The position numbers and the translations under genes were made by a program. Below, piece by piece: positions 1-64,000 of a DNA stretch of 64,000 nucleotides. This stretch comes from Ulota crispa. Its lineage: Eukaryota > Streptophyta > Bryopsida > Orthotrichales > Orthotrichaceae. The notes under the pieces are model-generated. The model did not search any database. It had not been told where the DNA came from and saw only the letters and a list, made by a program, of their open reading frames with translations. Location of the stretch: the NCBI GenBank assembly GCA_963920765.1, contig OY987243.1, positions 34,781,060 through 34,845,059 on the forward strand, in the 5' to 3' direction. Position 1 is the stretch's first letter. Every line of letters begins with the position of its first letter.

Positions 1-538
1 AATCCATTAGTCTATATTATAATGATGCCAACCTCATCCTTCACTGTAAGTACTCATTTTTCCTATCCTTGCCCTATAATGCTCAACAAAATCAAATTTT
101 AGGTTAAAAATACGTGAATCAAGTTTTACTTGTCTTAATCTTTCATCTATTAAAGCACAATCTACTGATAAGAGGAATTGCATCATTTCTTTCAATTTCA
201 AAAATCAAGTTATGCAAAATTATGCATATCATCCCTTTATCTTCAATTACATCTAACTTATATTGCCTATGCAATCTAATTTCTATAATAGAATGCAATC
301 TCTATTAATTGGGTAGTAGCAAAGTTGACATGCTTCAAGAAGATTAAATGGCGGTTATGTTGGCGGTGGTTGTCCTCAAGGATGGGGTATACACTAGGAT
401 AGGGGGTAGCCGCAGGAGAATAGGGAGCAGCGTGGAGCAATTGCAAGAGATGGAGGAGCAACAGGGATTGAACTGTGAGAAAAAAACACAACAAAAAATG
501 TAAGATGTGTGGCAAGACAAAGTAAATTAGTCTCAATA
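1..538. other. AT-rich sequence without recognised gene
   Basis: I see no coding signal or recognisable repeat. Short open frames on both strands have no family resemblance. The stretch ends where a CACTA-type MITE begins. Confidence 0.4.
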
Positions 539-655
539 AACTACAACAAAATAAGCATTTTATGACTAAATTATGGCTATTGTGAGTCATTCATAATTAT
601 AATGACTCACAATAGCCATAACTCAAACTCATAAATTGCCCATTTTGTTGTAGTG
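539..655. mobile_element. CACTA-type hairpin MITE with ATA target duplication
   Basis: The ends are inverted: the left side reads (c/a)ACTACAACAAAAT and the right side ATTTTGTTGTAGTG. An inner inverted pair (TATGGCTATTGTGAGTCATT and its complement) makes most of the 117 bp fold on itself. The flanking trinucleotide is ATA on both sides (536-538 and 656-658), which matches the 3 bp target duplication of the CACTA/EnSpm superfamily. It has no coding capacity, so it must be mobilised in trans. The left terminal C is changed to A. Confidence 0.7.
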
Positions 656-808
656 ATATAATATTGTTTTTGGTTATGTGATTTATAATTCTCATTTGAA
701 ACCTTTGAAATTGTCATAAAAATTCAACCGTATGAGAATCAAGTACACAATGGAAAGCCAAAGTTCAAAAATAAGGTAGATTGTAAGTAGATAGCCTTCT
801 ACCGGAAC

Positions 809-947
809 ATTCCGTAGAAATTAGAAAATTGTGTTGAAGTCAACAAAAACTACATGATGTTTTCATGCTTCTAAGGCAAATTTTTGCGTTAAAAGTATGA
901 AAACATCATGTAGTTTATGTTGACTTCAACATAGTTTTCTACTAGTG
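809..947. mobile_element. CACTA-type hairpin MITE, left end degraded
   Basis: This is the same family as the element at 62297-62429: both arms carry the block AACTACATGATGTTTTCATG and its complement around a short loop. The right terminus is intact (TTTTCTACTAGTG) and followed by AAC. The left terminus is diverged, although AAC also precedes position 809, so an AAC target duplication is plausible. It lies immediately beside the decayed Harbinger transposase. Confidence 0.6.
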
Positions 948-960
948 AACAGCGGGTGCA

Positions 961-1690
961 CAAGTCCACTAATTGTAGTATAATACTCCTTTTTATTTGC
1001 AAAAAGCCAAAACAACATTCAATGTCTTTTTTTGCAGCCTCTCCTATTTTTGCAAAATATGTTTCCTTCTGCTATTGTTATCCATAGATGATTTGTACAA
1101 AATGCTCCACAATGGATAAATTGAATCCATCAACAATTGATAATATCTTTTATAGTCTGTCATTTACCTCAAACTTGAAATCATGAATTTGGTTTTTGAG
1201 ATAATTATGTAAGACATAGCTACTATCCAAAATGTTTATGTCACTATTGGTTCAAGACATACCAAGAAAAACATGTCAAATCCATAATGATTGGACGTCA
1301 TATATAGCTTCTAAAATGATTATGTAATTTCCGTCTTTGTCAATGAATTGACCTTGCCATGTCGTCAAATAATTCTTCTATTGTAGGTGCATGCAATCAA
1401 ATGATTCAAACATTTTTTTCAAATACTATTTATTTTCATTTCCTTCATTATGTCTTCACAACATATTTTTTTTTATAAATTTGTAGTATTACACACAAAA
1501 ATCTTCTTAATAATTTAACTAATGTAGATTCCAATAAACTTTACAGATTCATCACAAGCGTCCATAGTATATCCATATACCAGTTGCTTTATAATGGCAT
1601 AGCAATTTTGCATGCTTGAAATACCTTATTTTTGAGTTGCATTTAGTTTTTGTTAAAAACATTTTTAATGCACTTCAACATCTTTAACTA
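961..1690 (-). pseudogene. PIF/Harbinger transposase remnant
   Basis: Conceptual translation of the minus strand, read across stops and frameshifts, shows in order a DCMH motif followed by a K-N and a TWQGQF motif (around 1400-1330), then 'DKDGNYIIILEA', then 'NSDINILDSS' (around 1230), then 'EVNDR' and 'AKKDIECCFGFLQI' (around 1000). This is the order and spacing of plant PIF/Harbinger DDE transposases: D in DCMHW, D in NDxNVLDSS, E in the KDVERAFGVLQ block. An upstream 'TMDACDES' block fits the same family. Many stops are present, so it is dead. With the Myb/SANT-like remnant at 2555 on the other strand it reproduces the divergent two-gene layout of these elements. A hairpin MITE lies between them. 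Confidence 0.7.
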
Positions 1691-1721
1691 TCTTCAAAAA
1701 CTTGCATTGACATTCAATATT

Positions 1722-1851
1722 CACTACATGGAAACCATGGTTGAATTTACAAAAAGTTGACAAAGATTGTGACCTAATCTACAATATATTGTAGATTAGG
1801 TCACAATCTTTGTCAACTTTTTGTAAATTTGACCATGATTTTCTTGTAGTA
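1722..1851. mobile_element. Hairpin MITE with CACTAC-type ends
   Basis: The arms are near-perfect inverted copies (ACAAAAAGTTGACAAAGATT and its complement) around the centre AATATATT. The outer ends are CACTACATGGAAA and TTTTCTTGTAGT, resembling the CACTA-type MITEs elsewhere in the window. No matching 3 bp target duplication could be read. It sits between the two Harbinger gene remnants and so inserted into, or was carried by, that element. Confidence 0.55.
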
Positions 1852-1859
1852 TACAAAAT

Positions 1860-2550
1860 AATCTTTCACTGTTTAATTTTACTCTTGCTTCCAATCTTGA
1901 TATAAATTACATTTTTTTTGGTATTGAATCACCATGTTTTTTTTATTGTACTTGTGGAAGACATTGTAATAGTTGTTGTTGTAATTCAACATTTTTAACC
2001 AATAAGCTCGCCAATAAGTCTTTTGATTTTTTTTAATCATCCGTACATTCTTTCCGTTGCTCTTCCATTGTAAAATTGAATTTAGAAACTCAAAAATAAA
2101 AATATTTTTTAACTTCAATAAAGAATTGATTTTTTTTAATCGTAGTATTAAAATTTAAAAAAAGCTTTTATTATTACAAAAATATCTAATACATTATATT
2201 ACTATTCAAATTGTAAAATATATAATGAATTTTTATGGCCTTTTTGTTTTTATTCTTTTACCTTTTAAATCTTTTAATTTAATTTTTACTTTATTTACTT
2301 TACTTCTTATATGTATGTATGTATATATACATACATATAAAAGACTACTTTGTATATAAATAATCACAAAAAATAATTTAAATATACATTTACAATATGT
2401 ATTTTGAAAAATTATCAATATCATGCATTGTTGTTTCAATTTGGTTGACTTTCTTTTTAGAATCATGTATGTTTTTCCAATAAGGAAAAACAATTGAATT
2501 ATTTAAGCAAAAATGATAGTAGACTTGCTCAATGATTTCTTGTTGTTTTT
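1860..2550. other. Very AT-rich spacer
   Basis: Long A and T runs and a TATG/TATA microsatellite-like patch (about 2305-2340). Open frames here are lysine/isoleucine-rich artefacts of base composition. I see no gene. Confidence 0.4.
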
Positions 2551-2554
2551 TAAG

Positions 2555-3000
2555 GTATGACGAAAAACACTAATCAAACCTCTGATCTATTTTGGTCAAG
2601 GATTGAATATCAATTTAATGTTGCTCATATTCTAAAGCAAACCAAAATGTCATTGTTGAACAAATAGTCTAAAATCAAGCATGATACAAAAGAAATTATG
2701 GGATGTTATAATGAAGTAAAAAGATTGAATACTTTTACTAGTACATATGCAAGAAATGAATATGAATTGACATTAGCTATGAATGTAAGCAATGATTCAA
2801 AAAGAGTTGCATTTAAATTTGAACATTGTTGAAAAATTCTACATATGCACCAAAATGGGCACTTGAAAGCGGGCAAAAACCAACAATAAGGAAAAGCTCA
2901 CAAAATAATAGGAGGGTAAACTTTAGCATCATACAATTGAACACTGTATACTTTGAATGCTGAACTTGATAATTTATTTGTTTTAAATCAAAGGCCGCCT
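2555..3000 (+). pseudogene. Myb/SANT-like (NAM-associated C-terminal) ORF remnant
   Basis: The plus strand reads 'MTKNTNQTSDLFWSRIEYQF', an interruption, then 'KEIMGCYNEVKRLNTFTS', 'NEYELTLAMNVSNDS' and 'FKFEHC.KILH'. The layout W-x-RI...FN, then an S-x-I block, then DD-like acidic helix, then F-x-F-x-HCWKIL is that of the plant proteins related to the Harbinger accessory Myb/SANT protein (no-apical-meristem-associated C-terminal domain). In-frame stops, including TAG near 2670 and TGA replacing the expected Trp codon near 2830, show that it is broken. It is probably the second gene of the element whose transposase lies at 961-1690. Confidence 0.6.
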
Positions 3001-6000
3001 AAATAAAAAACAACCAAGAAAAATTTGCAATCTCAAGCTTTATTAGCTCCAAAGTCCAAACATGTGCCGTAATACTACGATCACTACAAATTTGTCAAAA
3101 TGTATATATGTTAGAGCAAAAATATTGGAAAACACTGCAATGGACAAATTATTTGGCAAATTATCACATGATGACACACAATAGATAGCTCACTTCAATG
3201 GCCAATGTGAAGAACAAACTTCATTAACAATACTCAAATTGCAAGGTTGAAACAATTTCCATCATTAGAATTGGAGCGCCCAATATCAATAGCACATATA
3301 ATGGATATTGTCTCAACATCTCTAACTAAGCTGCCATCACTTCCTAGTAGGTATATTGATCTAAATGCTCCAACACCAACCTCAATTTTATCTTCAAATG
3401 TTGTTATTTTAGTTGAAATTGAAGAGAGTGAAGATACTCCACGTCTTAATGGCCAAAGTCTTAATGCACTATAAGTAGTTGATGAACTTTATTTATCAAA
3501 TTATTGGTATATATGAGTGACATAAATGTATATTTTTCATGGTTTTGAGGTATGTTGGGGAGATCATTAGCTCATGTTTTAGAAACTACCTATAGGATCC
3601 ATTTAATTCAAAGAACAATTTTTTAATTTAATATTTAGAGCTACTAAAGGGTTCATGAAATATTATACATTTTAAGAAACAAAAATTAGGGTATGCAAAA
3701 ATATGAGGTAAGAAGATATTTTTGACAAATTAGCCTTAACAAATATGGATTGAGAAAATTTATAATGCTTGCTTGTTGCTTTCCATGTTAGATTGTTTTA
3801 AATACATGGTTTAGAATTGAGAAATATTTAAAATTTGTGAATTAAAATTGCCACTTAGACACTAGCCCTTTAGTTCATATGCTTATTATTGGTTTCATAA
3901 TCTACAGTGACCTTTTAGTTCATATGCTTGTTAATATTTTTATGGTGTATACCATATTCCATTTTGTGATAGAAAAAAAGAGTTTCCTTAAAAGAATAGA
4001 TGAGATAGGATAAATTGAACAAATGAATTTTATATATATGGTAAGCTTACTTAAAAACCAAATAAATGAATTTACAAAATAACATAGGGTATTGAAATTA
4101 TGCCTAAGTAACTTTTTCTATAAAAATACAATCATTTTAAATACCATACTTTAGATAAATAGGCCTATATCAAATACTCTCTTAATTCAAATCCATACCA
4201 TAAAATTGTAAGGAGTGATTTCCATAAATAAGGCACTTGAATATGAATTTTATATTACAAGTTTTAGATTATATTTTTATATTGAAGTAGTTGATTGCAG
4301 TCACTAGTAAATATTATTTGTATGTAGTGAATTCTTACTTGCAAATTTAATAAGTATCAAGAACCTCTATACAATATGTTGAAAAATATATAACATGTAA
4401 AAAGTGATGGCATGTATTTTCCATTCATTTTATTTATTAGGCAATTTTATTGGCAAATTACATTCACTTCTACAAAGTATGGTTTTTTTTTTTTTTTCCT
4501 TTGTCTTTGAATTTGTTCTCCATAATTTTTTCAAAGAAAGCCGCATCTATTAAATTATTACAAGAGGGATCAATTTTTAAACTATTGTGTCTAGTTCAAT
4601 TTAGTTTTTTTAGTAATTGAGGCATGGAAAACATGTAACTTATGCTATGTAGTGAAATTAAGTTGCCTTAATAATTATAGCATTTTATTCCAAGAAAGTT
4701 ACTTCATAACCCATAAGATTCATCAAATATTTTTGTAAATACTTTCATTTTCACAAATGGAGATTTATGACTCCTAATTTCAACATCACCAAATTCAAGA
4801 GTAACTCATGCTTATATAATAACAAAAGATATTTATAGAGTGTCAATTTTCAAGAAATTAGAAAAAATAACCTAATTTTCCTATTTAAAAAAATTAGTAT
4901 CTAAGCTCTCAATGATGTTCATTCATTATGTTCATTAAATAGTAGTTTGAACTTAGCATGAATTAATTACCTTAGCTAATTAATTTTGGATACACATGAA
5001 GTGGGTTCAACTGTGATGTAATGGGTATTGGGTTAGGGGTGCCTAAACTAAGATGAGCACAAGGAGATGGCTATAAAAGGGTATGTGCAAGTGGTCCATG
5101 AGGTGAAAGAAGGTAAATAACAAGCATTTTCTTTGGAAAACTAAGGATAAAATTTACTAAAGTCTAGTACCCCGCTATATGGCTTCTTGGATATAAAATT
5201 GGAACCCTTCATCATCTTGTTCTCCTAATTTTTTTTAGGTACAAGCTACTGATGGGGGGATCTTTTCCTATCTCAGTGAATTTCATTTGGACACAAAAAG
5301 GGGAGTCCTGTGGTAGAGATGCTTTTAGTCCCAACACCCCTAGTTGCAGATCCTTTATTATAAGTCTCAAAATCAAAATCTTAGATGAAGTCCAAGATGA
5401 GGGTTACTAATAATGACATTTAATTGAGGCTCACCTTGGGCAACTCATCAAGGAGGAGCAGCTTGAGGACTTTATTAAATATATATCTAAAAGCAGCTTT
5501 AATGGTAAGATTTCATATGAGAGCAGTTAAAAAGTTTAAAAATTGGTTTAGGGGGCTCTTGTAATAGAGTATTGTATGCAATGTTGAGAGATCCAATAAC
5601 TCATGCAATTGTATAATTAGTTTTCTACCATGGAGGGCTGACATTGTCATTGTCACCAAATCTAGATCACAATCTGACACATATGTAATTTTAGGTGCAA
5701 GCTTGCATATAGTCTTTGACATGCACATAAACATGAGCAGGCTAGAAAATCTCACATGGTCAATTTGAAATTTGACATGATTGGACAACACTATGATATG
5801 CTAAGGTTACAATTAAATTACACTCTGACATACTTGGGTTGACATATTGAGCTAACATGATGTATGATATGGAGTGGGGTCACTCCAAGTAGTTCTCTTC
5901 CTTCTTCTTTTTCAACTAGGCCTACTTGTCATCATGACATTATTGATTACATCTTTCTACTTCACTTGGTGTGCACAATAACTAAATGCAAAATAATGCT

Positions 6001-6190
6001 TCAAAGCTTCCCTTTGGTGCACACTCCAATTAGAAATGTTGATTACTATTATCATTGGATCCTTTTTTTTCTTGTCACCTCCATCTTAGCAATACATGTT
6101 CTACACAGTGTGGCCATTAAGGTTGCTCTAACAGAATATGGCCCTACATCAATATATGGATAGTAAACCTAGCTCCACAAATGTCTTTAT
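3001..6190. other. Non-genic AT-rich stretch
   Basis: No family could be recognised on either strand. A good TATA-like box (CTATAAAAGG, 5071-5080) is present but no gene follows it. A 92-codon minus-strand frame (5791-5513) has no recognisable domain and no splice partners that I could find. Confidence 0.35.
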
Positions 6191-6582
6191 TAAAAACTAC
6201 CTCATTAGAAGATATTTGAGGTCTGGGAGAGGCCTTGCAAGGGGCTTGCGGGTAGAGGCCATTGTTTGACTTTTCCCTTGAGCATGTTGTACACAAGGGA
6301 CATTTTTAGGTGGGGCTGGAGCTTGCCATTGTTGTCCGCAGCCTGGTTGGAAATTTTTCACGTGCGCTGGAATGCACCTATGGCGATAAATGTCAGTGGC
6401 CAAGGTCATGGGCGTCTTGAACATGATGAACATCCCAGACTATTTGGCAACACGCTTGGATTTTTTATGTTTGTTGAGATTGTACAAACTAGGCAGGAAA
6501 GTCAAATCAACATGACAAGTAGGATAGAATTGGCGGCTGAGCGCATGCCATTCATATTGCCCAGACTAGCGCAATTGCTAAG

Positions 6583-9500
6583 GTGTATGCAGTAGCAATG
6601 TTGGGTGACAACTGCTTCAGCATGGCGTTGCAAGATGTCACAAATTCATGCAACTCTTATATTCCACAGATTCAGTTGCTAGGAAAGTGTGCACCATTGA
6701 TTAGGCGAGGGAAGTCATGGGATCTTCAAGCATCACGCAGTAATTTTCCACTGAGGAGAGCAAGGGGAGAAACTAATATAGATATTTGGGTCAATGCACG
6801 CTTATATCCATCTAATCCTATTACGCAAAATCCGCCATTGTTCAGGAGTGCACAAGAATACTTGGAATTTCTTTGTGAGGGTGAGAGTGGAATGCTAGGT
6901 TATATGAAATAATTGAAAGCAAGGGGTAGCTTGCATCAAACTGAGGGCCTCATGTTAGCACTACAGCAACAGATTACCAACAACGAGATACAAATTCAAG
7001 AACTACAGATCTTGTGTCATTGGCTTGAGTCCAAAGCTTGCAATATGGTGGCCACTGCAGCACAAGATGTTATTGATCAACAGAAACTGCGCGTGGACGT
7101 TGAGACACTCGAGTCAAGATGCACCAAACTTGGTGTTGCTTTGGCAATTAGTGCACAAAATAGACTGGCAGGAGACGAAGACCATTGTGAGAAAGTAGAA
7201 GCATTAGAAAGTGAGTTGCTACGGTGCAAAGGTGAATACTAGAAATTGGAAGGAAGATTTAAAGTTTTGGTTCAAACTCCACGAGGCTTCCGCCAAAGAG
7301 TCCACGGAGGAAAGATGAAAAGCCTCTGCAATCTTACAGGTGGCAGTGGCCATGCAAAGCGCCAAAGGGCCCTCATGAGAGGAATGTTGCAACCTGCAGT
7401 TGTGGCAGCAGTGCAACGTACAAACAAACATAGTGGTGGGAAGATGAAGTTGGCTGGGGATTCCACAATGCAAGTGCAGGCAGCTGCTTGCTTGGCCAGC
7501 ATCCTCAGACTTGCAAAGGCGGTAGTAATGGTTGAATAGCCAAGGATGTCCCAAGCAAAGGTGACTGTGGTGAAGGAAGCAATAAAACAAATTGGAGATA
7601 GTATAGGAGAGGATAGTATGCTGGATGCGTGCAATGGAACTGGGGTGATGGTGAGAGGGTATGAAGCAATTTTTAGGACAATGAAGAATTGCATTGGGTT
7701 GGTAGCACCTGGTATTAAATCAAGTATTTTACCAGTGCCTCATTGAATTACAACATTGAGGAAAGAGATGAATGCAAAGCTTTTGCAATTTATTGGCAAT
7801 TATTATCACATTGATGGATGCTGCACAATTCCAGAAGTGCGAGTGGGCGGAAAGGTAGTCACAACAGCAAAGGAGGTTATTTTGGACAGCAAGAACAACT
7901 TGTTTATTCAACTGGAAGTAGTGCAACGTTCCATGGTGATGTTTTACGAAATGACAATGGAAGGTATGCAAAAGGTATTTTCATTTTATCCACAATATAT
8001 GTGCTCAATATATTGAATTCAATACATTATGCTTTAATTCTAGTATTGTCAATAGCATTGAACCAAATTTGTTTGTCCACCATTGCAAAATACAATGGTA
8101 GACCTTTGGTATTTGTTCTGAAGCTTGATGAAGTAGAGGTGCTACAAGGCAAGAAATTTGAACGGGTGAGTGTAATACTTATGAATCGAGCATTGGATCT
8201 TGACATTCAGAAGAACAATGAGAGATATTTCTCTGCTCAATCCAAACAAGAGATATGATCCATAGGTTGGTTGGTAAAGAATCCTATGATGTGCTGAAGT
8301 GGGCATTCCAGAAGACAAACTTCCCTGAGATGATTGCGGCTCAAAACGCAGGCCAACACCTTGTAGTTGAAGGAGTTGGCAACTTCAATGTGGAGTGGCA
8401 CCTTGCTGCGGATATGAAGACCATAAAATGTATGTATGGGCTTCAGCACAATCCTTCAAGTAAAATGACTTGCATTTATTGCGAGCAAGTTCATGAGATA
8501 CTCAAGCCCCGTACAGGTGCAGCAGCAATGCGTGAGTTTAGACTTTAGGGAAAGGGTAACTGGCAAGGTGGTCTCTTTGCATCATGGATTTCAGCATAAC
8601 CTTGTGACATTAGACCGCATCCACGATGGAAGCCAATTCTGCCAATTCCCTTGTCAAACACGCACATTTGTACCTTGCATGCTCAAGTACGTATTATTGA
8701 GAAAATACTACACTTACATTTCATGTTCATATGGAACATGGACAACGCTATCAAAAGAGCAGAAGCTATAGATTCCATTGAGAAGACTTTGTCAGCTATA
8801 GGTGTGGAAGGAGGTTATTGCCAGTTGAAGCAGGATAAAAAGAGGTCCAGAAAAAATGCTAATGTGGTGACGAAGCTAAGTTTGAGTGGAAAAGTCGCAG
8901 CAAGGCTATTTTGTCCTAGCTCATGGTCTAGGTATGACCGGGTTTGGAAAGAGGTCTGTATGTTAGAGTTTAACAACCTTGACAAAGGACATGCTTGGCA
9001 AAATCGGTGGCGGGTCTGGGAGGCACTAGAAGACTTGCAACCATATCTTACTGGACTTGTGCTAACGCATGGACAATGTGAATCTTGTAGAACAAAGATG
9101 GATGCTTTTGGAAAAGCTTTTTTGGCTGCATTTGGCAAAATCCACGTAACACATTATGTGGTACGATGCTACAATCTTGCTAGACCAATAAAGAAATGGA
9201 TGGATTGTAAATGGCTATGGGATAAGAATTGGATATTGTATGCATGTTTGGTTTAGGGTGCATGATGTGCATCTAACCTCCATTTTTTTCTTGTGGCTGG
9301 AGCATGTGCTCATGAAGCATGGGCCATGGTTTGTCAAAAAGTTTGGGAGCTTATCAGTTTGGAGCTGTCAAGGGATGGAAAAGTCCCACCACATAGCAAA
9401 AGCAGCAATGCAAGGTCACACGCAGCATGGGGGGACGGCAACGCATACAAGTGTCATTATCCAGCAATACAAATGGTGGTACCATTGTATACAACATCAA

Positions 9501-9848
9501 TACACAAGGAAGGAGAAAAAAAAGTTGGCTGAATTGCAAGCTGCCCCAGTCGATCTAATTGCCATTTTTGCTGCCGCAAAACGTTGTGCTACTTGGTGGG
9601 CGTCGAGTGCTCCAGCAGCTTGCGAGGAGTGGCAAAGTGGCCTTACAAGAGACAAAAAGCGTTGGGTGGTTTGTGATTCCGCTTCTTTAGTAGGTGTAGA
9701 TATGGAACCAGAGGTTTTAAGCAATGTTGACGCAGCGAGCGGATCAAGCAATGGATTGGGAGACACTCAGCCTATCCAAGAGGGGACAAACTTGCAAGAC
9801 ACATTAGATAGTGAACTTGAATTTGAACATGTCACAGACATTACTTAG
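6583..9848 (+). pseudogene. Decayed DDE transposase (CxxC / CTLHA type)
   Basis: One reading frame runs from 6583 to about 7963, broken only by stops at 6910, 7240, 7537 and 7744; later parts switch frame near 8100, 8260, 8500 and 9240. In order it shows a coiled-coil-like segment (about 6960-7200), 'LDACNGTGVMVRGYEAI' (7620), 'GRPLVFVLKLDEVEVLQG' (8095), 'WHLAADMKTIKCMYGL' followed by CIYC (8395-8480), 'HICTLHAQVRIIEK' (8660), 'HGPWFVKKFGSL' and 'CQGMEKSHHIAKAA' (9320-9410), and an acidic tail. An Asp followed by CxxC, then a CTLHA-xx-RI-x-EK block and a late Gln-Gly-x-Glu-Lys-Ser-His-His block is the layout of large DDE DNA transposases with a CxxC/HxxH insertion (CMC- or KDZ-like clades). 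Exact superfamily is uncertain. No terminal inverted repeats were found. It faces the RING-like gene at 10494-12523 tail to tail, as in a two-gene element. Confidence 0.65.
7964..8101 (+). other. Intron or insertion inside transposase remnant
   Basis: The coding similarity stops at ACAATGGAAG and resumes at ACAATGGTAG about 138 bp later, with an AT-rich filler. A GTATGC donor and a TAG acceptor exist, but the direct join leaves the frame wrong by one base. It could be a true intron with a later base change, or a small insertion flanked by a short repeat. Confidence 0.35.
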
Positions 9849-10490
9849 TTGCAATGTCGCTTCATTAGTCCTAGAATCCTAGTTAATTAGTCAGTAGACT
9901 TCATTTGTGACCACTTGATCAATTGTCCAATTGAAGCAATAGCCATATCTTAAGTTGCTTCTTTTTATAATATGTGCTTCATTATTTATTAATCAAGACA
10001 ATTTTTTCAACATACCTGCTCATTTGGAGGGGCTGCATTGAGGATGCCCTATTAATACAATGTAGAGTTGCTGACACCAAAGGAATAACCAATTCATGTC
10101 AACAGACTTTGAAGTAGTTGGTTGTGCTGATGTAAGCAATTATATTAGAGAACACGGCCTTCTCTAGGCATTTGGGGAAGCACATCAAAAACCAAATTGG
10201 TATTATATGAGCAGTTTGGATAACTTATAAGTAGTATTCCATAACACAACTCAATACCAGGCAAAACAAGAAAAATATTAATGAATTGTGTACATGGAGA
10301 AATATTATGTATTTAAGCTGTCATATGTAGTTTAAAGTCAGGAAAAGAGTATCACTCACAAAATTAAACTACCACAGCAGTCCACAAAATAAACACTAAC
10401 ATTTTGTAGAAGCAAGTATGGCTACTTTAGCTAAGCCAATAAAGACAAAATTTGAAGTTGAGTTATTTCTTACTACCACTAAATCATAGC
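9849..10490. other. Spacer between two convergent remnants
   Basis: This holds the 3' ends of the transposase remnant (plus) and of the RING-like gene (minus). It is AT-rich and I see no third gene and no terminal repeats in it. Confidence 0.35.
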
Positions 10491-10493
10491 CGC

Positions 10494-12523
10494 CTAGGCT
10501 TCTTCCATCACTAAATCTGAGATGTCTTGCGCCACTGCCGCATCGATGACAGAGACTTCTTCAACCACCGCTGCAGAGGCTTCAAGCGCTGCTACAGCAC
10601 TTGTTGTAGCGACCTCTGCCATCATTACTGAAGTCGGGTCCATTGCTGGAGCGGGTTTCAAGGCCAAATGTACAACCCGAGGAGGGGGGGCAAATTCATC
10701 AATGCTATTCACTATTGAAGAGCGTTCAATCACTGCTCTTGATGCTTCTAGCACTGCTGCCGCACCAATGGCAGCAACCTGTGCCATCACTACTAAAGAT
10801 GAGCTCTTTGCTACTACAAATTTATTGGCCTCTTCATGCATCTTTAACTCTAATACCTCTTCCACCCTTGCCCTTGCACCTACTCAGTTGAGGGGCTTCT
10901 TCCAGCCCATGGCATCCATCCCTGCAATGCAGGCAGCAACAGTAGCACTAAGCACTTCATCACTATTTGCTTTGTATCCCCATTGGGCCCGCCACAGAGC
11001 ACTAAGCACGTCATTGCAAAAAGGGCAACGATAATCGTTTGACAATGCCACCTGGAACATACAAGCAGGATGCAGCAAGCATCCATAGGGAAAACATACG
11101 ACAACATTTTGCACCCAAAAACGACCACAAAGCACACACAAAACGTCTACTTCAAATTTCACTTGTTCCACGCTGGTCACAAGAAGGCGGGTCAAGACGT
11201 GCTTTGGCTGAATGCTATTGCTCTCTAAAACAATCTCATCAATTCACCACTGATCACCCCCACCTCATCTTGCATCTCCTTAGTGGTTCTCCTAAAAAGT
11301 ACAATGCGGTTTGAAAGAACTGCCATTTGATTATGAACATCTAAGGCGCCTTGTGTGATCTTGCTAGCCATAAGTATCTTAGACTACAACTCTTCTTCTA
11401 TTTTGGTGTGCTCCTTGGATGTCAGTCTAGGATGCCTCTTTGAGGCGCGTGTATTCACCATGGCTTCCCAATTTGACTCATCTGACCTTTCCAAGTCAAG
11501 CTTCTTGGAGGCCAGAACTTCAACCTTGCTCTCTGCATCATGTAAGTTCCTAATTCCATTAAGAAGCTGCTGCTCCAACTTCCTCTGCTTTTCCTTCAAC
11601 GGCTGGCCTCTGCCTAGGTCAAGTACTGTTGTCGGGGGCGGCAGAGCAATTTCTATGCATGGAATAGTCTGGGATCAACCAGCACTGCATTGCTGCCGCA
11701 CAAGTTTAGAACCACTGCTAGGGTCTGCACATACCTCCCTATGTGGAGGTGGCAAACTCTGTCTTAAACTATGTGAGGGATCTAAATGCCGGCTGGGAAA
11801 TGCTGAAGGCTTGATGGGCAAATTTGCATGCCTTAACTGTGCTACAGCTGACTCTTTCTCTGCATATGCTAATTGTAAGTAGTATTGAAAGAGACAAATC
11901 ATCTCATGAATCTGCTCTTGCAGACATGGAGGAGTCAATTTTTGAGGATTAGCCGACAGGTTCTACAAGCGCTTCTTTGCCAATTCTGCCGCATGCTCAG
12001 CCCAAGTGACCTTTGTAGAGCGTTGGAAAAACAAAACCAGACCTCAAATGAAAGCTGTCCCAAATTCTCCATTGTCTAGTTGTGTGCTGCCATACACTCT
12101 TAGATACATGTATAATGCATCCTTGGCTGCAGCACGATCTATCATCAGCTTCATGGAGTGTCAATTTCCTTGCTTATTCAATGGATATGTAGCAACAAGA
12201 TCGGACATTGGCACTCCGTAGTCTTCTTTCACCAAACTGTCAAAAGGAATACCACCATCACACAGGCCACCAACAGCTTTGAAGAAAGCGTTGTTATATT
12301 GAGCCTTGTTTGAATCCAATAGAAAAGGAGTCCTCCTGATCAACTCAGATGCAATCGTGTGTAGTAGATTGTTCAAGTTGAAAGGATCACGCCATATTGT
12401 AAAGTGGTTCAATTCCATCTCATCTAGCACCCGCATTTCCTTCATTGGCGGATCATACTAAAATTCATCGTCATAGCCCTCTGATGTTGACTCTGACAAT
12501 CGGCGTTTTTTCCTCTGGTTCAT
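10494..12523 (-). pseudogene. RING-like coiled-coil protein, copy A (broken)
   Basis: Starts at ATG 12523 with 'MNQRKKRRLSES', a basic nuclear-localisation-like start. Next comes a conserved N-terminal domain with 'YNNAFFKAVGGLCDGG' (about 12300), then 'LRVYG', 'VTWAEHAAELAKKRL' and 'NPQKL' (12100-11950), then a proline-rich stretch and a coiled coil ('KEKQRKLEQQLLNGIRNL', 11599-11500). A RING-like finger follows (CVLC, 14 residues, C-FPYG-C-LLH-PAC, then CPFC; about 11140-11045), and last an Ala/Val-rich helical tail. The same order occurs in copies B and C, which shows they are one family. Stops occur after 'YDDEF', after the first domain and in the linker, and the frame shifts between 11384 and 11195. 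Function is unknown. RING fingers commonly act in ubiquitin ligases, but several zinc ligands deviate here. Being convergent with the transposase, it may be that element's second gene. Confidence 0.55.
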
Positions 12524-12529
12524 TGCGAC

Positions 12530-12670
12530 AGTAGTGAATCTAGAACAACAATGCAAAAGCAAAGAACCCAAACAACAAATGCAACACTAGTGAACCCAAA
12601 ACAACATATGTGACAGCAGTGAATCTAAAACAATAAATGTGACAGCAATGAACCCAATACAATAACAATA
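12530..12670. repeat. Imperfect tandem repeat, about 34 bp
   Basis: Several diverged copies of a unit like GTGAACCCAAAACAACAAATGYGACAGCA lie just upstream of the start codon of copy A. They may belong to its promoter or leader. Confidence 0.45.
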
Positions 12671-13009
12671 AATTGCTCTAAAATTAACACTAACTAAGTG
12701 ATGCACACAAACGTAACTAAGATAAGGGTGAAGGAGGAATGCTACAACCGGCTGCAAGGTCCATAAGTACAATGTAGAATAAGTTCAAGCTTTGGGCTGT
12801 GGCCGTTGCTGAAAGCAAAAGCACTGACGCTTACATTACAATGTATGCGTTCAAACATAATAAGCTACTAGTAACACTTGTACAAAAGGCATAATGTCAC
12901 TTCATCCCAATTAATAATCTGATATTTACATTACCAAAGTATCTTATCAAATTTCATAGCTTAATGTCCATTCTAAAATGTTCAAAGTAAGGTTTTTAAA
13001 AATAAATCA

Positions 13010-13190
13010 AAGGTCATACATTCATCCTAGTTTAATTTCACGCATTCATCCTGATTTCAATTTCATACATTTATCCTGGTTTCAATTTCACACATTCATC
13101 CTATCTTCAATTTCACACATTCACATCCTAGTTTAAATTTCACACATTCATCTTATCTTCAATTTCACACATTCATCCTAATTTAAATTC
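13010..13190. repeat. Tandem repeat, about 26 bp
   Basis: About six to seven imperfect copies of a unit built on CAATTTCACACATTCATCCT. It has no coding potential. Confidence 0.6.
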
Positions 13191-14100
13191 CATCATATTC
13201 ATAAAGCAAATATTCAATAAAATAATGCCTTTTCAGTCATTTTTTAAGACTAACCTCTAAATGTCTTGATCCACCATGAAATGTTAAACTTTTCCTATTT
13301 TAGCTAAATTTAGCCTTCTAAATTTTGTTCAAAGAAATTTTTATTATTTTAATTAGCTGTAGTCATAGATTGTAATTCATTGTGTGAAATTTTGATTTTT
13401 TTTTGAAAGATCAGTGTGAATGTTATCATTTTGGTTGCAAAAAATGAACATAAATAAGAAAAATTGTAATATACCCCAATTTTTTAATATTAAATCCTTA
13501 ATTTATTCAATAATTTTAGAAAGACTCTACAAACAAACAAACTTTGAAAGAATGTGTATTTAAAGAAGATCCACTAATAATAGCTAAATTTATCACTGGA
13601 ATTTGCCATTGTTTTGGGTCTAATCTAAAATGAACAAAATGAAATGTATTTGAATGTGAAATAAAATAGTTAGTTTTATAAGTTGAAGGTCTTGGTCATC
13701 AAGTCTACGTACTTTGAGACTCAAGGATGGCTTGAAAGCCATACAAAGTCCACAAATATTCTTAACAGCTTAGGGAATCTTCAAGAAATTATTTCCCTCC
13801 ATTTTACCAATGTGCCCTTCTTGGTGCATTGCCTTTCTACCCTAAGTTTTAAACATATAATTCTAAATTCAAGCATTTAATCCTAAATAGTACTACAACT
13901 TAATACTAAAGAGTGACCTCAATTTACTTGAACTTAAAAATGCATACGGAAGGTGATTTATGCTCAACTCTTTGTTTTGAACTTGTTACCTTTAGAGCAA
14001 CATTAAAAGCACTTATCATTCCTTGTTGACAAACAACCAAATTAAGATCATTACAAATATATGTATATACTTATGGAGGGTTACTCTTTGACTATTAATA
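13191..14100. other. AT-rich non-genic stretch
   Basis: I recognise no gene. Parts (13250-13460) weakly resemble the outer portion of the inverted repeat arm at 24945, but the match is too diverged to be firm. Confidence 0.3.
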
Positions 14101-14104
14101 TTAG

Positions 14105-14372
14105 ATTTAAGCATGTTATTTGTTAAATTGGGAAAAACATAGGTACCATTTTGTATTCCACCTGAAACCCAAAAAGTTACTTTAAACCAGATTTAAAGGT
14201 ACTAAATTCAGTTTGAGCTATTAAGATTTTTTCTTTTGCAAATTCCTCTTCTTAGGTCAGGACACATGTATAAAAAAAAACGCTCTGAGGTGGAATTTGG
14301 GTGATCACTTCAATTCTTGAAAGTCCCAAAATGTACTGTTTTTCCCAATTTAACGAACAACGCGTTATTTAA
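14105..14372. mobile_element. Foldback MITE, about 265 bp
   Basis: The ends are inverted copies: GTTAAATTGGGAAAAACA on the left and its complement TGTTTTTCCCAATTTAAC on the right, with similarity continuing outwards and inwards (GGTACCATTTTG versus CAAAATGTACTG). There is no coding capacity. The exact borders and target duplication could not be fixed. Confidence 0.55.
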
Positions 14373-15551
14373 TGTTCAAATTTATGAGGTGGACGTTACT
14401 ATATGGACTTATGCATTGCAAAAAGTTTGTTTATAAATCTCGAAAATTCCTTATAGTCCCTTGATGTATGCGTTCATCTATTTGTTTGCCTAATTTGAAT
14501 GTATAATGTTTAGGGGTTAAATTTTTTTCAGTGGCTTTACTCAACTTCAACGTTGATGGCTCTATTGATGCTCAAAATTCATTGGATGACTTTTTAAGTT
14601 ATTTGTAATTTGAATGTGAGTGTACTTCTGCCATCTTTACATCTCGTAAGTCACATGCCATTTTATTTTTCAAATGGTATTAAAATGATGATGTTGATTT
14701 TACAATAGGTTCAAAGTCCATTTTGGCACAATATATTCAAAAGTGTATTTTAATGTATAGACTAATATAAAATATAATTCTTGTTGTTACTATTAGGACA
14801 AAGTATTTTTAGGGTAGCTTTGATAAAAACTGCCATATATATGTAGTATGTCTTTTAAACCTTGTAATTGATTGAGATTAAAATAAGAAAGAGCACTTTT
14901 GTAATTGCGTTTTTAAAAGATCAAGTTGTTTGATTTATGAATTAGTTTTATAGGTAGTCACCAATAATATGGAGGCCCTTTGACAAGAATCAGTTAGCAT
15001 GATTGATTGGACTTAGACATTTGAATTTCATTTCTATTGTTATTGTAGAAATTAACTAAAATATTTCTAAATTCATCCATATTTGGAAGCGACAACACTT
15101 TTCAATCATGTTTATACCATTTTTCATCTAAATTTGGCTACTTCATCCACATTGACATTTGAGAGTAGAAAATCAATGGCAAAAAAAGAGTAGTTTCTTT
15201 TGATGAAAGTGGACATTCATTTTGAAATGGTGCAACAACTGGCCATTTTCAAATGGTGCCAAAATTTTAATAAAGGCTGTTGAAGACCCCCACTTGCCCT
15301 AAATTGCCCCCCCCCTCCAAAAGGGGCAAGCTTTGCTGTACCTCAAGTGCTCCAACTTCAATGTTGTTAATGCTTGAGTTCTAGTGATGATGCAGCAACT
15401 TCAATGACGATAATGTTTCAGTAAGCTTCGTAAGTTTGTGATGATTCTTTAACTTGTTGCATGACCACTACATCCATGACATAACCACTACACTCATGAC
15501 AATACAAATTGACTATATCTAGTGCGGTTCAAGTGTGCAACATGGCCGTGC

Positions 15552-16506
15552 CTTGTACAATGGCCTTGAATAAAGTTTGTTGCCATTTGTTTTTTCATTT
15601 ACAGGTCATGTCATGTTATGTTTTAAAATTGAGGTCAATTGGGCTTTTTTGATCTTACATTTTTCATATCTCATTTTTGCCCCCTGCCAACCAAGCATAC
15701 CAAAATTTAACCTCAAAGAACTAATATCTAAAATTTGACAAATTTATTTGTGTCACAAATCAAAATTTTACATGGCTTTACAAGAAAATTGATTGAAAAA
15801 CATTGATGATGAGTTTTGGAGATTTTATTGCATGGATGTATAGGTAACATCTATATGCACATCCATATGCACATATTCCATGCTAAAAAAAACCCTTTAA
15901 GTAAAAAGAAATTGATCTTCATAAGGTTTAGTGTGACATATGATATGTCCAAATTTTGTAAAATAGATCTTTTCTAATGATAATCAAATTTTGCTATTTT
16001 ACTCATACATTATGATTAAGTTTGTAACTTTGAACATGTTGTTGTGTTTATTCACTGAAAAGCTAACTACAAATTAAAAATATCTATTTTACAAAATTTG
16101 GACATATCATATGTCACACTAAACCTTATGAAGATCAATTTCTTTGTACCTAAGGGATTTTTTTAGCATGAAATGTGAGCATATGGATGTGCGTATGGAT
16201 GTTACCTATACATCCATGCAATCAAATCTCCAAAACTCATCATCAATGTTTTTCAATCAATTTTCTTGTAAAGCCATGTAAAATCTTGATTTGTGACACA
16301 AATAAATTTGTCAAGTTTTAGAGTTTAATTTTTTGACGTTGAATTTTGGTATGCTTGGTTGACATTGGGGCAAGAATGAGCTGATATAAAAATGCAAGAT
16401 CAAAACAGCCCAATCAGTGACCTCAATTTCAAAACATAAGAGTGACATGACCTGTAAGTGAAAATACAACGGGCGATAAACTTTATTCAACGGTACCGTG
16501 TACAAG
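15552..16506. repeat. Long inverted repeat, two arms of about 425 bp
   Basis: The left arm (15552-15972) matches the reverse complement of the right arm (16077-16506) along its whole length with scattered differences, around a spacer of about 104 bp. Shared blocks include TTGATCTTCATAAGGTTTAG and CATTGATGATGAGTTTTGGA. I see no protein in it. A foldback transposon or an inverted duplication would explain it, and a transcript would form a long hairpin. Confidence 0.8.
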
Positions 16507-16974
16507 CCACTAGCCCACTATTCACTTGACTGTGATATTACTTTCTTGGCTCTTGCTGCATCATACGTGCTTTAATCATAACATTTGATTTGGGAAATCC
16601 TTAGTAGCAGCTCACGGCATTACTAACACAGAAGATTTTTATATGTTCACGGGTGGAGTATTCACATTGCCTCTGATAGCCAAAACTTGAAGTTTGGACA
16701 TTGCTTCTATGGCCGAAAGGAAATGAAGCATGGCAGAAGTAAAAAATTACATTTACTGACTAAAATTTTAAAAGCTTGCAGCATAACACAACTCTAATTA
16801 AGAAGTATTTTCAAAGTGCATCAATTTGCATAGCAATTCTCTTCAATATTCAAAATAAAATGTACAAAAGTGATTTTCCTTCAGTAGACGTAGCCCAAAA
16901 ATGCAATGGATTCTTAAAATGGCTAGTGTTTAAATTAAACCACCAAAAACAATGCGACTGTTTCACTGTCTTAG

Positions 16975-17218
16975 GGTATTCCCTAGGTTCACACATGTAA
17001 ACCAAAAAAGAAATGTAAAATTTGAATATTTCAATGGTTTAAAATTTTTTAGCAAGTAGGTTCACAATAGTGAAACTAAAAAAAATTGCCAAATTAATAT
17101 TTTGCCTAGCTTAACATGGTTTTGCCTAGGTTCACAATAATGAATTAAAAAAAAAATGGACTGGTTTGTGTGCCTTCCTATAGTTTTGTCTAGGTTCACA
17201 ATGGTGGCCTAATAGAAA
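16975..17218. repeat. Diverged tandem repeat, left of palindrome
   Basis: Three to four imperfect units of about 60-70 bp each contain a core like GCCTAGGTTCACAATAGTGAA. The same units in the same orientation resume at 18868 on the far side of the palindrome, so the palindrome interrupts one array. Confidence 0.6.
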
Positions 17219-18861
17219 GGAAAAATATTGAAAATGACCTTGACAAATTGCCATATTACAAAAAAATAATCTCAACATTCTTGAAACATCTGAAATACTC
17301 ATAACAATCTACATGCGATGCAATTGCGCCCCCATATGTTGATATGCTTCTTGCAAATCTTGTCTTGCAGGCAAAATGAGGGCATTACATTGGAGAAGTC
17401 TAAAAAAATGCCACGTGCCGCTTTCATAATGCACTACCATGTCCAACCTAACACCCAATCCAATTAAATGGCACAAGTGTTAATAAATTATTTCAACTTC
17501 AAATTGTGTGTTTCTTCACTAAGTGAACAGAAAACAATATAAACATTTTTACCGTAATTCTAATGTACATTCAAAACCTTTCAATGCTTCTAGTCTTTTA
17601 CCATGGAAAGTCAAATCTAGAAAAAAAACGATCCAGCTTTAGAAAAGGTTTGTATTTGAAAATCTCTTGGTGAGAATTCATGCTTCACTCCTAAAGCCAA
17701 AGTGGCCCTTTGGGGGCCAAGTGGGGTTTTGGGCATGTGGCCTACAACTAAACCAATTTACGTGATTTTCTAAAAAATTTATGGAAGAGTTTAGGGTATT
17801 CACAAATCTGCTTGGGCATCTAATTTTTTCTTCATTCCAACATTTCTTGAAGAAGTTTAGCATGAATTTCTGAAAAATAGAGGAGGGCAGGCAATCACCA
17901 AAAACTTCTTTGCATTTTTGGAAATTAAAATTTGAAGTTGGTTCTTTGGATTTACATATACAATAGAAGCTTTAAATCATTCATTTTTTATTAATGAGAT
18001 GAAAATTATGAGAAATTTTAGTTTGTGGGTATGGACATGATGTTGAGGGACACTGCATCATGTCCGTACCCGCAAACTAAAATTTCTCATAATTTTCATC
18101 TCATTAATAAAAAATGAAAGATTTAAAGCTTCTATTGTATATGTAAATCCAAAGAACCAACTTCAAATTTTAATTTCCAAAAATGCAAAGAAGTTTTTGG
18201 TGATTGCCTGCCCTCCTCTATTTTTCAGAAATTCATGCTAAACTTCTTCAAGAAATGTTGGAATGAAGAAAAAATTAGATGCCCAAGCAGATTTGTGAAT
18301 ACCCTAAACTCTTCCATAAATTTTTTAGAAAATCACGTAAATTGGTTTAGTTGTAGGCCACATGCCCAAAACCCCACTTGGCCGCCCAAGGAGTGAAGCA
18401 TGAATTCTCACCAAGAGATTTTCAAATACAAACCTTTTCTAAAGCTGGATCGTTTTTTTTCTAGATTTGACTTTCCATGGTAAAAGACTAGAAGCATTGA
18501 AAGGTTTTGAATGTACATTAGAATTACGGTAAAAATGTTTATATTGTTTTCTGTTCACTTAGTGAAGAAACACACAATTTGAAGTTGAAATAATTTATTA
18601 ACACTTGTGCCATTTAATTGGATTGGGTGTTAGGTTGGACATGGTAGTGCATTATGAAAGCGGCACGTGGCATTTTTTTAGACTTCTCCAATGTAATGCC
18701 CTCATTTTGCCTGCAAGACAAGATTTGCAAGAAGCATATCAACATATGGGGGCGCAATTGCATCGCATGTAGATTGTTATGAGTATTTCAGATGTTTCAA
18801 GAATGTTGAGATTATTTTTTTGTAATATGGCAGTTTGTCAAGGTCATTTTTAGTATTTTCC
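17219..18861. repeat. 1.6 kb near-perfect palindrome
   Basis: The left arm (17219-18042) and right arm (18056-18861) are inverted copies with very few differences, separated by only 13 bp (TTGAGGGACACTG). One difference is a short segment around 17690-17720 (GGCCCTTTGGGGGCC region) partly missing from the right arm. No conserved protein is encoded; short open frames occur in both arms only because the arms are copies. It sits inside a tandem array. It is either a recent foldback element or an inverted duplication, and is a natural source of long double-stranded RNA if transcribed. Confidence 0.88.
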
Positions 18862-18867
18862 CAAGAA

Positions 18868-19155
18868 AAATGCAACATGAATGTTTGAGTGGCTTAATGT
18901 GGTTTTGCCTAGGTTCACAATAGTGAACCAAAATATTATATAGAACCGTTTAATTGGCTTAACGTGGTTTAGCCTAGATTTACAGTAGTGAATCAAATAA
19001 AATATGAAATTGTTTGAGTAGCTTAATGTGGATAGCCTAGGTTCACGATAGATCAGCACAAAAACTACAAAATAATTCGAGTACATTAATTGGTGGTTTT
19101 GCCTTGGTTTAGAATAGTGAATTAGAAAATTGAAATGCAAATGTTTTAGCAATGA
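18868..19155. repeat. Tandem repeat, about 64 bp unit, right of palindrome
   Basis: Four imperfect units each begin with a TTGAGTGGCTTAATGTGG-like segment and carry CCTAGGTTCACAATAGTGAA-like cores. They are in the same orientation as the units at 16975-17218. Confidence 0.65.
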
Positions 19156-19255
19156 CTAATAGTATTTTAAAGTAATACAAGTAAGGTTAATATTTACAAT
19201 CTGTTGCAACCCTTCAAATGCCCTACTTGATTGGTCTTTAATATAGACTAACCTA

Positions 19256-19270
19256 AGAAAAGAGAGAGAG

Positions 19271-19333
<63 letters not shown>

Positions 19334-19360
19334 TATATGTATATATACATACATATATAT
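19256..19360. repeat. GA/TA microsatellite
   Basis: A short (GA) run passes into about 30 TA dinucleotides, then a degenerate TATG/TACATA stretch. An apparent tyrosine/isoleucine reading frame on the minus strand is an artefact of this repeat. Confidence 0.95.
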
Positions 19361-20248
19361 GGAAGCTCAAAATCATGAGAATCTTAATGTACTAATGAGA
19401 ATTATTATTTAGAATTTACATTATATTGAGATGATCATGGCCTTGACACTTGAATGTCTTGGGGATTTACTCTATGTATGTTTTTAGTACCCCGTGTGGC
19501 AAATGTTTTATTTTTGGGGGGGCTATTCAGCTTGTAGGCAAAAATTAAAGGGTCCTTATGATTACTTAAATTTTTAAAAAAAACCTATTTGATAGAACCC
19601 TATCATTACTTATACTCTTTTCATGTCATTGAAACATATTCTAAGCTATATTTTTTATAAAGCTAAAACACAGTCATTTGGAAAAGGGATTGAGTTGAAA
19701 GGTGAGAAGGATTAGACAAAGAAGTATACAACTTACAAGCCCATTTTCATGGGTTCATAAAGGGTTAAGGTGATTGAAGTGCATTAGTGTCATTTGTACT
19801 ATAACCAAGCAATTTCTCATTTATTGTATGTTTGACCTAGTTGTGCACTCATTTACATGGATTATAATAAATTAAGTCTAGATGATCCAATACATGGCAC
19901 ACTAAATTATATGATAAAATACAAATGACCTTCATTTGGAGGCTATCTAAATAATTTATGAATTATTTATGGCTTTCAAAAGCCTCAATTTTACTTGTAA
20001 GTTTATTACACATTTTATCCAAAATGAATAAAAGGCTATTTGTAGTATGTCACACGTTGTTTCTAAGATGCTATAAGTAATCTCCAAGCTGAATTGCTAT
20101 TTTAATGACCTATTATAAAAATACTCATGTGAAATTATTATACATCTCTAAACATACTTGAGGAAGTAACTATTACAGCTCATTGTGGTTAGAATATCAA
20201 ATTGGTCTTTAAAGATTTAGTTCAAACCAAAATTCAATATAATTGCAC
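19361..20248. other. AT-rich non-genic stretch
   Basis: I see neither genes nor clear repeats here. Confidence 0.3.
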
Positions 20249-20251
20249 AAC

Positions 20252-20445
20252 CACTAGAAGAAAAACAAGGATACATGACTAGGTCACCAAAATTGCCTTG
20301 CAACTGCACAACAACTCCACAACATTTGCACAACTACAATCTAGTCGTGCAGTTATTGTGCAGTTGTTTGTGCAATTGCAAGGCAATTTTGGTGACCTAG
20401 TTGTTGTGATTTGTGGAGTTGCTTATCCTTGTTTTTCTTCTAGTG
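20252..20445. mobile_element. CACTA-type hairpin MITE with AAC target duplication
   Basis: Its termini are perfect 22 bp inverted repeats beginning CACTAGAAGAAAAACAAGG. The flanking trinucleotide is AAC on both sides (20249-20251, 20446-20448). The inner part also folds (AATTGCCTTGCAACTGCACA against its complement). A terminal CACTAG and a 3 bp target duplication place it in the CACTA/EnSpm superfamily. It encodes nothing. Confidence 0.85.
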
Positions 20446-20644
20446 AACCCTTCAAAGCATGTACAAGTTCATATTTGAACTTGTTTTTTATCCCATTGGT
20501 AACAAACTAAAGAAGTAATTGAATGGTTTAGCTATCAATTATTTTACAACCTAATATGCTTTAAAATTTTTGAACTTCAAAATTTTCAAGGCCTTTACCT
20601 ATGCCATTAAGTCTCTAATTGCAATGTAATTTTCCAATGAATGA

Positions 20645-21055
20645 AGAAAATTGCTAAAGCCACACCTAAAATTCCTAATGCCACACCTCCAAGGTGCAAT
20701 TTGAGCATGCAAGATGCAAGAGTTTAATGCTAATATTTTTCTTTAGATCATAATATTTGTTTTGCCTTTATAAGTCTAAGGCTATATTCCAAAAAATGGA
20801 GGTGCCCTTGAAGTTGAAACTCGAAAACGTAAGAATTTCAAATTACTGTAGGCAAAAATACATGAAAAAAATAGCAATGATGCAATATGGTTCAATAGAA
20901 ATTTGTTTTTGTTCTTCTTTCTTTCAAAGAGATGGTAATGCAATGATTTGGGTGAATGATGGACAACTTGAATATAAAAAATTGCATGAAATTCTCAAGT
21001 CACATGCTCACATGTGTGTGGCGTTAGCAATTTTGGGTGTGGCTTCAAGAATTCC
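20645..21055. mobile_element. TIR element, about 410 bp
   Basis: The left end (AAAGCCACACCTAAAATTCC, then AATGCCACAC and GAGCATGC) is matched in reverse complement at the right end (GAAGCCACACCCAAAATTGC, then AACGCCACAC and GAGCATGT). The inverted ends run for roughly 70 bp with mismatches. Superfamily and target duplication are unresolved. Confidence 0.5.
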
Positions 21056-22830
21056 CTAAATTAAATGATAGTCAATTTTATGTCTTTTAACTTTATCAAT
21101 TCTATGTGCACATACTCTCAACCGCAATTATTTTCCTACTTCATATGTCTTCGACTACATTTGAATTTCTTATTAAATGCCAAGTACATAATTAAGTCTT
21201 CTAAAACTTCTATGTACTTGTTCACAGAACTTCACATATTTGGGTGGATGAAAGAGTGCAGCATTTTTTTGTTACTGTAAATTTGAAGTTCAGTTATCTA
21301 TATAATCATTGGCTGCACTTTGCATTAAAACATACTGATGTGCTTTTGTCAAGTAACCAACAATTATACTTAAAGTAACACAACTTTAGTTCAATTTAGT
21401 CACCATTTTGTAACTCTACGTTATTTTTAATATAATTTTGTGTTATATAATGAAAACACGCTAACTAGATCATCTTTCAATTTGTGTGTACTGATAAAAT
21501 TTACTGATGTACTTTACTTTTCCTTCCACTCTAATGGTGGTGTAGTATTGAATTTCACAATAATAATCCCTTTAATTAGGGTTATGTAGTTATTTTATGT
21601 CTATTCATAAAATTATGGTTGATGCTAGCTCCAAGATTTATACCTGATAAAAAGCCCACATTGTTAGCTGAGTAATGTTTAGTGTTTCCAGGGTTTGGAT
21701 GTCCATTTATACTAAGTGTCAATTAATATTGAGTCGTCTCCTTGTAATTGATGAAAATGTGTGTGTATGTGTATATATATATTTTTGAGTCAAGTGACAA
21801 TTAGTTCAAAAGAACAAAACAAAAGTATTGACCACCGGCCAATAGAACTCCAATTGCAAAGAATGTCCATAAGTTGTGGTCTTGTTCGTGCTTAGATAGA
21901 TAGAAATTAAACATTCAACTATAAATACATTGAGTTCTTAGCTCTAATAATTTATATTATAAACCAATTGAAGATCCTCTTGACCAATGGTATTTGAATT
22001 AGAGAGGAAACAAGAAATTGTATAAACTAGTAATTATATAGGAGTACAACAAAATTTTTATCTCCAAATGGTGGAAAAACTCATAAGACAAGAATAAGGC
22101 AATCTATTTCATATTTTATAAAAATTAGTAATACCTTTTAGCAATATAAAACTGAGAATTTGGTAGCTTTTTAATGAAATTAGTAATTTTTGGTGAAATT
22201 TGTCAGTGGAAGCCTAAGAAAGGGGAACATGCTACTTTATAGGTTCTAAACAACTAATGTTTGAGTGGCTAAATTCCAAAATTAGGGTTTAGGGTTTATG
22301 ATTTAGGTTTTAGGATAATTTAATGTGCCCTAGCCTGCTGTTGATACATTGACTTACATTCAGCATTAATCACTGCATTGTTGGTTTTACATCGTCCTTA
22401 ACTGCTGCATGTACTTGGCTATCATCTGTCACTACATTAGTTACTAAGCTCTAGCTTGTACTCAGCAAAGGGTCCATGTCAAATTACAGTCGTTTCACAA
22501 GGCTTACAAGGTCACCCTCAGCCTGCCTACTTACGGCAATATAAAATTGCATGTACTATCAGTGTCATCTGCCTAGTATTTAGTTTATTAGTGAGCTTGG
22601 ACTCTTTGAAAGCTAGATATTGTTGTTTCTCTCGCCATCAGCCATCTTGGTCTCCTTGCTTCCACTAGTTGCCGTGAGCTTGCATTGCTTTTAGTAGTCG
22701 TTGTGGGCTTCCATGGCTTTTATTGCTCTAGACTTGTCCTCCATTTAGTAGTTTTTTTTCAGTACCTTGTCTTTCTCTCAGTTTTTTAATCAGCTTGAAC
22801 CGCTAGTCAGCAGCTTGTACTTGTTAGTTG
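21056..22830. other. Non-genic stretch upstream of copy B
   Basis: AT-rich, with telomere-like patches (TAGGGTTTAGGGTTTATG near 22283). The last 400 bp is less AT-rich and may include the promoter and leader of copy B. I recognise no coding exon. Confidence 0.3.
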
Positions 22831-22835
22831 TCACC

Positions 22836-24579
22836 ATGGTGCATCCCTTGCTGGAGGCAAAGAGTAAGCAGTTGAAGCAGAAGTCTATGGTGCATGCTAG
22901 CCCTTCAGCGCAAAAGCAAGCAAAGGCAGTACATCGTAGAGATTTGAACTCTAGAGAAAGAAGCAAATCCGTTGCCAGAGCTTCTGGATATTGATCTTGC
23001 TAAAATCGCAAGTGCTTATGAAGTGGAGAACTCAGAGTTTGATACAGCATTTGACCTCACTTACATTCCAGAGGCGTTGCGCAATCGTATGCTTGCGGCA
23101 ATTCCTTTGCTTTTGCGACGCGATGCCAAGTATGATGATGCATTTTCTTGGGAGAAGGTGGGGCTATGCGATGCGTGGCCAATAGTGGATGAGGTTCTAA
23201 AGGTGTACCCCTTCATTCTAGAGTCTGACATCAAAGAGATATGGAGGTCAAGGACGCATCCAAACCGCTTCAAGATCGCCCAATGTACAAATAAGGAGCA
23301 AGCGCGGACTTTTTCCCAGCACAATTACCGAGTGTATGGCCACCACCCCGACAATGCATACTTTGCCATGCGCTTTTTGAAGGCTGCCTTTGCCTTGTTT
23401 GTGCATGGCAAGGATGTAAACTGGGTTGCAAAAGCCCAAGGGCGTCGTAGTAAGAGCCTCGCTAGTGCCTCGAAGAATCCAAAGAAACTTGGACCTATTG
23501 TGTTGCATCGACAGGTAGAGGGTTTGTGTGAGATCATTGCCCATTTGGCAATCGGAATGCCATCGCACCAAAGACTAAGCCGCACTGTTGAAGCAGCAAC
23601 AACAGAAGTGGATGCTACAAAGGCGTCCAAGGCTACCGCAGAGGAGGCACTTTGAGCAATTCAAATAAAGCACGCCAATGCAAAGGAGGTCATCAATGCA
23701 CTCTCATATGAAGAGTATGCAACCCTGGAGTCTAAAAGCAATGCAACAAGTTAGGAGCAAAAACGGCTCTTTTGTGAAGGAACATCAAGCGAGTACAAAG
23801 CGTAAGCTGAATTGGCGAAGGCTCTTTCGAGCAAGCTAGCAGCAGTAATGGAGGAACAGATGATGGCGCGTGCAACAATTTCCAGTCTTGAGCACGGGGC
23901 TCTTGCTGAAGCCTCTGCAGATCATGACAAGGCCATTGCAGACCTTGCCACCGCAAAGGTGGCCCTCGTGAAGGCAAAGGAAGACAGTTTGATCTTGCGC
24001 CCTTGCCGAGTGTTTGTGTATCCAGTTGGCCAATTTGTGCCAGCAATTGAGTTTGGGGTGCGTGAACTCTGCCCCATTTGCTACTAAGGATTTGTAGCAA
24101 AAGCTGCAATCTTTGGTTCATGCGGTTGTCTCTCCCACAACACATGTGTGGCGGAGATGATCAACCTCAACAAACAGGTATGTCCCATGTGCACTTGTAA
24201 TCTTGATCCAGCGTAGGTGGCACAATGGGATGGCAAATTGGACACGAATCAAGAGAGAGAAGTAGAAGTCACCATCAAGAAGCTAAAGGATATTGCTGTG
24301 GAGGGGGCTAATGATGCAAAGAAGGCAAATGTTGTTGGCTACGACTTTGCATTACAAATCAAACCCAAAGATTTAGAGTTTGATTTCAATGCCGTTGGAG
24401 GAGATATCATTGTGCTACCAATGTTGGATCATGTTAGATTCTTTGCTGAAGCAGGCAGCTCCACAGAAGAAGTTAACATTACAGCTGCAACAGTGGGGCT
24501 TGCTCCCGTGATTAAGTTACCTATTCCATTGACAATGGCGCTAAGTGATGAGTTTTGCTACCACCGCGAAGTAGACTGA
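22836..24579 (+). pseudogene. RING-like coiled-coil protein, copy B (broken)
   Basis: Begins 'MVHPLLEAKSKQLKQKSM' at 22836. A one-base frameshift near 22980 is needed to enter the main frame, which then runs to 24579 with stops at 23653, 23752, 23803, 24085 and 24214. The N-terminal domain carries 'IPEALRNRMLAAIPLLL', 'YDDAFSWEKVGLCDAWP', 'VLKVYPFI', 'NYRVYGHHPDNAYF' and 'FVHGKDVNWVAKAQG'. A coiled coil follows (about 23590-23990). The RING-like finger reads CPICY, then C-G-C-L-S-H-NTC, then VCPMC (24070-24200), followed by 'VAQWDGKLDTNQEREVEV'. Copies A and C share every block. Two of the stops are TAG/TAA where Gln fits, and one is TAG where copy C has TGG, so C-to-T or G-to-A decay is plausible. 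Biochemical role unknown. Confidence 0.6.
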
Positions 24580-24944
24580 ATTGCATTTTGCTAGCATTTT
24601 ATCTAGGTCTTGAGTGACTTGAGCATTTTTGCACCTAAATTAGTGCTTTAATCCTAAAGCAGCTTATAGACTTAATTTTTGGCCAACTTTGGTGAAGGCA
24701 TTATTGGCTCATCCGCAGATTAGTATTATTGTGCTTGAGATGCTCATGGCAAGTAGCATGCAAAGGTTTAATATTGTTCAGCGTTGTGGCTGAGACCTTT
24801 TTTGTAATGCTATTGCACTTCACTATAACTCTATAAGTATAGAATTTGTAAATAAAATATTAAGCTTTTTTGAAATTTTGTGGTGATCTAGAAAATGTTG
24901 TGCATGTTGAATCCAATGGCGTTTGAAATAATGAATTGGACTTA
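24580..24944. other. 3' flank of copy B, shared with copy C
   Basis: The stretch 24840-24940 (GAAAATGTTGTGCATG... then CAATGGCGTTTGAA) is matched after copy C at 29850-29940, so the duplication of the gene included its 3' flank. There is no separate gene. Confidence 0.5.
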
Positions 24945-25650
24945 ACCCCTAAGGGACTTGATCCATTTTGAAATGGTCAATCTTCATATCTAAGTTAAAT
25001 TTTGCCTTTGAAAGTGTGTTCAAACAAAAAAAATTATATTTGTATTGCTTAAAACTATGAATGGTATATCACAGCAAAAAAATGTCAATTTGTTTCATTA
25101 AAAAATGTAATTTTTATTAAAAGAAATTCAAAAAATGAACATAAACAAGTTAGAATAGCTAAAGAGATCCCCATTATTTGATATTTTTTCAAGAAGTGCA
25201 AGCAGCATTAAATAATAGTGAGTAAAAAATTCAATTAGTTATTTATTTTTGGGCACCCAAAACAGCCACAACATAGATTTCAAAGTGAAATTTGACAGTC
25301 ACACCAAGTTGAACCTCATATTTAATTAACATGTAAAAGTTTGAATTTTTTTTGTTGGCAGACACATTCATTTAATATTTATGTTATTTTTTTTAATAAA
25401 TTTGATGAAATGTATGAATGATTGTGATATATTAAAACTAACTATGGAAATGAAATAATATCAGTTGGATTATATGTTAAAAAAAAAGCTGCAATTTGTA
25501 CTATAAATGAATAGTAGAATGAGAAACATAGTTTTGTAGTTTAAATTTAAAATAAATTTAAAGAGTAGAAAATATGAATGAAAAACACACCATATTGTGT
25601 TATTTGGATTCTAAAACTTGGAGCTTTCAATGGTTGTAATGCTTTCAAGT
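24945..25650 (+). repeat. Left arm of a distant 0.7 kb inverted repeat
   Basis: Matches the reverse complement of 31821-32520 along its whole length. Shared blocks include TTGATCCATTTTGAAATGGT at the outer end and GGATTCTAAAACTTGGAGCT at the inner end, with many small differences between them. The pair encloses the satellite, copy C and the 31 kb minisatellite. Confidence 0.75.
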
Positions 25651-27385
25651 CTTTGCTTCTATTAAAAACATATCTATAATCCCTAAATTGTAACCATTAT
25701 TAAATGATTTGGTCTAATCTATCCAAATTCAGATATGCCTCTTTGCTTTTTAAAGCTGGCTTTATGTACTTGTGGCTTATACTTGTTGATTAGATTAATA
25801 CAATCTAATCTAATATTTAATTATCTCTTTGTTTCCTTTCAAAACATAGCTACCCAAACCCTAAACCCTAAACCATTACTATTTGATTTGGTCTAATCTA
25901 TCCAATTTAGATTTGCCTTGTTGATTTCTTTTAAAAGGCTAGCTCAACATACTCATGTCATACAACAATAATTATTTGGATTAGTACAATCTATCCAAAT
26001 TTAGATTTGCCTCTTTGCTTTTTAAAGGCAGCTCTAAGTACATGTGGCTTATACTTAGTAATTGGATTAATTTAGTCTAATGTAATTTAAGTTTGCCTCT
26101 TCCCTTTAGAAACATGACTTTGCAAACTCCAAACACTCAACCATTATTAAATGACTTGGTCTAATCTATCCAAATTCAGATATGCTTCTTTGCTTTTTAA
26201 AGTTGGTTGTATGTACTTGTGGCTTATACATGTTGATTGGATCAATACAATCTAATCTAATATTTAACTGCCTCTTTGCTTCCTTTCAAAACATAGCTAC
26301 CCAAACCCTAAACCCTAAACCATCTCTATTTGATTTGGTCTACTCTATCCAATTTAGATTTGCCTTGTTGATTTCTTTTAAAAGGCTAGCTCTACATACT
26401 CATGTCATACAACAATAATTATTTGGATTGGTCTAATCTATCCAAATTTAGATTTGATTATTTGCTTTTTAAAGCTGGCTCTATGTGCTTGTGGCTTATA
26501 CATGTTGATTGGATTAATATAATCTAGTCAAGTTTTTAATTGCCTCTTTGCTTCCTTTCAAAACATAACTACCTAATCCCTAATTCCTAAACCTTCACTA
26601 TTTGATTTGGTCTAATCTATCCAAATTTAGATTTTCTTGTTGATTTCTTTTGAAAGGCTAACTCTACATATGCATGTCACATAACAATATTTATTTGGAT
26701 TAGTATGATCTATCCAAATTTAGATTTGTCTCTTTGCTTTTTAAAGTTGGCTGTATGTACTTGTGGCTTATACATGTCATTTGGATCAATATAATATAAT
26801 CTAATTTTTAATTGCCTCTTTGCCTCCTTTCAAAACATAGCTACCAGCCAAACCCTAAATCCTAAACCAATCTACTATTTGATTTGGTCAAATCTATCCA
26901 AACTTAGATTTGCTTGTTGATTTCTTTTGATAGGCTAGCTCTACATACACATGTCATATAATAGTAATTATTTGGATTAGTATAATCTATCCAAATTCAA
27001 ATATGCCCTCTTTGTTTTTTAAAGCTAGCTCTATATACATGTGGCTTATCCTTGTTATTTGGATTAATTTTGTCTAATGTAATTTAAGTTTGCCTCTTTT
27101 TGTCCATTAAAAGCATAGCTCTACAAAGCCTAAATCCTAAGCCATTATTAATTGGATTGGTCTAATATATCCAAGTTTAGATTTGACTCTTTGCTTCCAT
27201 TAAAAACATAGCTTTACATACTTATGTTATATAACCATTATTAATTGAATTGGTATAATATATCTAAATTTGGATTTGTGTCGTTGTATTTTAAAGTAGG
27301 CTTGATGTACCTATGGCTTGTAGTTGTTAGTTGCATTAGTATAATCTAATGTAGCTTAGATTTGCCTTCACAAAACAATGAAATG
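25640..27385. repeat. Higher-order satellite, about 90 bp monomer, 270 bp unit
   Basis: The recurring monomer contains a TTGGATTAGTCTAATCTATC-like head, CCAAATTTAGATTTGCC, then a CTTTTTAAAGCTGGCT-like tail. Three monomer types alternate: one with GTGGCTTATAC, one with CAAAACATAGCTACCCAAAC, one with GGCTAGCTCTACATACTC. The GTGGCTTATAC type recurs at about 25743, 26013, 26188, 26461, 26727, 27012 and 27290, i.e. usually every 265-285 bp with one short interval. Two units carry plant telomere-like AAACCCTAAACCCTAAACC (25855, 26303). No coding capacity. Confidence 0.8.
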
Positions 27386-27649
27386 ATTGTAATAGTTAAT
27401 ACACATTTGGATTGTTGAAGCAAAATGTCAAATTTTCATATTAATGGCGTTGTTTTAGCTTAAGAGGTCTTAATGAGTTAGTACTCAATAGTGAGTAGCC
27501 GCAACCATTACTTATCTACTAATTTAGGCAGTACGCTATATCTTACTCTTGATTCCAATTAAAGCACCAGTCCCAACGTACGTTGTGCAAAATCGTAGTT
27601 GCAGCTGAGTGTGCTTCACACACGAGTTGTCTGTTGGTCTCACACAAGT

Positions 27650-27863
27650 TGTTGTGTTGTGTTCTTGCCCTCAATTGCTTTTGCCTCTCTGTACAATCTT
27701 CCACCTCTTGATTTCTTGAGTATTGGTACCTTTTGAGGTTCTTTTTTTTAAAATTTGTTGTGTTGTGTTCTTGCCTTTAGTTGCTTTTGCTTGTTTGCGT
27801 AGTCTTCCACCTCTTGTTTTCTTGAGTATTGGTACCTTCTGAGGTTCTGTTTTCTAAAATTTG
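27650..27863 (+). repeat. Tandem duplication of about 107 bp upstream of copy C
   Basis: Two adjacent copies share GTTGTGTTGTGTTCTTGCC, then TTCCACCTCTTG and TCTTGAGTATTGGTACCTT. The second ends about 20 bp before the start codon of copy C, so the promoter or leader is duplicated. Confidence 0.8.
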
Positions 27864-27885
27864 TAGCTTGTACTTGTTAGGAACA

Positions 27886-29448
27886 ATGCATCCAAAGCTA
27901 GAGGCAGTGTAGAAGCAAAAGCAAAGGAAGCAGAAAGTCAGAGGGGGCAAGCCCCCTCTCCCTAAAAAGCACTGCAAGGGGGTCGCGATTTTAGATTCAG
28001 ATTCTAGCAATGAAAATGCAGAAGCAGGTCTAGCTCTAGAGCACTGTGAATTAGAATCTCATGAACCTGCTATTGAAGAGCCTGCAAGTGTGTATGATGT
28101 AGGAAAGTTGGAGTTCAATGCACCATTTGACTTGTCGGGTATTCCAGCGGGCTTGCGCGAGAGCATGCTTGCGGCAACACCTGTTCTTCAAGGCCGCAAT
28201 GCGGAATATGACAATGCATTCTTCCGTGATAAGGTGGGCCTCTGCAACCAGGGACCACTAGTAGATGACGTTGCGAAGGTGTACCCCGTGATTTAGGAGG
28301 ACAACATTAAGAAGATCTAGAAGCAAGGAGGGCAGCTAAACAAATTTGAGATTGCAAATTGCATAGACAAGGAGCAAGTCCGGATTTTTTTGCAGCACAA
28401 CTTCCTAGTTTATGGATACAGCCCAGACAATGCATATTTTCCAATGCAATTCTTGAAGGCTGCTTTTGCAACATTTGTGCATGGCAACAATGTTAATTGG
28501 GTTGCAGAAGCACAAGGATGTTGTGCAAAGCGCCTTGCTTCTCCTACAAGGAATCCTTGAAAACTCGGACCTATTGCATTGCGTTGACAGATGGAGTGTT
28601 TGTGAGAGTTGATGGCAAAAAAGGCAACTAGAAGCCCGGCGCGTCGGAGGGTGCCTTGAAATGTTATAGCAGTAGAGAGAGAAGTGGATGTTGCAAAGGC
28701 GGCCGAGGCCTCCGCGGCAAACGCACTTGAAGCACTGAAGAAGAAGAGTGCGGATGCGATGGGGGTGATGGATGCAAGCTCAAATGAAGATATGGCAAAG
28801 CTTGAATCGGAGCTGAACGCAGTTACTTTGGAGCAGAAATGGCTATTTTGCACAGGGAAGCTGACAGAGTATAAGGTGCATGATGAAGTAGTGCAAAATG
28901 TTTCACAAAAGCTAACAAACACGCAGGAGGCACAGATGTTGGCGCGTGCAATTGTAAGGGAGCTTCAGAAAGGGCCCCTCAATGAAGCGATAAGTGATCA
29001 CAACCAGACCAAGGAGGAGGTTGCCGTCGCAGAGGCAGCCCTCTTGAAGGCAAAGCAAGAAAACATGGTTTTGCATCTGCGCTCATTTTTTGAATTCCCT
29101 ATTGGCAAATCTGTATTGGTGATTGAATTCATTGTAAATGAAGTTTGCCCATTTTGCTACAAAGGGTTCATAGCAAAAGCAGCAGTCTTGGATTCATGTG
29201 GTTATCTCTTCCACAACACATGTGTAGGAGAGATGATTGACTCCAATAATGAATTTTGCAATATGTACTCTTCCTATCTTGATTTGGCGTGGGTGGCACA
29301 ATGGAATGGCAAACTTGACAAGTATCAGGAGAGAGAAGCTGAAGTCATTGTTGATAAGCTGAAGAATATTGGTGCAATTGGAGCTAATGTTGCAGCCACG
29401 GCGGATGCACGTAAATCCAAACCCGTTTGCCTCAACTTCCAATTTTAA
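27886..29448 (+). pseudogene. RING-like coiled-coil protein, copy C (broken)
   Basis: Starts ATG 27886 ('MHPKLEAV', like copy B) and keeps one reading frame throughout with no frameshift, but carries stops at 27910, 28294, 28318, 28558, 28585, 28603 and 28657. The N-terminal domain has 'IPAGLRESMLAATPVL', 'YDNAFFRDKVGLCNQG', 'VAKVYPVI', 'VYGYSPDNAYF' and 'FVHGNNVNWVAEAQG'. The region from 28660 to 29448 is open: an Ala-rich coiled coil, then the finger VCPFCYKGF...SCGYLFHNTCVGEM (29145-29240), and 'VAQWNGKLDKYQEREAEV'. The second zinc-binding Cys pair seen as CPMC in copy B is CNMY here. The 254-codon open 3' half could still be translated from an internal ATG at 28684, though I have no evidence that it is. 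The copy is enclosed by the inverted arms at 24945 and 31821. Confidence 0.6.
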
Positions 29449-31160
29449 GCCAATGAAGGTGATCTAGTCGTGTCGCCTGATGCAGTGTCCCCTGCTGCAG
29501 CAAGCAACGTACCCCATGGAAAAAACATTTGCTATAGAGCATGCATTGGTAGAGAGTACATACTAGTGTCATCCAATTTGATTGAACTAAGTCTGAGCAT
29601 GTTACTCCAACAACAGTGCTGAAAACTATTGCTAGAGTTTGTTGAATGCAACCTCAACTAAGATTCATTTCTTCCTTGCGTCAGCATCCTCATTTGTCTT
29701 AGTTCTATAGTATGTGTCTTTGCTTGAATGTTCTTGCAGACATAATGTTGATCTTCACTCTTGTTACAGACTTTATTATTGGCTCCTAAACCTACTTCAT
29801 TGTAAATGTACACTATGGTGCACTTCATTGTGAATATGCACGTTGCAAATAAAAGATTGAAGAATTTTTGAAATTTTTTATCTTCTCTAGAAAATAGTAT
29901 GCATGCTAAATGCAATGGCGTTTGAATTATATGAATTGCTATAAAAGTGAAATTTCAATAAGCAATTGAAGTTCATGTGGGGACTACTTAAGCACTTGTA
30001 CGCATGTTGTTCATAAAGCATGAAAAATTTCAATATGACAACATGTATTTCATTCAAAATAAAATGTTAATAGGCTAGAGCAGGACTGCAATGTAGCTTG
30101 GTGCATATTTAGAAACTTAAAAGAAGGTTGCAAATATATTCCTTTGTGCAACAAACAAAAATTATTATGTGGTATGTAGTATTCTGTAAAAAGGACCCTA
30201 ACTTAAAAACCCAGGGTTTATTAGTTAGTTTCACATTCTTGAACATATCATAAAGTCTCTAAAATTCTAATACCCCCTTTAATCCCTCAATTCCAAAGAT
30301 GCTCTAGCATTTTAGTATGAAACCAAGGTGTTACAGAAATTTGAAACTCTAAAAAGAAAGACATTTGGGGGGAAAGAGGAAAAAGGTGGGAAATGGAGAG
30401 AAATGGAGGATATAAAAGGAAAGTAAAGAGAGACAGAAGGTGTATAAAACAAATAGCAGAAAGAAAGAACACACTAAACAAGAGAAATTGGACAAAACCT
30501 AGATAAGGCACACTTGTTACAACATTGTGGTTAATACCTAAGTTTCAAATTTTCATTCAATTTTGTTCAATCTCTTTCGATTTTGTTGATTTAAAGTTTG
30601 CTAAAACTTTAATGTTTACAATTTTTTTTTTGTTGATTTTGGTTGTACTACAACCTTAATAAGTTTTTTTTGTACTAAGGTAGCAACACTTATAACTGTC
30701 AAACTAAGGGTTTTGAACATGATGATTATTAAGAAAAATCTAGCAAATTATAGGTTCCTATTAGCAAGACTAATGTGATGAGTTTGCACTTTCAAATGTA
30801 TTATTTGGATAATGTGAGAATAAGTTGTGGATTTTTATAAAGCGGACTACAATTGCACCTAATACCAACACTATGGTTTCATGTTCACATGTTGTACATC
30901 CTTGTACTTACATCTATTCACTTCCACAGATTTGCAAAGATTTTTGAGGTGGTGTTTATGGAGACAGTCGCACTTACTTGGTGTTGCTACCTTATACTAT
31001 CATATTAGCTCAAAAAATTTGTTGAATATTGTGTGTTTTTGGAGATCTAAGCAACAACCGTAAGAAATCTATATTAAAATGAACTATTGCCAGCTACCAC
31101 ACACTGTTCACTATTATAACTTTTTTTGTGTTTTTATTTTGTAAATTAAATTTTGAAATG
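29449..31160. other. 3' flank of copy C and AT-rich spacer
   Basis: The part near 29960-30010 (TTCATGTGGGGACTACTTAA) is matched at 32540-32580 beyond the right inverted arm. A purine-rich patch lies at 30345-30450. I see no gene. Confidence 0.35.
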
Positions 31161-31164
31161 CAAA

Positions 31165-31790
31165 AGTAAAGTAGAGGATAGGATGTGATATTAAAAGGAG
31201 TAAGACATGATATTAAAGAGGGTAGGATGTGATATTAAAGAGGTCAAGATGTGATATTCCGGAGGTCAACTATGGTATTACAAAGGTTACTATGATTGCA
31301 TATACAATATCACACAAAGTCAAAACGTGATATCAAAGAGGTTAGGGTGTGATATTACAAAGGTCAAATGTGATATTACAAAGTTCACTATGATTGTATC
31401 CGTAATATCATAGAGAATAGAAATGTGATGTTAAAGAGGGTAGGATGTGATATTACAAAGGTCAAATGTGATATTAAAGAAGTCAAGATGTGATATTGTA
31501 GATGTCAATTGTGATATTACAAAGGTCACTATGTTTGCATCTACAATATCACACAAAGTGGAAATGTGATATTAAAGAGGTTAAGGTGTGATATTACAAA
31601 GGTCAAATGTGATATTACAAAGGTTAAATGTGAAATTACAAAAGTCACTATGAATCTATGCCTTGTATCCGTAATATTACAGAGAATGGAGATGTGATGT
31701 TTAAGAGGTTAGGACTTAGGATGTCATATTAAAGAAGGTAGGATGTGAAATTAAAAAATGTAGGATGTGATATTAAAGAGGTCAAAGAAC
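31165..31790. repeat. Minisatellite built on GATGTGATATTAAAGAGGTC
   Basis: About 20-25 imperfect units of 18-27 bp, of forms like AGGTCAAATGTGATATTACA and GAGGTTAGGATGTGATATTA. Longer units containing CACTATGATTGCATCTACAA recur about every 110-130 bp, giving a second level of periodicity. Confidence 0.8.
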
Positions 31791-31820
31791 TCTTTCGCAA
31801 TTTTACATTTTTCTAAATTT

Positions 31821-32520
31821 GAAAGAGTTATTGCCAATGAAAGCTCCAAGTTTTAGAATCCAAATAACACAATATGGAATGTTTTTAATTCATGTTTTCT
31901 ACTCTTTAAATTCCTTTTAAATTTAAACTACAATACTATGTTTCTCATTCTACCATTCATTTATGGTAGGAATTACAGATTTTTTTTAGTATATATTCCA
32001 ATTGATATGATTTTATTTCACATTTAGTTTTAAAATATCACAATAATTTGAGATTTCTATCAAATTTATCAAGAAAAATAACATAAATATAAAACAAATG
32101 TGTCTGCCAACAAAAAATATAAAACTTTTATATGTTAATTAAATATAAGGATAAACTTGGTTTGATAGTCAAATTTCACTTTGAAATCTTTGTTGTGGCT
32201 GTTTTGGGTGCAAAATAAAATAAAATCACCAATTGAATTTTTTTCTCACTAATCTTTAATATTGCTTGTACCTCTTGAAAAAAGTTCAAGTAATTGGGAT
32301 TCTTTGTGCTGTTTTTACTTATTTATGCTCCTTTTTTGAAATTTTTTATGACAATTACATTTTTTCATGAAACAAATTGAAATTTCTTGCAATGATAAAT
32401 CATTCATAGTCTCAAGCAATAAAAATACAAAATTGTTGTTTGAACACACTTTAAAAGGCAAAATTTAGCTTAGACATGAAGATTGACCATTTCAAAATGG
32501 ATCAAACCGTTTAGGGCCTA
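31821..32520 (-). repeat. Right arm of the distant 0.7 kb inverted repeat
   Basis: Reverse-complement copy of 24945-25650, from CCAATGAAAGCTCCAAG at the inner end to GATCAAACCGTTTAGGGCC at the outer end. Moderately diverged, with small indels. Confidence 0.75.
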
Positions 32521-32646
32521 CAATTTCTAAAGAGCAATCATAATTCATGTGGGGTCTGCTTAAGCACATGTACATATGCTTCACACTGTCTAGGCAAGTG
32601 TTATCAAAATTTTCATTTTAATTCTCATTATACAACAATAACTAAA

Positions 32647-33062
32647 GGGAATCAATATGGGGATACCGGAGGATTGATATATGCACACAAGAGTAAATTT
32701 TAGAATTTTACCATTAAAAAGACGAGTTTGAAAATTTTGAATTCAAATTTGGACTTAGAAACTTTGATTTAGTCTAGAACCATAAAAAAGGTTACAATTC
32801 AATGACACCCAATGAAAAAGCTTAGCTAGGAGGAAAAATATTACTTTTACTTTTGTTTGTAAAAAAAGCTAAGGTTTTTCATTGGATGTTGTTCAATTGT
32901 AACCTGAGCCTCTATAAGTGTAGGGCTGGCTAAGTTAAAATCTCTAAGTCCAAATCTAAATTCAAAATTTTCAAATTCAGCCTTTTAACCCTACAAATCT
33001 AAAATTACCTCTCCAGGGGGGTGTGTATATATCAAACTTCCGGTGTCCCCATATCAGTTCCC
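32647..33062. mobile_element. hAT-like MITE with 8 bp target duplication
   Basis: Termini are inverted (GGGAATCAATATGGGGATAC on the left, the complement of GTGTCCCCATATCAGTTCCC on the right) and the whole 416 bp folds into a hairpin. The octamer TAACTAAA directly flanks both sides (32639-32646 and 33063-33070). An 8 bp target duplication is typical of hAT elements. A relative lies at 52470-52870, sharing the inner blocks CTAGAACCATAAAAAAGGTT-like and ACACCCAATGAAAAAGCTTA-like. No coding capacity. Confidence 0.82.
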
Positions 33063-33449
33063 TAACTAAATCCAAGATTATAGTAGTCACAATGGATGTG
33101 CAAATTAATGAAAGATAAATCTCATGCACATGCATTATCTAACAACATTCTAGGGAACTTTTTTGCAACACCTTAGCAATTTCGAAAGGTGCATTTACAA
33201 AATTGCCTTAATAAAAAAAGCATTTAATTCATGCTTCAAATAAAGTTCTGCAATGACAAATTGCCAAGGTGCAATAAAAATGTAATGTTGTTGTTCACTA
33301 CCTTTGTGATGTATGGTGTCAACTATGGAAAACACTCATCTATGAAAACAAAAATGAAACTACATAGCTTTGATGCTAAAGCATGACGTAACACCCTCAG
33401 CTTCTTCCAGCAAATTTAACACCCTAATTCAATTGTTTCTGGCAGGTTG

Positions 33450-35230
33450 TCTACGTGGGAACAATTTTGAATTGACAATCATGAACTAGCACATCACCAA
33501 TCTCTGTGAGTCTTTTACGCTGAGCATTTATCTGCAAAATAATAAACATGAGGTTAACTTTGATTTTGGTGTACAACATTGTAACTAATTCAATGTTGCT
33601 GCAGCAGACAACATTACACTCTCCAATGCGTACCTTTGTATCATGGTGGCCGGGCTATTGAATGACAAGGTTATACTCCTCTGGAAGAGAATATCTTGAT
33701 AAGATGATCAAAATCTAGTTTTGAATGTGTGATACAGGCCATGCTTGGCCCACCTCAATTGTTGGTAAAACAGTGTCTCCAAGTACCACTATTGTCTTCA
33801 CCATCTCCACTACAACAGCTTAATCAATAGCAATCCAAGTCTGCCCCTCTACGCATCTATATATAACATACTAGAAATTGACATATAGCATTTGACAACC
33901 CAGATGATACCAAAATCTCATGCTATTGTGGCTCACCACGCACTTTAGGACATCTAGTCCTTTTGCATACTTCACATCTCACCCAGAATCTATCAAGCTA
34001 CGAAGGAGTTTTGCTGAGGGATCATTAAAAATGTACATTGACTTTGTCTGTCGTATGCTATCTGCACAAGCAAACAAATCTACCATCACATGGATTGGCA
34101 TGAACCACTGGACATGGACTGCGCTGCTACTTGTCCCTGCTTTCATTGCGGCTGCAAAGTCTACGGCCAACTTTCTACAAAACAACTCTGAAGTATGCAT
34201 GTTAGGGAGAGGCTACTCAGAGTCTGTTAGTTCTGGTAAAGGTAGCATCTCCAGGTTGCCATACAGCTCATTCCCTGACGTAGGCCAGTAAACTGCTCGC
34301 AAATAAAAAGTTTCATCTTCCAACAATTCTTTGTATCCTCTTCCATTCGAGTTGCCTCGCCAACCTCATGATGCAATACAAAAATTACACCCAAAATTGA
34401 TGCTAAAAACACCCAATCTTCCCAATATGAAGCATACAAATAATTGCATGCCCTGGGCTTAGTAGCTAAAGTTTGTGGATTCAAACAAAGTTGCCAACTT
34501 TGGTATTTGTGCCGCATTAAAATGGAGTCCAATTTCATCACCACTTTCTCTCGAATAGTATTGTAACTCCAATGAAATTGCATGATCCTGGCCTTCCATG
34601 CACCAGCATTGCTTTTGTTGTCATACCTTCAAGAATCTCTTGCCCATGGACCAATTGACGCGGGTTTCAACGTCACCCAACTTCCAACCTCTAGGCGCAA
34701 TGAAATCCACTGACCTTCACCATCTTGATTGTTGAAGATAACAATTGATTACACCTCTGTTTGTGGCTGCCGACCTACTGCCATTGCAACAATAGATAAC
34801 AAGTGCTACAATGGGAAGCTAAATGCTGCTGAAGCAATGCAACTACGTCTTAGACATCCAGACTTTGGCGCAAAATGTTGAATGTTGTAAGCTTCTAGCT
34901 GATTGTACCGTGAACTTGTCTTGTCAATGTTTTTACCTGCGCATTATGTCATTATTGTTGTTGACACGGTTCCCCCTTCGAGTGCCATGGCTCCATAAAC
35001 TATGTAAACGTTAGATTACTATATTGATTTGCCAACGGCTTGCAGTATATCCCCTCAACTATCACAATACATAGTGTCCTCTATTTGGGACTTTTTAAAT
35101 TCCGAGCATTCAAAGGACCAGCAACCATTCTTCCACATACATGAGCCCAACATGCACACCATTGGACACACTCCTGGCCAAACCCCTCCCTCTTATTGCT
35201 GGCAACAAACGTTCTAGGGTTGAGAGGAGC
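33450..35230 (-). pseudogene. Degraded coding-like region, family not recognised
   Basis: Base composition is richer in G+C than the flanks and several minus-strand frames look like protein: 'NAGAWKARIMQFHWSYNT' then a 110-residue open frame (34583-34227) with 'YWEDWVFLASILGVIFVL', and before it 'GEGQWISLRLEVGSWVTL'. Frames at 34200-33979 and 35329-35081 may be further pieces. Stops and shifts separate them. I do not recognise the family. The composition and decay resemble the transposase and RING-like remnants, so it may be another part of such an element. Confidence 0.3.
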
Positions 35231-37030
35231 GTACCTTAGGAACACGCAGGGTGTCTCACTGCAATTGTATGTTGCTGAATAAAATTGTCTTCGGTCTTGA
35301 TCTTCACTTTTTAGATCTTCAGTCTTCATACTTCCGTTGGCTTATCGTGTAGCTAGCTCTAGAGATATGAGGGTCAAAGTAGAGATAAGAGCCCACTGGA
35401 TACGGGACGGGTAGATCGGGAGAGCAGACACGAGCTGCCGTCTGTATGACGGGATCCTAAATTCAAATTCACGATCTGCTAGTCAAAACTCTAGATCGTG
35501 AGAACAGAGCAAATCTCAACTATGTGGATGATCAATCTCACTTTGTCACCACGACAATAAATGGAGTTAAATTTGGTTTAATCCAAACTATCCGCAATAA
35601 GGTTTACAAAACAGAATAGAAATGAATTGACAAATGAGCCTCTAAAACTAGCTAGAAATAACAAAGCCACATCCCACACATACATAAAAAAGAAATCCAA
35701 AACATTCATTTTGAAATCTTCATATCTTTAAATCTTCAAGTCTTCATATCTTCAGATCTTTAAGTCTTCATGTCTTCAAGTTTTCATGTTTTAATAAAAA
35801 CAATGAAGAAAATCACAAATAACAAGTCCTAGAATGGTTGTGACTTTCAATCTAGTGCCACAGATGGCTCAAAGATTCAAATGCTAAGTTTAATAGCAAT
35901 TTGAAAAGCTCTTCTAATCTTCTAACATCCCTCTAAATTTCAAGTTAATCTAAGCTACTATTCAAAAGTTATGTAGGTTTAAAGTAGAAGCTCTTCTTCC
36001 TCTTTGCAAATTAAACACTGCCTCTATAATCCGCTATAATTTTTGTTCTACACATCACCCATAGAAACGTAATATCAATTTGAAAAGATGATACTACCGG
36101 TTATAACCAATAAAATTTTCACTTCAAAACAAAATTTGGTCCAAAAGTTTTAGTTAATCAAAGTGTGAATCTCAATTTTTTAGAGAGCACTCAAACCTCC
36201 TACTCTTATACACTATAACTTCTTCAATAAGACTCCAAATGGAATGATTGAAGACAATTCAAAAAGCTATAATAATAAACTATTACTCCTAAAATTTTGA
36301 AAAAAAAATTTCATGCTGTCCAAAAGTTGTAACTCTTCAAAGTTTTGGCCTTCTCATAACAAAAGGGCAGCCATCTCCATCCTTCACACCTCCATAACTT
36401 TCTTTTTCAAGCTTTAAATCTTAAGTTTAAAGACTTTCTTGAAAGTCAAGATTAAGATAAACACTCCCTTCAAATTTTGTTGCAAAGTGATATACAAATC
36501 ATAAGCTATGATTTGTTAAAATTTCAACATTTTTTCATAGTTTGGCTTTTTAATTACAAAATTCAAACACTCATAACTTTTGCATCACAATTTCAAATCA
36601 AACTTGCAAACTCATTTTGAAAAGTTGATTAAATAAAAAACAACTTCTTCATATTTCAATTCAAAATCATGTATATACCAAAAAATCTCTCATATCAAAG
36701 TTTTGAGATTTCTTCCTTCTTCTTATCAACACTCATATACTAACTTCCAACAATTAAGGAATCTTTTCTCTTTAATTTCAATCCTATTTAAGATAGAGAT
36801 GTGAGACATATCAGCTTATACTCCTCTCTATCTTAACCTCACCATAGATGCCAAACTCATTTTTCTTTTCACCATTTCTATTGACTTCTAAATCTTTAAT
36901 ATTTTTATTCAAACAAAGGCAAAATATATGGGCCTTCTAAAATATTTAGATAAACATGTAAAAATGATTAAATTACAAAATAAATACTACCATAAAGTGG
37001 CCACGTGCCTTTGCGGACATATAATAGCGT
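35231..37030. other. AT-rich non-genic stretch
   Basis: Includes a small tandem repeat (CTTCA(A/T)(A/G)TCTT-type units of about 9-18 bp, 35715-35795). No gene was recognised. Confidence 0.35.
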
Positions 37031-37039
37031 CAAACAATT

Positions 37040-37300
37040 GTCTTCATTCGCCAAGTTGTGGACTTGGTTGGCTGAAGAAGCGGTCGTCTCTGGCCGCTTA
37101 TTGATCTAGGTTCGAACCTCATTGGACTCGTCGAGCAGTGATGGCGGTTCACGGCTTGGCAGCTAGTGAAGCAAGAAATTGGCTCAATCAACCCGTTACC
37201 TACCCCCCTGAGCTGTGCATATGACAAGACAGCGCAGTATACTGGAATCTATAGCGGCTGCGTTGTCATCAAACCGTGGTCCTCACCACAACCACATTTT
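37040..37300 (+). repeat. Possible tRNA-derived SINE head
   Basis: GGTTCGAACCTC (37110-37121) matches the RNA polymerase III B box, and TTGGTTGGCTGAAGAAG about 40 bp before it could be an A box. No cloverleaf with paired acceptor stem is apparent, so a functional tRNA is unlikely. The 3' end and target duplication were not identified. Confidence 0.3.
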
Positions 37301-37719
37301 TTGCCACAACTGTTGATTTATTGAAATTAACACAAACATAAACAAATAACAAGTATTTACATGATGAGAGATCTTCATCAAGACAGCGTGTCACTAATGA
37401 TAAAGACCGGCTAAACCGCAAAGTCAACACAAACATTGTATCACAGCCTTGACCAGAGCAAGGTCGTGAGGGCTTCTTCTAGACTCCAAATTGTTTTTAA
37501 TGTATGTCCTTACTTATATAATTGAATTTGATCAACTTTTGTCTAAAGCTTAGTCTTCCACTATGTTGGCTGAAGACAAGTTTTGTATAAAAATAGGGTA
37601 CAATATGAGCTTAACTAAAGTAAAATTTGGATGTTTATCTAAAGGTAGAGATAGAGTAGAATACAAATTTAACCAAAATAACTTACAAGTTTAACCACAG
37701 GTGGCATGAGGAGATGGCA

Positions 37720-38135
37720 TGGGGGGCATGAAGTCATGGGACATAGGATTGCATGGGGTTTTGGGGGGCATAGGATTGCATAGGATCTTGGAGGGCATAG
37801 AATTGCATGGGATCTTGGGGGGCATATGATTGCATGGGGTTTTGAGGAGCATAGGATTGCATGAGGTCTTAGGGGGCATAGGATTGCATGGGGTCTTGGA
37901 GGGCATAAGATTGCATGGGATCTTGGGAGACATAGGATTGCATGGTGTCTTGGGGGGCAAGGAATTGCATGGGGTTTTGGAGGGCATAGGATTGCATGGG
38001 GTCTTGGGGGGCATAAGATTGCGTGGGGTCTTGGAGAGCACATGATTGCATGGGGTCTTGGAGGGCACAAAAATGCATGGGGTCTTGGAGGGCACAAGAT
38101 TGCATGGGATTTTGGGGGTCATGGAGACTATGGGG
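37720..38135. repeat. 27 bp minisatellite, 14 units in exact register
   Basis: The GATTGCATGG core falls at 37747, 37774, 37801 and so on every 27 bp to 38098, 14 times without an indel, while the rest of the unit (GGGGTCTTGGGGGGCATAG) varies. As 27 is divisible by three, several frames stay open; on the minus strand one reads repeats of the nonapeptide CPPRPHAIL and another PSKTPCNPM. No start context or splice signal suggests a real gene. Confidence 0.9.
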
Positions 38136-38221
38136 CATAATCTTATTGGAACAACGGGCAATATACTAGTTTATGATAAAAAATTTGTAAATAAAAGCAT
38201 TTTTACTCCACCCTCCAAATA

Positions 38222-38673
38222 GGTCCAATATACCAAGTCTAATCTTTTAAGAGTCAGTAGATCATAACCTAAAAATCATATGATTTAAAGGGCATGAAAT
38301 TTTTTATTGAAAAAACAAAATAAAATTTTGGTATGAACATATGTTTATTTGGATACATCACATCAAAGGTTATTTAACCTCCAAAAATTAGAAATTTCTC
38401 CAAATCAAGTTTAAATAAAAAAATTTAAGTAAATGCTCGCTACAGTTGCCGTTCCCTTTACTAAAATTTCTTTGTTTAAGCTTGATTTGAAAAGATCTCT
38501 AATTTTTGAAAATTAAATAACATTTGATGCGATGGATCCAAATCAACTTATCTCCAAACCAAAGTTTTATTCCGTTCTCACAATAAAAAAATTCATGCCC
38601 TTCAAATCATGTAATTTTTAACTCTTATGTTATGATCTAATGACTATTAGTGGATCAGGTTGGTATACCGGGC
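38222..38673. mobile_element. Foldback MITE, about 450 bp, upstream of the MSRA5-like gene
   Basis: The left half matches the complement of the right half from GGTCCAATATACCAA to TTGGTATACCGGGCC; strong inner blocks include TAGATCATAAC and GATTTAAAGGGCATGAAATT. The loop is near 38435. No clear target duplication. It ends about 410 bp before the MSRA5-like start codon. Confidence 0.6.
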
Positions 38674-38941
38674 CTGTTTGCCGGATGTACTGTACTACGG
38701 ATGCTCAACATCTCGGAGCCCCCAAACCCTGTAACGACTGGACATGACCGGAGGACATGGCCGGCATACTTTGTGTTGCAGCATTCAATGCAGTTCTCTT
38801 GTGTAGACAGGAAGTTTGTAAGACCATGTTGCGCTTTTCGATACAGATTTCTACCAGCAATTTGTTGCAGAAGACATACGTATATTTTGATTCGATCTCG
38901 GATCTTTCGTAATTTTTGGTTGCAATTTCGCAGCATTCAGT

Positions 38942-39025
38942 ATGAAATCGGCGATGGTGAAGTTTAGAGTTCCGTTGTACAGAATTCTGTTAGCGTCACG
39001 TTGCAGAGGTTTGGTTTTGTTCTGA
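38942..39025 (+). other. 27-codon upstream ORF, partial copy of the MSRA5 start
   Basis: Reads 'MKSAMVKFRVPLYRILLASR' and stops at TGA 39023. Its DNA aligns with the start of the gene 131 bp downstream (GGCGATGGTGAAGTTTAGAG against GGCGATGGTGATGTTTAGGG, both preceded by GCAGC). If transcribed in the leader, it could lower translation of the main frame. Confidence 0.45.
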
Positions 39026-39082
39026 CTTGGCGTTCCAGAGGCTAATTTTTTAATTGCAGCTGCATTTGGTGAGGAATTGGCG

Positions 39083-39793
39083 ATGGTGATGTTTAGGGTT
39101 TCGTGTCTATCGACTCTGGCAGTTGTTGTGTCACTTTGCGCAATTCAAGCTTTGGCAATCAGGCCGATTGTGAAGGAAACGAGAATTGCCGCTTTCGCGC
39201 TCGGATCCTTTTGGCGAGGCGAGGCCGTGTTCGGGTGTTTACCAGGAGTGGTGAGAACGAGGTCGGGATACGCGGGCGGACTGAAGCAGAACCCTGATTA
39301 CCACAGCGTCGGCGATCACGCAGAGACCGTGGAGGTCGAGTATAACCCGAGCGTTATCTCGCTCAATCATCTACTCGAAATCTTCTGGGCCAATCACGAC
39401 CCTTCGCAGATTTTCGGACAAGGCCCCGACGTCGGTCCGCAGTACAGGTCCATCATATTCACTCAGAATGACAAAGAGAAGGAGCTCGCCAGGGTGAGCA
39501 AAGCGACGCAACAGAGCAAAATGGCGCATTTAGTTGGAACGGAGATTCCGAGGTTGGAGATCTTCTACCCCGCGGAACCGGAGCATCAGAAATTTGAGCT
39601 TCGGAGGAAACCGCAATTGTTAAAGCTTCTGGGGGAGCTTTCCGACGACGAGCTGACGTTGTCTGTGTTGGCCACCAAGCTGAATGGTTACGCAGCCAAT
39701 TTGTGTCCGTTGAACATGAAGAAAATGCTGGACACAAAGGTGCGCCCTTACTTGCAGACTCGACCTACTCTTGATCAGGTCATCAGATTTTAG
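39083..39793 (+). CDS. MSRA5: MSRA5-like secreted methionine sulfoxide reductase A family protein
   Basis: A single exon of 236 codons. I start at ATG 39083 because the in-frame codon before it is not ATG; ATG 39089 is an alternative. Residues 1-25 (MVMFRVSCLSTLAVVVSLCA and on to QALA) form a signal peptide, so the protein should enter the secretory pathway. The MsrA core follows: 'AAFALGSFWRGEAVFG' (37-51), 'GVVRTRSGYAGG', 'DHAETVEVEYNP', 'FWANHDPSQ' and 'GPDVGPQYRS'. MsrA enzymes reduce methionine-S-sulfoxide using the Cys of GCFWG; here that position is Ser42. From memory, plant MSRA5 proteins share this substitution, which together with the signal peptide and the tail 'LATKLNGYAANLCP' assigns the subgroup. 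Catalysis by the usual mechanism is therefore doubtful. Cys52 and Cys208 remain. Fragments of both gene ends are duplicated nearby. Confidence 0.9.
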   Translation: MVMFRVSCLSTLAVVVSLCAIQALAIRPIVKETRIAAFALGSFWRGEAVFGCLPGVVRTRSGYAGGLKQNPDYHSVGDHAETVEVEYNPSVISLNHLLEIFWANHDPSQIFGQGPDVGPQYRSIIFTQNDKEKELARVSKATQQSKMAHLVGTEIPRLEIFYPAEPEHQKFELRRKPQLLKLLGELSDDELTLSVLATKLNGYAANLCPLNMKKMLDTKVRPYLQTRPTLDQVIRF

Positions 39794-40094
39794 GGTTTCA
39801 AAGGTGCACTAAACAAATATCTGGCTCCACCAGTTCTTCCTGTAGATTTTTAATCGTATAGAGCTGTGGACGTTTACATGCTTGCAACCCTGGATTTTTG
39901 TCAATTACTCACAGTTACTGCTAACTTATAGATCGTACATTTTATATATATTTTAGTTCTCTTCAATATCAGGCAATTCATACATGGATTACCAGAATTA
40001 TCATGTTTCCTCAAACCAGTATGACACATTTAATTTCCATGTTCCGTTCTGAAGCTACGAATACGTTCCATGTATGCTGCATTTAGATCTTTGT

Positions 40095-40440
40095 AAAACT
40101 GCGCCTTTCATGCAGAATCGGCCAACTCTTGAACTGGTCATTAGCTTGTAGGTTGCGATGATGAATATTGAATGTCTAATATCTGCCTACCATTTTCGTT
40201 CTGTAACTTTTAAATCCTTTTAGAGTCCATCAAAGCTGTGGTCGATTATATGCTTGTCAATTACTCACCCGCTGGCGCTACCCTAGTGCTGTAAATCTAG
40301 CATTTTTTGTTCTCGTTATGATGCTCCGCAAGTCGGTGCAGTTTGTAAATGAATAACTAGGAATAACATTTCTCAAACTAGTAGGATACATCAGTTTTCC
40401 ATCTTGTAGTCTGATGATACAGAAAAATATGGTACGCAGT
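40095..40440 (+). repeat. Duplicated 3' end of the MSRA5-like gene
   Basis: The segment from 40095 (AACTGCGCCTTTCATGCAGA) repeats the last coding bases and 3' flank of the gene at 39737 onwards (AGGTGCGCCCTTACTTGCAG). It conceptually ends 'APFMQNRPTLELVISL' against 'RPYLQTRPTLDQVIRF'. The similarity continues into the flank (AAAGCTGTGGTCG, GCTTGTCAATTACTCAC). It is a tandem partial duplication with a period of about 360 bp. Confidence 0.7.
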
Positions 40441-40930
40441 TTCAGTGTGGAGTTCGTAGATCATTTTAAGTGACAGTAGAAAACCCCGTTTCCATGCAAG
40501 ATATCATGCAAGATATCAAGTGGCCATACACATTTGGCCAAGTTATGCTTACAGTCCAAGCAAGTGTATGAATAGTACAGGAGGCAGGATACGGTCCCAA
40601 ACAGTGCTTGTGTCCTGTTTACCTTACGCACTGTTTATCAACCAGATTGTCGATGGTCCACAGCCTATTCAACAGTACTACTACTGGTTTAGGAAACGCT
40701 TAGGGTACCAGTGAAAAGCTTCACCGAAGTCTATGTATGCTTATAGACGGTTTGTACACTGGAAACAAAACATCTCTTACTGTCTAATGCTCTCATAAAG
40801 ATCGTAATAATATGTACTCGTCTTCTTCAAAAGTTTATATATATATATTTTTAATGTTAATAAAAGTAGCTGTATAGTTTTGCTTACTGACTGCTGTTAT
40901 GCTGTTGTTGGAGCTATGTGCAAATTTGCA

Positions 40931-43900
40931 TTACTCTCCGATTTGAAATTTCACCATCTTCTTCACTCCATCTTTGTGTCCAACTACTGCATCCGAAAGA
41001 TCCACCGATATCACATGTAAACGTTCAATTTCGTTGGGCTGCTTCTGGTAAGCATCTTCTTCCTTGCAATGTGAGAGGTTTTCTAATGTGTCTGAATTAG
41101 TATGCTTAGAACTATCGTTGGGTGGATTGGTGACGTTCTTTAGACCCTCAGCCTCGGCCTGTTTCCTTCTCTCTGCTGCCTCTTGACGCTGTTTCTCCCA
41201 CTGCAATTACCAGTCAGGTACACGTGAATAATTTGAACAGATGGCGAAATTTCCATAGTAATTGATCGTACTGTGACGAGCACAATTCAGGTGAGGCTAT
41301 ATTGTTTATCTCCAGAATTAATGAAGAGCACAGCATGTGATAGTAAAAACGACAAAAAAAATTGGACAAAAGAGAGTTTTCATATGACCTACTCAAAACT
41401 GCTGCGAAACTAACGAGCGTCTTCGTCCTTTAGGGGTGAACGGAGGCAGACCTGATGAGGTCGGATCCAAGCCCTTGCCGGGGTTGCAGACGCTGGAGCT
41501 GGTTTGTCAGTTACCAGTTCATGCTTCTGTTTTACTTGAGTTGTCACAGGATGGCGGATTTTCGTACGCAACTCGGGGTCAAGCGTGCTAGTAACCTTCG
41601 GTTTCTTCCTGCAAACCTTGTGAGCTATAGACTTCACTCCGACTGAGTTCGTCCACGTTCCCCTGTTTTGTTTCCGCCGCTCCTGCTGTGTACCACCGTT
41701 GATACATTCAGCATCTGTGCATTGTGTTCTCTTGCATTTGCGCAGTTACTACACATTCAATTGCAGGAGGTGATAAAAAACATGTGGCCCTACAAAAACT
41801 GTATCTGTGGAGTTTAGAGGCTACTTTGCAGTTTTCGGAAATGCCGCAATAGAATTAAAGACACGTATTACTGTAGATTCTCATAACCAGTTAAGAGTGT
41901 TATACCATGGTTACACCCCGGTACGTGGTATGTTTGCTGTACTTCCTAGTGCCTGGGGTATGGCTGATTGGATTGCCGAAGATCAGTGCAAGTAGAGAGC
42001 GGACTCATGTATTAGCTACTAACCTCTTCTCGATCCAGCAATTCCGCAATAGTTGCACCATCACCCTCGGTCTCCAGCATAGCGTTCTCGTTTGTATCCC
42101 TGCATATTTCATCCGTATGTAGTTCAAAGTTGTGTTCTATTTCAGTGTATCTCTCCAGCAGTGTCAGGAACCCGGTTACTAAGTTCGATTTCATGTTTGA
42201 TCATAACTCAGGATAGACCCCGAAGCAGGGATTGATTTTTGTTTTTCCATTGATCGAACGACAAGCACCCTAGAATGCACGCAGGTAGGGAACCATGTGT
42301 GCATGTTCATCCAAAGCATCAGCTAATACTACTAACTTTCAACAGTTTTGGCGCACCTGATGTTTCTTTAAGAGAGATTTGGCGATTCCATCCGTTTCTC
42401 ACCCAATTCCTTATAGTGTTAAGGTAGCCAGTGTCAAAATGAGGTAAGATTCTGGCCAAAAATTTGCACAAAAAAACTTCTCTGCCGAGGCCAGAATTGG
42501 ACCTCATGTTTTTCTCCGTTTTTGAATGGATCATTTTGGACCTTTATTAGGTTCAATTCTATTTAACAGATGCAGCATTGGTCACTGGTTCTGGTGATAC
42601 GCTATCTAGCTGCTTCTAGTTGATTTATACATAACATGATCAATTGCATTCATGACTTGAAAAAAGGGGCATAAAGGGGCGAGTCCACAATAATCAGAGA
42701 AGCTGGGCATACCTGGTCATCAGAGGTCTTGCCGAAGTGGTACGTTTTCGTTCTAACGGGAAGTTAGTTTTTTGAGAGCGTTGTAGGGCCGAGGTTTGAA
42801 ACTCTTTGAGTTCGTCGAGGGGAACACGTAGAAGCTCGGGATTGCAGCAGAAACAGCTCCAATTGCCGTTGGAGAGGATGAGAGACAGGTCTCTGGGACC
42901 GAAGTTGCGCACAATGCAGGCCTCGCAGAACGATTTCTCACACCGGTCGCACATCACGATCCTGCCGCCTTCACCGCACCACCGGCACTGCTCTTCCGAA
43001 CTATCGTTCGGGTCCTACAAAGTGGCCTCATGCTTCTTAGTAGTTAAAAAGCAGGTCCTAAAAAGCAGGTAATCTTTGGATTTCGCTTTGTTCAAGTTTG
43101 TTACTTTTTTGATGTACAAATGCAACGTTGTTCCCTGCTTCTGGCGATGTAAGATAAGATATAACCTCACCTTTTTTATATGTATACAGTATATCATAAT
43201 TGGTGCAATGAAATATTCATTTTCCAAACCATGATTTTTTGGTCCACTAGGGCGTTACCAAGAGTGATTTTCTAGATAAGCGTGCAGCGCTTGCTCCACA
43301 TCCTGCTAACTGCAAGTGCAGTGGTTCCTCAATGCAGCACAAAACAAATACAACCACGTCTGAAATACTTGGACTCTTGTGCACTAAAACTCGTTCTATC
43401 AACGATGGTTGAAGTTTGAAACCTAATGTTTGAGATCTGGTTTTTGAGAGTTGGGAGGGGAGAGGAGAGGATTTACCAAGGTGTATGGGCTGCTGAAGAT
43501 AAAATCATTGCAGGTTTTACAAATGCCCACTCCAAGGTCCGCGTGCTCCAAAACCTCCAGCACCGAAAAGAGTTGCTTCCCGCAGGCTGTACAATCAAAA
43601 CTCCTTCTTTGTGCAGGCTTTTCACAACCACTGTTGTAGTAACCTTTGGAGGACGTTGCAGAATCCACTGGCCCTTCGTCAAGACCACCTTGCATTGAAT
43701 TAACAACCTTGCCAGCGGTTTCATGCGAGAGACGTGTTGCAGCTTTTCCAACCTGAACAAAACGTTCAAGCACAGAAACAGCAACTACAGCTGAGAAAAC
43801 AAGAGCCATTCTATACCCTCCAACAAGAGCCACCAACTTGAAGAAGTATTCAATTAACAAATAAACATCACAGACGTCGTTTGCAACTGACTTTTGATTT

Positions 43901-44206
43901 CAAAACTACAGTGGTGTTGCCTTCCTTTTTGGGTGGAGCTCGAGTTCCTGCAATAATAGCTTGGTTGAGCTCCTCTGGATTCAGTTTCACTTCATGTTCC
44001 AGCCACGTTTTTTGGTGCCCACCAGCAGCTTCAGATGTTTCCCATGAAGACACATCAGACTCTCCTTCGCTGCTGGAGCTGTCACTATTGCTGGAAGTCC
44101 TCCTCAAGCTCATGTTCGGCCAGCTTTTCACCTTCTTCCTCCATCTTGCTTCGGCACTGTCTAGAGCTCTACTCCGCTTTGGTCCCATGCTGCACAATTT
44201 GGGCAT
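40931..44206 (-). CDS. Stand-alone ATRX-type ADD zinc-finger protein
   Basis: Six exons with consistent phases: 44206-43892, 43752-43477, 43014-42713, 42099-42024, 41616-41452, 41200-40931, giving about 467 residues. Residues 1-105 are basic and Ser-rich with 'LNPEELNQAIIAGTRAPPKK'. The ADD domain spans about 157-260 and crosses an intron: a GATA-like finger (CTAC at 159/162, CKTC at 183/186), then 'EEQCRWCGEGGRIVMCDRC' and 'FCEACIVRNFG', with Cys 207, 210, 219, 222, 227, 230, 251 and 254. This matches the ATRX/DNMT3 ADD fold, which reads histone H3 tails with unmodified K4. The C-terminal part holds a charged helix ('WEKQRQEAAERRKQAEAEG'). No SNF2 helicase or methyltransferase follows; the next gene is on the other strand. 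The fifth exon uses a weak acceptor (CACAAG), and upstream exons cannot be excluded. It is divergent from the B3 gene. Confidence 0.75.
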
Positions 44207-45009
44207 GTTGTGGGGGGGAAGTTCCACAATCTGAGGTATATCAAAACACGACCACAGTGGCTCTCACCGTCTTTCTTATGGGAAAAAGATAAATCTTATT
44301 GACACATTGATCACAACTGCATTCTTATTCAAAAAAACCTCAGCCAGTCATGAATCATACCATTACAAGGTTGTAGAATAGAGGCTGACGTGCCCTGCTT
44401 CTCAGTGCTCATTGAGGTCGAAGTTGAAGCTCTAGAGCAGAATCATTACCCAGACATCCTCCAAATTCAAATTAATGGCACCGTAAGGTAAGTACTCGAA
44501 ATCAGCGGCTAATTTAATTTGCCATAAACAGCAACAACGTTAATGAACAGCTTCTCACGAGGAGAGTTGTCAGATCGGACGAGCATCATGCATTAGAGTA
44601 CAATCGAAACCCTCCAGTACGGAACTACCATTAAATGAATCGTGAGACAACTTGGTGCAAAATTCTGAAAATTGGGACTGAATTCGTGGGAGTACTATTT
44701 TCATCATGAACCTCATGGTTGTCAAGGTTGTCAAGGTTGTCAAAATGAGTAGTATTCAAAATGGCTTTGACATCTTGAGAGAAGGGCTTGGACGCTCTTC
44801 TGTAACGAGGTTTTACTGAGAAAGAGATCGCTCCATTCAGATTCACATGCGAGTTCCTACGCTGTGTCTCACTGTCATCTGTCTAAGGCTTTAAAAGGCT
44901 CTTTGCATGGGAGTATAATACGCCCAGAACCTCAACAGAAATCGGCAGATTTGTGCTCCTGTGTGTATCTGTTTAGCTGCAACATCCTTGCAAAGGCAAA
45001 CTCTGCAAA
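44207..45009. promoter_or_regulatory. Divergent intergenic region, ADD and B3 genes
   Basis: About 800 bp separates the two start codons and should hold both promoters and leaders. A 10 bp tandem repeat, three copies of AAGGTTGTCA (44718-44747), lies in it. No TATA box stands out. Confidence 0.45.
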
Positions 45010-48000
45010 ATGGCTGCACAGGAGAATGCCGAGGTTTCCCATTTACGACCAGCTTGTGTGGAATGCACGCACCGATGCAACCAGCTCCATGGAGGCCAAG
45101 ATCTAGAGGAGGAGAAATTCGATCCGGATAGAAGCTGGCCACACTTCGGAAGGAAGGTGACCAAGTTGGCCTTGCATCATTCGCCACAAGCTGCTCTTGT
45201 AAGAACGCCATTGCTCCAGCCTCGTTTCTTAAAATTCAACCATTTTGTCGGTTATTATGCCAGCTGCAGCCAAAGTTCCACCTTCTGTTTGCTAAGCATG
45301 CTCCACAAGAAAGGTCATTGTTATAGCATGCGAATGTGAATGAACAGCTTAATTGATTCTTAGGGACACTGTTCGGACCATCGTAAAAAATGGCGACTTA
45401 ACTGGTACAATCACGTGTTGCTGTTGCAGTGCATCCCTGGAGCATTCACTCAAGAATTTCCAACCTCGGTCCAGAAAGGCAAGCCCATAACGCTGGAGGG
45501 GCCGAGTGGAAACCACTGGACAGTGGGAGCCACGGAAAGATCTGTTCTTTACCCCGGCTGGCGAGCGTTTGCTCATGACCACCGCCTTCAAGAAGGCGAC
45601 CAGCTGCACTTTCGCCTCACAAGCCCTTCCCACTTCGTCGTGGACATCTTCAACAGCCATGGCGAAGTCCGCAGAAGTGCCAGAAAGGCAATCGTCACAG
45701 GGAGGTACGCAGCTCCTAATACTCCCCCTCGGCAGCATCAATCCAGAAAACGCAAGGCTGACATGGCGGATCTGGCTGCCACTGGCAAGGCTGCTAGGTC
45801 CAGCGTTGTGGACCGATGGAATACACCTGCCAGGAACGGAAACAGCTTCAACGAATCTACAGCTAAGCTGCGATTCTCAGAGGTAACCAAACAGTGGGAG
45901 AGTCACGAGAGTCACGAAGTGAAGGATGCACGAGCTACACGAGAGGAGAAAATGGTTACCATTGATCTCGACAGTGACAAAGACGAGCCTCTGGTTGCAA
46001 GATCCAGCAAGCTTGAGAGATTGATCGAGCTCATGAAGGAGGAGGAAGAGGAGAAACTCACGACACAAAAGTCGAAGGCTTTTGCAGCTAGGGTGAGTGG
46101 GGATCAAAAAGTATTTGGTGCGAAAAGGCACCAAGAAATTCCTAATGATGGTGAGGTTGCATATGTTGCTGAAGGGAATGAATCTTTTAATGAAAACGAG
46201 AAGCAGAGACCCAGTGATGACCCTTTTCGGCATTTCACAACGATTTTTCACACGACACCGATGGAATCACCTGAGGATCTGCAGGAAATGAAGGAGGTCA
46301 CTATTGGAAAAGCAGTGTTCAAAGCTGAAAAGGAAAAGAAACTAGATCCTGCGAGTGAGTCATTGTCACATGAGGGGCAATCCCTTCGTGACGAGGACGT
46401 GGGGATGAAGAAAATGGAGGGAGTGGAAGACGAGACATATCTTGCTCGCAGCTTCGAACACTTGGAGCTTGACAAAATCACTCCTCAAGCTTGTGTGATT
46501 GAGGAGACGAAGTTGGAAATTAGTGTTGCGGAGCGGGACACTACTCCAAAAGGAGAAGAACATGAGGACTTGGAAGCCGGCAAAGCCACAAAAACAACGC
46601 TCCTTTCAAGCATTGAACAACAACTTGGAAACAGTGACAATCGTATAGATGCTCAAATGTTGCAGTCCCACAAAATCCCCTTAGAACATGAAGCAGCTGC
46701 TATTGACTACGAATCTGTCTCCCACAAAGCAAGTCAAGTCACTATACCAACGCATGCGTCCATCACGGCCATGTCGGAGATGCATGAGAACACTGAAAAC
46801 AACATAGCTGAGGATGGCAACGGCCGTCCGCCTCACATGCAAGAAGCAGGAGGAGGATTCACTTTCGGTTCAGCGCTCAATGCTGTTGTCGAGTATCCTG
46901 TGATCATGAACACAGTGAATGAAGATCCGACAGACAACGTGCATCCACCAAAGCAGGACCTGAAACAAACAAACGACCTCAACACTCTGAAACCAAAGGA
47001 AGATGAGGAGCTGATTCTTTGCAAAAGCAAAAAATTGAGTTGCATCTTCGAGGCACAAGATCTGCAGGAACCCAAGACGGAGCCGGAGATGGTTCGAGAG
47101 GAGATTCCAAACATGCCAGTTCAACGTGAAGGTAAGATAGAAAAAGCTACAGTTCTTCCTTCCAACCATTTGAATCCAGAATTCACAACTCCTGCGAGAG
47201 AAAAATACAGTAATATCCAAGCCAGAGTTGCACCAACGACCAGTACCTGTGTGCTGGGGTCGAAGCGTGGTCCAGTATTTCAAGCCGACCGAGAAAAAGC
47301 ACTCAACTCAGCTCAAGCGTGGGCCAAAAGGATTCTTAACCCGAAATTCCTTGCAGTCATGAAGAGCTCCTACGTCTACACGGACTTCAAACTGGTAATC
47401 ACCAAAGAAATTTCAATTTCCCACTCGTTGATTGCGCCCGGAATGTCTCTTACTGATGCCCAAGTTGAATCACAGTTTCATGTCGTACTATGACTGCATC
47501 TACCTTGAGTTCAGAATCACATTAGAAACTGGCTTTACATCTGTCGGGGTTTAGGGTTTTAGGGCTGCTTACAATACCGGCACTTCTGGGGAGGTTTTCA
47601 AGTCGGGGTTGTATAAAACATAAATCTAGCTGCTGTATATCATGAGAAAAAGTGCAAGAATATGAAGTACAAGTTTGTGTTGCTATGCATAGGACATACC
47701 TCCTGAGTTCGCGAAGCAGGCAAAGCTGCCAGAAACGGAGTTGCGAGTGACACTGGTGTGTGACGAAGTGCCAACGAACTGCAAGGCAATCTGGGTGGGA
47801 TCGAAAACGCAGATCGATTCCAAAGGTTGGAAGAACTTCTCACGTAGCCACTGCCTGGAGGAAGGCGACGTGTGTGTGTTTGAGTGCTTCACCACAATGA
47901 CCAGCTTCCGCCTCGGGGTTTACATCTTTCGTGTGGTCAAACTGAAGAGGCCCATCTTGCACGACTGGACTCGCCATTACAAAGTCCTGGAGTGTACCGA

Positions 48001-48076
48001 CACAGCTGCTGGATCCCAGACACGCTGCACCACGATTCAGGCTCACGACGCTAACTCCGAAGTAAAAGCCCCATAG
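45010..48076 (+). CDS. REM-like transcription factor with two B3 domains
   Basis: Three exons, all phase 0: 45010-45198 (donor GTAAGA), 45430-47394 (acceptor TTGCAG, donor GTAATC), 47693-48076 (acceptor GCATAG), giving about 845 residues. The first B3 domain has its start in exon 1 and continues from residue 64: 'CIPGAFTQEFPTSVQKG', 'LYPGWRAFAHDH', 'LQEGDQLHFRL'. Residues about 142-690 are long, acidic and Lys/Glu-rich with no recognised domain. The second B3 domain spans about 699-801 and crosses the last intron: 'MKSSYVYTDFKL', 'DIPPEFAKQAKLPE', 'SKGWKNFSRSHCLEEGDVCV'. B3 domains bind DNA; the REM subfamily has several B3 copies and poorly known targets. The joined second domain is the best support for the intron. 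The unusual feature is the roughly 550-residue linker. Confidence 0.82.
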
Positions 48077-51000
48077 CCATTGCTCGACACTGAGACCTTC
48101 CGGAATCGGTTTGAACTGGGAGACTTTCTTTTACAAACTGCCACACTTGAACTTCTGATGTAGCAAAAAGAAACGAAGGACGATGCTGTGAGTTTGCAAA
48201 AAACATGTTGAAATGTTTGAAAACTTATCCTTGGAATGCTGTCAGTGTTGGTATTCTCGCAGATGCCTCTTGTTTCAACTACGTGGGGTGAGAATTGTGT
48301 GACGTTTTCAATGATGTATGCTCTTGTAGCTTGGCGATTGTTGATGTTAAAAAACGGGAGTTTACTTGAAACACTACTTTACTGAAAACTGATACAAAAT
48401 TGAGATAACCAGCATATGTTAGGTGTAGAGAAGGTTGTGATAAAAATTGCAAGGTTTCTGGCAAATCCACGGGAAAGCATGTCACTGTTACCAATCAATA
48501 CACTAGGCATATATAATCAACACAATGTGCAACACTAAACTGCCCACATTGCAGAAACACCTCGTAATTAGGGTTTAGGGTTTAAGGTTCGTAACATCCT
48601 AGTAAGGTTTGCGCATCCGTAATCGGCTCTTAGACATTTAAGCAGAAGCTAGTCGGGGTTTGAGAAATGGGATAACTGTGCTCCTTTGCAATATAGAAGA
48701 GAAGCCTTGCTGAAGTGGAAGTAAGCTACACTGAGTGCATTTAGGTTGCTTTACCCCGTGAGCGCCCAGGCCATATTCCGGAGAATACAGGTGTGGGAGA
48801 CCTCTGCCCACAAACATGTCCCTCGCTGGTTGTGTATTGAGATCGAGCACATTTCACCGTATAATCTGGTGAGGGAGGACTAGATGTGGTTACGGATTTT
48901 TTTGGGAGTATTTCACCATTGCAATGTGGTTTTTATAGCGGTCAATGGTGCGTTGAAATCTGAGATTGAGGTGCAATTACGGGGTCTTCCGAACTTCAAG
49001 GCTTTGGTTTTTGTTGAAGGGTGTACCGGATTTGGCCAAAATCAGCACAGGAGGCGTGGGGTTGGGTCTATTCTGTGCTTGCAAATTTGTAAAAGATTCT
49101 GAGCATTGGAGGGATGTGAAATCTTAGCCTAATGCAAGGGAACTTGCATTTGAGGCTGAAGATCAACCTGCCAATAAGTATTTTGACTTACACGTGGACC
49201 TAGCTACCTGATGTACAAGCTCCCTCAAGCTCCCTCAAGTCTGCCAACGTAGATTTTCCTGCTTAGTGCCAGTTGCGCTGGTTGCCCATTCCTTGGTCCT
49301 AAACTGGAAACACAAAAACCGCTGTGAATCATGTATTTGCTCCCCCCCCACACACAATTTTCCCGGTTGTCATATAATTGCCCCACTTCCCTTCATCTTC
49401 ATCATATTGCTCAAGCACTTGGTACCATTTCCCAATCAAAATAAACCGGATCTAGGACAAGGTACACATTAATCTCATTATGAAGGGCCGGTTTTGGGGA
49501 GGCGGGGCGCTCAGGGGTTAACAATTAGGTTGCTTAACCTTGAAAAATTACATCATCTTAGTCTCCCAAAGGCGCATGCAACTCCCTAAATACTAGAGTT
49601 GATCACATGGTTTATTGCCAACACATCACTAGTTTATCTTTACATAGTGTTGTTGTTGTTATTGTAACATCATTCAGTATTTATATTGTGTTAAATTTTG
49701 AGAAATTAAGACATACTCTGAAGAACAATCTTACTTTTAGGTTATTTTACCTTCCAAAACTTTGGCCCAAACAAACAGAGGTCTTTGCTCCTAAAGTTCA
49801 TATAAGTGAAGCACCAACAACTGACAGTAAGACCACCTTTTTACGAAAAACAATCAACAATGAAAAGAACACAATAAGCATACAAAATGGTAGATTCAGG
49901 AGATGACAACCATTAGTGACTTTCAATGGTGGTAATCTTCAAACCTTTCTTCACCATTTATGTCCATGATTTACATATTAACATTTGTTCAAGTATTAAA
50001 TGTCAATGTTTAGGCAGGGTCAACTTTGGTGCTCACACTTTACACACTAGAAAAATCCACTGACTCTGACCATAAGGAAGTTGGCTCTAAAAATGTTTGA
50101 TCATTTTGAACTGACCATGTAGGGTCACAAAAAACAAAAACAGTGCACAAAGGTTCTTAAATGGGTCACATTTTTTTATGTTCAGAAATTGTAATTGTGC
50201 ACGCACTGTTTTAAAACCTCAAGAGGGTGACATGAGCTACCATTAAGTGTGCTTATTGGCCATGATTGTGTTGAGTTTTGTCTTTTAATAAAACATAGAT
50301 ATATGTCATACTAAAGTAAATGAAAACATGTTCACAATCATGATTTGAGCATTGGAGTATGGAATGGGTGTTTGCATGCTTTAAGAGCCTTATTTGAGCA
50401 TTCTTGGCTTTGTAGTGGTTGCTTTTAGGACTCATGTGCTCCATTTACAAGCCACCTTTGCATTATGTATGCTATCACGTATGATCAAGAATAGATACCT
50501 ATGCACCTTTTGCTTTGATAAATTGTAGTTAATTCATACCAACTCAAAAAATTTCAATTTAAATGGCCATAGAAGTGTTTCTTCTTTTATTTTCTAGCAA
50601 AAATATTTCCAGGTTCCTAATATGTCTTGTACAGACGTCATCTTTCCCTTAGATGGTCGGTTTATGAGCCGACTATCTTAGAAGATTACTTCCACAACCT
50701 TGTAGTGACTTCCAAGTAGATTATTCTTCCTTGCATGCAAAGGCTATGGATAGAAATGTTATTGGTGCCACTCACCCTCACCACAAAGCTTGCGTGCGCA
50801 AAATGGCCTCCAAATTGCTTAGCAACCAATATTGATAGCCATAATAGCATTTTGGGCCATTTCTAGCTACCATAGACTCCATCCCAATGCACTACAATTA
50901 CAACCGGCTACCAAAGATACCTAGAATTCAAAAGAGAAATTACCATTGAGGACTATTGTTCTACTGAAAAAACCCAATTTTCAAGATTCCAAACATGCGT

Positions 51001-51340
51001 ATTTTCTAGAAGGAACAATAGTTTCCACCTCTAGAGTGGATCGCCAAACACTCCAAATGTAAATCTTCTTTGGTTTCGGAGAGTCCATCATCTCTTTGTT
51101 GTCGAATACTAAATCCACAATTCTACAACTTAGTTTATGTAGAGAAAACATGCAAACCTTCTATGATCCGGTAATCCAGGTATTCCTAATGTGACGCGCA
51201 CCTAGAAGGTCCTCATGGTGCACATTTTTGCTATATATTCATTCAAAAATTTGCATCTTCAAAGTATACATGCAAGGAGGTTTTGACCCTCAATGTCTTG
51301 CATGGTTCTTCTTTGAATGGAACTAACAAAGATGGACTTG
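48077..51340. other. Non-genic stretch with telomere-like patches
   Basis: Contains 3' flank of the B3 gene, then TAGGGTTTAGGGTTTAAGG at 48568-48587. A segment at 50646-50680 (AGATGGTCGGTTTATGAGCC...) is an isolated end of the TIR family seen at 51344-51673. No gene recognised. Confidence 0.35.
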
Positions 51341-51343
51341 TAG

Positions 51344-51673
51344 TAAGGTAGGAGGCTCATAAACTGACCATCTAAGGGTTGAAACTCAATTTTGGAGAGG
51401 TGGAACTTCTTGAAATATTTTTTTGTAAATTTTCCTTGAAAGACAAGAAGAATTGACATCTAATCCAAGTTGTTTCATAATTTTTGAAGCTTTGTGGAAT
51501 TAGTTAAGAAATTTTGAAGCTAAAGTGGCATAGGGCTCTAAAACCGCCAACCTCCTCAAATGTACATCATTTGTACATTTTGGAAATCTATGAAAAATAG
51601 CATGTACAGGAGAAGTACATTTTAGAGAGTGAGCGGTTTTAGGACATGGACGGTTTATGAGCCCCCTACCTTA
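51344..51673. mobile_element. TIR element, about 330 bp
   Basis: Left end TAAGGTAGGAGGCTCATAAA, right end the complement (TTTATGAGCCCCCTACCTTA). An additional isolated end of the same family lies at 50646-50680. No coding capacity. Superfamily not determined. Confidence 0.6.
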
Positions 51674-52469
51674 CATCCTAAGTGGATATTAAGGATCTTA
51701 TGTCTGTCTTCCAACTACAAGGAGTTTGTGCACTATTGACCATATCCTAGTCTTTGCTTGTGTGTTGTTTCCAAGTGTTTGTTAGCATATTATCTTAAGT
51801 TTCAAATGAGGTACCAAAGTAAAGCCTATGGGATTATTTGCAAAACAAAAACATATACAAAATGAAAACATATGTAGCCTCTAATTTGCAAAGTTGTGTG
51901 AATAATAAGTGATTCTCCAAACTTGTGTAGATTGTGGTGATGTAGACTTTGAAGTTTGCATGTAACAAGGACTTGTTGCCTCAATATTGTACGTGCAAAT
52001 AAACTTGCTTAAGTACTTGATTACTAATGGGAATGGGTTTGAATATGTAATTCAATATCATAAGCTAGGTGTGCTGCTTGTAAATAGTAATAACAAAGTA
52101 CCTCAAGTTGCAAGAATGTGGAAGATGGTCCTCTATATCTAGTGAATTCTTTATAGCATAAAACCTTAATCTCTTATCACAAATCAAAATGATAACAAGA
52201 GTAAGGTGATTTGAATTTGGTGTGCTCATGCTTAGGGTACGGTGAAGTAGTAGAAGATGTGATAATAAAAATATAAAGGTGCGTACAATATTCAAAATCG
52301 ATAAATTAAGGCATGTTAATGAAAGGATATTTATAGAAAGCCAAAAGAGGGGATGTTTATTTTTGGTTTATTATGCACATTTGAAAATTGACATGACAAT
52401 GGAAGCATTTGAAGTATTTGGAATGATAGTAGAAAAAGCATTTGAAAAATAGAGTAACCAAATAACTAA
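51674..52469. other. AT-rich non-genic stretch
   Basis: Neither a gene nor a repeat was recognised. Confidence 0.3.
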
Positions 52470-52870
52470 GGGAATTGATATGTACACACTAGGGTTTGAT
52501 ATATGCACACCCCCTGGGGGTTAACTATAGATTTGTACCATGAAAAAGCTAAATTTGAGAATAGATTTGGACTCAAAGACCATGATTTAATCTAGAACCA
52601 TAAAAAAAGTTGCAATTGAACAACACCCAGTGAAAAAGCTTATCTTTTTTTACAAACAAAAGAAAAAGTAACACTTTTCCCCCTAACTAAACTTTTTCAT
52701 TGGGTGTTGTTCAATTGCAACTTTTTTATGGTTCTATACTAAATCATGGTCTCTAAGTCCAAACCTGAATTCAAAATTCTCAAATTCAACTTTTTGATGG
52801 TAGAAATCTATAGTTTACCTCTCAAGGAGTGTGCATATATCAAACCCTTGGTGTGCACATATCAATTCCC
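52470..52870. mobile_element. hAT-like MITE, relative of 32647-33062
   Basis: A 401 bp hairpin with ends GGGAATTGATATGTACACAC and the complement of GTGTGCACATATCAATTCCC. Inner blocks (CTAGAACCATAAAAAAAGTT, AACAACACCC) are inverted within the element and shared with the copy at 32647. The 8 bp flanks (ATAACTAA and ATTAAGTA) do not match well, so the target duplication is lost or the element is older. Confidence 0.75.
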
Positions 52871-55019
52871 ATTAAGTAGGGAAATCTATTCATGATTGAC
52901 AAGTCTCCTCATCATTAGCCTACTACATTGTCAACCTTCAATGAAAAAATCAATGGTTTCCTCATCATTGACCTACTAAAGATCTCTTTACAACTGATAA
53001 CCAAAACCACCAAAATGATCAAGTATTGATTAATAAACCTTGATAAAATTTTGACTTTCAAAATGGTAATTTATGTTCGTTAAATGATCATTGTAATGTA
53101 TGTCCTTTAAACCTCGTAAATTTGGCTCTTGCCAAGTATATTTGTAGATTTTATAATTAGTATGCATATAATGTTCATAGAATGACAAGTGCAAGGAAAT
53201 AAAATCTTGGAGTAGAACAATAGTCATGATAAAGATCACTTAATATGTAAAATAGAACCTTCTTATGAGGAAAAATATAACAAGCCTTGACAAGCCATGA
53301 AAAGTGGCAAAGGGTATAAATTTCATTCTAAGGCTCTACTTCAAGCTATTTAACCCCTAAACGTCAAAAAGGACAGAAAATGTCTTCCGGCTCTGAAAAA
53401 AGATTATGTGATTAAAAAAAAAGTAGTTTTTCATCTAATTTTTTTCAGAAGTGACCATAAACACATGGTACATCATGGAAAACAAAAAATTCGTTTTCTT
53501 TGTAACCCAAATTGTGATAAGATTCAAAAACATGGTGTTAGCTCACAAGCTGCCCTTCTTGCAATTTTCATGAGGGCACCATGCACTGTTCACTTTTCCA
53601 ACTTTTTGAAGCAATACTACTAGTGCTCATGTGCAAAACACTATAGAATGCTACAGGGAGGGCAAGCCACGGTGATCCATCTGTCCTTTAAGGGTTAACA
53701 AAACCTCAATGACTAGATTTTGCTCAATTGTGCACAATTAGAGGATTATGGCAAATCAACCTTGTGATGTAGACCATAACACATTTCTTCTTATGCAAGG
53801 GGTGACAACCAATTGAGTACAAAAAAATGTACTCAATTGAAGTTATTCAATAAGTAGTGTAATTATTTTCAGCAAATGGTTTAGTTTCATACATCATGTT
53901 TTAAAATGTTTGAGGGTTGACAAACCTCAAACAAATCTTGACATAACACAACTTCATCCTACCATGACTAAAACACAAGCCCAAATGTTCTTAGGTCTAC
54001 ATAAAAGTAAGTAGGAACATCCAAGCCCATTAGTTTACATAATTAAATATGTATGAGATGTCACAAAAGGGGTTTTTCTCAAGAGGGAAATTAAAACTTA
54101 AAAACATGAGAAGGAAAAACATTCTTTTTGGACTAATATAATGTTTTTCATAGATTTTGATGGGATACTAGTGATGCCTCTTATTATCAACTAGAGGGAC
54201 TTATTTTCATAATCAACTGAGTTATAAGCCATCACCTAAGTTCTAAGACCCTTTGCAAGTGACAACTAGTACTTTTCTAACCTCTTCGCAGATTAATTTT
54301 ATGGGACAAATTCAAGTGATGGAAAAAGGATTTTCCCACCTTCACACCAAACCTATTCAAAAACAACAAGCCCTAAAGTTGGACAATAGCACCAGCTCAA
54401 TCCAATTAATACCAACTTGCTAGCAACCGCTCAAACCATCTACACCAAACATGTACATTTATAGAAGATCTAAAATAGCATGTGAGTGAAGCAAGCATAT
54501 CCAAAGTTGGAGACAAAAACCATAAATATCCTCACAAAAATCACATTAAGTGTTGCCATTCATTTAACCCCTCTTTCAATACACAAGAAATCAAATGCAA
54601 TCTACAATAAGAACTGAAAGGAGTGCCAAACGAAGTGTAACAATTCATGACGTGTACGATAACAAACACAATCAAATCCGTTGAGAGCATTTTAAATGGG
54701 TGACTAATGCCATTAACTGCCCAATGGGGTGTCTCCCAACTGGAGTCACCAGAAGATCAAGTATATACTTGAGAATACAAGATTGGAGCAGCTTATGCTC
54801 ATGAAAGCTGTCATGGCAAGCTTTTTGGGAAAAATCTCACCCGCAAAAGAATGTAAAACCAACCTCTTTCAATATGCTCTCTAAAACGACATCCTCAAAA
54901 ATCCTGCCTCTCGTCGCACTACCATTGATTATAGCTCACTTCAAACTAATGTTGTTAAGACTCCAAAGAGTCAGAATAAAAAGATCAGGGTGTAACAAAA
55001 GTGCAAGAGAACATACGAG
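52871..55019. other. AT-rich non-genic stretch
   Basis: Holds one short perfect hairpin (CAATTGAGTAC and its complement around AAAAAAAT, about 53811-53840). No gene recognised. The 3' flank of RUS1 ends here. Confidence 0.35.
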
Positions 55020-58000
55020 TTATGAAGCAAACGCTGCAGGGGAAGCGTGCACGCTCTCAAGCAACCGATTTGGTGCAGGCCGAGCTATTAAACCCTCGCA
55101 GATCCATCCAGCAGCTCCAATGTCTTGCTGAATCCGTTGAAACTGCTGTGTCATGAAGTCGTGCGAAACCCAAAGCACACCTCCTTCGCCAGAGTCGTGC
55201 ACAAAATTGCGTTGGGAGGTAAACCCTGTCCCCTCCAAGTGATTCAGGTACAATGCTTGCATCATGGCCCGCAGCATGTCACGCGGTGTAGCACCCTCCT
55301 TCAACACAACCTGGAAACAAAAGAGCCAAGTTTCCGATGGCATGAAGGGTCAGAACAGACTCCAGGTTTTGTGATGATTCACAGGTCTACTAATCAAAAT
55401 AGCATAGCATGTAGACGCGGCAAAAAGTTATGGAACTCCCTCCTCTGGCTCGCTTTCAATGGTTTCTAATCATTATTGCAGGATCCATGACCCCAATTTC
55501 AAGAAAATTCCAATGCAGTAAAAATTAGAGCATTTGGATGTTGTATGAACAAGTTATAAATTTTCGTTTCTTTGCTCATAGGTTGAGTAAAGATATGGAT
55601 AGGCTTTGACTCTTCAACTGTTGAACATTGTCATTAGATTCTAAAAACTGTACGCGTTAATGGCACTCACTCCACGTATGGTTCATTCCTGGCTAACCCA
55701 CGGCAAAAGGTCTCTCACAAGGAAGGGATTGCTCTCTTTTAAGCATCCGACGTGCTAGTTACAAAAACTCGGGCCGCTTCAGTGAGAAAATAAATTGCAA
55801 AGCATGAGAGTGGCTGGATTATTCTAATGCACAGGAGTAAATAAAAATCGGTAGACGATACCAGAAGGCGATCGTTATGCTGTGCCAAGAGATATCGTTC
55901 GCTTTTGTAAATATCGAGTAAAGCATCTGCTTCTTTACGAGTCTTGACAGCAGCCCCAAATGCAGCTCCCAACTCGAGGTGGTCTTCTATAGAGTCTGCA
56001 ACAGCCTTTGATTCCTCAGACAGCAAGGTTCCTTCTCCCTGTCATACAAAAAGAAATGCAAAACTGTTAACAGGGATAATGCAACAGTTGGATTAGAGAT
56101 TAAAGCAATTTACTGAGAACATAACCTTTCATCATTGGTACTTTAACACCACGCTCAACGAGCAGCTCAAAGTTACCTTTGACCCTCGAAGTCTGACGTT
56201 GAGGAATGAAACCTTTGGAAATATAGGTTCTTCCCCATTGACTTCTCTTACAGACACCGCATTACCGCTTCGGAAATACTCTGCAAGAACCAGACCTAAA
56301 CCGAGATTTTCAAAGTTAGCAAGCATCGTCACCAATTGAGTCAGCATCTTTCTGAAGCTCCTGATTTCAGCATATGACCGTTGAGATCAACTACCAAACC
56401 CACTGCACAAGCAATAGAGTCAGTATATGAATAGATAGCATCTAATGATAAGGGCCTCGGGACATTCCAGACAAGAAAAAAAGCTTGAGTGTGCTTACTT
56501 GCACGGTATGGATTCAAAGTTCGCAGCTGCACCGCCTGATATGACTTGAGATTGCAAAACACATGAAGTGCTGTTACTCCGAGGAACGTGGACACAAGGA
56601 GAGGACCCGTGCTGCCAACGTAGGCAGACACTGCGATACCGAGAGCAATTCCAATGGACTTGCTCACCATACCTTGGGCCTCTCCCTTGGCTATTACCTG
56701 TGTGAAGACACAACCAAAAGTAAAAAAAAAAACATTCTTGCCATTGATCATACACAACATCGACTAAAAATTTCTCAATTTCAAACCACGATCTTTTCTA
56801 AGAACTCGAGAATTAAAGCATGCATGAATCACAAGTGAAGTAGTACACCTCTCGGAGAGTAGTACTCACCTCAGCAAAGTTTCGATTAGCTGCCATGCCA
56901 GCATTAAAGCAACTCTTAGTTGCAGCCTGTGCCAACCAATCTGATTAATTAGAAGCCCATCAAACATGTAATAATGATAAATGTTTCAGTGATTATTAGA
57001 CATCAGTTTCTATTACGAGGGACACGTTGCATACCTGAATGAGGCCTGAAGCAGAGCGACCTGCCCCAGCAGCTGCTGCCAGGTACACGAAGAGATGGGG
57101 AAACGTGGGCGTCAGAAGCTCCAAGCCGTATGACAAGTTCTCAATCACATCAGACACCAGCCTCCACCCTTTGGGATGAACGTCGAAGTGCCGGCCATAC
57201 TTGGAAAGCACTATCTTGCTCAAATAACCGATGCCATCCCTCAGCACCCAGTTCACTGCTGCTGCTGTGGGAATAGCGCCTTTGCCCAACCCCACCGCAT
57301 ACAACAAGGCCTGCAAAAGCAAAAGCAAATGAAAAACGTAGCAAGGTAGGTAAACTCAATAATCCAGCAATGGCAAACATCTGAAGATCAAACAGATGTA
57401 TGTAGCAAACTTGGAATCGGGAGAAGAGCTCGAGCCCAAGCTAACTAAGCATTAGAATACAGGCAAGAAGAGAAATTAATTTGGACTAAACGTCTTGGAT
57501 GGGATGCGCTGGCAATGAGCAAATGAGAATGAGACCTGAGTGGTGAGAACGCCGCTGATCTGGCTGGCAATGACTTGCCCCATGCGCCAGAGAGTGTACT
57601 CCATATAATCGTCCGTCACGCTCTGAGGGTAACCATCAGGGAGAAGCAGCTGTTTTCCAAGCTCTACAAACTGTGTAACAAAGCTCTTCAACCCCAGCTG
57701 GACATGGTGTTGCCGTCTCGCGCCTTCTTTAGCTTCTTCTCCATTTCCCTTCAGCTCTTCCTCGTACGCCAGCGCTTCCTCTTCGCTGTTCTTCACGGCC
57801 GCCACCACGTACTCGTCTCGCTCCGGGTGGGGCACCAGATACTTCCATCGCCCGCCTTTCACCTCCCAAATCCCTGTGCACACAAAGTTTTTGCCCGTCA
57901 GATGTCAGATGAAAGGCACAAATCATTGGCCAGGAACTTGAAAACCGGCATTGCAGGAAAACCGGTGTATTTGAAAAGAAAACATCGTCTAATATGTAAA

Positions 58001-58503
58001 TGTTGGAAGAGTATGTCAAAGACCCACAGTGAGGTAGAAAAATCACCACTGCCTGTGCGCCCGGAGAGAGCATGAGCGGCCTGTTGTTGCAGCAGAAAGA
58101 GCGACACCCCTGCCAGAGCAAGGGCAAACACGCTGTGATTCTCACGGGGTTCTGGACAAGGACCGTCGCCACCGTTACCTCCGCCGCCGTCGCCACCATC
58201 ACCACCACTACTACCACCACTACCACCACTACCACCACTGCTATTACCTCCTCCTCCTTCGCAGTTCGGCACTGACCCTATTAAGCCAGAATTGAAGAAA
58301 GGGGTATGAATCACTGGCGAAGAATTCTCAGAAGACGTGCACCCACAGTGGATGGTGGCGATCCTGGCGACGCGGCTCCTCTCCACGCGCACAAAGTGCT
58401 TGGGACGCAACCACGACACCGCAGCGCGCACTTTCTTGCTTGAATCAGCGCCATTCCTGAGGTAGCACGCCGAATTCACTTGCCTCTGCAAACTTAACTC
58501 CAT
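55020..58503 (-). CDS. RUS1: RUS1 (ROOT UV-B SENSITIVE 1), DUF647 protein
   Basis: Eight exons with matching phases: 58503-58047, 57873-57536, 57310-57035, 56926-56870, 56697-56499, 56295-56177, 56038-55862, 55310-55020, giving about 637 residues; the Arabidopsis protein is about 600. Residues 1-80 are basic and Ser-rich, fitting a plastid transit peptide, followed by a Gly-rich run (about 82-114) typical of RUS1. The DUF647 domain carries '[20 protein letters not shown]', '[18 protein letters not shown]', '[15 protein letters not shown]', '[18 protein letters not shown]', '[13 protein letters not shown]' and '[20 protein letters not shown]'. The C-terminal part has '[15 protein letters not shown]' and ends near '[19 protein letters not shown]'. 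RUS1 acts with RUS2 in UV-B sensing and seedling development, and vitamin B6 and auxin links are reported for the family. The gene looks intact. Confidence 0.93.
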
Positions 58504-58940
58504 TACGCTCCACACAGGCTTTCCTTGTACAAATTCGACGGCTGAAGTGTCAAAACGCGGGCTTCCCGCACGTCCGCTTCACCCACGTTACAACGACGCC
58601 ACAATTCCACCCCGTCGCCATCTCCATTACATCTCCACGTCAGCCCGCAAGCCTCGACCCTTTGCACAATAACTGCAGAAACGAACCCCGGCGTGGAAAA
58701 CCTTGCAAAACCTCGCTTAAACCCTGAGGAGCATATGGGAATTGCCACAATCCAAGCGCTGCAGCTTTTTCCAAACAAAGTGACTTCCCTGATTGGCATC
58801 CCCAAGGGAATTGCATCGTCCGAATTGGAGGCGGCCGGGGTAGGTGGAGACACCCTATACCCGGCAATGTGGTAAGGGTATCATCAGGAGGAGTTTCGAG
58901 TCTCTTTGCTGCTTTTGTGCGCTTCCGGAGAGGTTTGGCT
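58504..58940. promoter_or_regulatory. Divergent promoter region, RUS1 and small secreted protein gene
   Basis: Only 437 bp separates the two start codons, and the sequence is clearly richer in G+C than the window average. No TATA box stands out. A shared bidirectional promoter is the simplest reading, but this is inferred from spacing alone. Confidence 0.5.
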
Positions 58941-60533
58941 ATGGCGTCTTTGCCGACTGCGGCGATCGTGGTGTTGTTGTCTCTCTGCTTGCGTTGCGCA
59001 GATGCGGCTGTCGATACGGTTTACAACATGCGCACCTCGGTCGGTACTTGTTTTAAGGGTTTCTTTTTTTTGGATCCGATGGATGGTTTACTTGCACTGC
59101 AATGGTGTTTGATGTGAATTAGGGTTTTGCTTGTTGTGGCGGAAATAGAGCAGATTCGTGTTCTGCGTTTTGGGACGATCGGAATTGGCTGGTGGTGTGC
59201 GGTTGGTGTTTGCTTCGTAAAGCCGAAGTCCATAGAAAACGAGCTGTACTATTTTCACAGAAATGGCTGTTGGCTTGGCAGTAGAAGCACATCAAACATA
59301 GCCTTATTAACAAACTCTTAGTTAGAAGATTATACTCGAAATGAGCAAGAGATGTCAGAAAATAAACAGCTTGTTGGCTTTCTGTGTAGTCTGCTGGAAC
59401 GTTAGTTGCGCACCTTTAGTCAGTTGCTGGTATGCTAGTTTTGAAGTTTGAGATTTAGGGTTTGGGGTTTACAAGTGGAATTGGAACGGACTCGTATCGA
59501 GGGTTATCGTTCTGAGGGTTTTTGCGGCGTTTGTGCAGGACAGGGAATTGGTTGAACGGAAGGTGCAGTGCTATCAAGACATTGACAAGTATGAGCTTCT
59601 TCTTCTTCTTCTTCTCTCGCAGCTGCTGTCGTTGCCTGTCATGCACTTGTGTCAGCACTCAACTTCCGAGTCTATCGTCTGTAGAATGCAAATATCTGTG
59701 CTCTTCACTGCAATAAGTCCGGCGATGTCAGAAGGCAATTGTGGGATATGCTTCCATTTTGGGGCCTAGTGCGATTGCTTGCGGATGCTGTACGATGTCG
59801 TAGCGACGATTGTCTGTGGCAGTGGCCTTTGGGGCGATGCGTGCAAAGCGTCACAAATTGACAAGGAGAATTGCGCTTTAGCTTGCGTATCATCGTCCTG
59901 CTACGATTCGGTCTACGGCAGTGACCCCGTGAGCATTTTTCTTCCTCCGGTGTCGCTGCAACTAATTTGCCAAAACGTCAGTATGTTTTATGTCGTGGTG
60001 CAAATTTACGGGCTAAGATAGTCATGTTTCGGGATTTTTCACTTCTGTGTAGCTTAGTATTTCTGAAAGTGCCCTGGTAGCATTCCACGCTGGTTTTTCG
60101 TTTTAAACTTTGAACCTTTGTGTTTCGTCTCTAGCATAACATCAGAAGGAATTTCACAATCATTCAGGTTCAAGACTCTAAAGTCCGTGTAATCTCTATT
60201 GCACAACTCTCAGAGAAGACTCGGTAAAATCCCTTGTGGGCATGGGTTCTGCAGTTGGATGAGTGTGGAGCTTTTTGGCATTTAAATGCGAACTACGTGG
60301 GATTTAGATGGGACTCTCATGGACCAAATCTGCAGTTCACATTGGTTTATCTTTTCTTGGTTTGCCTTGGTTATGTAGGAGTTGTGCTGGTGTTGCTGAG
60401 GTATGGACTTAGCGAATTGATGGATGTTGATGTTATGCGTTGGCACGGTTGGGCGTGGTTGTTGATGCAGCTCGAGGAAGGGGAGATCGATCTGAAAAGA
60501 GGCCGACAATTCAAATCTTGCATCCGCAAGTAA
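58941..60533 (+). CDS. Small secreted six-cysteine protein, DUF4787-like
   Basis: Four exons: 58941-59039, 59539-59588, 59823-59928, 60471-60533, giving about 105 residues. Residues 1-23 (MASLPTAAIVVLLSLCLRCA...) are a signal peptide. The mature chain includes 'DRELVERKVQCYQDID', 'CKASQIDKENCALACVSSSC' and 'DPLEEGEIDLKRGRQFKSC', with six cysteines. The ENC-x-L-x-C-x-S-x-SCY block followed by DPLEEGE-ID and R-x-FK-x-C resembles a conserved eukaryotic family of unknown function that I recall as DUF4787. The first donor (TCG|GTCGGT) is weak and fixed only by phase; the other junctions are good. A CTT microsatellite (59598-59613) lies in the second intron. Divergent from RUS1. Confidence 0.72.
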
Positions 60534-62290
60534 TGTTTTTTCCGCACCAGTCCTTTGGAGCAACTTTGTGTGTACTAGTCACAGATTTTCATGAAGGACT
60601 TATATGAGACGTGTGAAAAGCAATAGTGGCATCATATGAAAGAACGAATTTCGTGTGTTAATAAAACCATAACACGGGGTTATGCTCACCGGTCAACAGC
60701 ACAAATCTTGACAACGTGGCTTGCTTGGATTGGCTTTAGAAAAACCTCATTATCAACCTAAACCTAAAGAGATGTTCATCTTGTGGTGCATCATTGCGTG
60801 CTCACAATTAGCCATCTCATGTTTGGTTTGACACGATAACTCATCATGTATCTCAATTTGTGCAGTTCGTCAATTACAAATGGTAAGGGCCATGATGTGA
60901 AGCAATTTAGTTTGTCATCAAGCTACTACCTCTCTTGTTACTCCACAATCCATAATTCAAAACTAGCTCAAATAAAGACCGTATTGGTTTGCATCTTTGT
61001 TATTACCTAGTTTGCAGTGGCACATTCCTTGTATGCCCTCAAAACTACACATCTAATTGGACAACTTTTGCACATCAAGTTCTGAACATGCAAATGAGTG
61101 CAAATTGAAGCACATTTCTCCCTTGGAGGTAGTGTCATTAGAAAGGGTTGAGTATGTACAAATTGCCACATTCTAAGATAAATAATTGGATATTTTCATG
61201 TTTTCATTTAGTGAGGAATATATAAAGGATTCTCTTGATGATTATTGGAGATTGTATTGAGGATTATGCTAGTAACAAGATAAGAGAATTACTTGTTTCT
61301 ATTTTGGTGGAGACATATGCAATCACTATCAGTTGCTTGTTTTGTGTTACAAGTTAAACAATTACAAATTTCTTGGAAATCTTGTAGTATAAGGAAGTAT
61401 TGCGTCTTGTGGCATGATAGCATCATATACAAAGCTAGAAGCCTTGCTCTTGACATCTTTTTTGCTTAATAAACATGTTGTTTTTGTGTTGCAGAATATC
61501 CAAGGCTGAAAGAATAACAAAGGTGAAAGGTGCTTCAACATACTAGCAATCAAACATGGGATCTTATTTGTTTATCTTAGTCACATGAGTGATGATTGCA
61601 GCAAACCATGCTTGATGCAATTGCAAGCTATTAAAGATGTTAGAATAGCAGTTGAGAGGGAGTGAGGCGTGTTGCTACCATTGCCTAGTCACAACTTGGT
61701 TACCACATATAACTTTTCTCCTTGTGAGCCCTTGGATGAATAGAATGGACAGAACTTGTTTTTGTTGTAGATTAAGGATTCTATGTTCTACACCATTTTT
61801 ATATTCATGTGGCTCATCAGTTACATAAGCAGCACTAGAGCTATTACCTCATATTAGGAGAATTGGGTTTTTTTACCCACCCAATTTCTCTTTGTTTTGT
61901 CATGGAAATTGTGTTATTGCAATTACTTGATTGGTTAATAGGACCCAACTTTAAACACTTGGACACCTTCTCTTCTCTAGTGGAATTCCACAAGTAGGTT
62001 TTGCAATGTGTTTCTTCATTTGTGTTTTGTATTTACAAAGGAGTGTTGTATATCATTCTTACATTTTGCACATGGTAACAATGATAGCTTACATGAAAGT
62101 CAAATATCTCATAACCTAACAATATGACTTGTTTAACTTGATGAGAAATGGGGTCATTTCTCCACTTGACATTCTTTATCTATCATGTGATTAGTATAAT
62201 TCCAATGGTTGGATAATTTGATCATGGCCACAATCATATTCCACTCTTTTGAGAGCATGGTGCAAGTTCCCCAAGCAAGGTTTGTAATGG
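60534..62290. other. Non-genic stretch
   Basis: The 3' flank of the preceding gene, then AT-rich sequence. I recognise no gene or clear repeat. Confidence 0.35.
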
Positions 62291-62296
62291 CAAATT

Positions 62297-62429
62297 CACT
62301 AGAAGAAAACTGTGTTGAAGTCAACATAAACTACATGATGTTTTCATGCTTCTAACACAAAAAAATTGCGTTAGCAACATGAAAACATCATGTAGTTTAT
62401 GTTGACTTCAATACAGTTTTCTACTAGTG
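62297..62429. mobile_element. CACTA-type hairpin MITE with ATT target duplication
   Basis: The ends are CACTAGAAGAAAACTGTGTT and the complement of AATACAGTTTTCTACTAGTG; the 133 bp folds almost completely around AAAAAAATTG. The trinucleotide ATT flanks both sides (62294-62296, 62430-62432). It is a better preserved copy of the element at 809-947, so the same family sits at both ends of the window. Confidence 0.85.
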
Positions 62430-62717
62430 ATTTTACTATGTATTTTCTCTATAAAGTGATAAAAGAGTTTATTGTTTCTCCATACAATTCTTGTCTATTT
62501 GTCATAGAAGTTGTGCCACAAAATTTACATGATTGGTTGACTTGGCTTAGCATAAACAACCACCTCTCATCTCTTATGAGCAAAGCTACAATCTTTTACA
62601 AGTAGCTTTCACAATCTTATTTTCATGTATGACAAATATAATTACATTGTTACTCACAATATCATAAGAGAATTACACAAAATCACATGCACTCTATTAT
62701 TGCATGTACTTGAACAA

Positions 62718-63077
62718 CTACCTACCAATGTGCATGATGCTTAATTCAAGAGTAGCATTGCCTTTTGTAAGCGGGCCTCTATCACTTTGAGAGGTTGATG
62801 ATGACAAAAGAAACAAAGGGCACTCACTCTCAGAGTCAACACTAATGCAAGTCATGTCTTGAGACAAGTCATCATTGGAGATAAGTGCTTGGACTTTAGC
62901 ATCGCCTTCCAACATGGCTGCCACTCGAAACATGGTGGGACGCTTCTCAGGTGCATTTTGCACACACAACATGGCTATTTGTAGCACTTGTTGCACTTCC
63001 AACGCTTCATTGCCACTCACAAGTAGAGAAGCATCTTGTAAATCCATGAGTCTACTTTCTCTATGCAACTTCTTTGC
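62718..63077 (-). CDS. Receptor-like protein kinase, last exon only (partial)
   Basis: A single exon after the acceptor TGTAG at 63078-63082. It reads 'AKKLHRESRLMDLQDASL', then 'VQQVLQIAMLCVQNAPEKRP' and 'MFRVAAMLEGD', then a Ser/Asp-rich tail of about 55 residues. This is the end of a plant receptor-like kinase domain: subdomain XI with the invariant Arg of 'EKRPTM', as in LRR-RLK VIII, cysteine-rich and similar kinases. No further kinase exon is visible from 63083 to 64000, so the gene either continues beyond the window across an intron longer than 0.9 kb or this is a stranded fragment. Confidence 0.72.
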   Translation of the reverse strand, partial: AKKLHRESRLMDLQDASLLVSGNEALEVQQVLQIAMLCVQNAPEKRPTMFRVAAMLEGDAKVQALISNDDLSQDMTCISVDSESECPLFLLSSSTSQSDRGPLTKGNATLELSIMHIGR

Positions 63078-63082
63078 CTACA

Positions 63083-64000
63083 ATAATATCAAAATAAGCC
63101 AAAACTTTATTTCCTACGTAGCCCAAGTTGTGTAAGTAACACATTCATTGCATGTTAAATATTGCAAAAACAACTACATAAGGTCTAAAATAAAACATTT
63201 TGCATTCAACAAAAAGGTGGAGAATGTTGTTGTTAATGCACTTGAAGTTTACACAAACTAAACACACTATTGCTAACATGCTTCAAATTTCTCTTTTCAC
63301 CACAACTTTAAAAGTAAGCTTTTTTTCTTTAGTGAGTTTCTTCATGGGTTTTTGTTCTACCAAGAGTTAGAGAGGTTGTTGTGGTTACACTAGACCATTG
63401 TTGCATTGTGATCTCACTGACTCTATTGCATATACAAGATTCTTCTTTAACCCCTCAATGCCCGTGGAATTTTGGAGTATCACAAAATTTGCTTGAAAGT
63501 GAACAAAAAGCTAGTATTTTCATCAATCTTATCAATTTTCTTTCAAATGTAACCGTACAAATTCAAAGTAGACATGTTATAGATTGCATACAAAAAGAAA
63601 CCACAACTACTTCACTTATGGATTGAAAGATTATAATGTTTGATCATGAGGGTGTTAAAATTGTGAAAGTGATTTGAAGTCTTTCAATCCTCTTTTTGCA
63701 TCTCAAACCTAAAATTGAGGATATCAAAAAAATATGAGTATGTAAAGTACAACATGCATAACCCCAATCAATTTATGGCTTCTCAAAATCTATTCTACAA
63801 TTTGTTTAAATGAATTTTAATGCAATTTTTTCTCCAAGTTCTAGTGTACTTGAGGCTCATTTCCAAGAGCCTTCAACACTAGAAAGTGAAGATTTGCAAT
63901 GGACACCCTTGCACAAAATCTTGAATAGACAAATTATATTAATTCATTTTCAAGATCAGACTCTTGATGCTGAAACTAGATTTCAACAACAATTTAGATA
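63083..64000. other. Probable intron or flank of the kinase gene
   Basis: AT-rich sequence without kinase motifs on the minus strand. No other gene recognised. Confidence 0.35.

Follow-up and report, generated by a model that had tools for sequence, protein, structure and literature searches.

Three decayed RING gene copies in Ulota crispa as probable residents of a single dead large DNA transposon

Three broken gene copies lie within the window analysed here (a 64,000-nucleotide stretch of Ulota crispa contig OY987243.1), all with the same order of blocks, namely an N-terminal domain (N-domain), a helical linker, a RING, and an AQW tail (AQWDGK, AQWNGK, and AQWGYK in the three copies). Copy 1 (10494..12523, minus strand), detected by single-sequence and profile searches, has its N-domain at 12457-12164 and, weakly, at 11962-11678, its linker at 11674-11387, and its RING and tail at 11243-10887 (RING at about 11138-11013). 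Copy 2 (22836..24579, plus strand) retains the N-domain in one open frame (22948-23652), followed by the linker (23806-24063), a RING with an internal frame break (24064-24213), and the tail from 24217. Copy 3 (27886..29448, plus strand) has its N-domain at 27913-28293 and 28321-28557 and its linker, RING, and tail at 28660-29445 (RING at about 29143-29259). An earlier note on this DNA had described three decayed loci of one block order, a description borne out by DNA alignment, by single-sequence searches, and by the stops and frame changes that break up every copy. Copy 3 (28084-29394) aligns with copy 2 (23008-24318) at 67.9% DNA identity over 1319 columns (E 7e-123); copy 1 matches neither at the DNA level, and single-sequence searches connect the copy 2 N-domain to copy 1 (E 4.5e-8, 26% identity) and the copy 1 RING to those of copies 2 and 3 (E 7.5e-5 and 5.1e-4). 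Copy 1 is a distinct paralogue adjoining the transposase, with copies 2 and 3 more closely related to each other. The motif blocks noted earlier are present, although the last zinc-binding CxxC of copy 3 has degraded to CNMY, and copies 2 and 1 carry YDDAFS and YNNAFF, respectively, in place of YDNAFF. The coiled coil likewise holds in part: a heptad test gives a clear signal for copy 1 (score equalled by 3 of 300 shuffles) and is marginal for copy 2 (20 of 300), but negative for copy 3 (116 of 300).

Across the wider family, a coiled coil occurs in the linker of several members, and the RING lies near the C-terminus in most. The RING alignment (15 rows) displays C-x2-C, CG[CHY]-x2-H-x2-C, and CPxC, giving eight zinc ligands in the order and spacing of a RING, with mostly C rather than H at position 4; decayed rows miss single ligands, and one member (L071) retains all eight. 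A profile built from this alignment has 70 PDB matches with E no greater than 1, the best being the RCHY1 RING (E 5.8e-4); the best 60 of these 70 are mostly RING proteins, with at least seven exceptions (three lectins, three RAF-1, and MTF2). No member scanned reaches the Pfam RING cut-off, the best zf-RING_2 score being 21.9 against 27.3 bits. The N-domain, which the earlier note could not name, matched no known family in the Pfam and PDB searches run.

All three copies are enclosed by a degenerate large DNA transposon, E1 (6203..37502), which measures 31.3 kb including nested insertions; its left terminus matches the repeat of sister elements, and it is colinear with two of them, E2 and E3. 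The left terminal inverted repeat CATTAGAAGATATTTGAGGTCTGGGAGAGGCC (6203..6234, plus strand) was recognised by eye against the terminal repeat of E2, stands at the place expected from E2 colinearity, and was itself among the queries of the terminal-repeat search. The eroded right repeat CATTAAAAACAATTTGGAGTCTAGAAGAAGCC (37471..37502, minus strand) is weak by sequence alone because its score of 13 falls within the shuffle maxima of 10-14; it lies 6 bp from the position predicted by E2 spacing plus a 2181-bp nested repeat. This nested repeat (35208..37388), near the right end, also occurs in E2 and, in two copies, in E3. Copy 2 sits in a 3.29-kb segment (21424..24716) that is missing at the corresponding place in E3 and in which neither terminal repeats nor a target duplication was seen. 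Tandem repeats of about 272 bp upstream of copy 3 (25650..27367) and arrays of the 21-22 bp motif GTGATATTA (31173..31785) are found in E2 and E3 too. A second conserved element gene, gene2 (33982..34628, minus strand), is broken; iterated profiles, of which it is itself a member, give it E 5.4e-31 and 1.2e-21, and the DNA of its region (33725-34451) matches E2 (E 3e-25). For the gene2 pieces scanned, Pfam returned nothing, and hence no Myb/SANT or YqaJ. The window also contains MsrA, B3, and UVB_sens_prot genes.

The transposase of E1 runs in pieces along the plus strand: an interrupted N-terminal conserved and helical part (6541..7239), an interrupted catalytic part (7815..9253), and a C-terminal part (9192..9845) carrying H-x4-H and E (EHVLMKH...QGMEK). 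The iterated profiles that place the first two (E 6.4e-37 for 6541-6909; 4e-21 to 3e-93 for the catalytic part) came to include the rows themselves. The catalytic part displays KLDEVE (first D), ADMKT (second D), and CIYC, and its stretch 8600-9253, as a single-sequence query, returns at least 50 match rows genome-wide. The distance from the second D position to C-x2-C is 20 in 11 of 11 rows measured, the position itself being D in seven, N in three, and G in one; H-x4-H is followed by E at +20 in all five rows measured, the others of the ten-row alignment being uncovered or decayed there. By these motifs, the transposase is DDE-like, with a zinc-and-catalytic fingerprint of the RAG1/CACTA type. 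Searches of Pfam and PDB matched it to no family: 13 transposase rows yielded no CMCT-type Pfam family at E up to 10, and the PHIS-type transposase domain gives no Pfam match and differs in its zinc-ligand pattern. A structure model (pLDDT 42.3) was too poor for use.

The wider transposon family was assessed by searching the 275-Mb genome, all counts being lower bounds, and by examining five long elements in full sequence (E4 lacking about 3.2 kb close to its right terminus). The N-domain/RING family occupies at least 21 loci, the window's own counted as one, and 16 of the 21 have a transposase hit no more than 40 kb away, against a mean of 0.24 and a maximum of 3 in 2000 random placements; the other five, one of them an open gene, have no transposase nearby. 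In seven elements of 27-45 kb (E1-E5, E13, and E15), both terminal repeats enclose transposase and N-domain/RING hits; each of the five elements examined carries gene2 and two or three N-domain genes, and transposase and RING1 adjoin in E1, E2, and E3. The terminal-repeat pattern has at least 75 genome matches against none for a reversed control. Long-family termini read CATTAGA..TCTAATG (i.e., 5'-CA..TG-3'), with CATTAG at 20 of 25 ends inspected and the deviants TATTAG (E13 right, E2 left, and L064), CATTAA (E1 right), and AGTTAG (E3 left). E4 and E5 are colinear over some 34 kb at 76-91% identity (mostly 86-91%) between unrelated flanks, and the E4 empty site, ..TTAAA|CTAGATTC.., is uninterrupted in L068. 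With E13, E15, and a locus at C7:11.36-11.39 Mb, E4 and E5 make up the younger elements. No target-site duplication was seen in nine terminal-repeat pairs inspected by eye or at the E4 empty site, which shows that the long family inserts without one. A compact sister family of 8.4 kb has TTA duplications, with a 3-bp duplication in 11 of 11 pairs; none of three compact-type copies (one whole, two 7-kb stretches) matches the N-domain or RING profiles. The transposon association suspected earlier is correct, as shown by the terminal repeats, by the empty site, and by the recurrent proximity of a transposase-like gene. The idea that a transposon had multiplied the gene across 19 kb is not upheld: the copies appear to be residents of one 31-kb element, and they were not scattered by jumping; each sister element examined likewise contains two or three paralogous N-domain genes.

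Codon positions record how these genes were maintained. Among four RING3-type N-domains, differences rank third > first > second in six of six pairs (the pairs being non-independent), and this bias between subfamilies shows that N-domains were kept by past purifying selection. Between E4 and E5, there is little such bias, gene C excepted (20/157 third versus 10/157 second), and their recent history has therefore been mostly decay; copy 3 and E3 display a weak bias in the linker-plus-RING part (0.312 third versus 0.245 second). The earlier note had set against its own proposal a host gene of this family lacking any transposon, and to a small extent such a gene exists: at C1:17.95 Mb, a single-copy, uninterrupted frame of 1202 residues (a 943-residue part plus 259 residues to the stop) contains the N-domain (profile E 1.1e-23), with no RING in the 7 kb examined and the nearest transposase hit 1.05 Mb off. 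As this gene is RING-less and has no transposase within 1 Mb, it may be a domain donor or a domesticated relic, the host having apparently either supplied the N-domain or received it.

That host-like gene is an argument for regarding the N-domain, and perhaps the RING, as a host gene carried as a passenger in the manner of Pack-MULEs, with no role for the element, and the five loci without a transposase, the compact-type copies without either profile match, and the scant selection between E4 and E5 point the same way. We nevertheless consider a mere passenger unlikely, given that transposase and RING1 adjoin in E1, E2, and E3, that N-domain genes occur in five of five elements examined, and that the codon-position bias between subfamilies indicates N-domains that were kept; a host donor gene and later use by the element, moreover, do not exclude each other. 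That the three copies arose by local tandem duplication from an ordinary RING gene of the plant, with no transposon involved, is hardly credible: copies 2 and 3 are indeed alike and 5 kb apart, but co-location refutes this, since 16 of 21 loci have these genes close to the same transposase. An origin as remnants of an endogenous large DNA virus would fit the element size of 27-45 kb and the several RING paralogues, as RING proteins are common in large DNA viruses; it is nonetheless very improbable, since neither N-domain nor transposase has a relative in IMG/VR viral contigs (single-protein scans, which reach close relatives only) and since the loci instead display terminal repeats, an empty site, and the fingerprint of a transposase.

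The RING proteins might alternatively be sequence-specific anti-silencing factors recruited by motif arrays, as VANC proteins are in VANDAL elements. VANC targets form tandem repeats (PMC5735166), and GTGATATTA arrays occupy non-coding parts of E1, E2, and E3, with 12, 24, and 123 matches inside these elements versus 0, 1, and 1 outside. The arrays are, however, not element-specific, because the motif is found genome-wide (at least 3114 matches versus 15 for the control); E4 and E5 have only two and three matches, and DUF1985 is absent from the ORFs scanned with Pfam, so that such a role also seems improbable.

The three copies are, we consider, probably residents of a dead large DNA transposon, related to CACTA, Transib, and RAG1, that encoded its own RING E3-like genes. 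Its gene set would have comprised a transposase, gene2, and two or three N-domain/linker paralogues, most with a RING; because sister elements bear the RING family beside the transposase, the RING proteins look like helpers belonging to the element itself. They may have acted as E3 ubiquitin ligases, the N-domain and linker selecting a target for ubiquitination by the RING; that target may have been the transposition complex of the element itself or a chromatin or silencing factor of the host. The presence of several diverged paralogues in each element would be consistent with an arms race over this target, and the RING-less host gene could be the donor of the N-domain or its domesticated relic. 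A bolder proposal, which is tentative and on balance doubtful, is that of an undescribed giant plant transposon lineage, kin to the RAG1 ancestor and inserting without target duplication, whose own multigene RING E3 set disarms host silencing or controls the transposase through ubiquitination and whose N-domain was later adopted by the host in a single-copy gene. To our knowledge, plant cut-and-paste transposons rarely exceed 20 kb, and accessory proteins kept under selection by a transposon are rare; titles and abstract openings from a literature collection with few subscription papers yielded no account of any DNA transposon of plants that encodes a RING gene family of its own, which is no proof of absence. 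If real, such a lineage would make it possible to study the use of ubiquitination by transposons, with the RING-free compact sister family and the one host gene that carries the N-domain as natural contrasts, and it may represent an outlying branch of the group that gave rise to V(D)J recombination.

Among known systems, BRE1, RCHY1, and other RING E3 ligases resemble the family in RING sequence pattern (PDB matches), and BRE1 has a coiled coil preceding its C-terminal RING, as here; the N-terminal domain of the present family is unmatched, and its RING position 4 is mostly C rather than H. Burro, a group of giant Gypsy-like retrotransposons of planarians, provides another giant mobile element, reported to bear a RING-finger motif among its extra domains, yet it is an animal LTR retrotransposon and not a DNA transposon that carries a family of RING genes (PMC6431247). 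VANDAL elements likewise encode accessory proteins beside the transposase and bear tandem arrays in non-coding parts (PMC5735166), although no common domain was found and the arrays here lack element specificity. Spy also inserts without duplication, PIF/Harbinger shares the TWA target of the compact family, and most PHIS groups have a two-gene layout (PMC4482050), but the transposase fingerprint here is of another kind, with no hit to PHIS transposase or Myb/SANT models. Further parallels lie with the CMCT clade (EnSpm/CACTA, Mirage, Chapaev, Transib/RAG1, Plavaka, ESTA, and Lanisha), as described in PMC12730594: the C(2)C and H(3-4)H motifs that separate the second D from the last E, the 5'-CA..TG-3' termini of the long family, and the 3-bp duplications of the compact family, within the clade's 2-5 bp. 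The long family departs from this clade in its lack of target-site duplication, in a transposase without Pfam or PDB match, in separately encoded RING genes, and in its 27-45 kb elements. In RAG1, for which the residues D708, C727/C730, H937/H942, and E962 are given, the spacing D-x18-C compares with D-x19-C here, and H-x4-H-x19-E occurs in both (PMC4914335). No RAG2-like gene was recognised in the elements; RAG1 carries a RING too (PMC4914335), whereas here the RING lies in separate genes with another N-terminal domain.

The window contains a dead large transposon with RING-family genes of its own, and the transposon association suggested in the earlier note thus holds in the form of resident genes. 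This element, E1 (window 6203-37502), belongs to a set of seven long elements with both ends present and transposase and N-terminal domain (N-domain)/RING matches enclosed; the others are E2 (C2:17883156-17921897), E3 (C6:9282817-9320506), E4 (C8:18466030-18511285), E5 (C6:18801669-18836510), E13 (C6:11617235-11646806), and E15 (C7:20070586-20097927). Their termini (CATTAGARR..) are unlike those of a compact sister family; the two ends of E2 are identical at 30/31 bases, and a terminal pattern built from E1-E5 yielded 75 genome matches versus 0 control matches. Terminal-repeat scores reached 17 and 16 at the E3 ends and 13 at the E1 right end, where shuffles reach 10-14; the E1 right end falls 6 bp from the position predicted by E2 spacing plus a nested 2.2-kb repeat (2181 bp, window 35208-37388) located nearby. 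Further copies of this repeat occur in E2 and E3 (those in E3 inverted relative to each other), and an inverted self-repeat of 1.66 kb with arms 96% identical lies inside E1 (17219-18862). Long-family terminal repeats also stand 28 kb apart at C3:16853318-16881393, with no transposase or RING match between them among those listed.

Transposase, a second conserved gene (gene2), and N-domain genes were placed in all five long elements fetched by comparing profiles with stop-free stretches, with three N-domain genes in E1, two each in E2 and E3, and three each in E4 and E5. One E5 N-domain gene possesses a KE-rich part, and the same type of search placed no RING in it. A 3.6-kb repeat common to E3 and E5, differently positioned in the two, has a coding-like stretch (L015:6940-7221 and L027:6574-6891 of the fetched sequences).

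The link to the transposase extends across the 274.8-Mb genome, in which search counts are lower bounds. The copy 2 N-domain returned 27 matches (three inside the window), two RING queries returned 14 and 27 rows, and the ORF adjoining copy 1 (8600-9253) returned 50; merging left 27 places for the N-domain, 30 for the RING (11/41 rows were second pieces or duplicates of a place already counted and were removed), and 39 for the transposase (11/50 removed as second pieces). A transposase place lies within 40 kb of 24/27 N-domain and 27/30 RING places and, once these are clustered, of 16 of 21 loci, against a mean of 0.24 and a maximum of 3 in 2000 random placements; in the reverse direction, the family is found near 16/39 transposase places. 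The window itself spans C2:34781060-34845059, and plant genes (MsrA, B3, and UVB_sens_prot) are present in it.

Sequence searches and profiles recovered the three loci of the earlier note, copy 1 (12523-10494, minus strand), copy 2 (22836-24579, plus), and copy 3 (27886-29448, plus), with the described blocks in common order and, as it had held, none intact. Searches of Pfam, NCBIfam, and PDB sequences with the N-domain (about 180 residues), which it could not name, gave no significant match, and the structure prediction it had proposed gave a pLDDT of 69.7 and no trustworthy structural match. The claimed coiled coil stood in part: three of five members gave a positive heptad test, whereas the result for copy 2 was marginal and that for copy 3 negative. 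Both the ligand pattern of the C-terminal finger and its profile matches to solved RING E3 domains support identifying it as a RING, with Pfam RING scores below cut-offs in the members scanned. Copies 2 and 3 match at the DNA level, and copy 1 is related to them more distantly, as a paralogue. Copy 3 shares 74% DNA identity with the E2 and E3 genes, which are 79.8% identical to each other, and copy 2 stands apart at 66.6-68.2% identity with the remaining RING3-type genes compared; the 3.29-kb segment holding it (21424-24716) is absent from E3, and no repeats or duplication were found at the segment's ends. The best-preserved member seen (L071, C1:7766001-7768800) comprises one 421-residue frame of N-domain and linker, one stop, and then a RING with all eight ligands kept and the AQW tail.

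Between subfamilies, third codon positions are the most diverged in N-domains, transposase (36 codons for E1-E2), and gene2, as expected of genes formerly under purifying selection. The bias is weak in the linker-RING part of copy 3 versus E3, and four of five genes show little of it between E4 and E5, so decay has prevailed in these copies since their split.

Confidence in an element-borne family is slightly lowered by an N-domain-bearing host gene at C1:17.95 Mb (C1:17950501-17957500), a 1202-residue stop-free frame (profile E 1.1e-23; E 4e-7 versus the L071 member) with a coiled-coil-like C-terminal part. The gene is single-copy, its nine genome matches being itself and eight transposase-adjoining places (24-31% identity); the closest transposase place lies 1.05 Mb away, no RING or transposase profile match occurs in the 7 kb fetched around it, and Pfam gave nothing above cut-offs on 943 of its residues. 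The gene may have supplied the elements with the N-domain, or it may be an element fragment that the host domesticated. None of three compact-type copies searched with profiles (one whole, two 7-kb stretches) contained an N-domain gene; the compact relative at C5:4961458-4969835 holds transposase and gene2 only. Compact terminal repeats (AGGTCCATTCTCACTTG) gave 207 genome matches versus 6 control matches and are accompanied by TTA or TAA duplications at 11/11 pairs examined; short non-autonomous copies, the smallest about 125 bp, also occur.

In the large transposon, the RING proteins may have acted as E3 ligases, with the N-domain and linker choosing a target that could have been host silencing or the transposase itself. 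A system like VANC (the anti-silencing proteins of VANDAL elements) was considered, and its one computational test, for element-specific arrays, failed. Arrays of ATGTGATATTAMARAGGT, found at window 31173-31785 and genome-wide (3114 matches), are perhaps another repeat family; several form inverted pairs some 500 bp apart.

By eye, none of nine long-family end pairs carries a target duplication. E4 sits within a common repeat, and its joined flanks match other copies of that repeat; among four empty-site copies fetched, L068 is continuous across the junction, and L066, L067, and L069 show changes of one to a few bases at that point. E4 (CATTAG..CTAATG) therefore went in between TTAAA and CTAG without duplicating any base. 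Conserved blocks of the transposase are KLDEAE and ADMKT..CIYC, followed by H-x4-H..QGMEK in a later frame that resembles an exon. Given that it matches no Pfam or PDB profile and its predicted model is too poor for use, kinship with RAG1 and the CMCT clade of DNA transposons is put forward as a lead from motif spacing. CMCT membership is withheld because the 2-5 bp duplication of that group (PMC12730594) is lacking in the long family. In the transposase, C-x2-C comes 20 residues after the position of the second D in 11/11 rows measured (an actual D in 7/11), and E follows H-x4-H at +20 in the 5/5 measured; the equivalent RAG1 spacings (PMC4914335) are 19 (D708 to C727) and 20 (H942 to E962), the former differing by one and the latter the same. 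The two zinc motifs (C-x2-C, H-x4-H type) and CA..TG termini that mark the CMCT group (PMC12730594) are likewise features of the long family.
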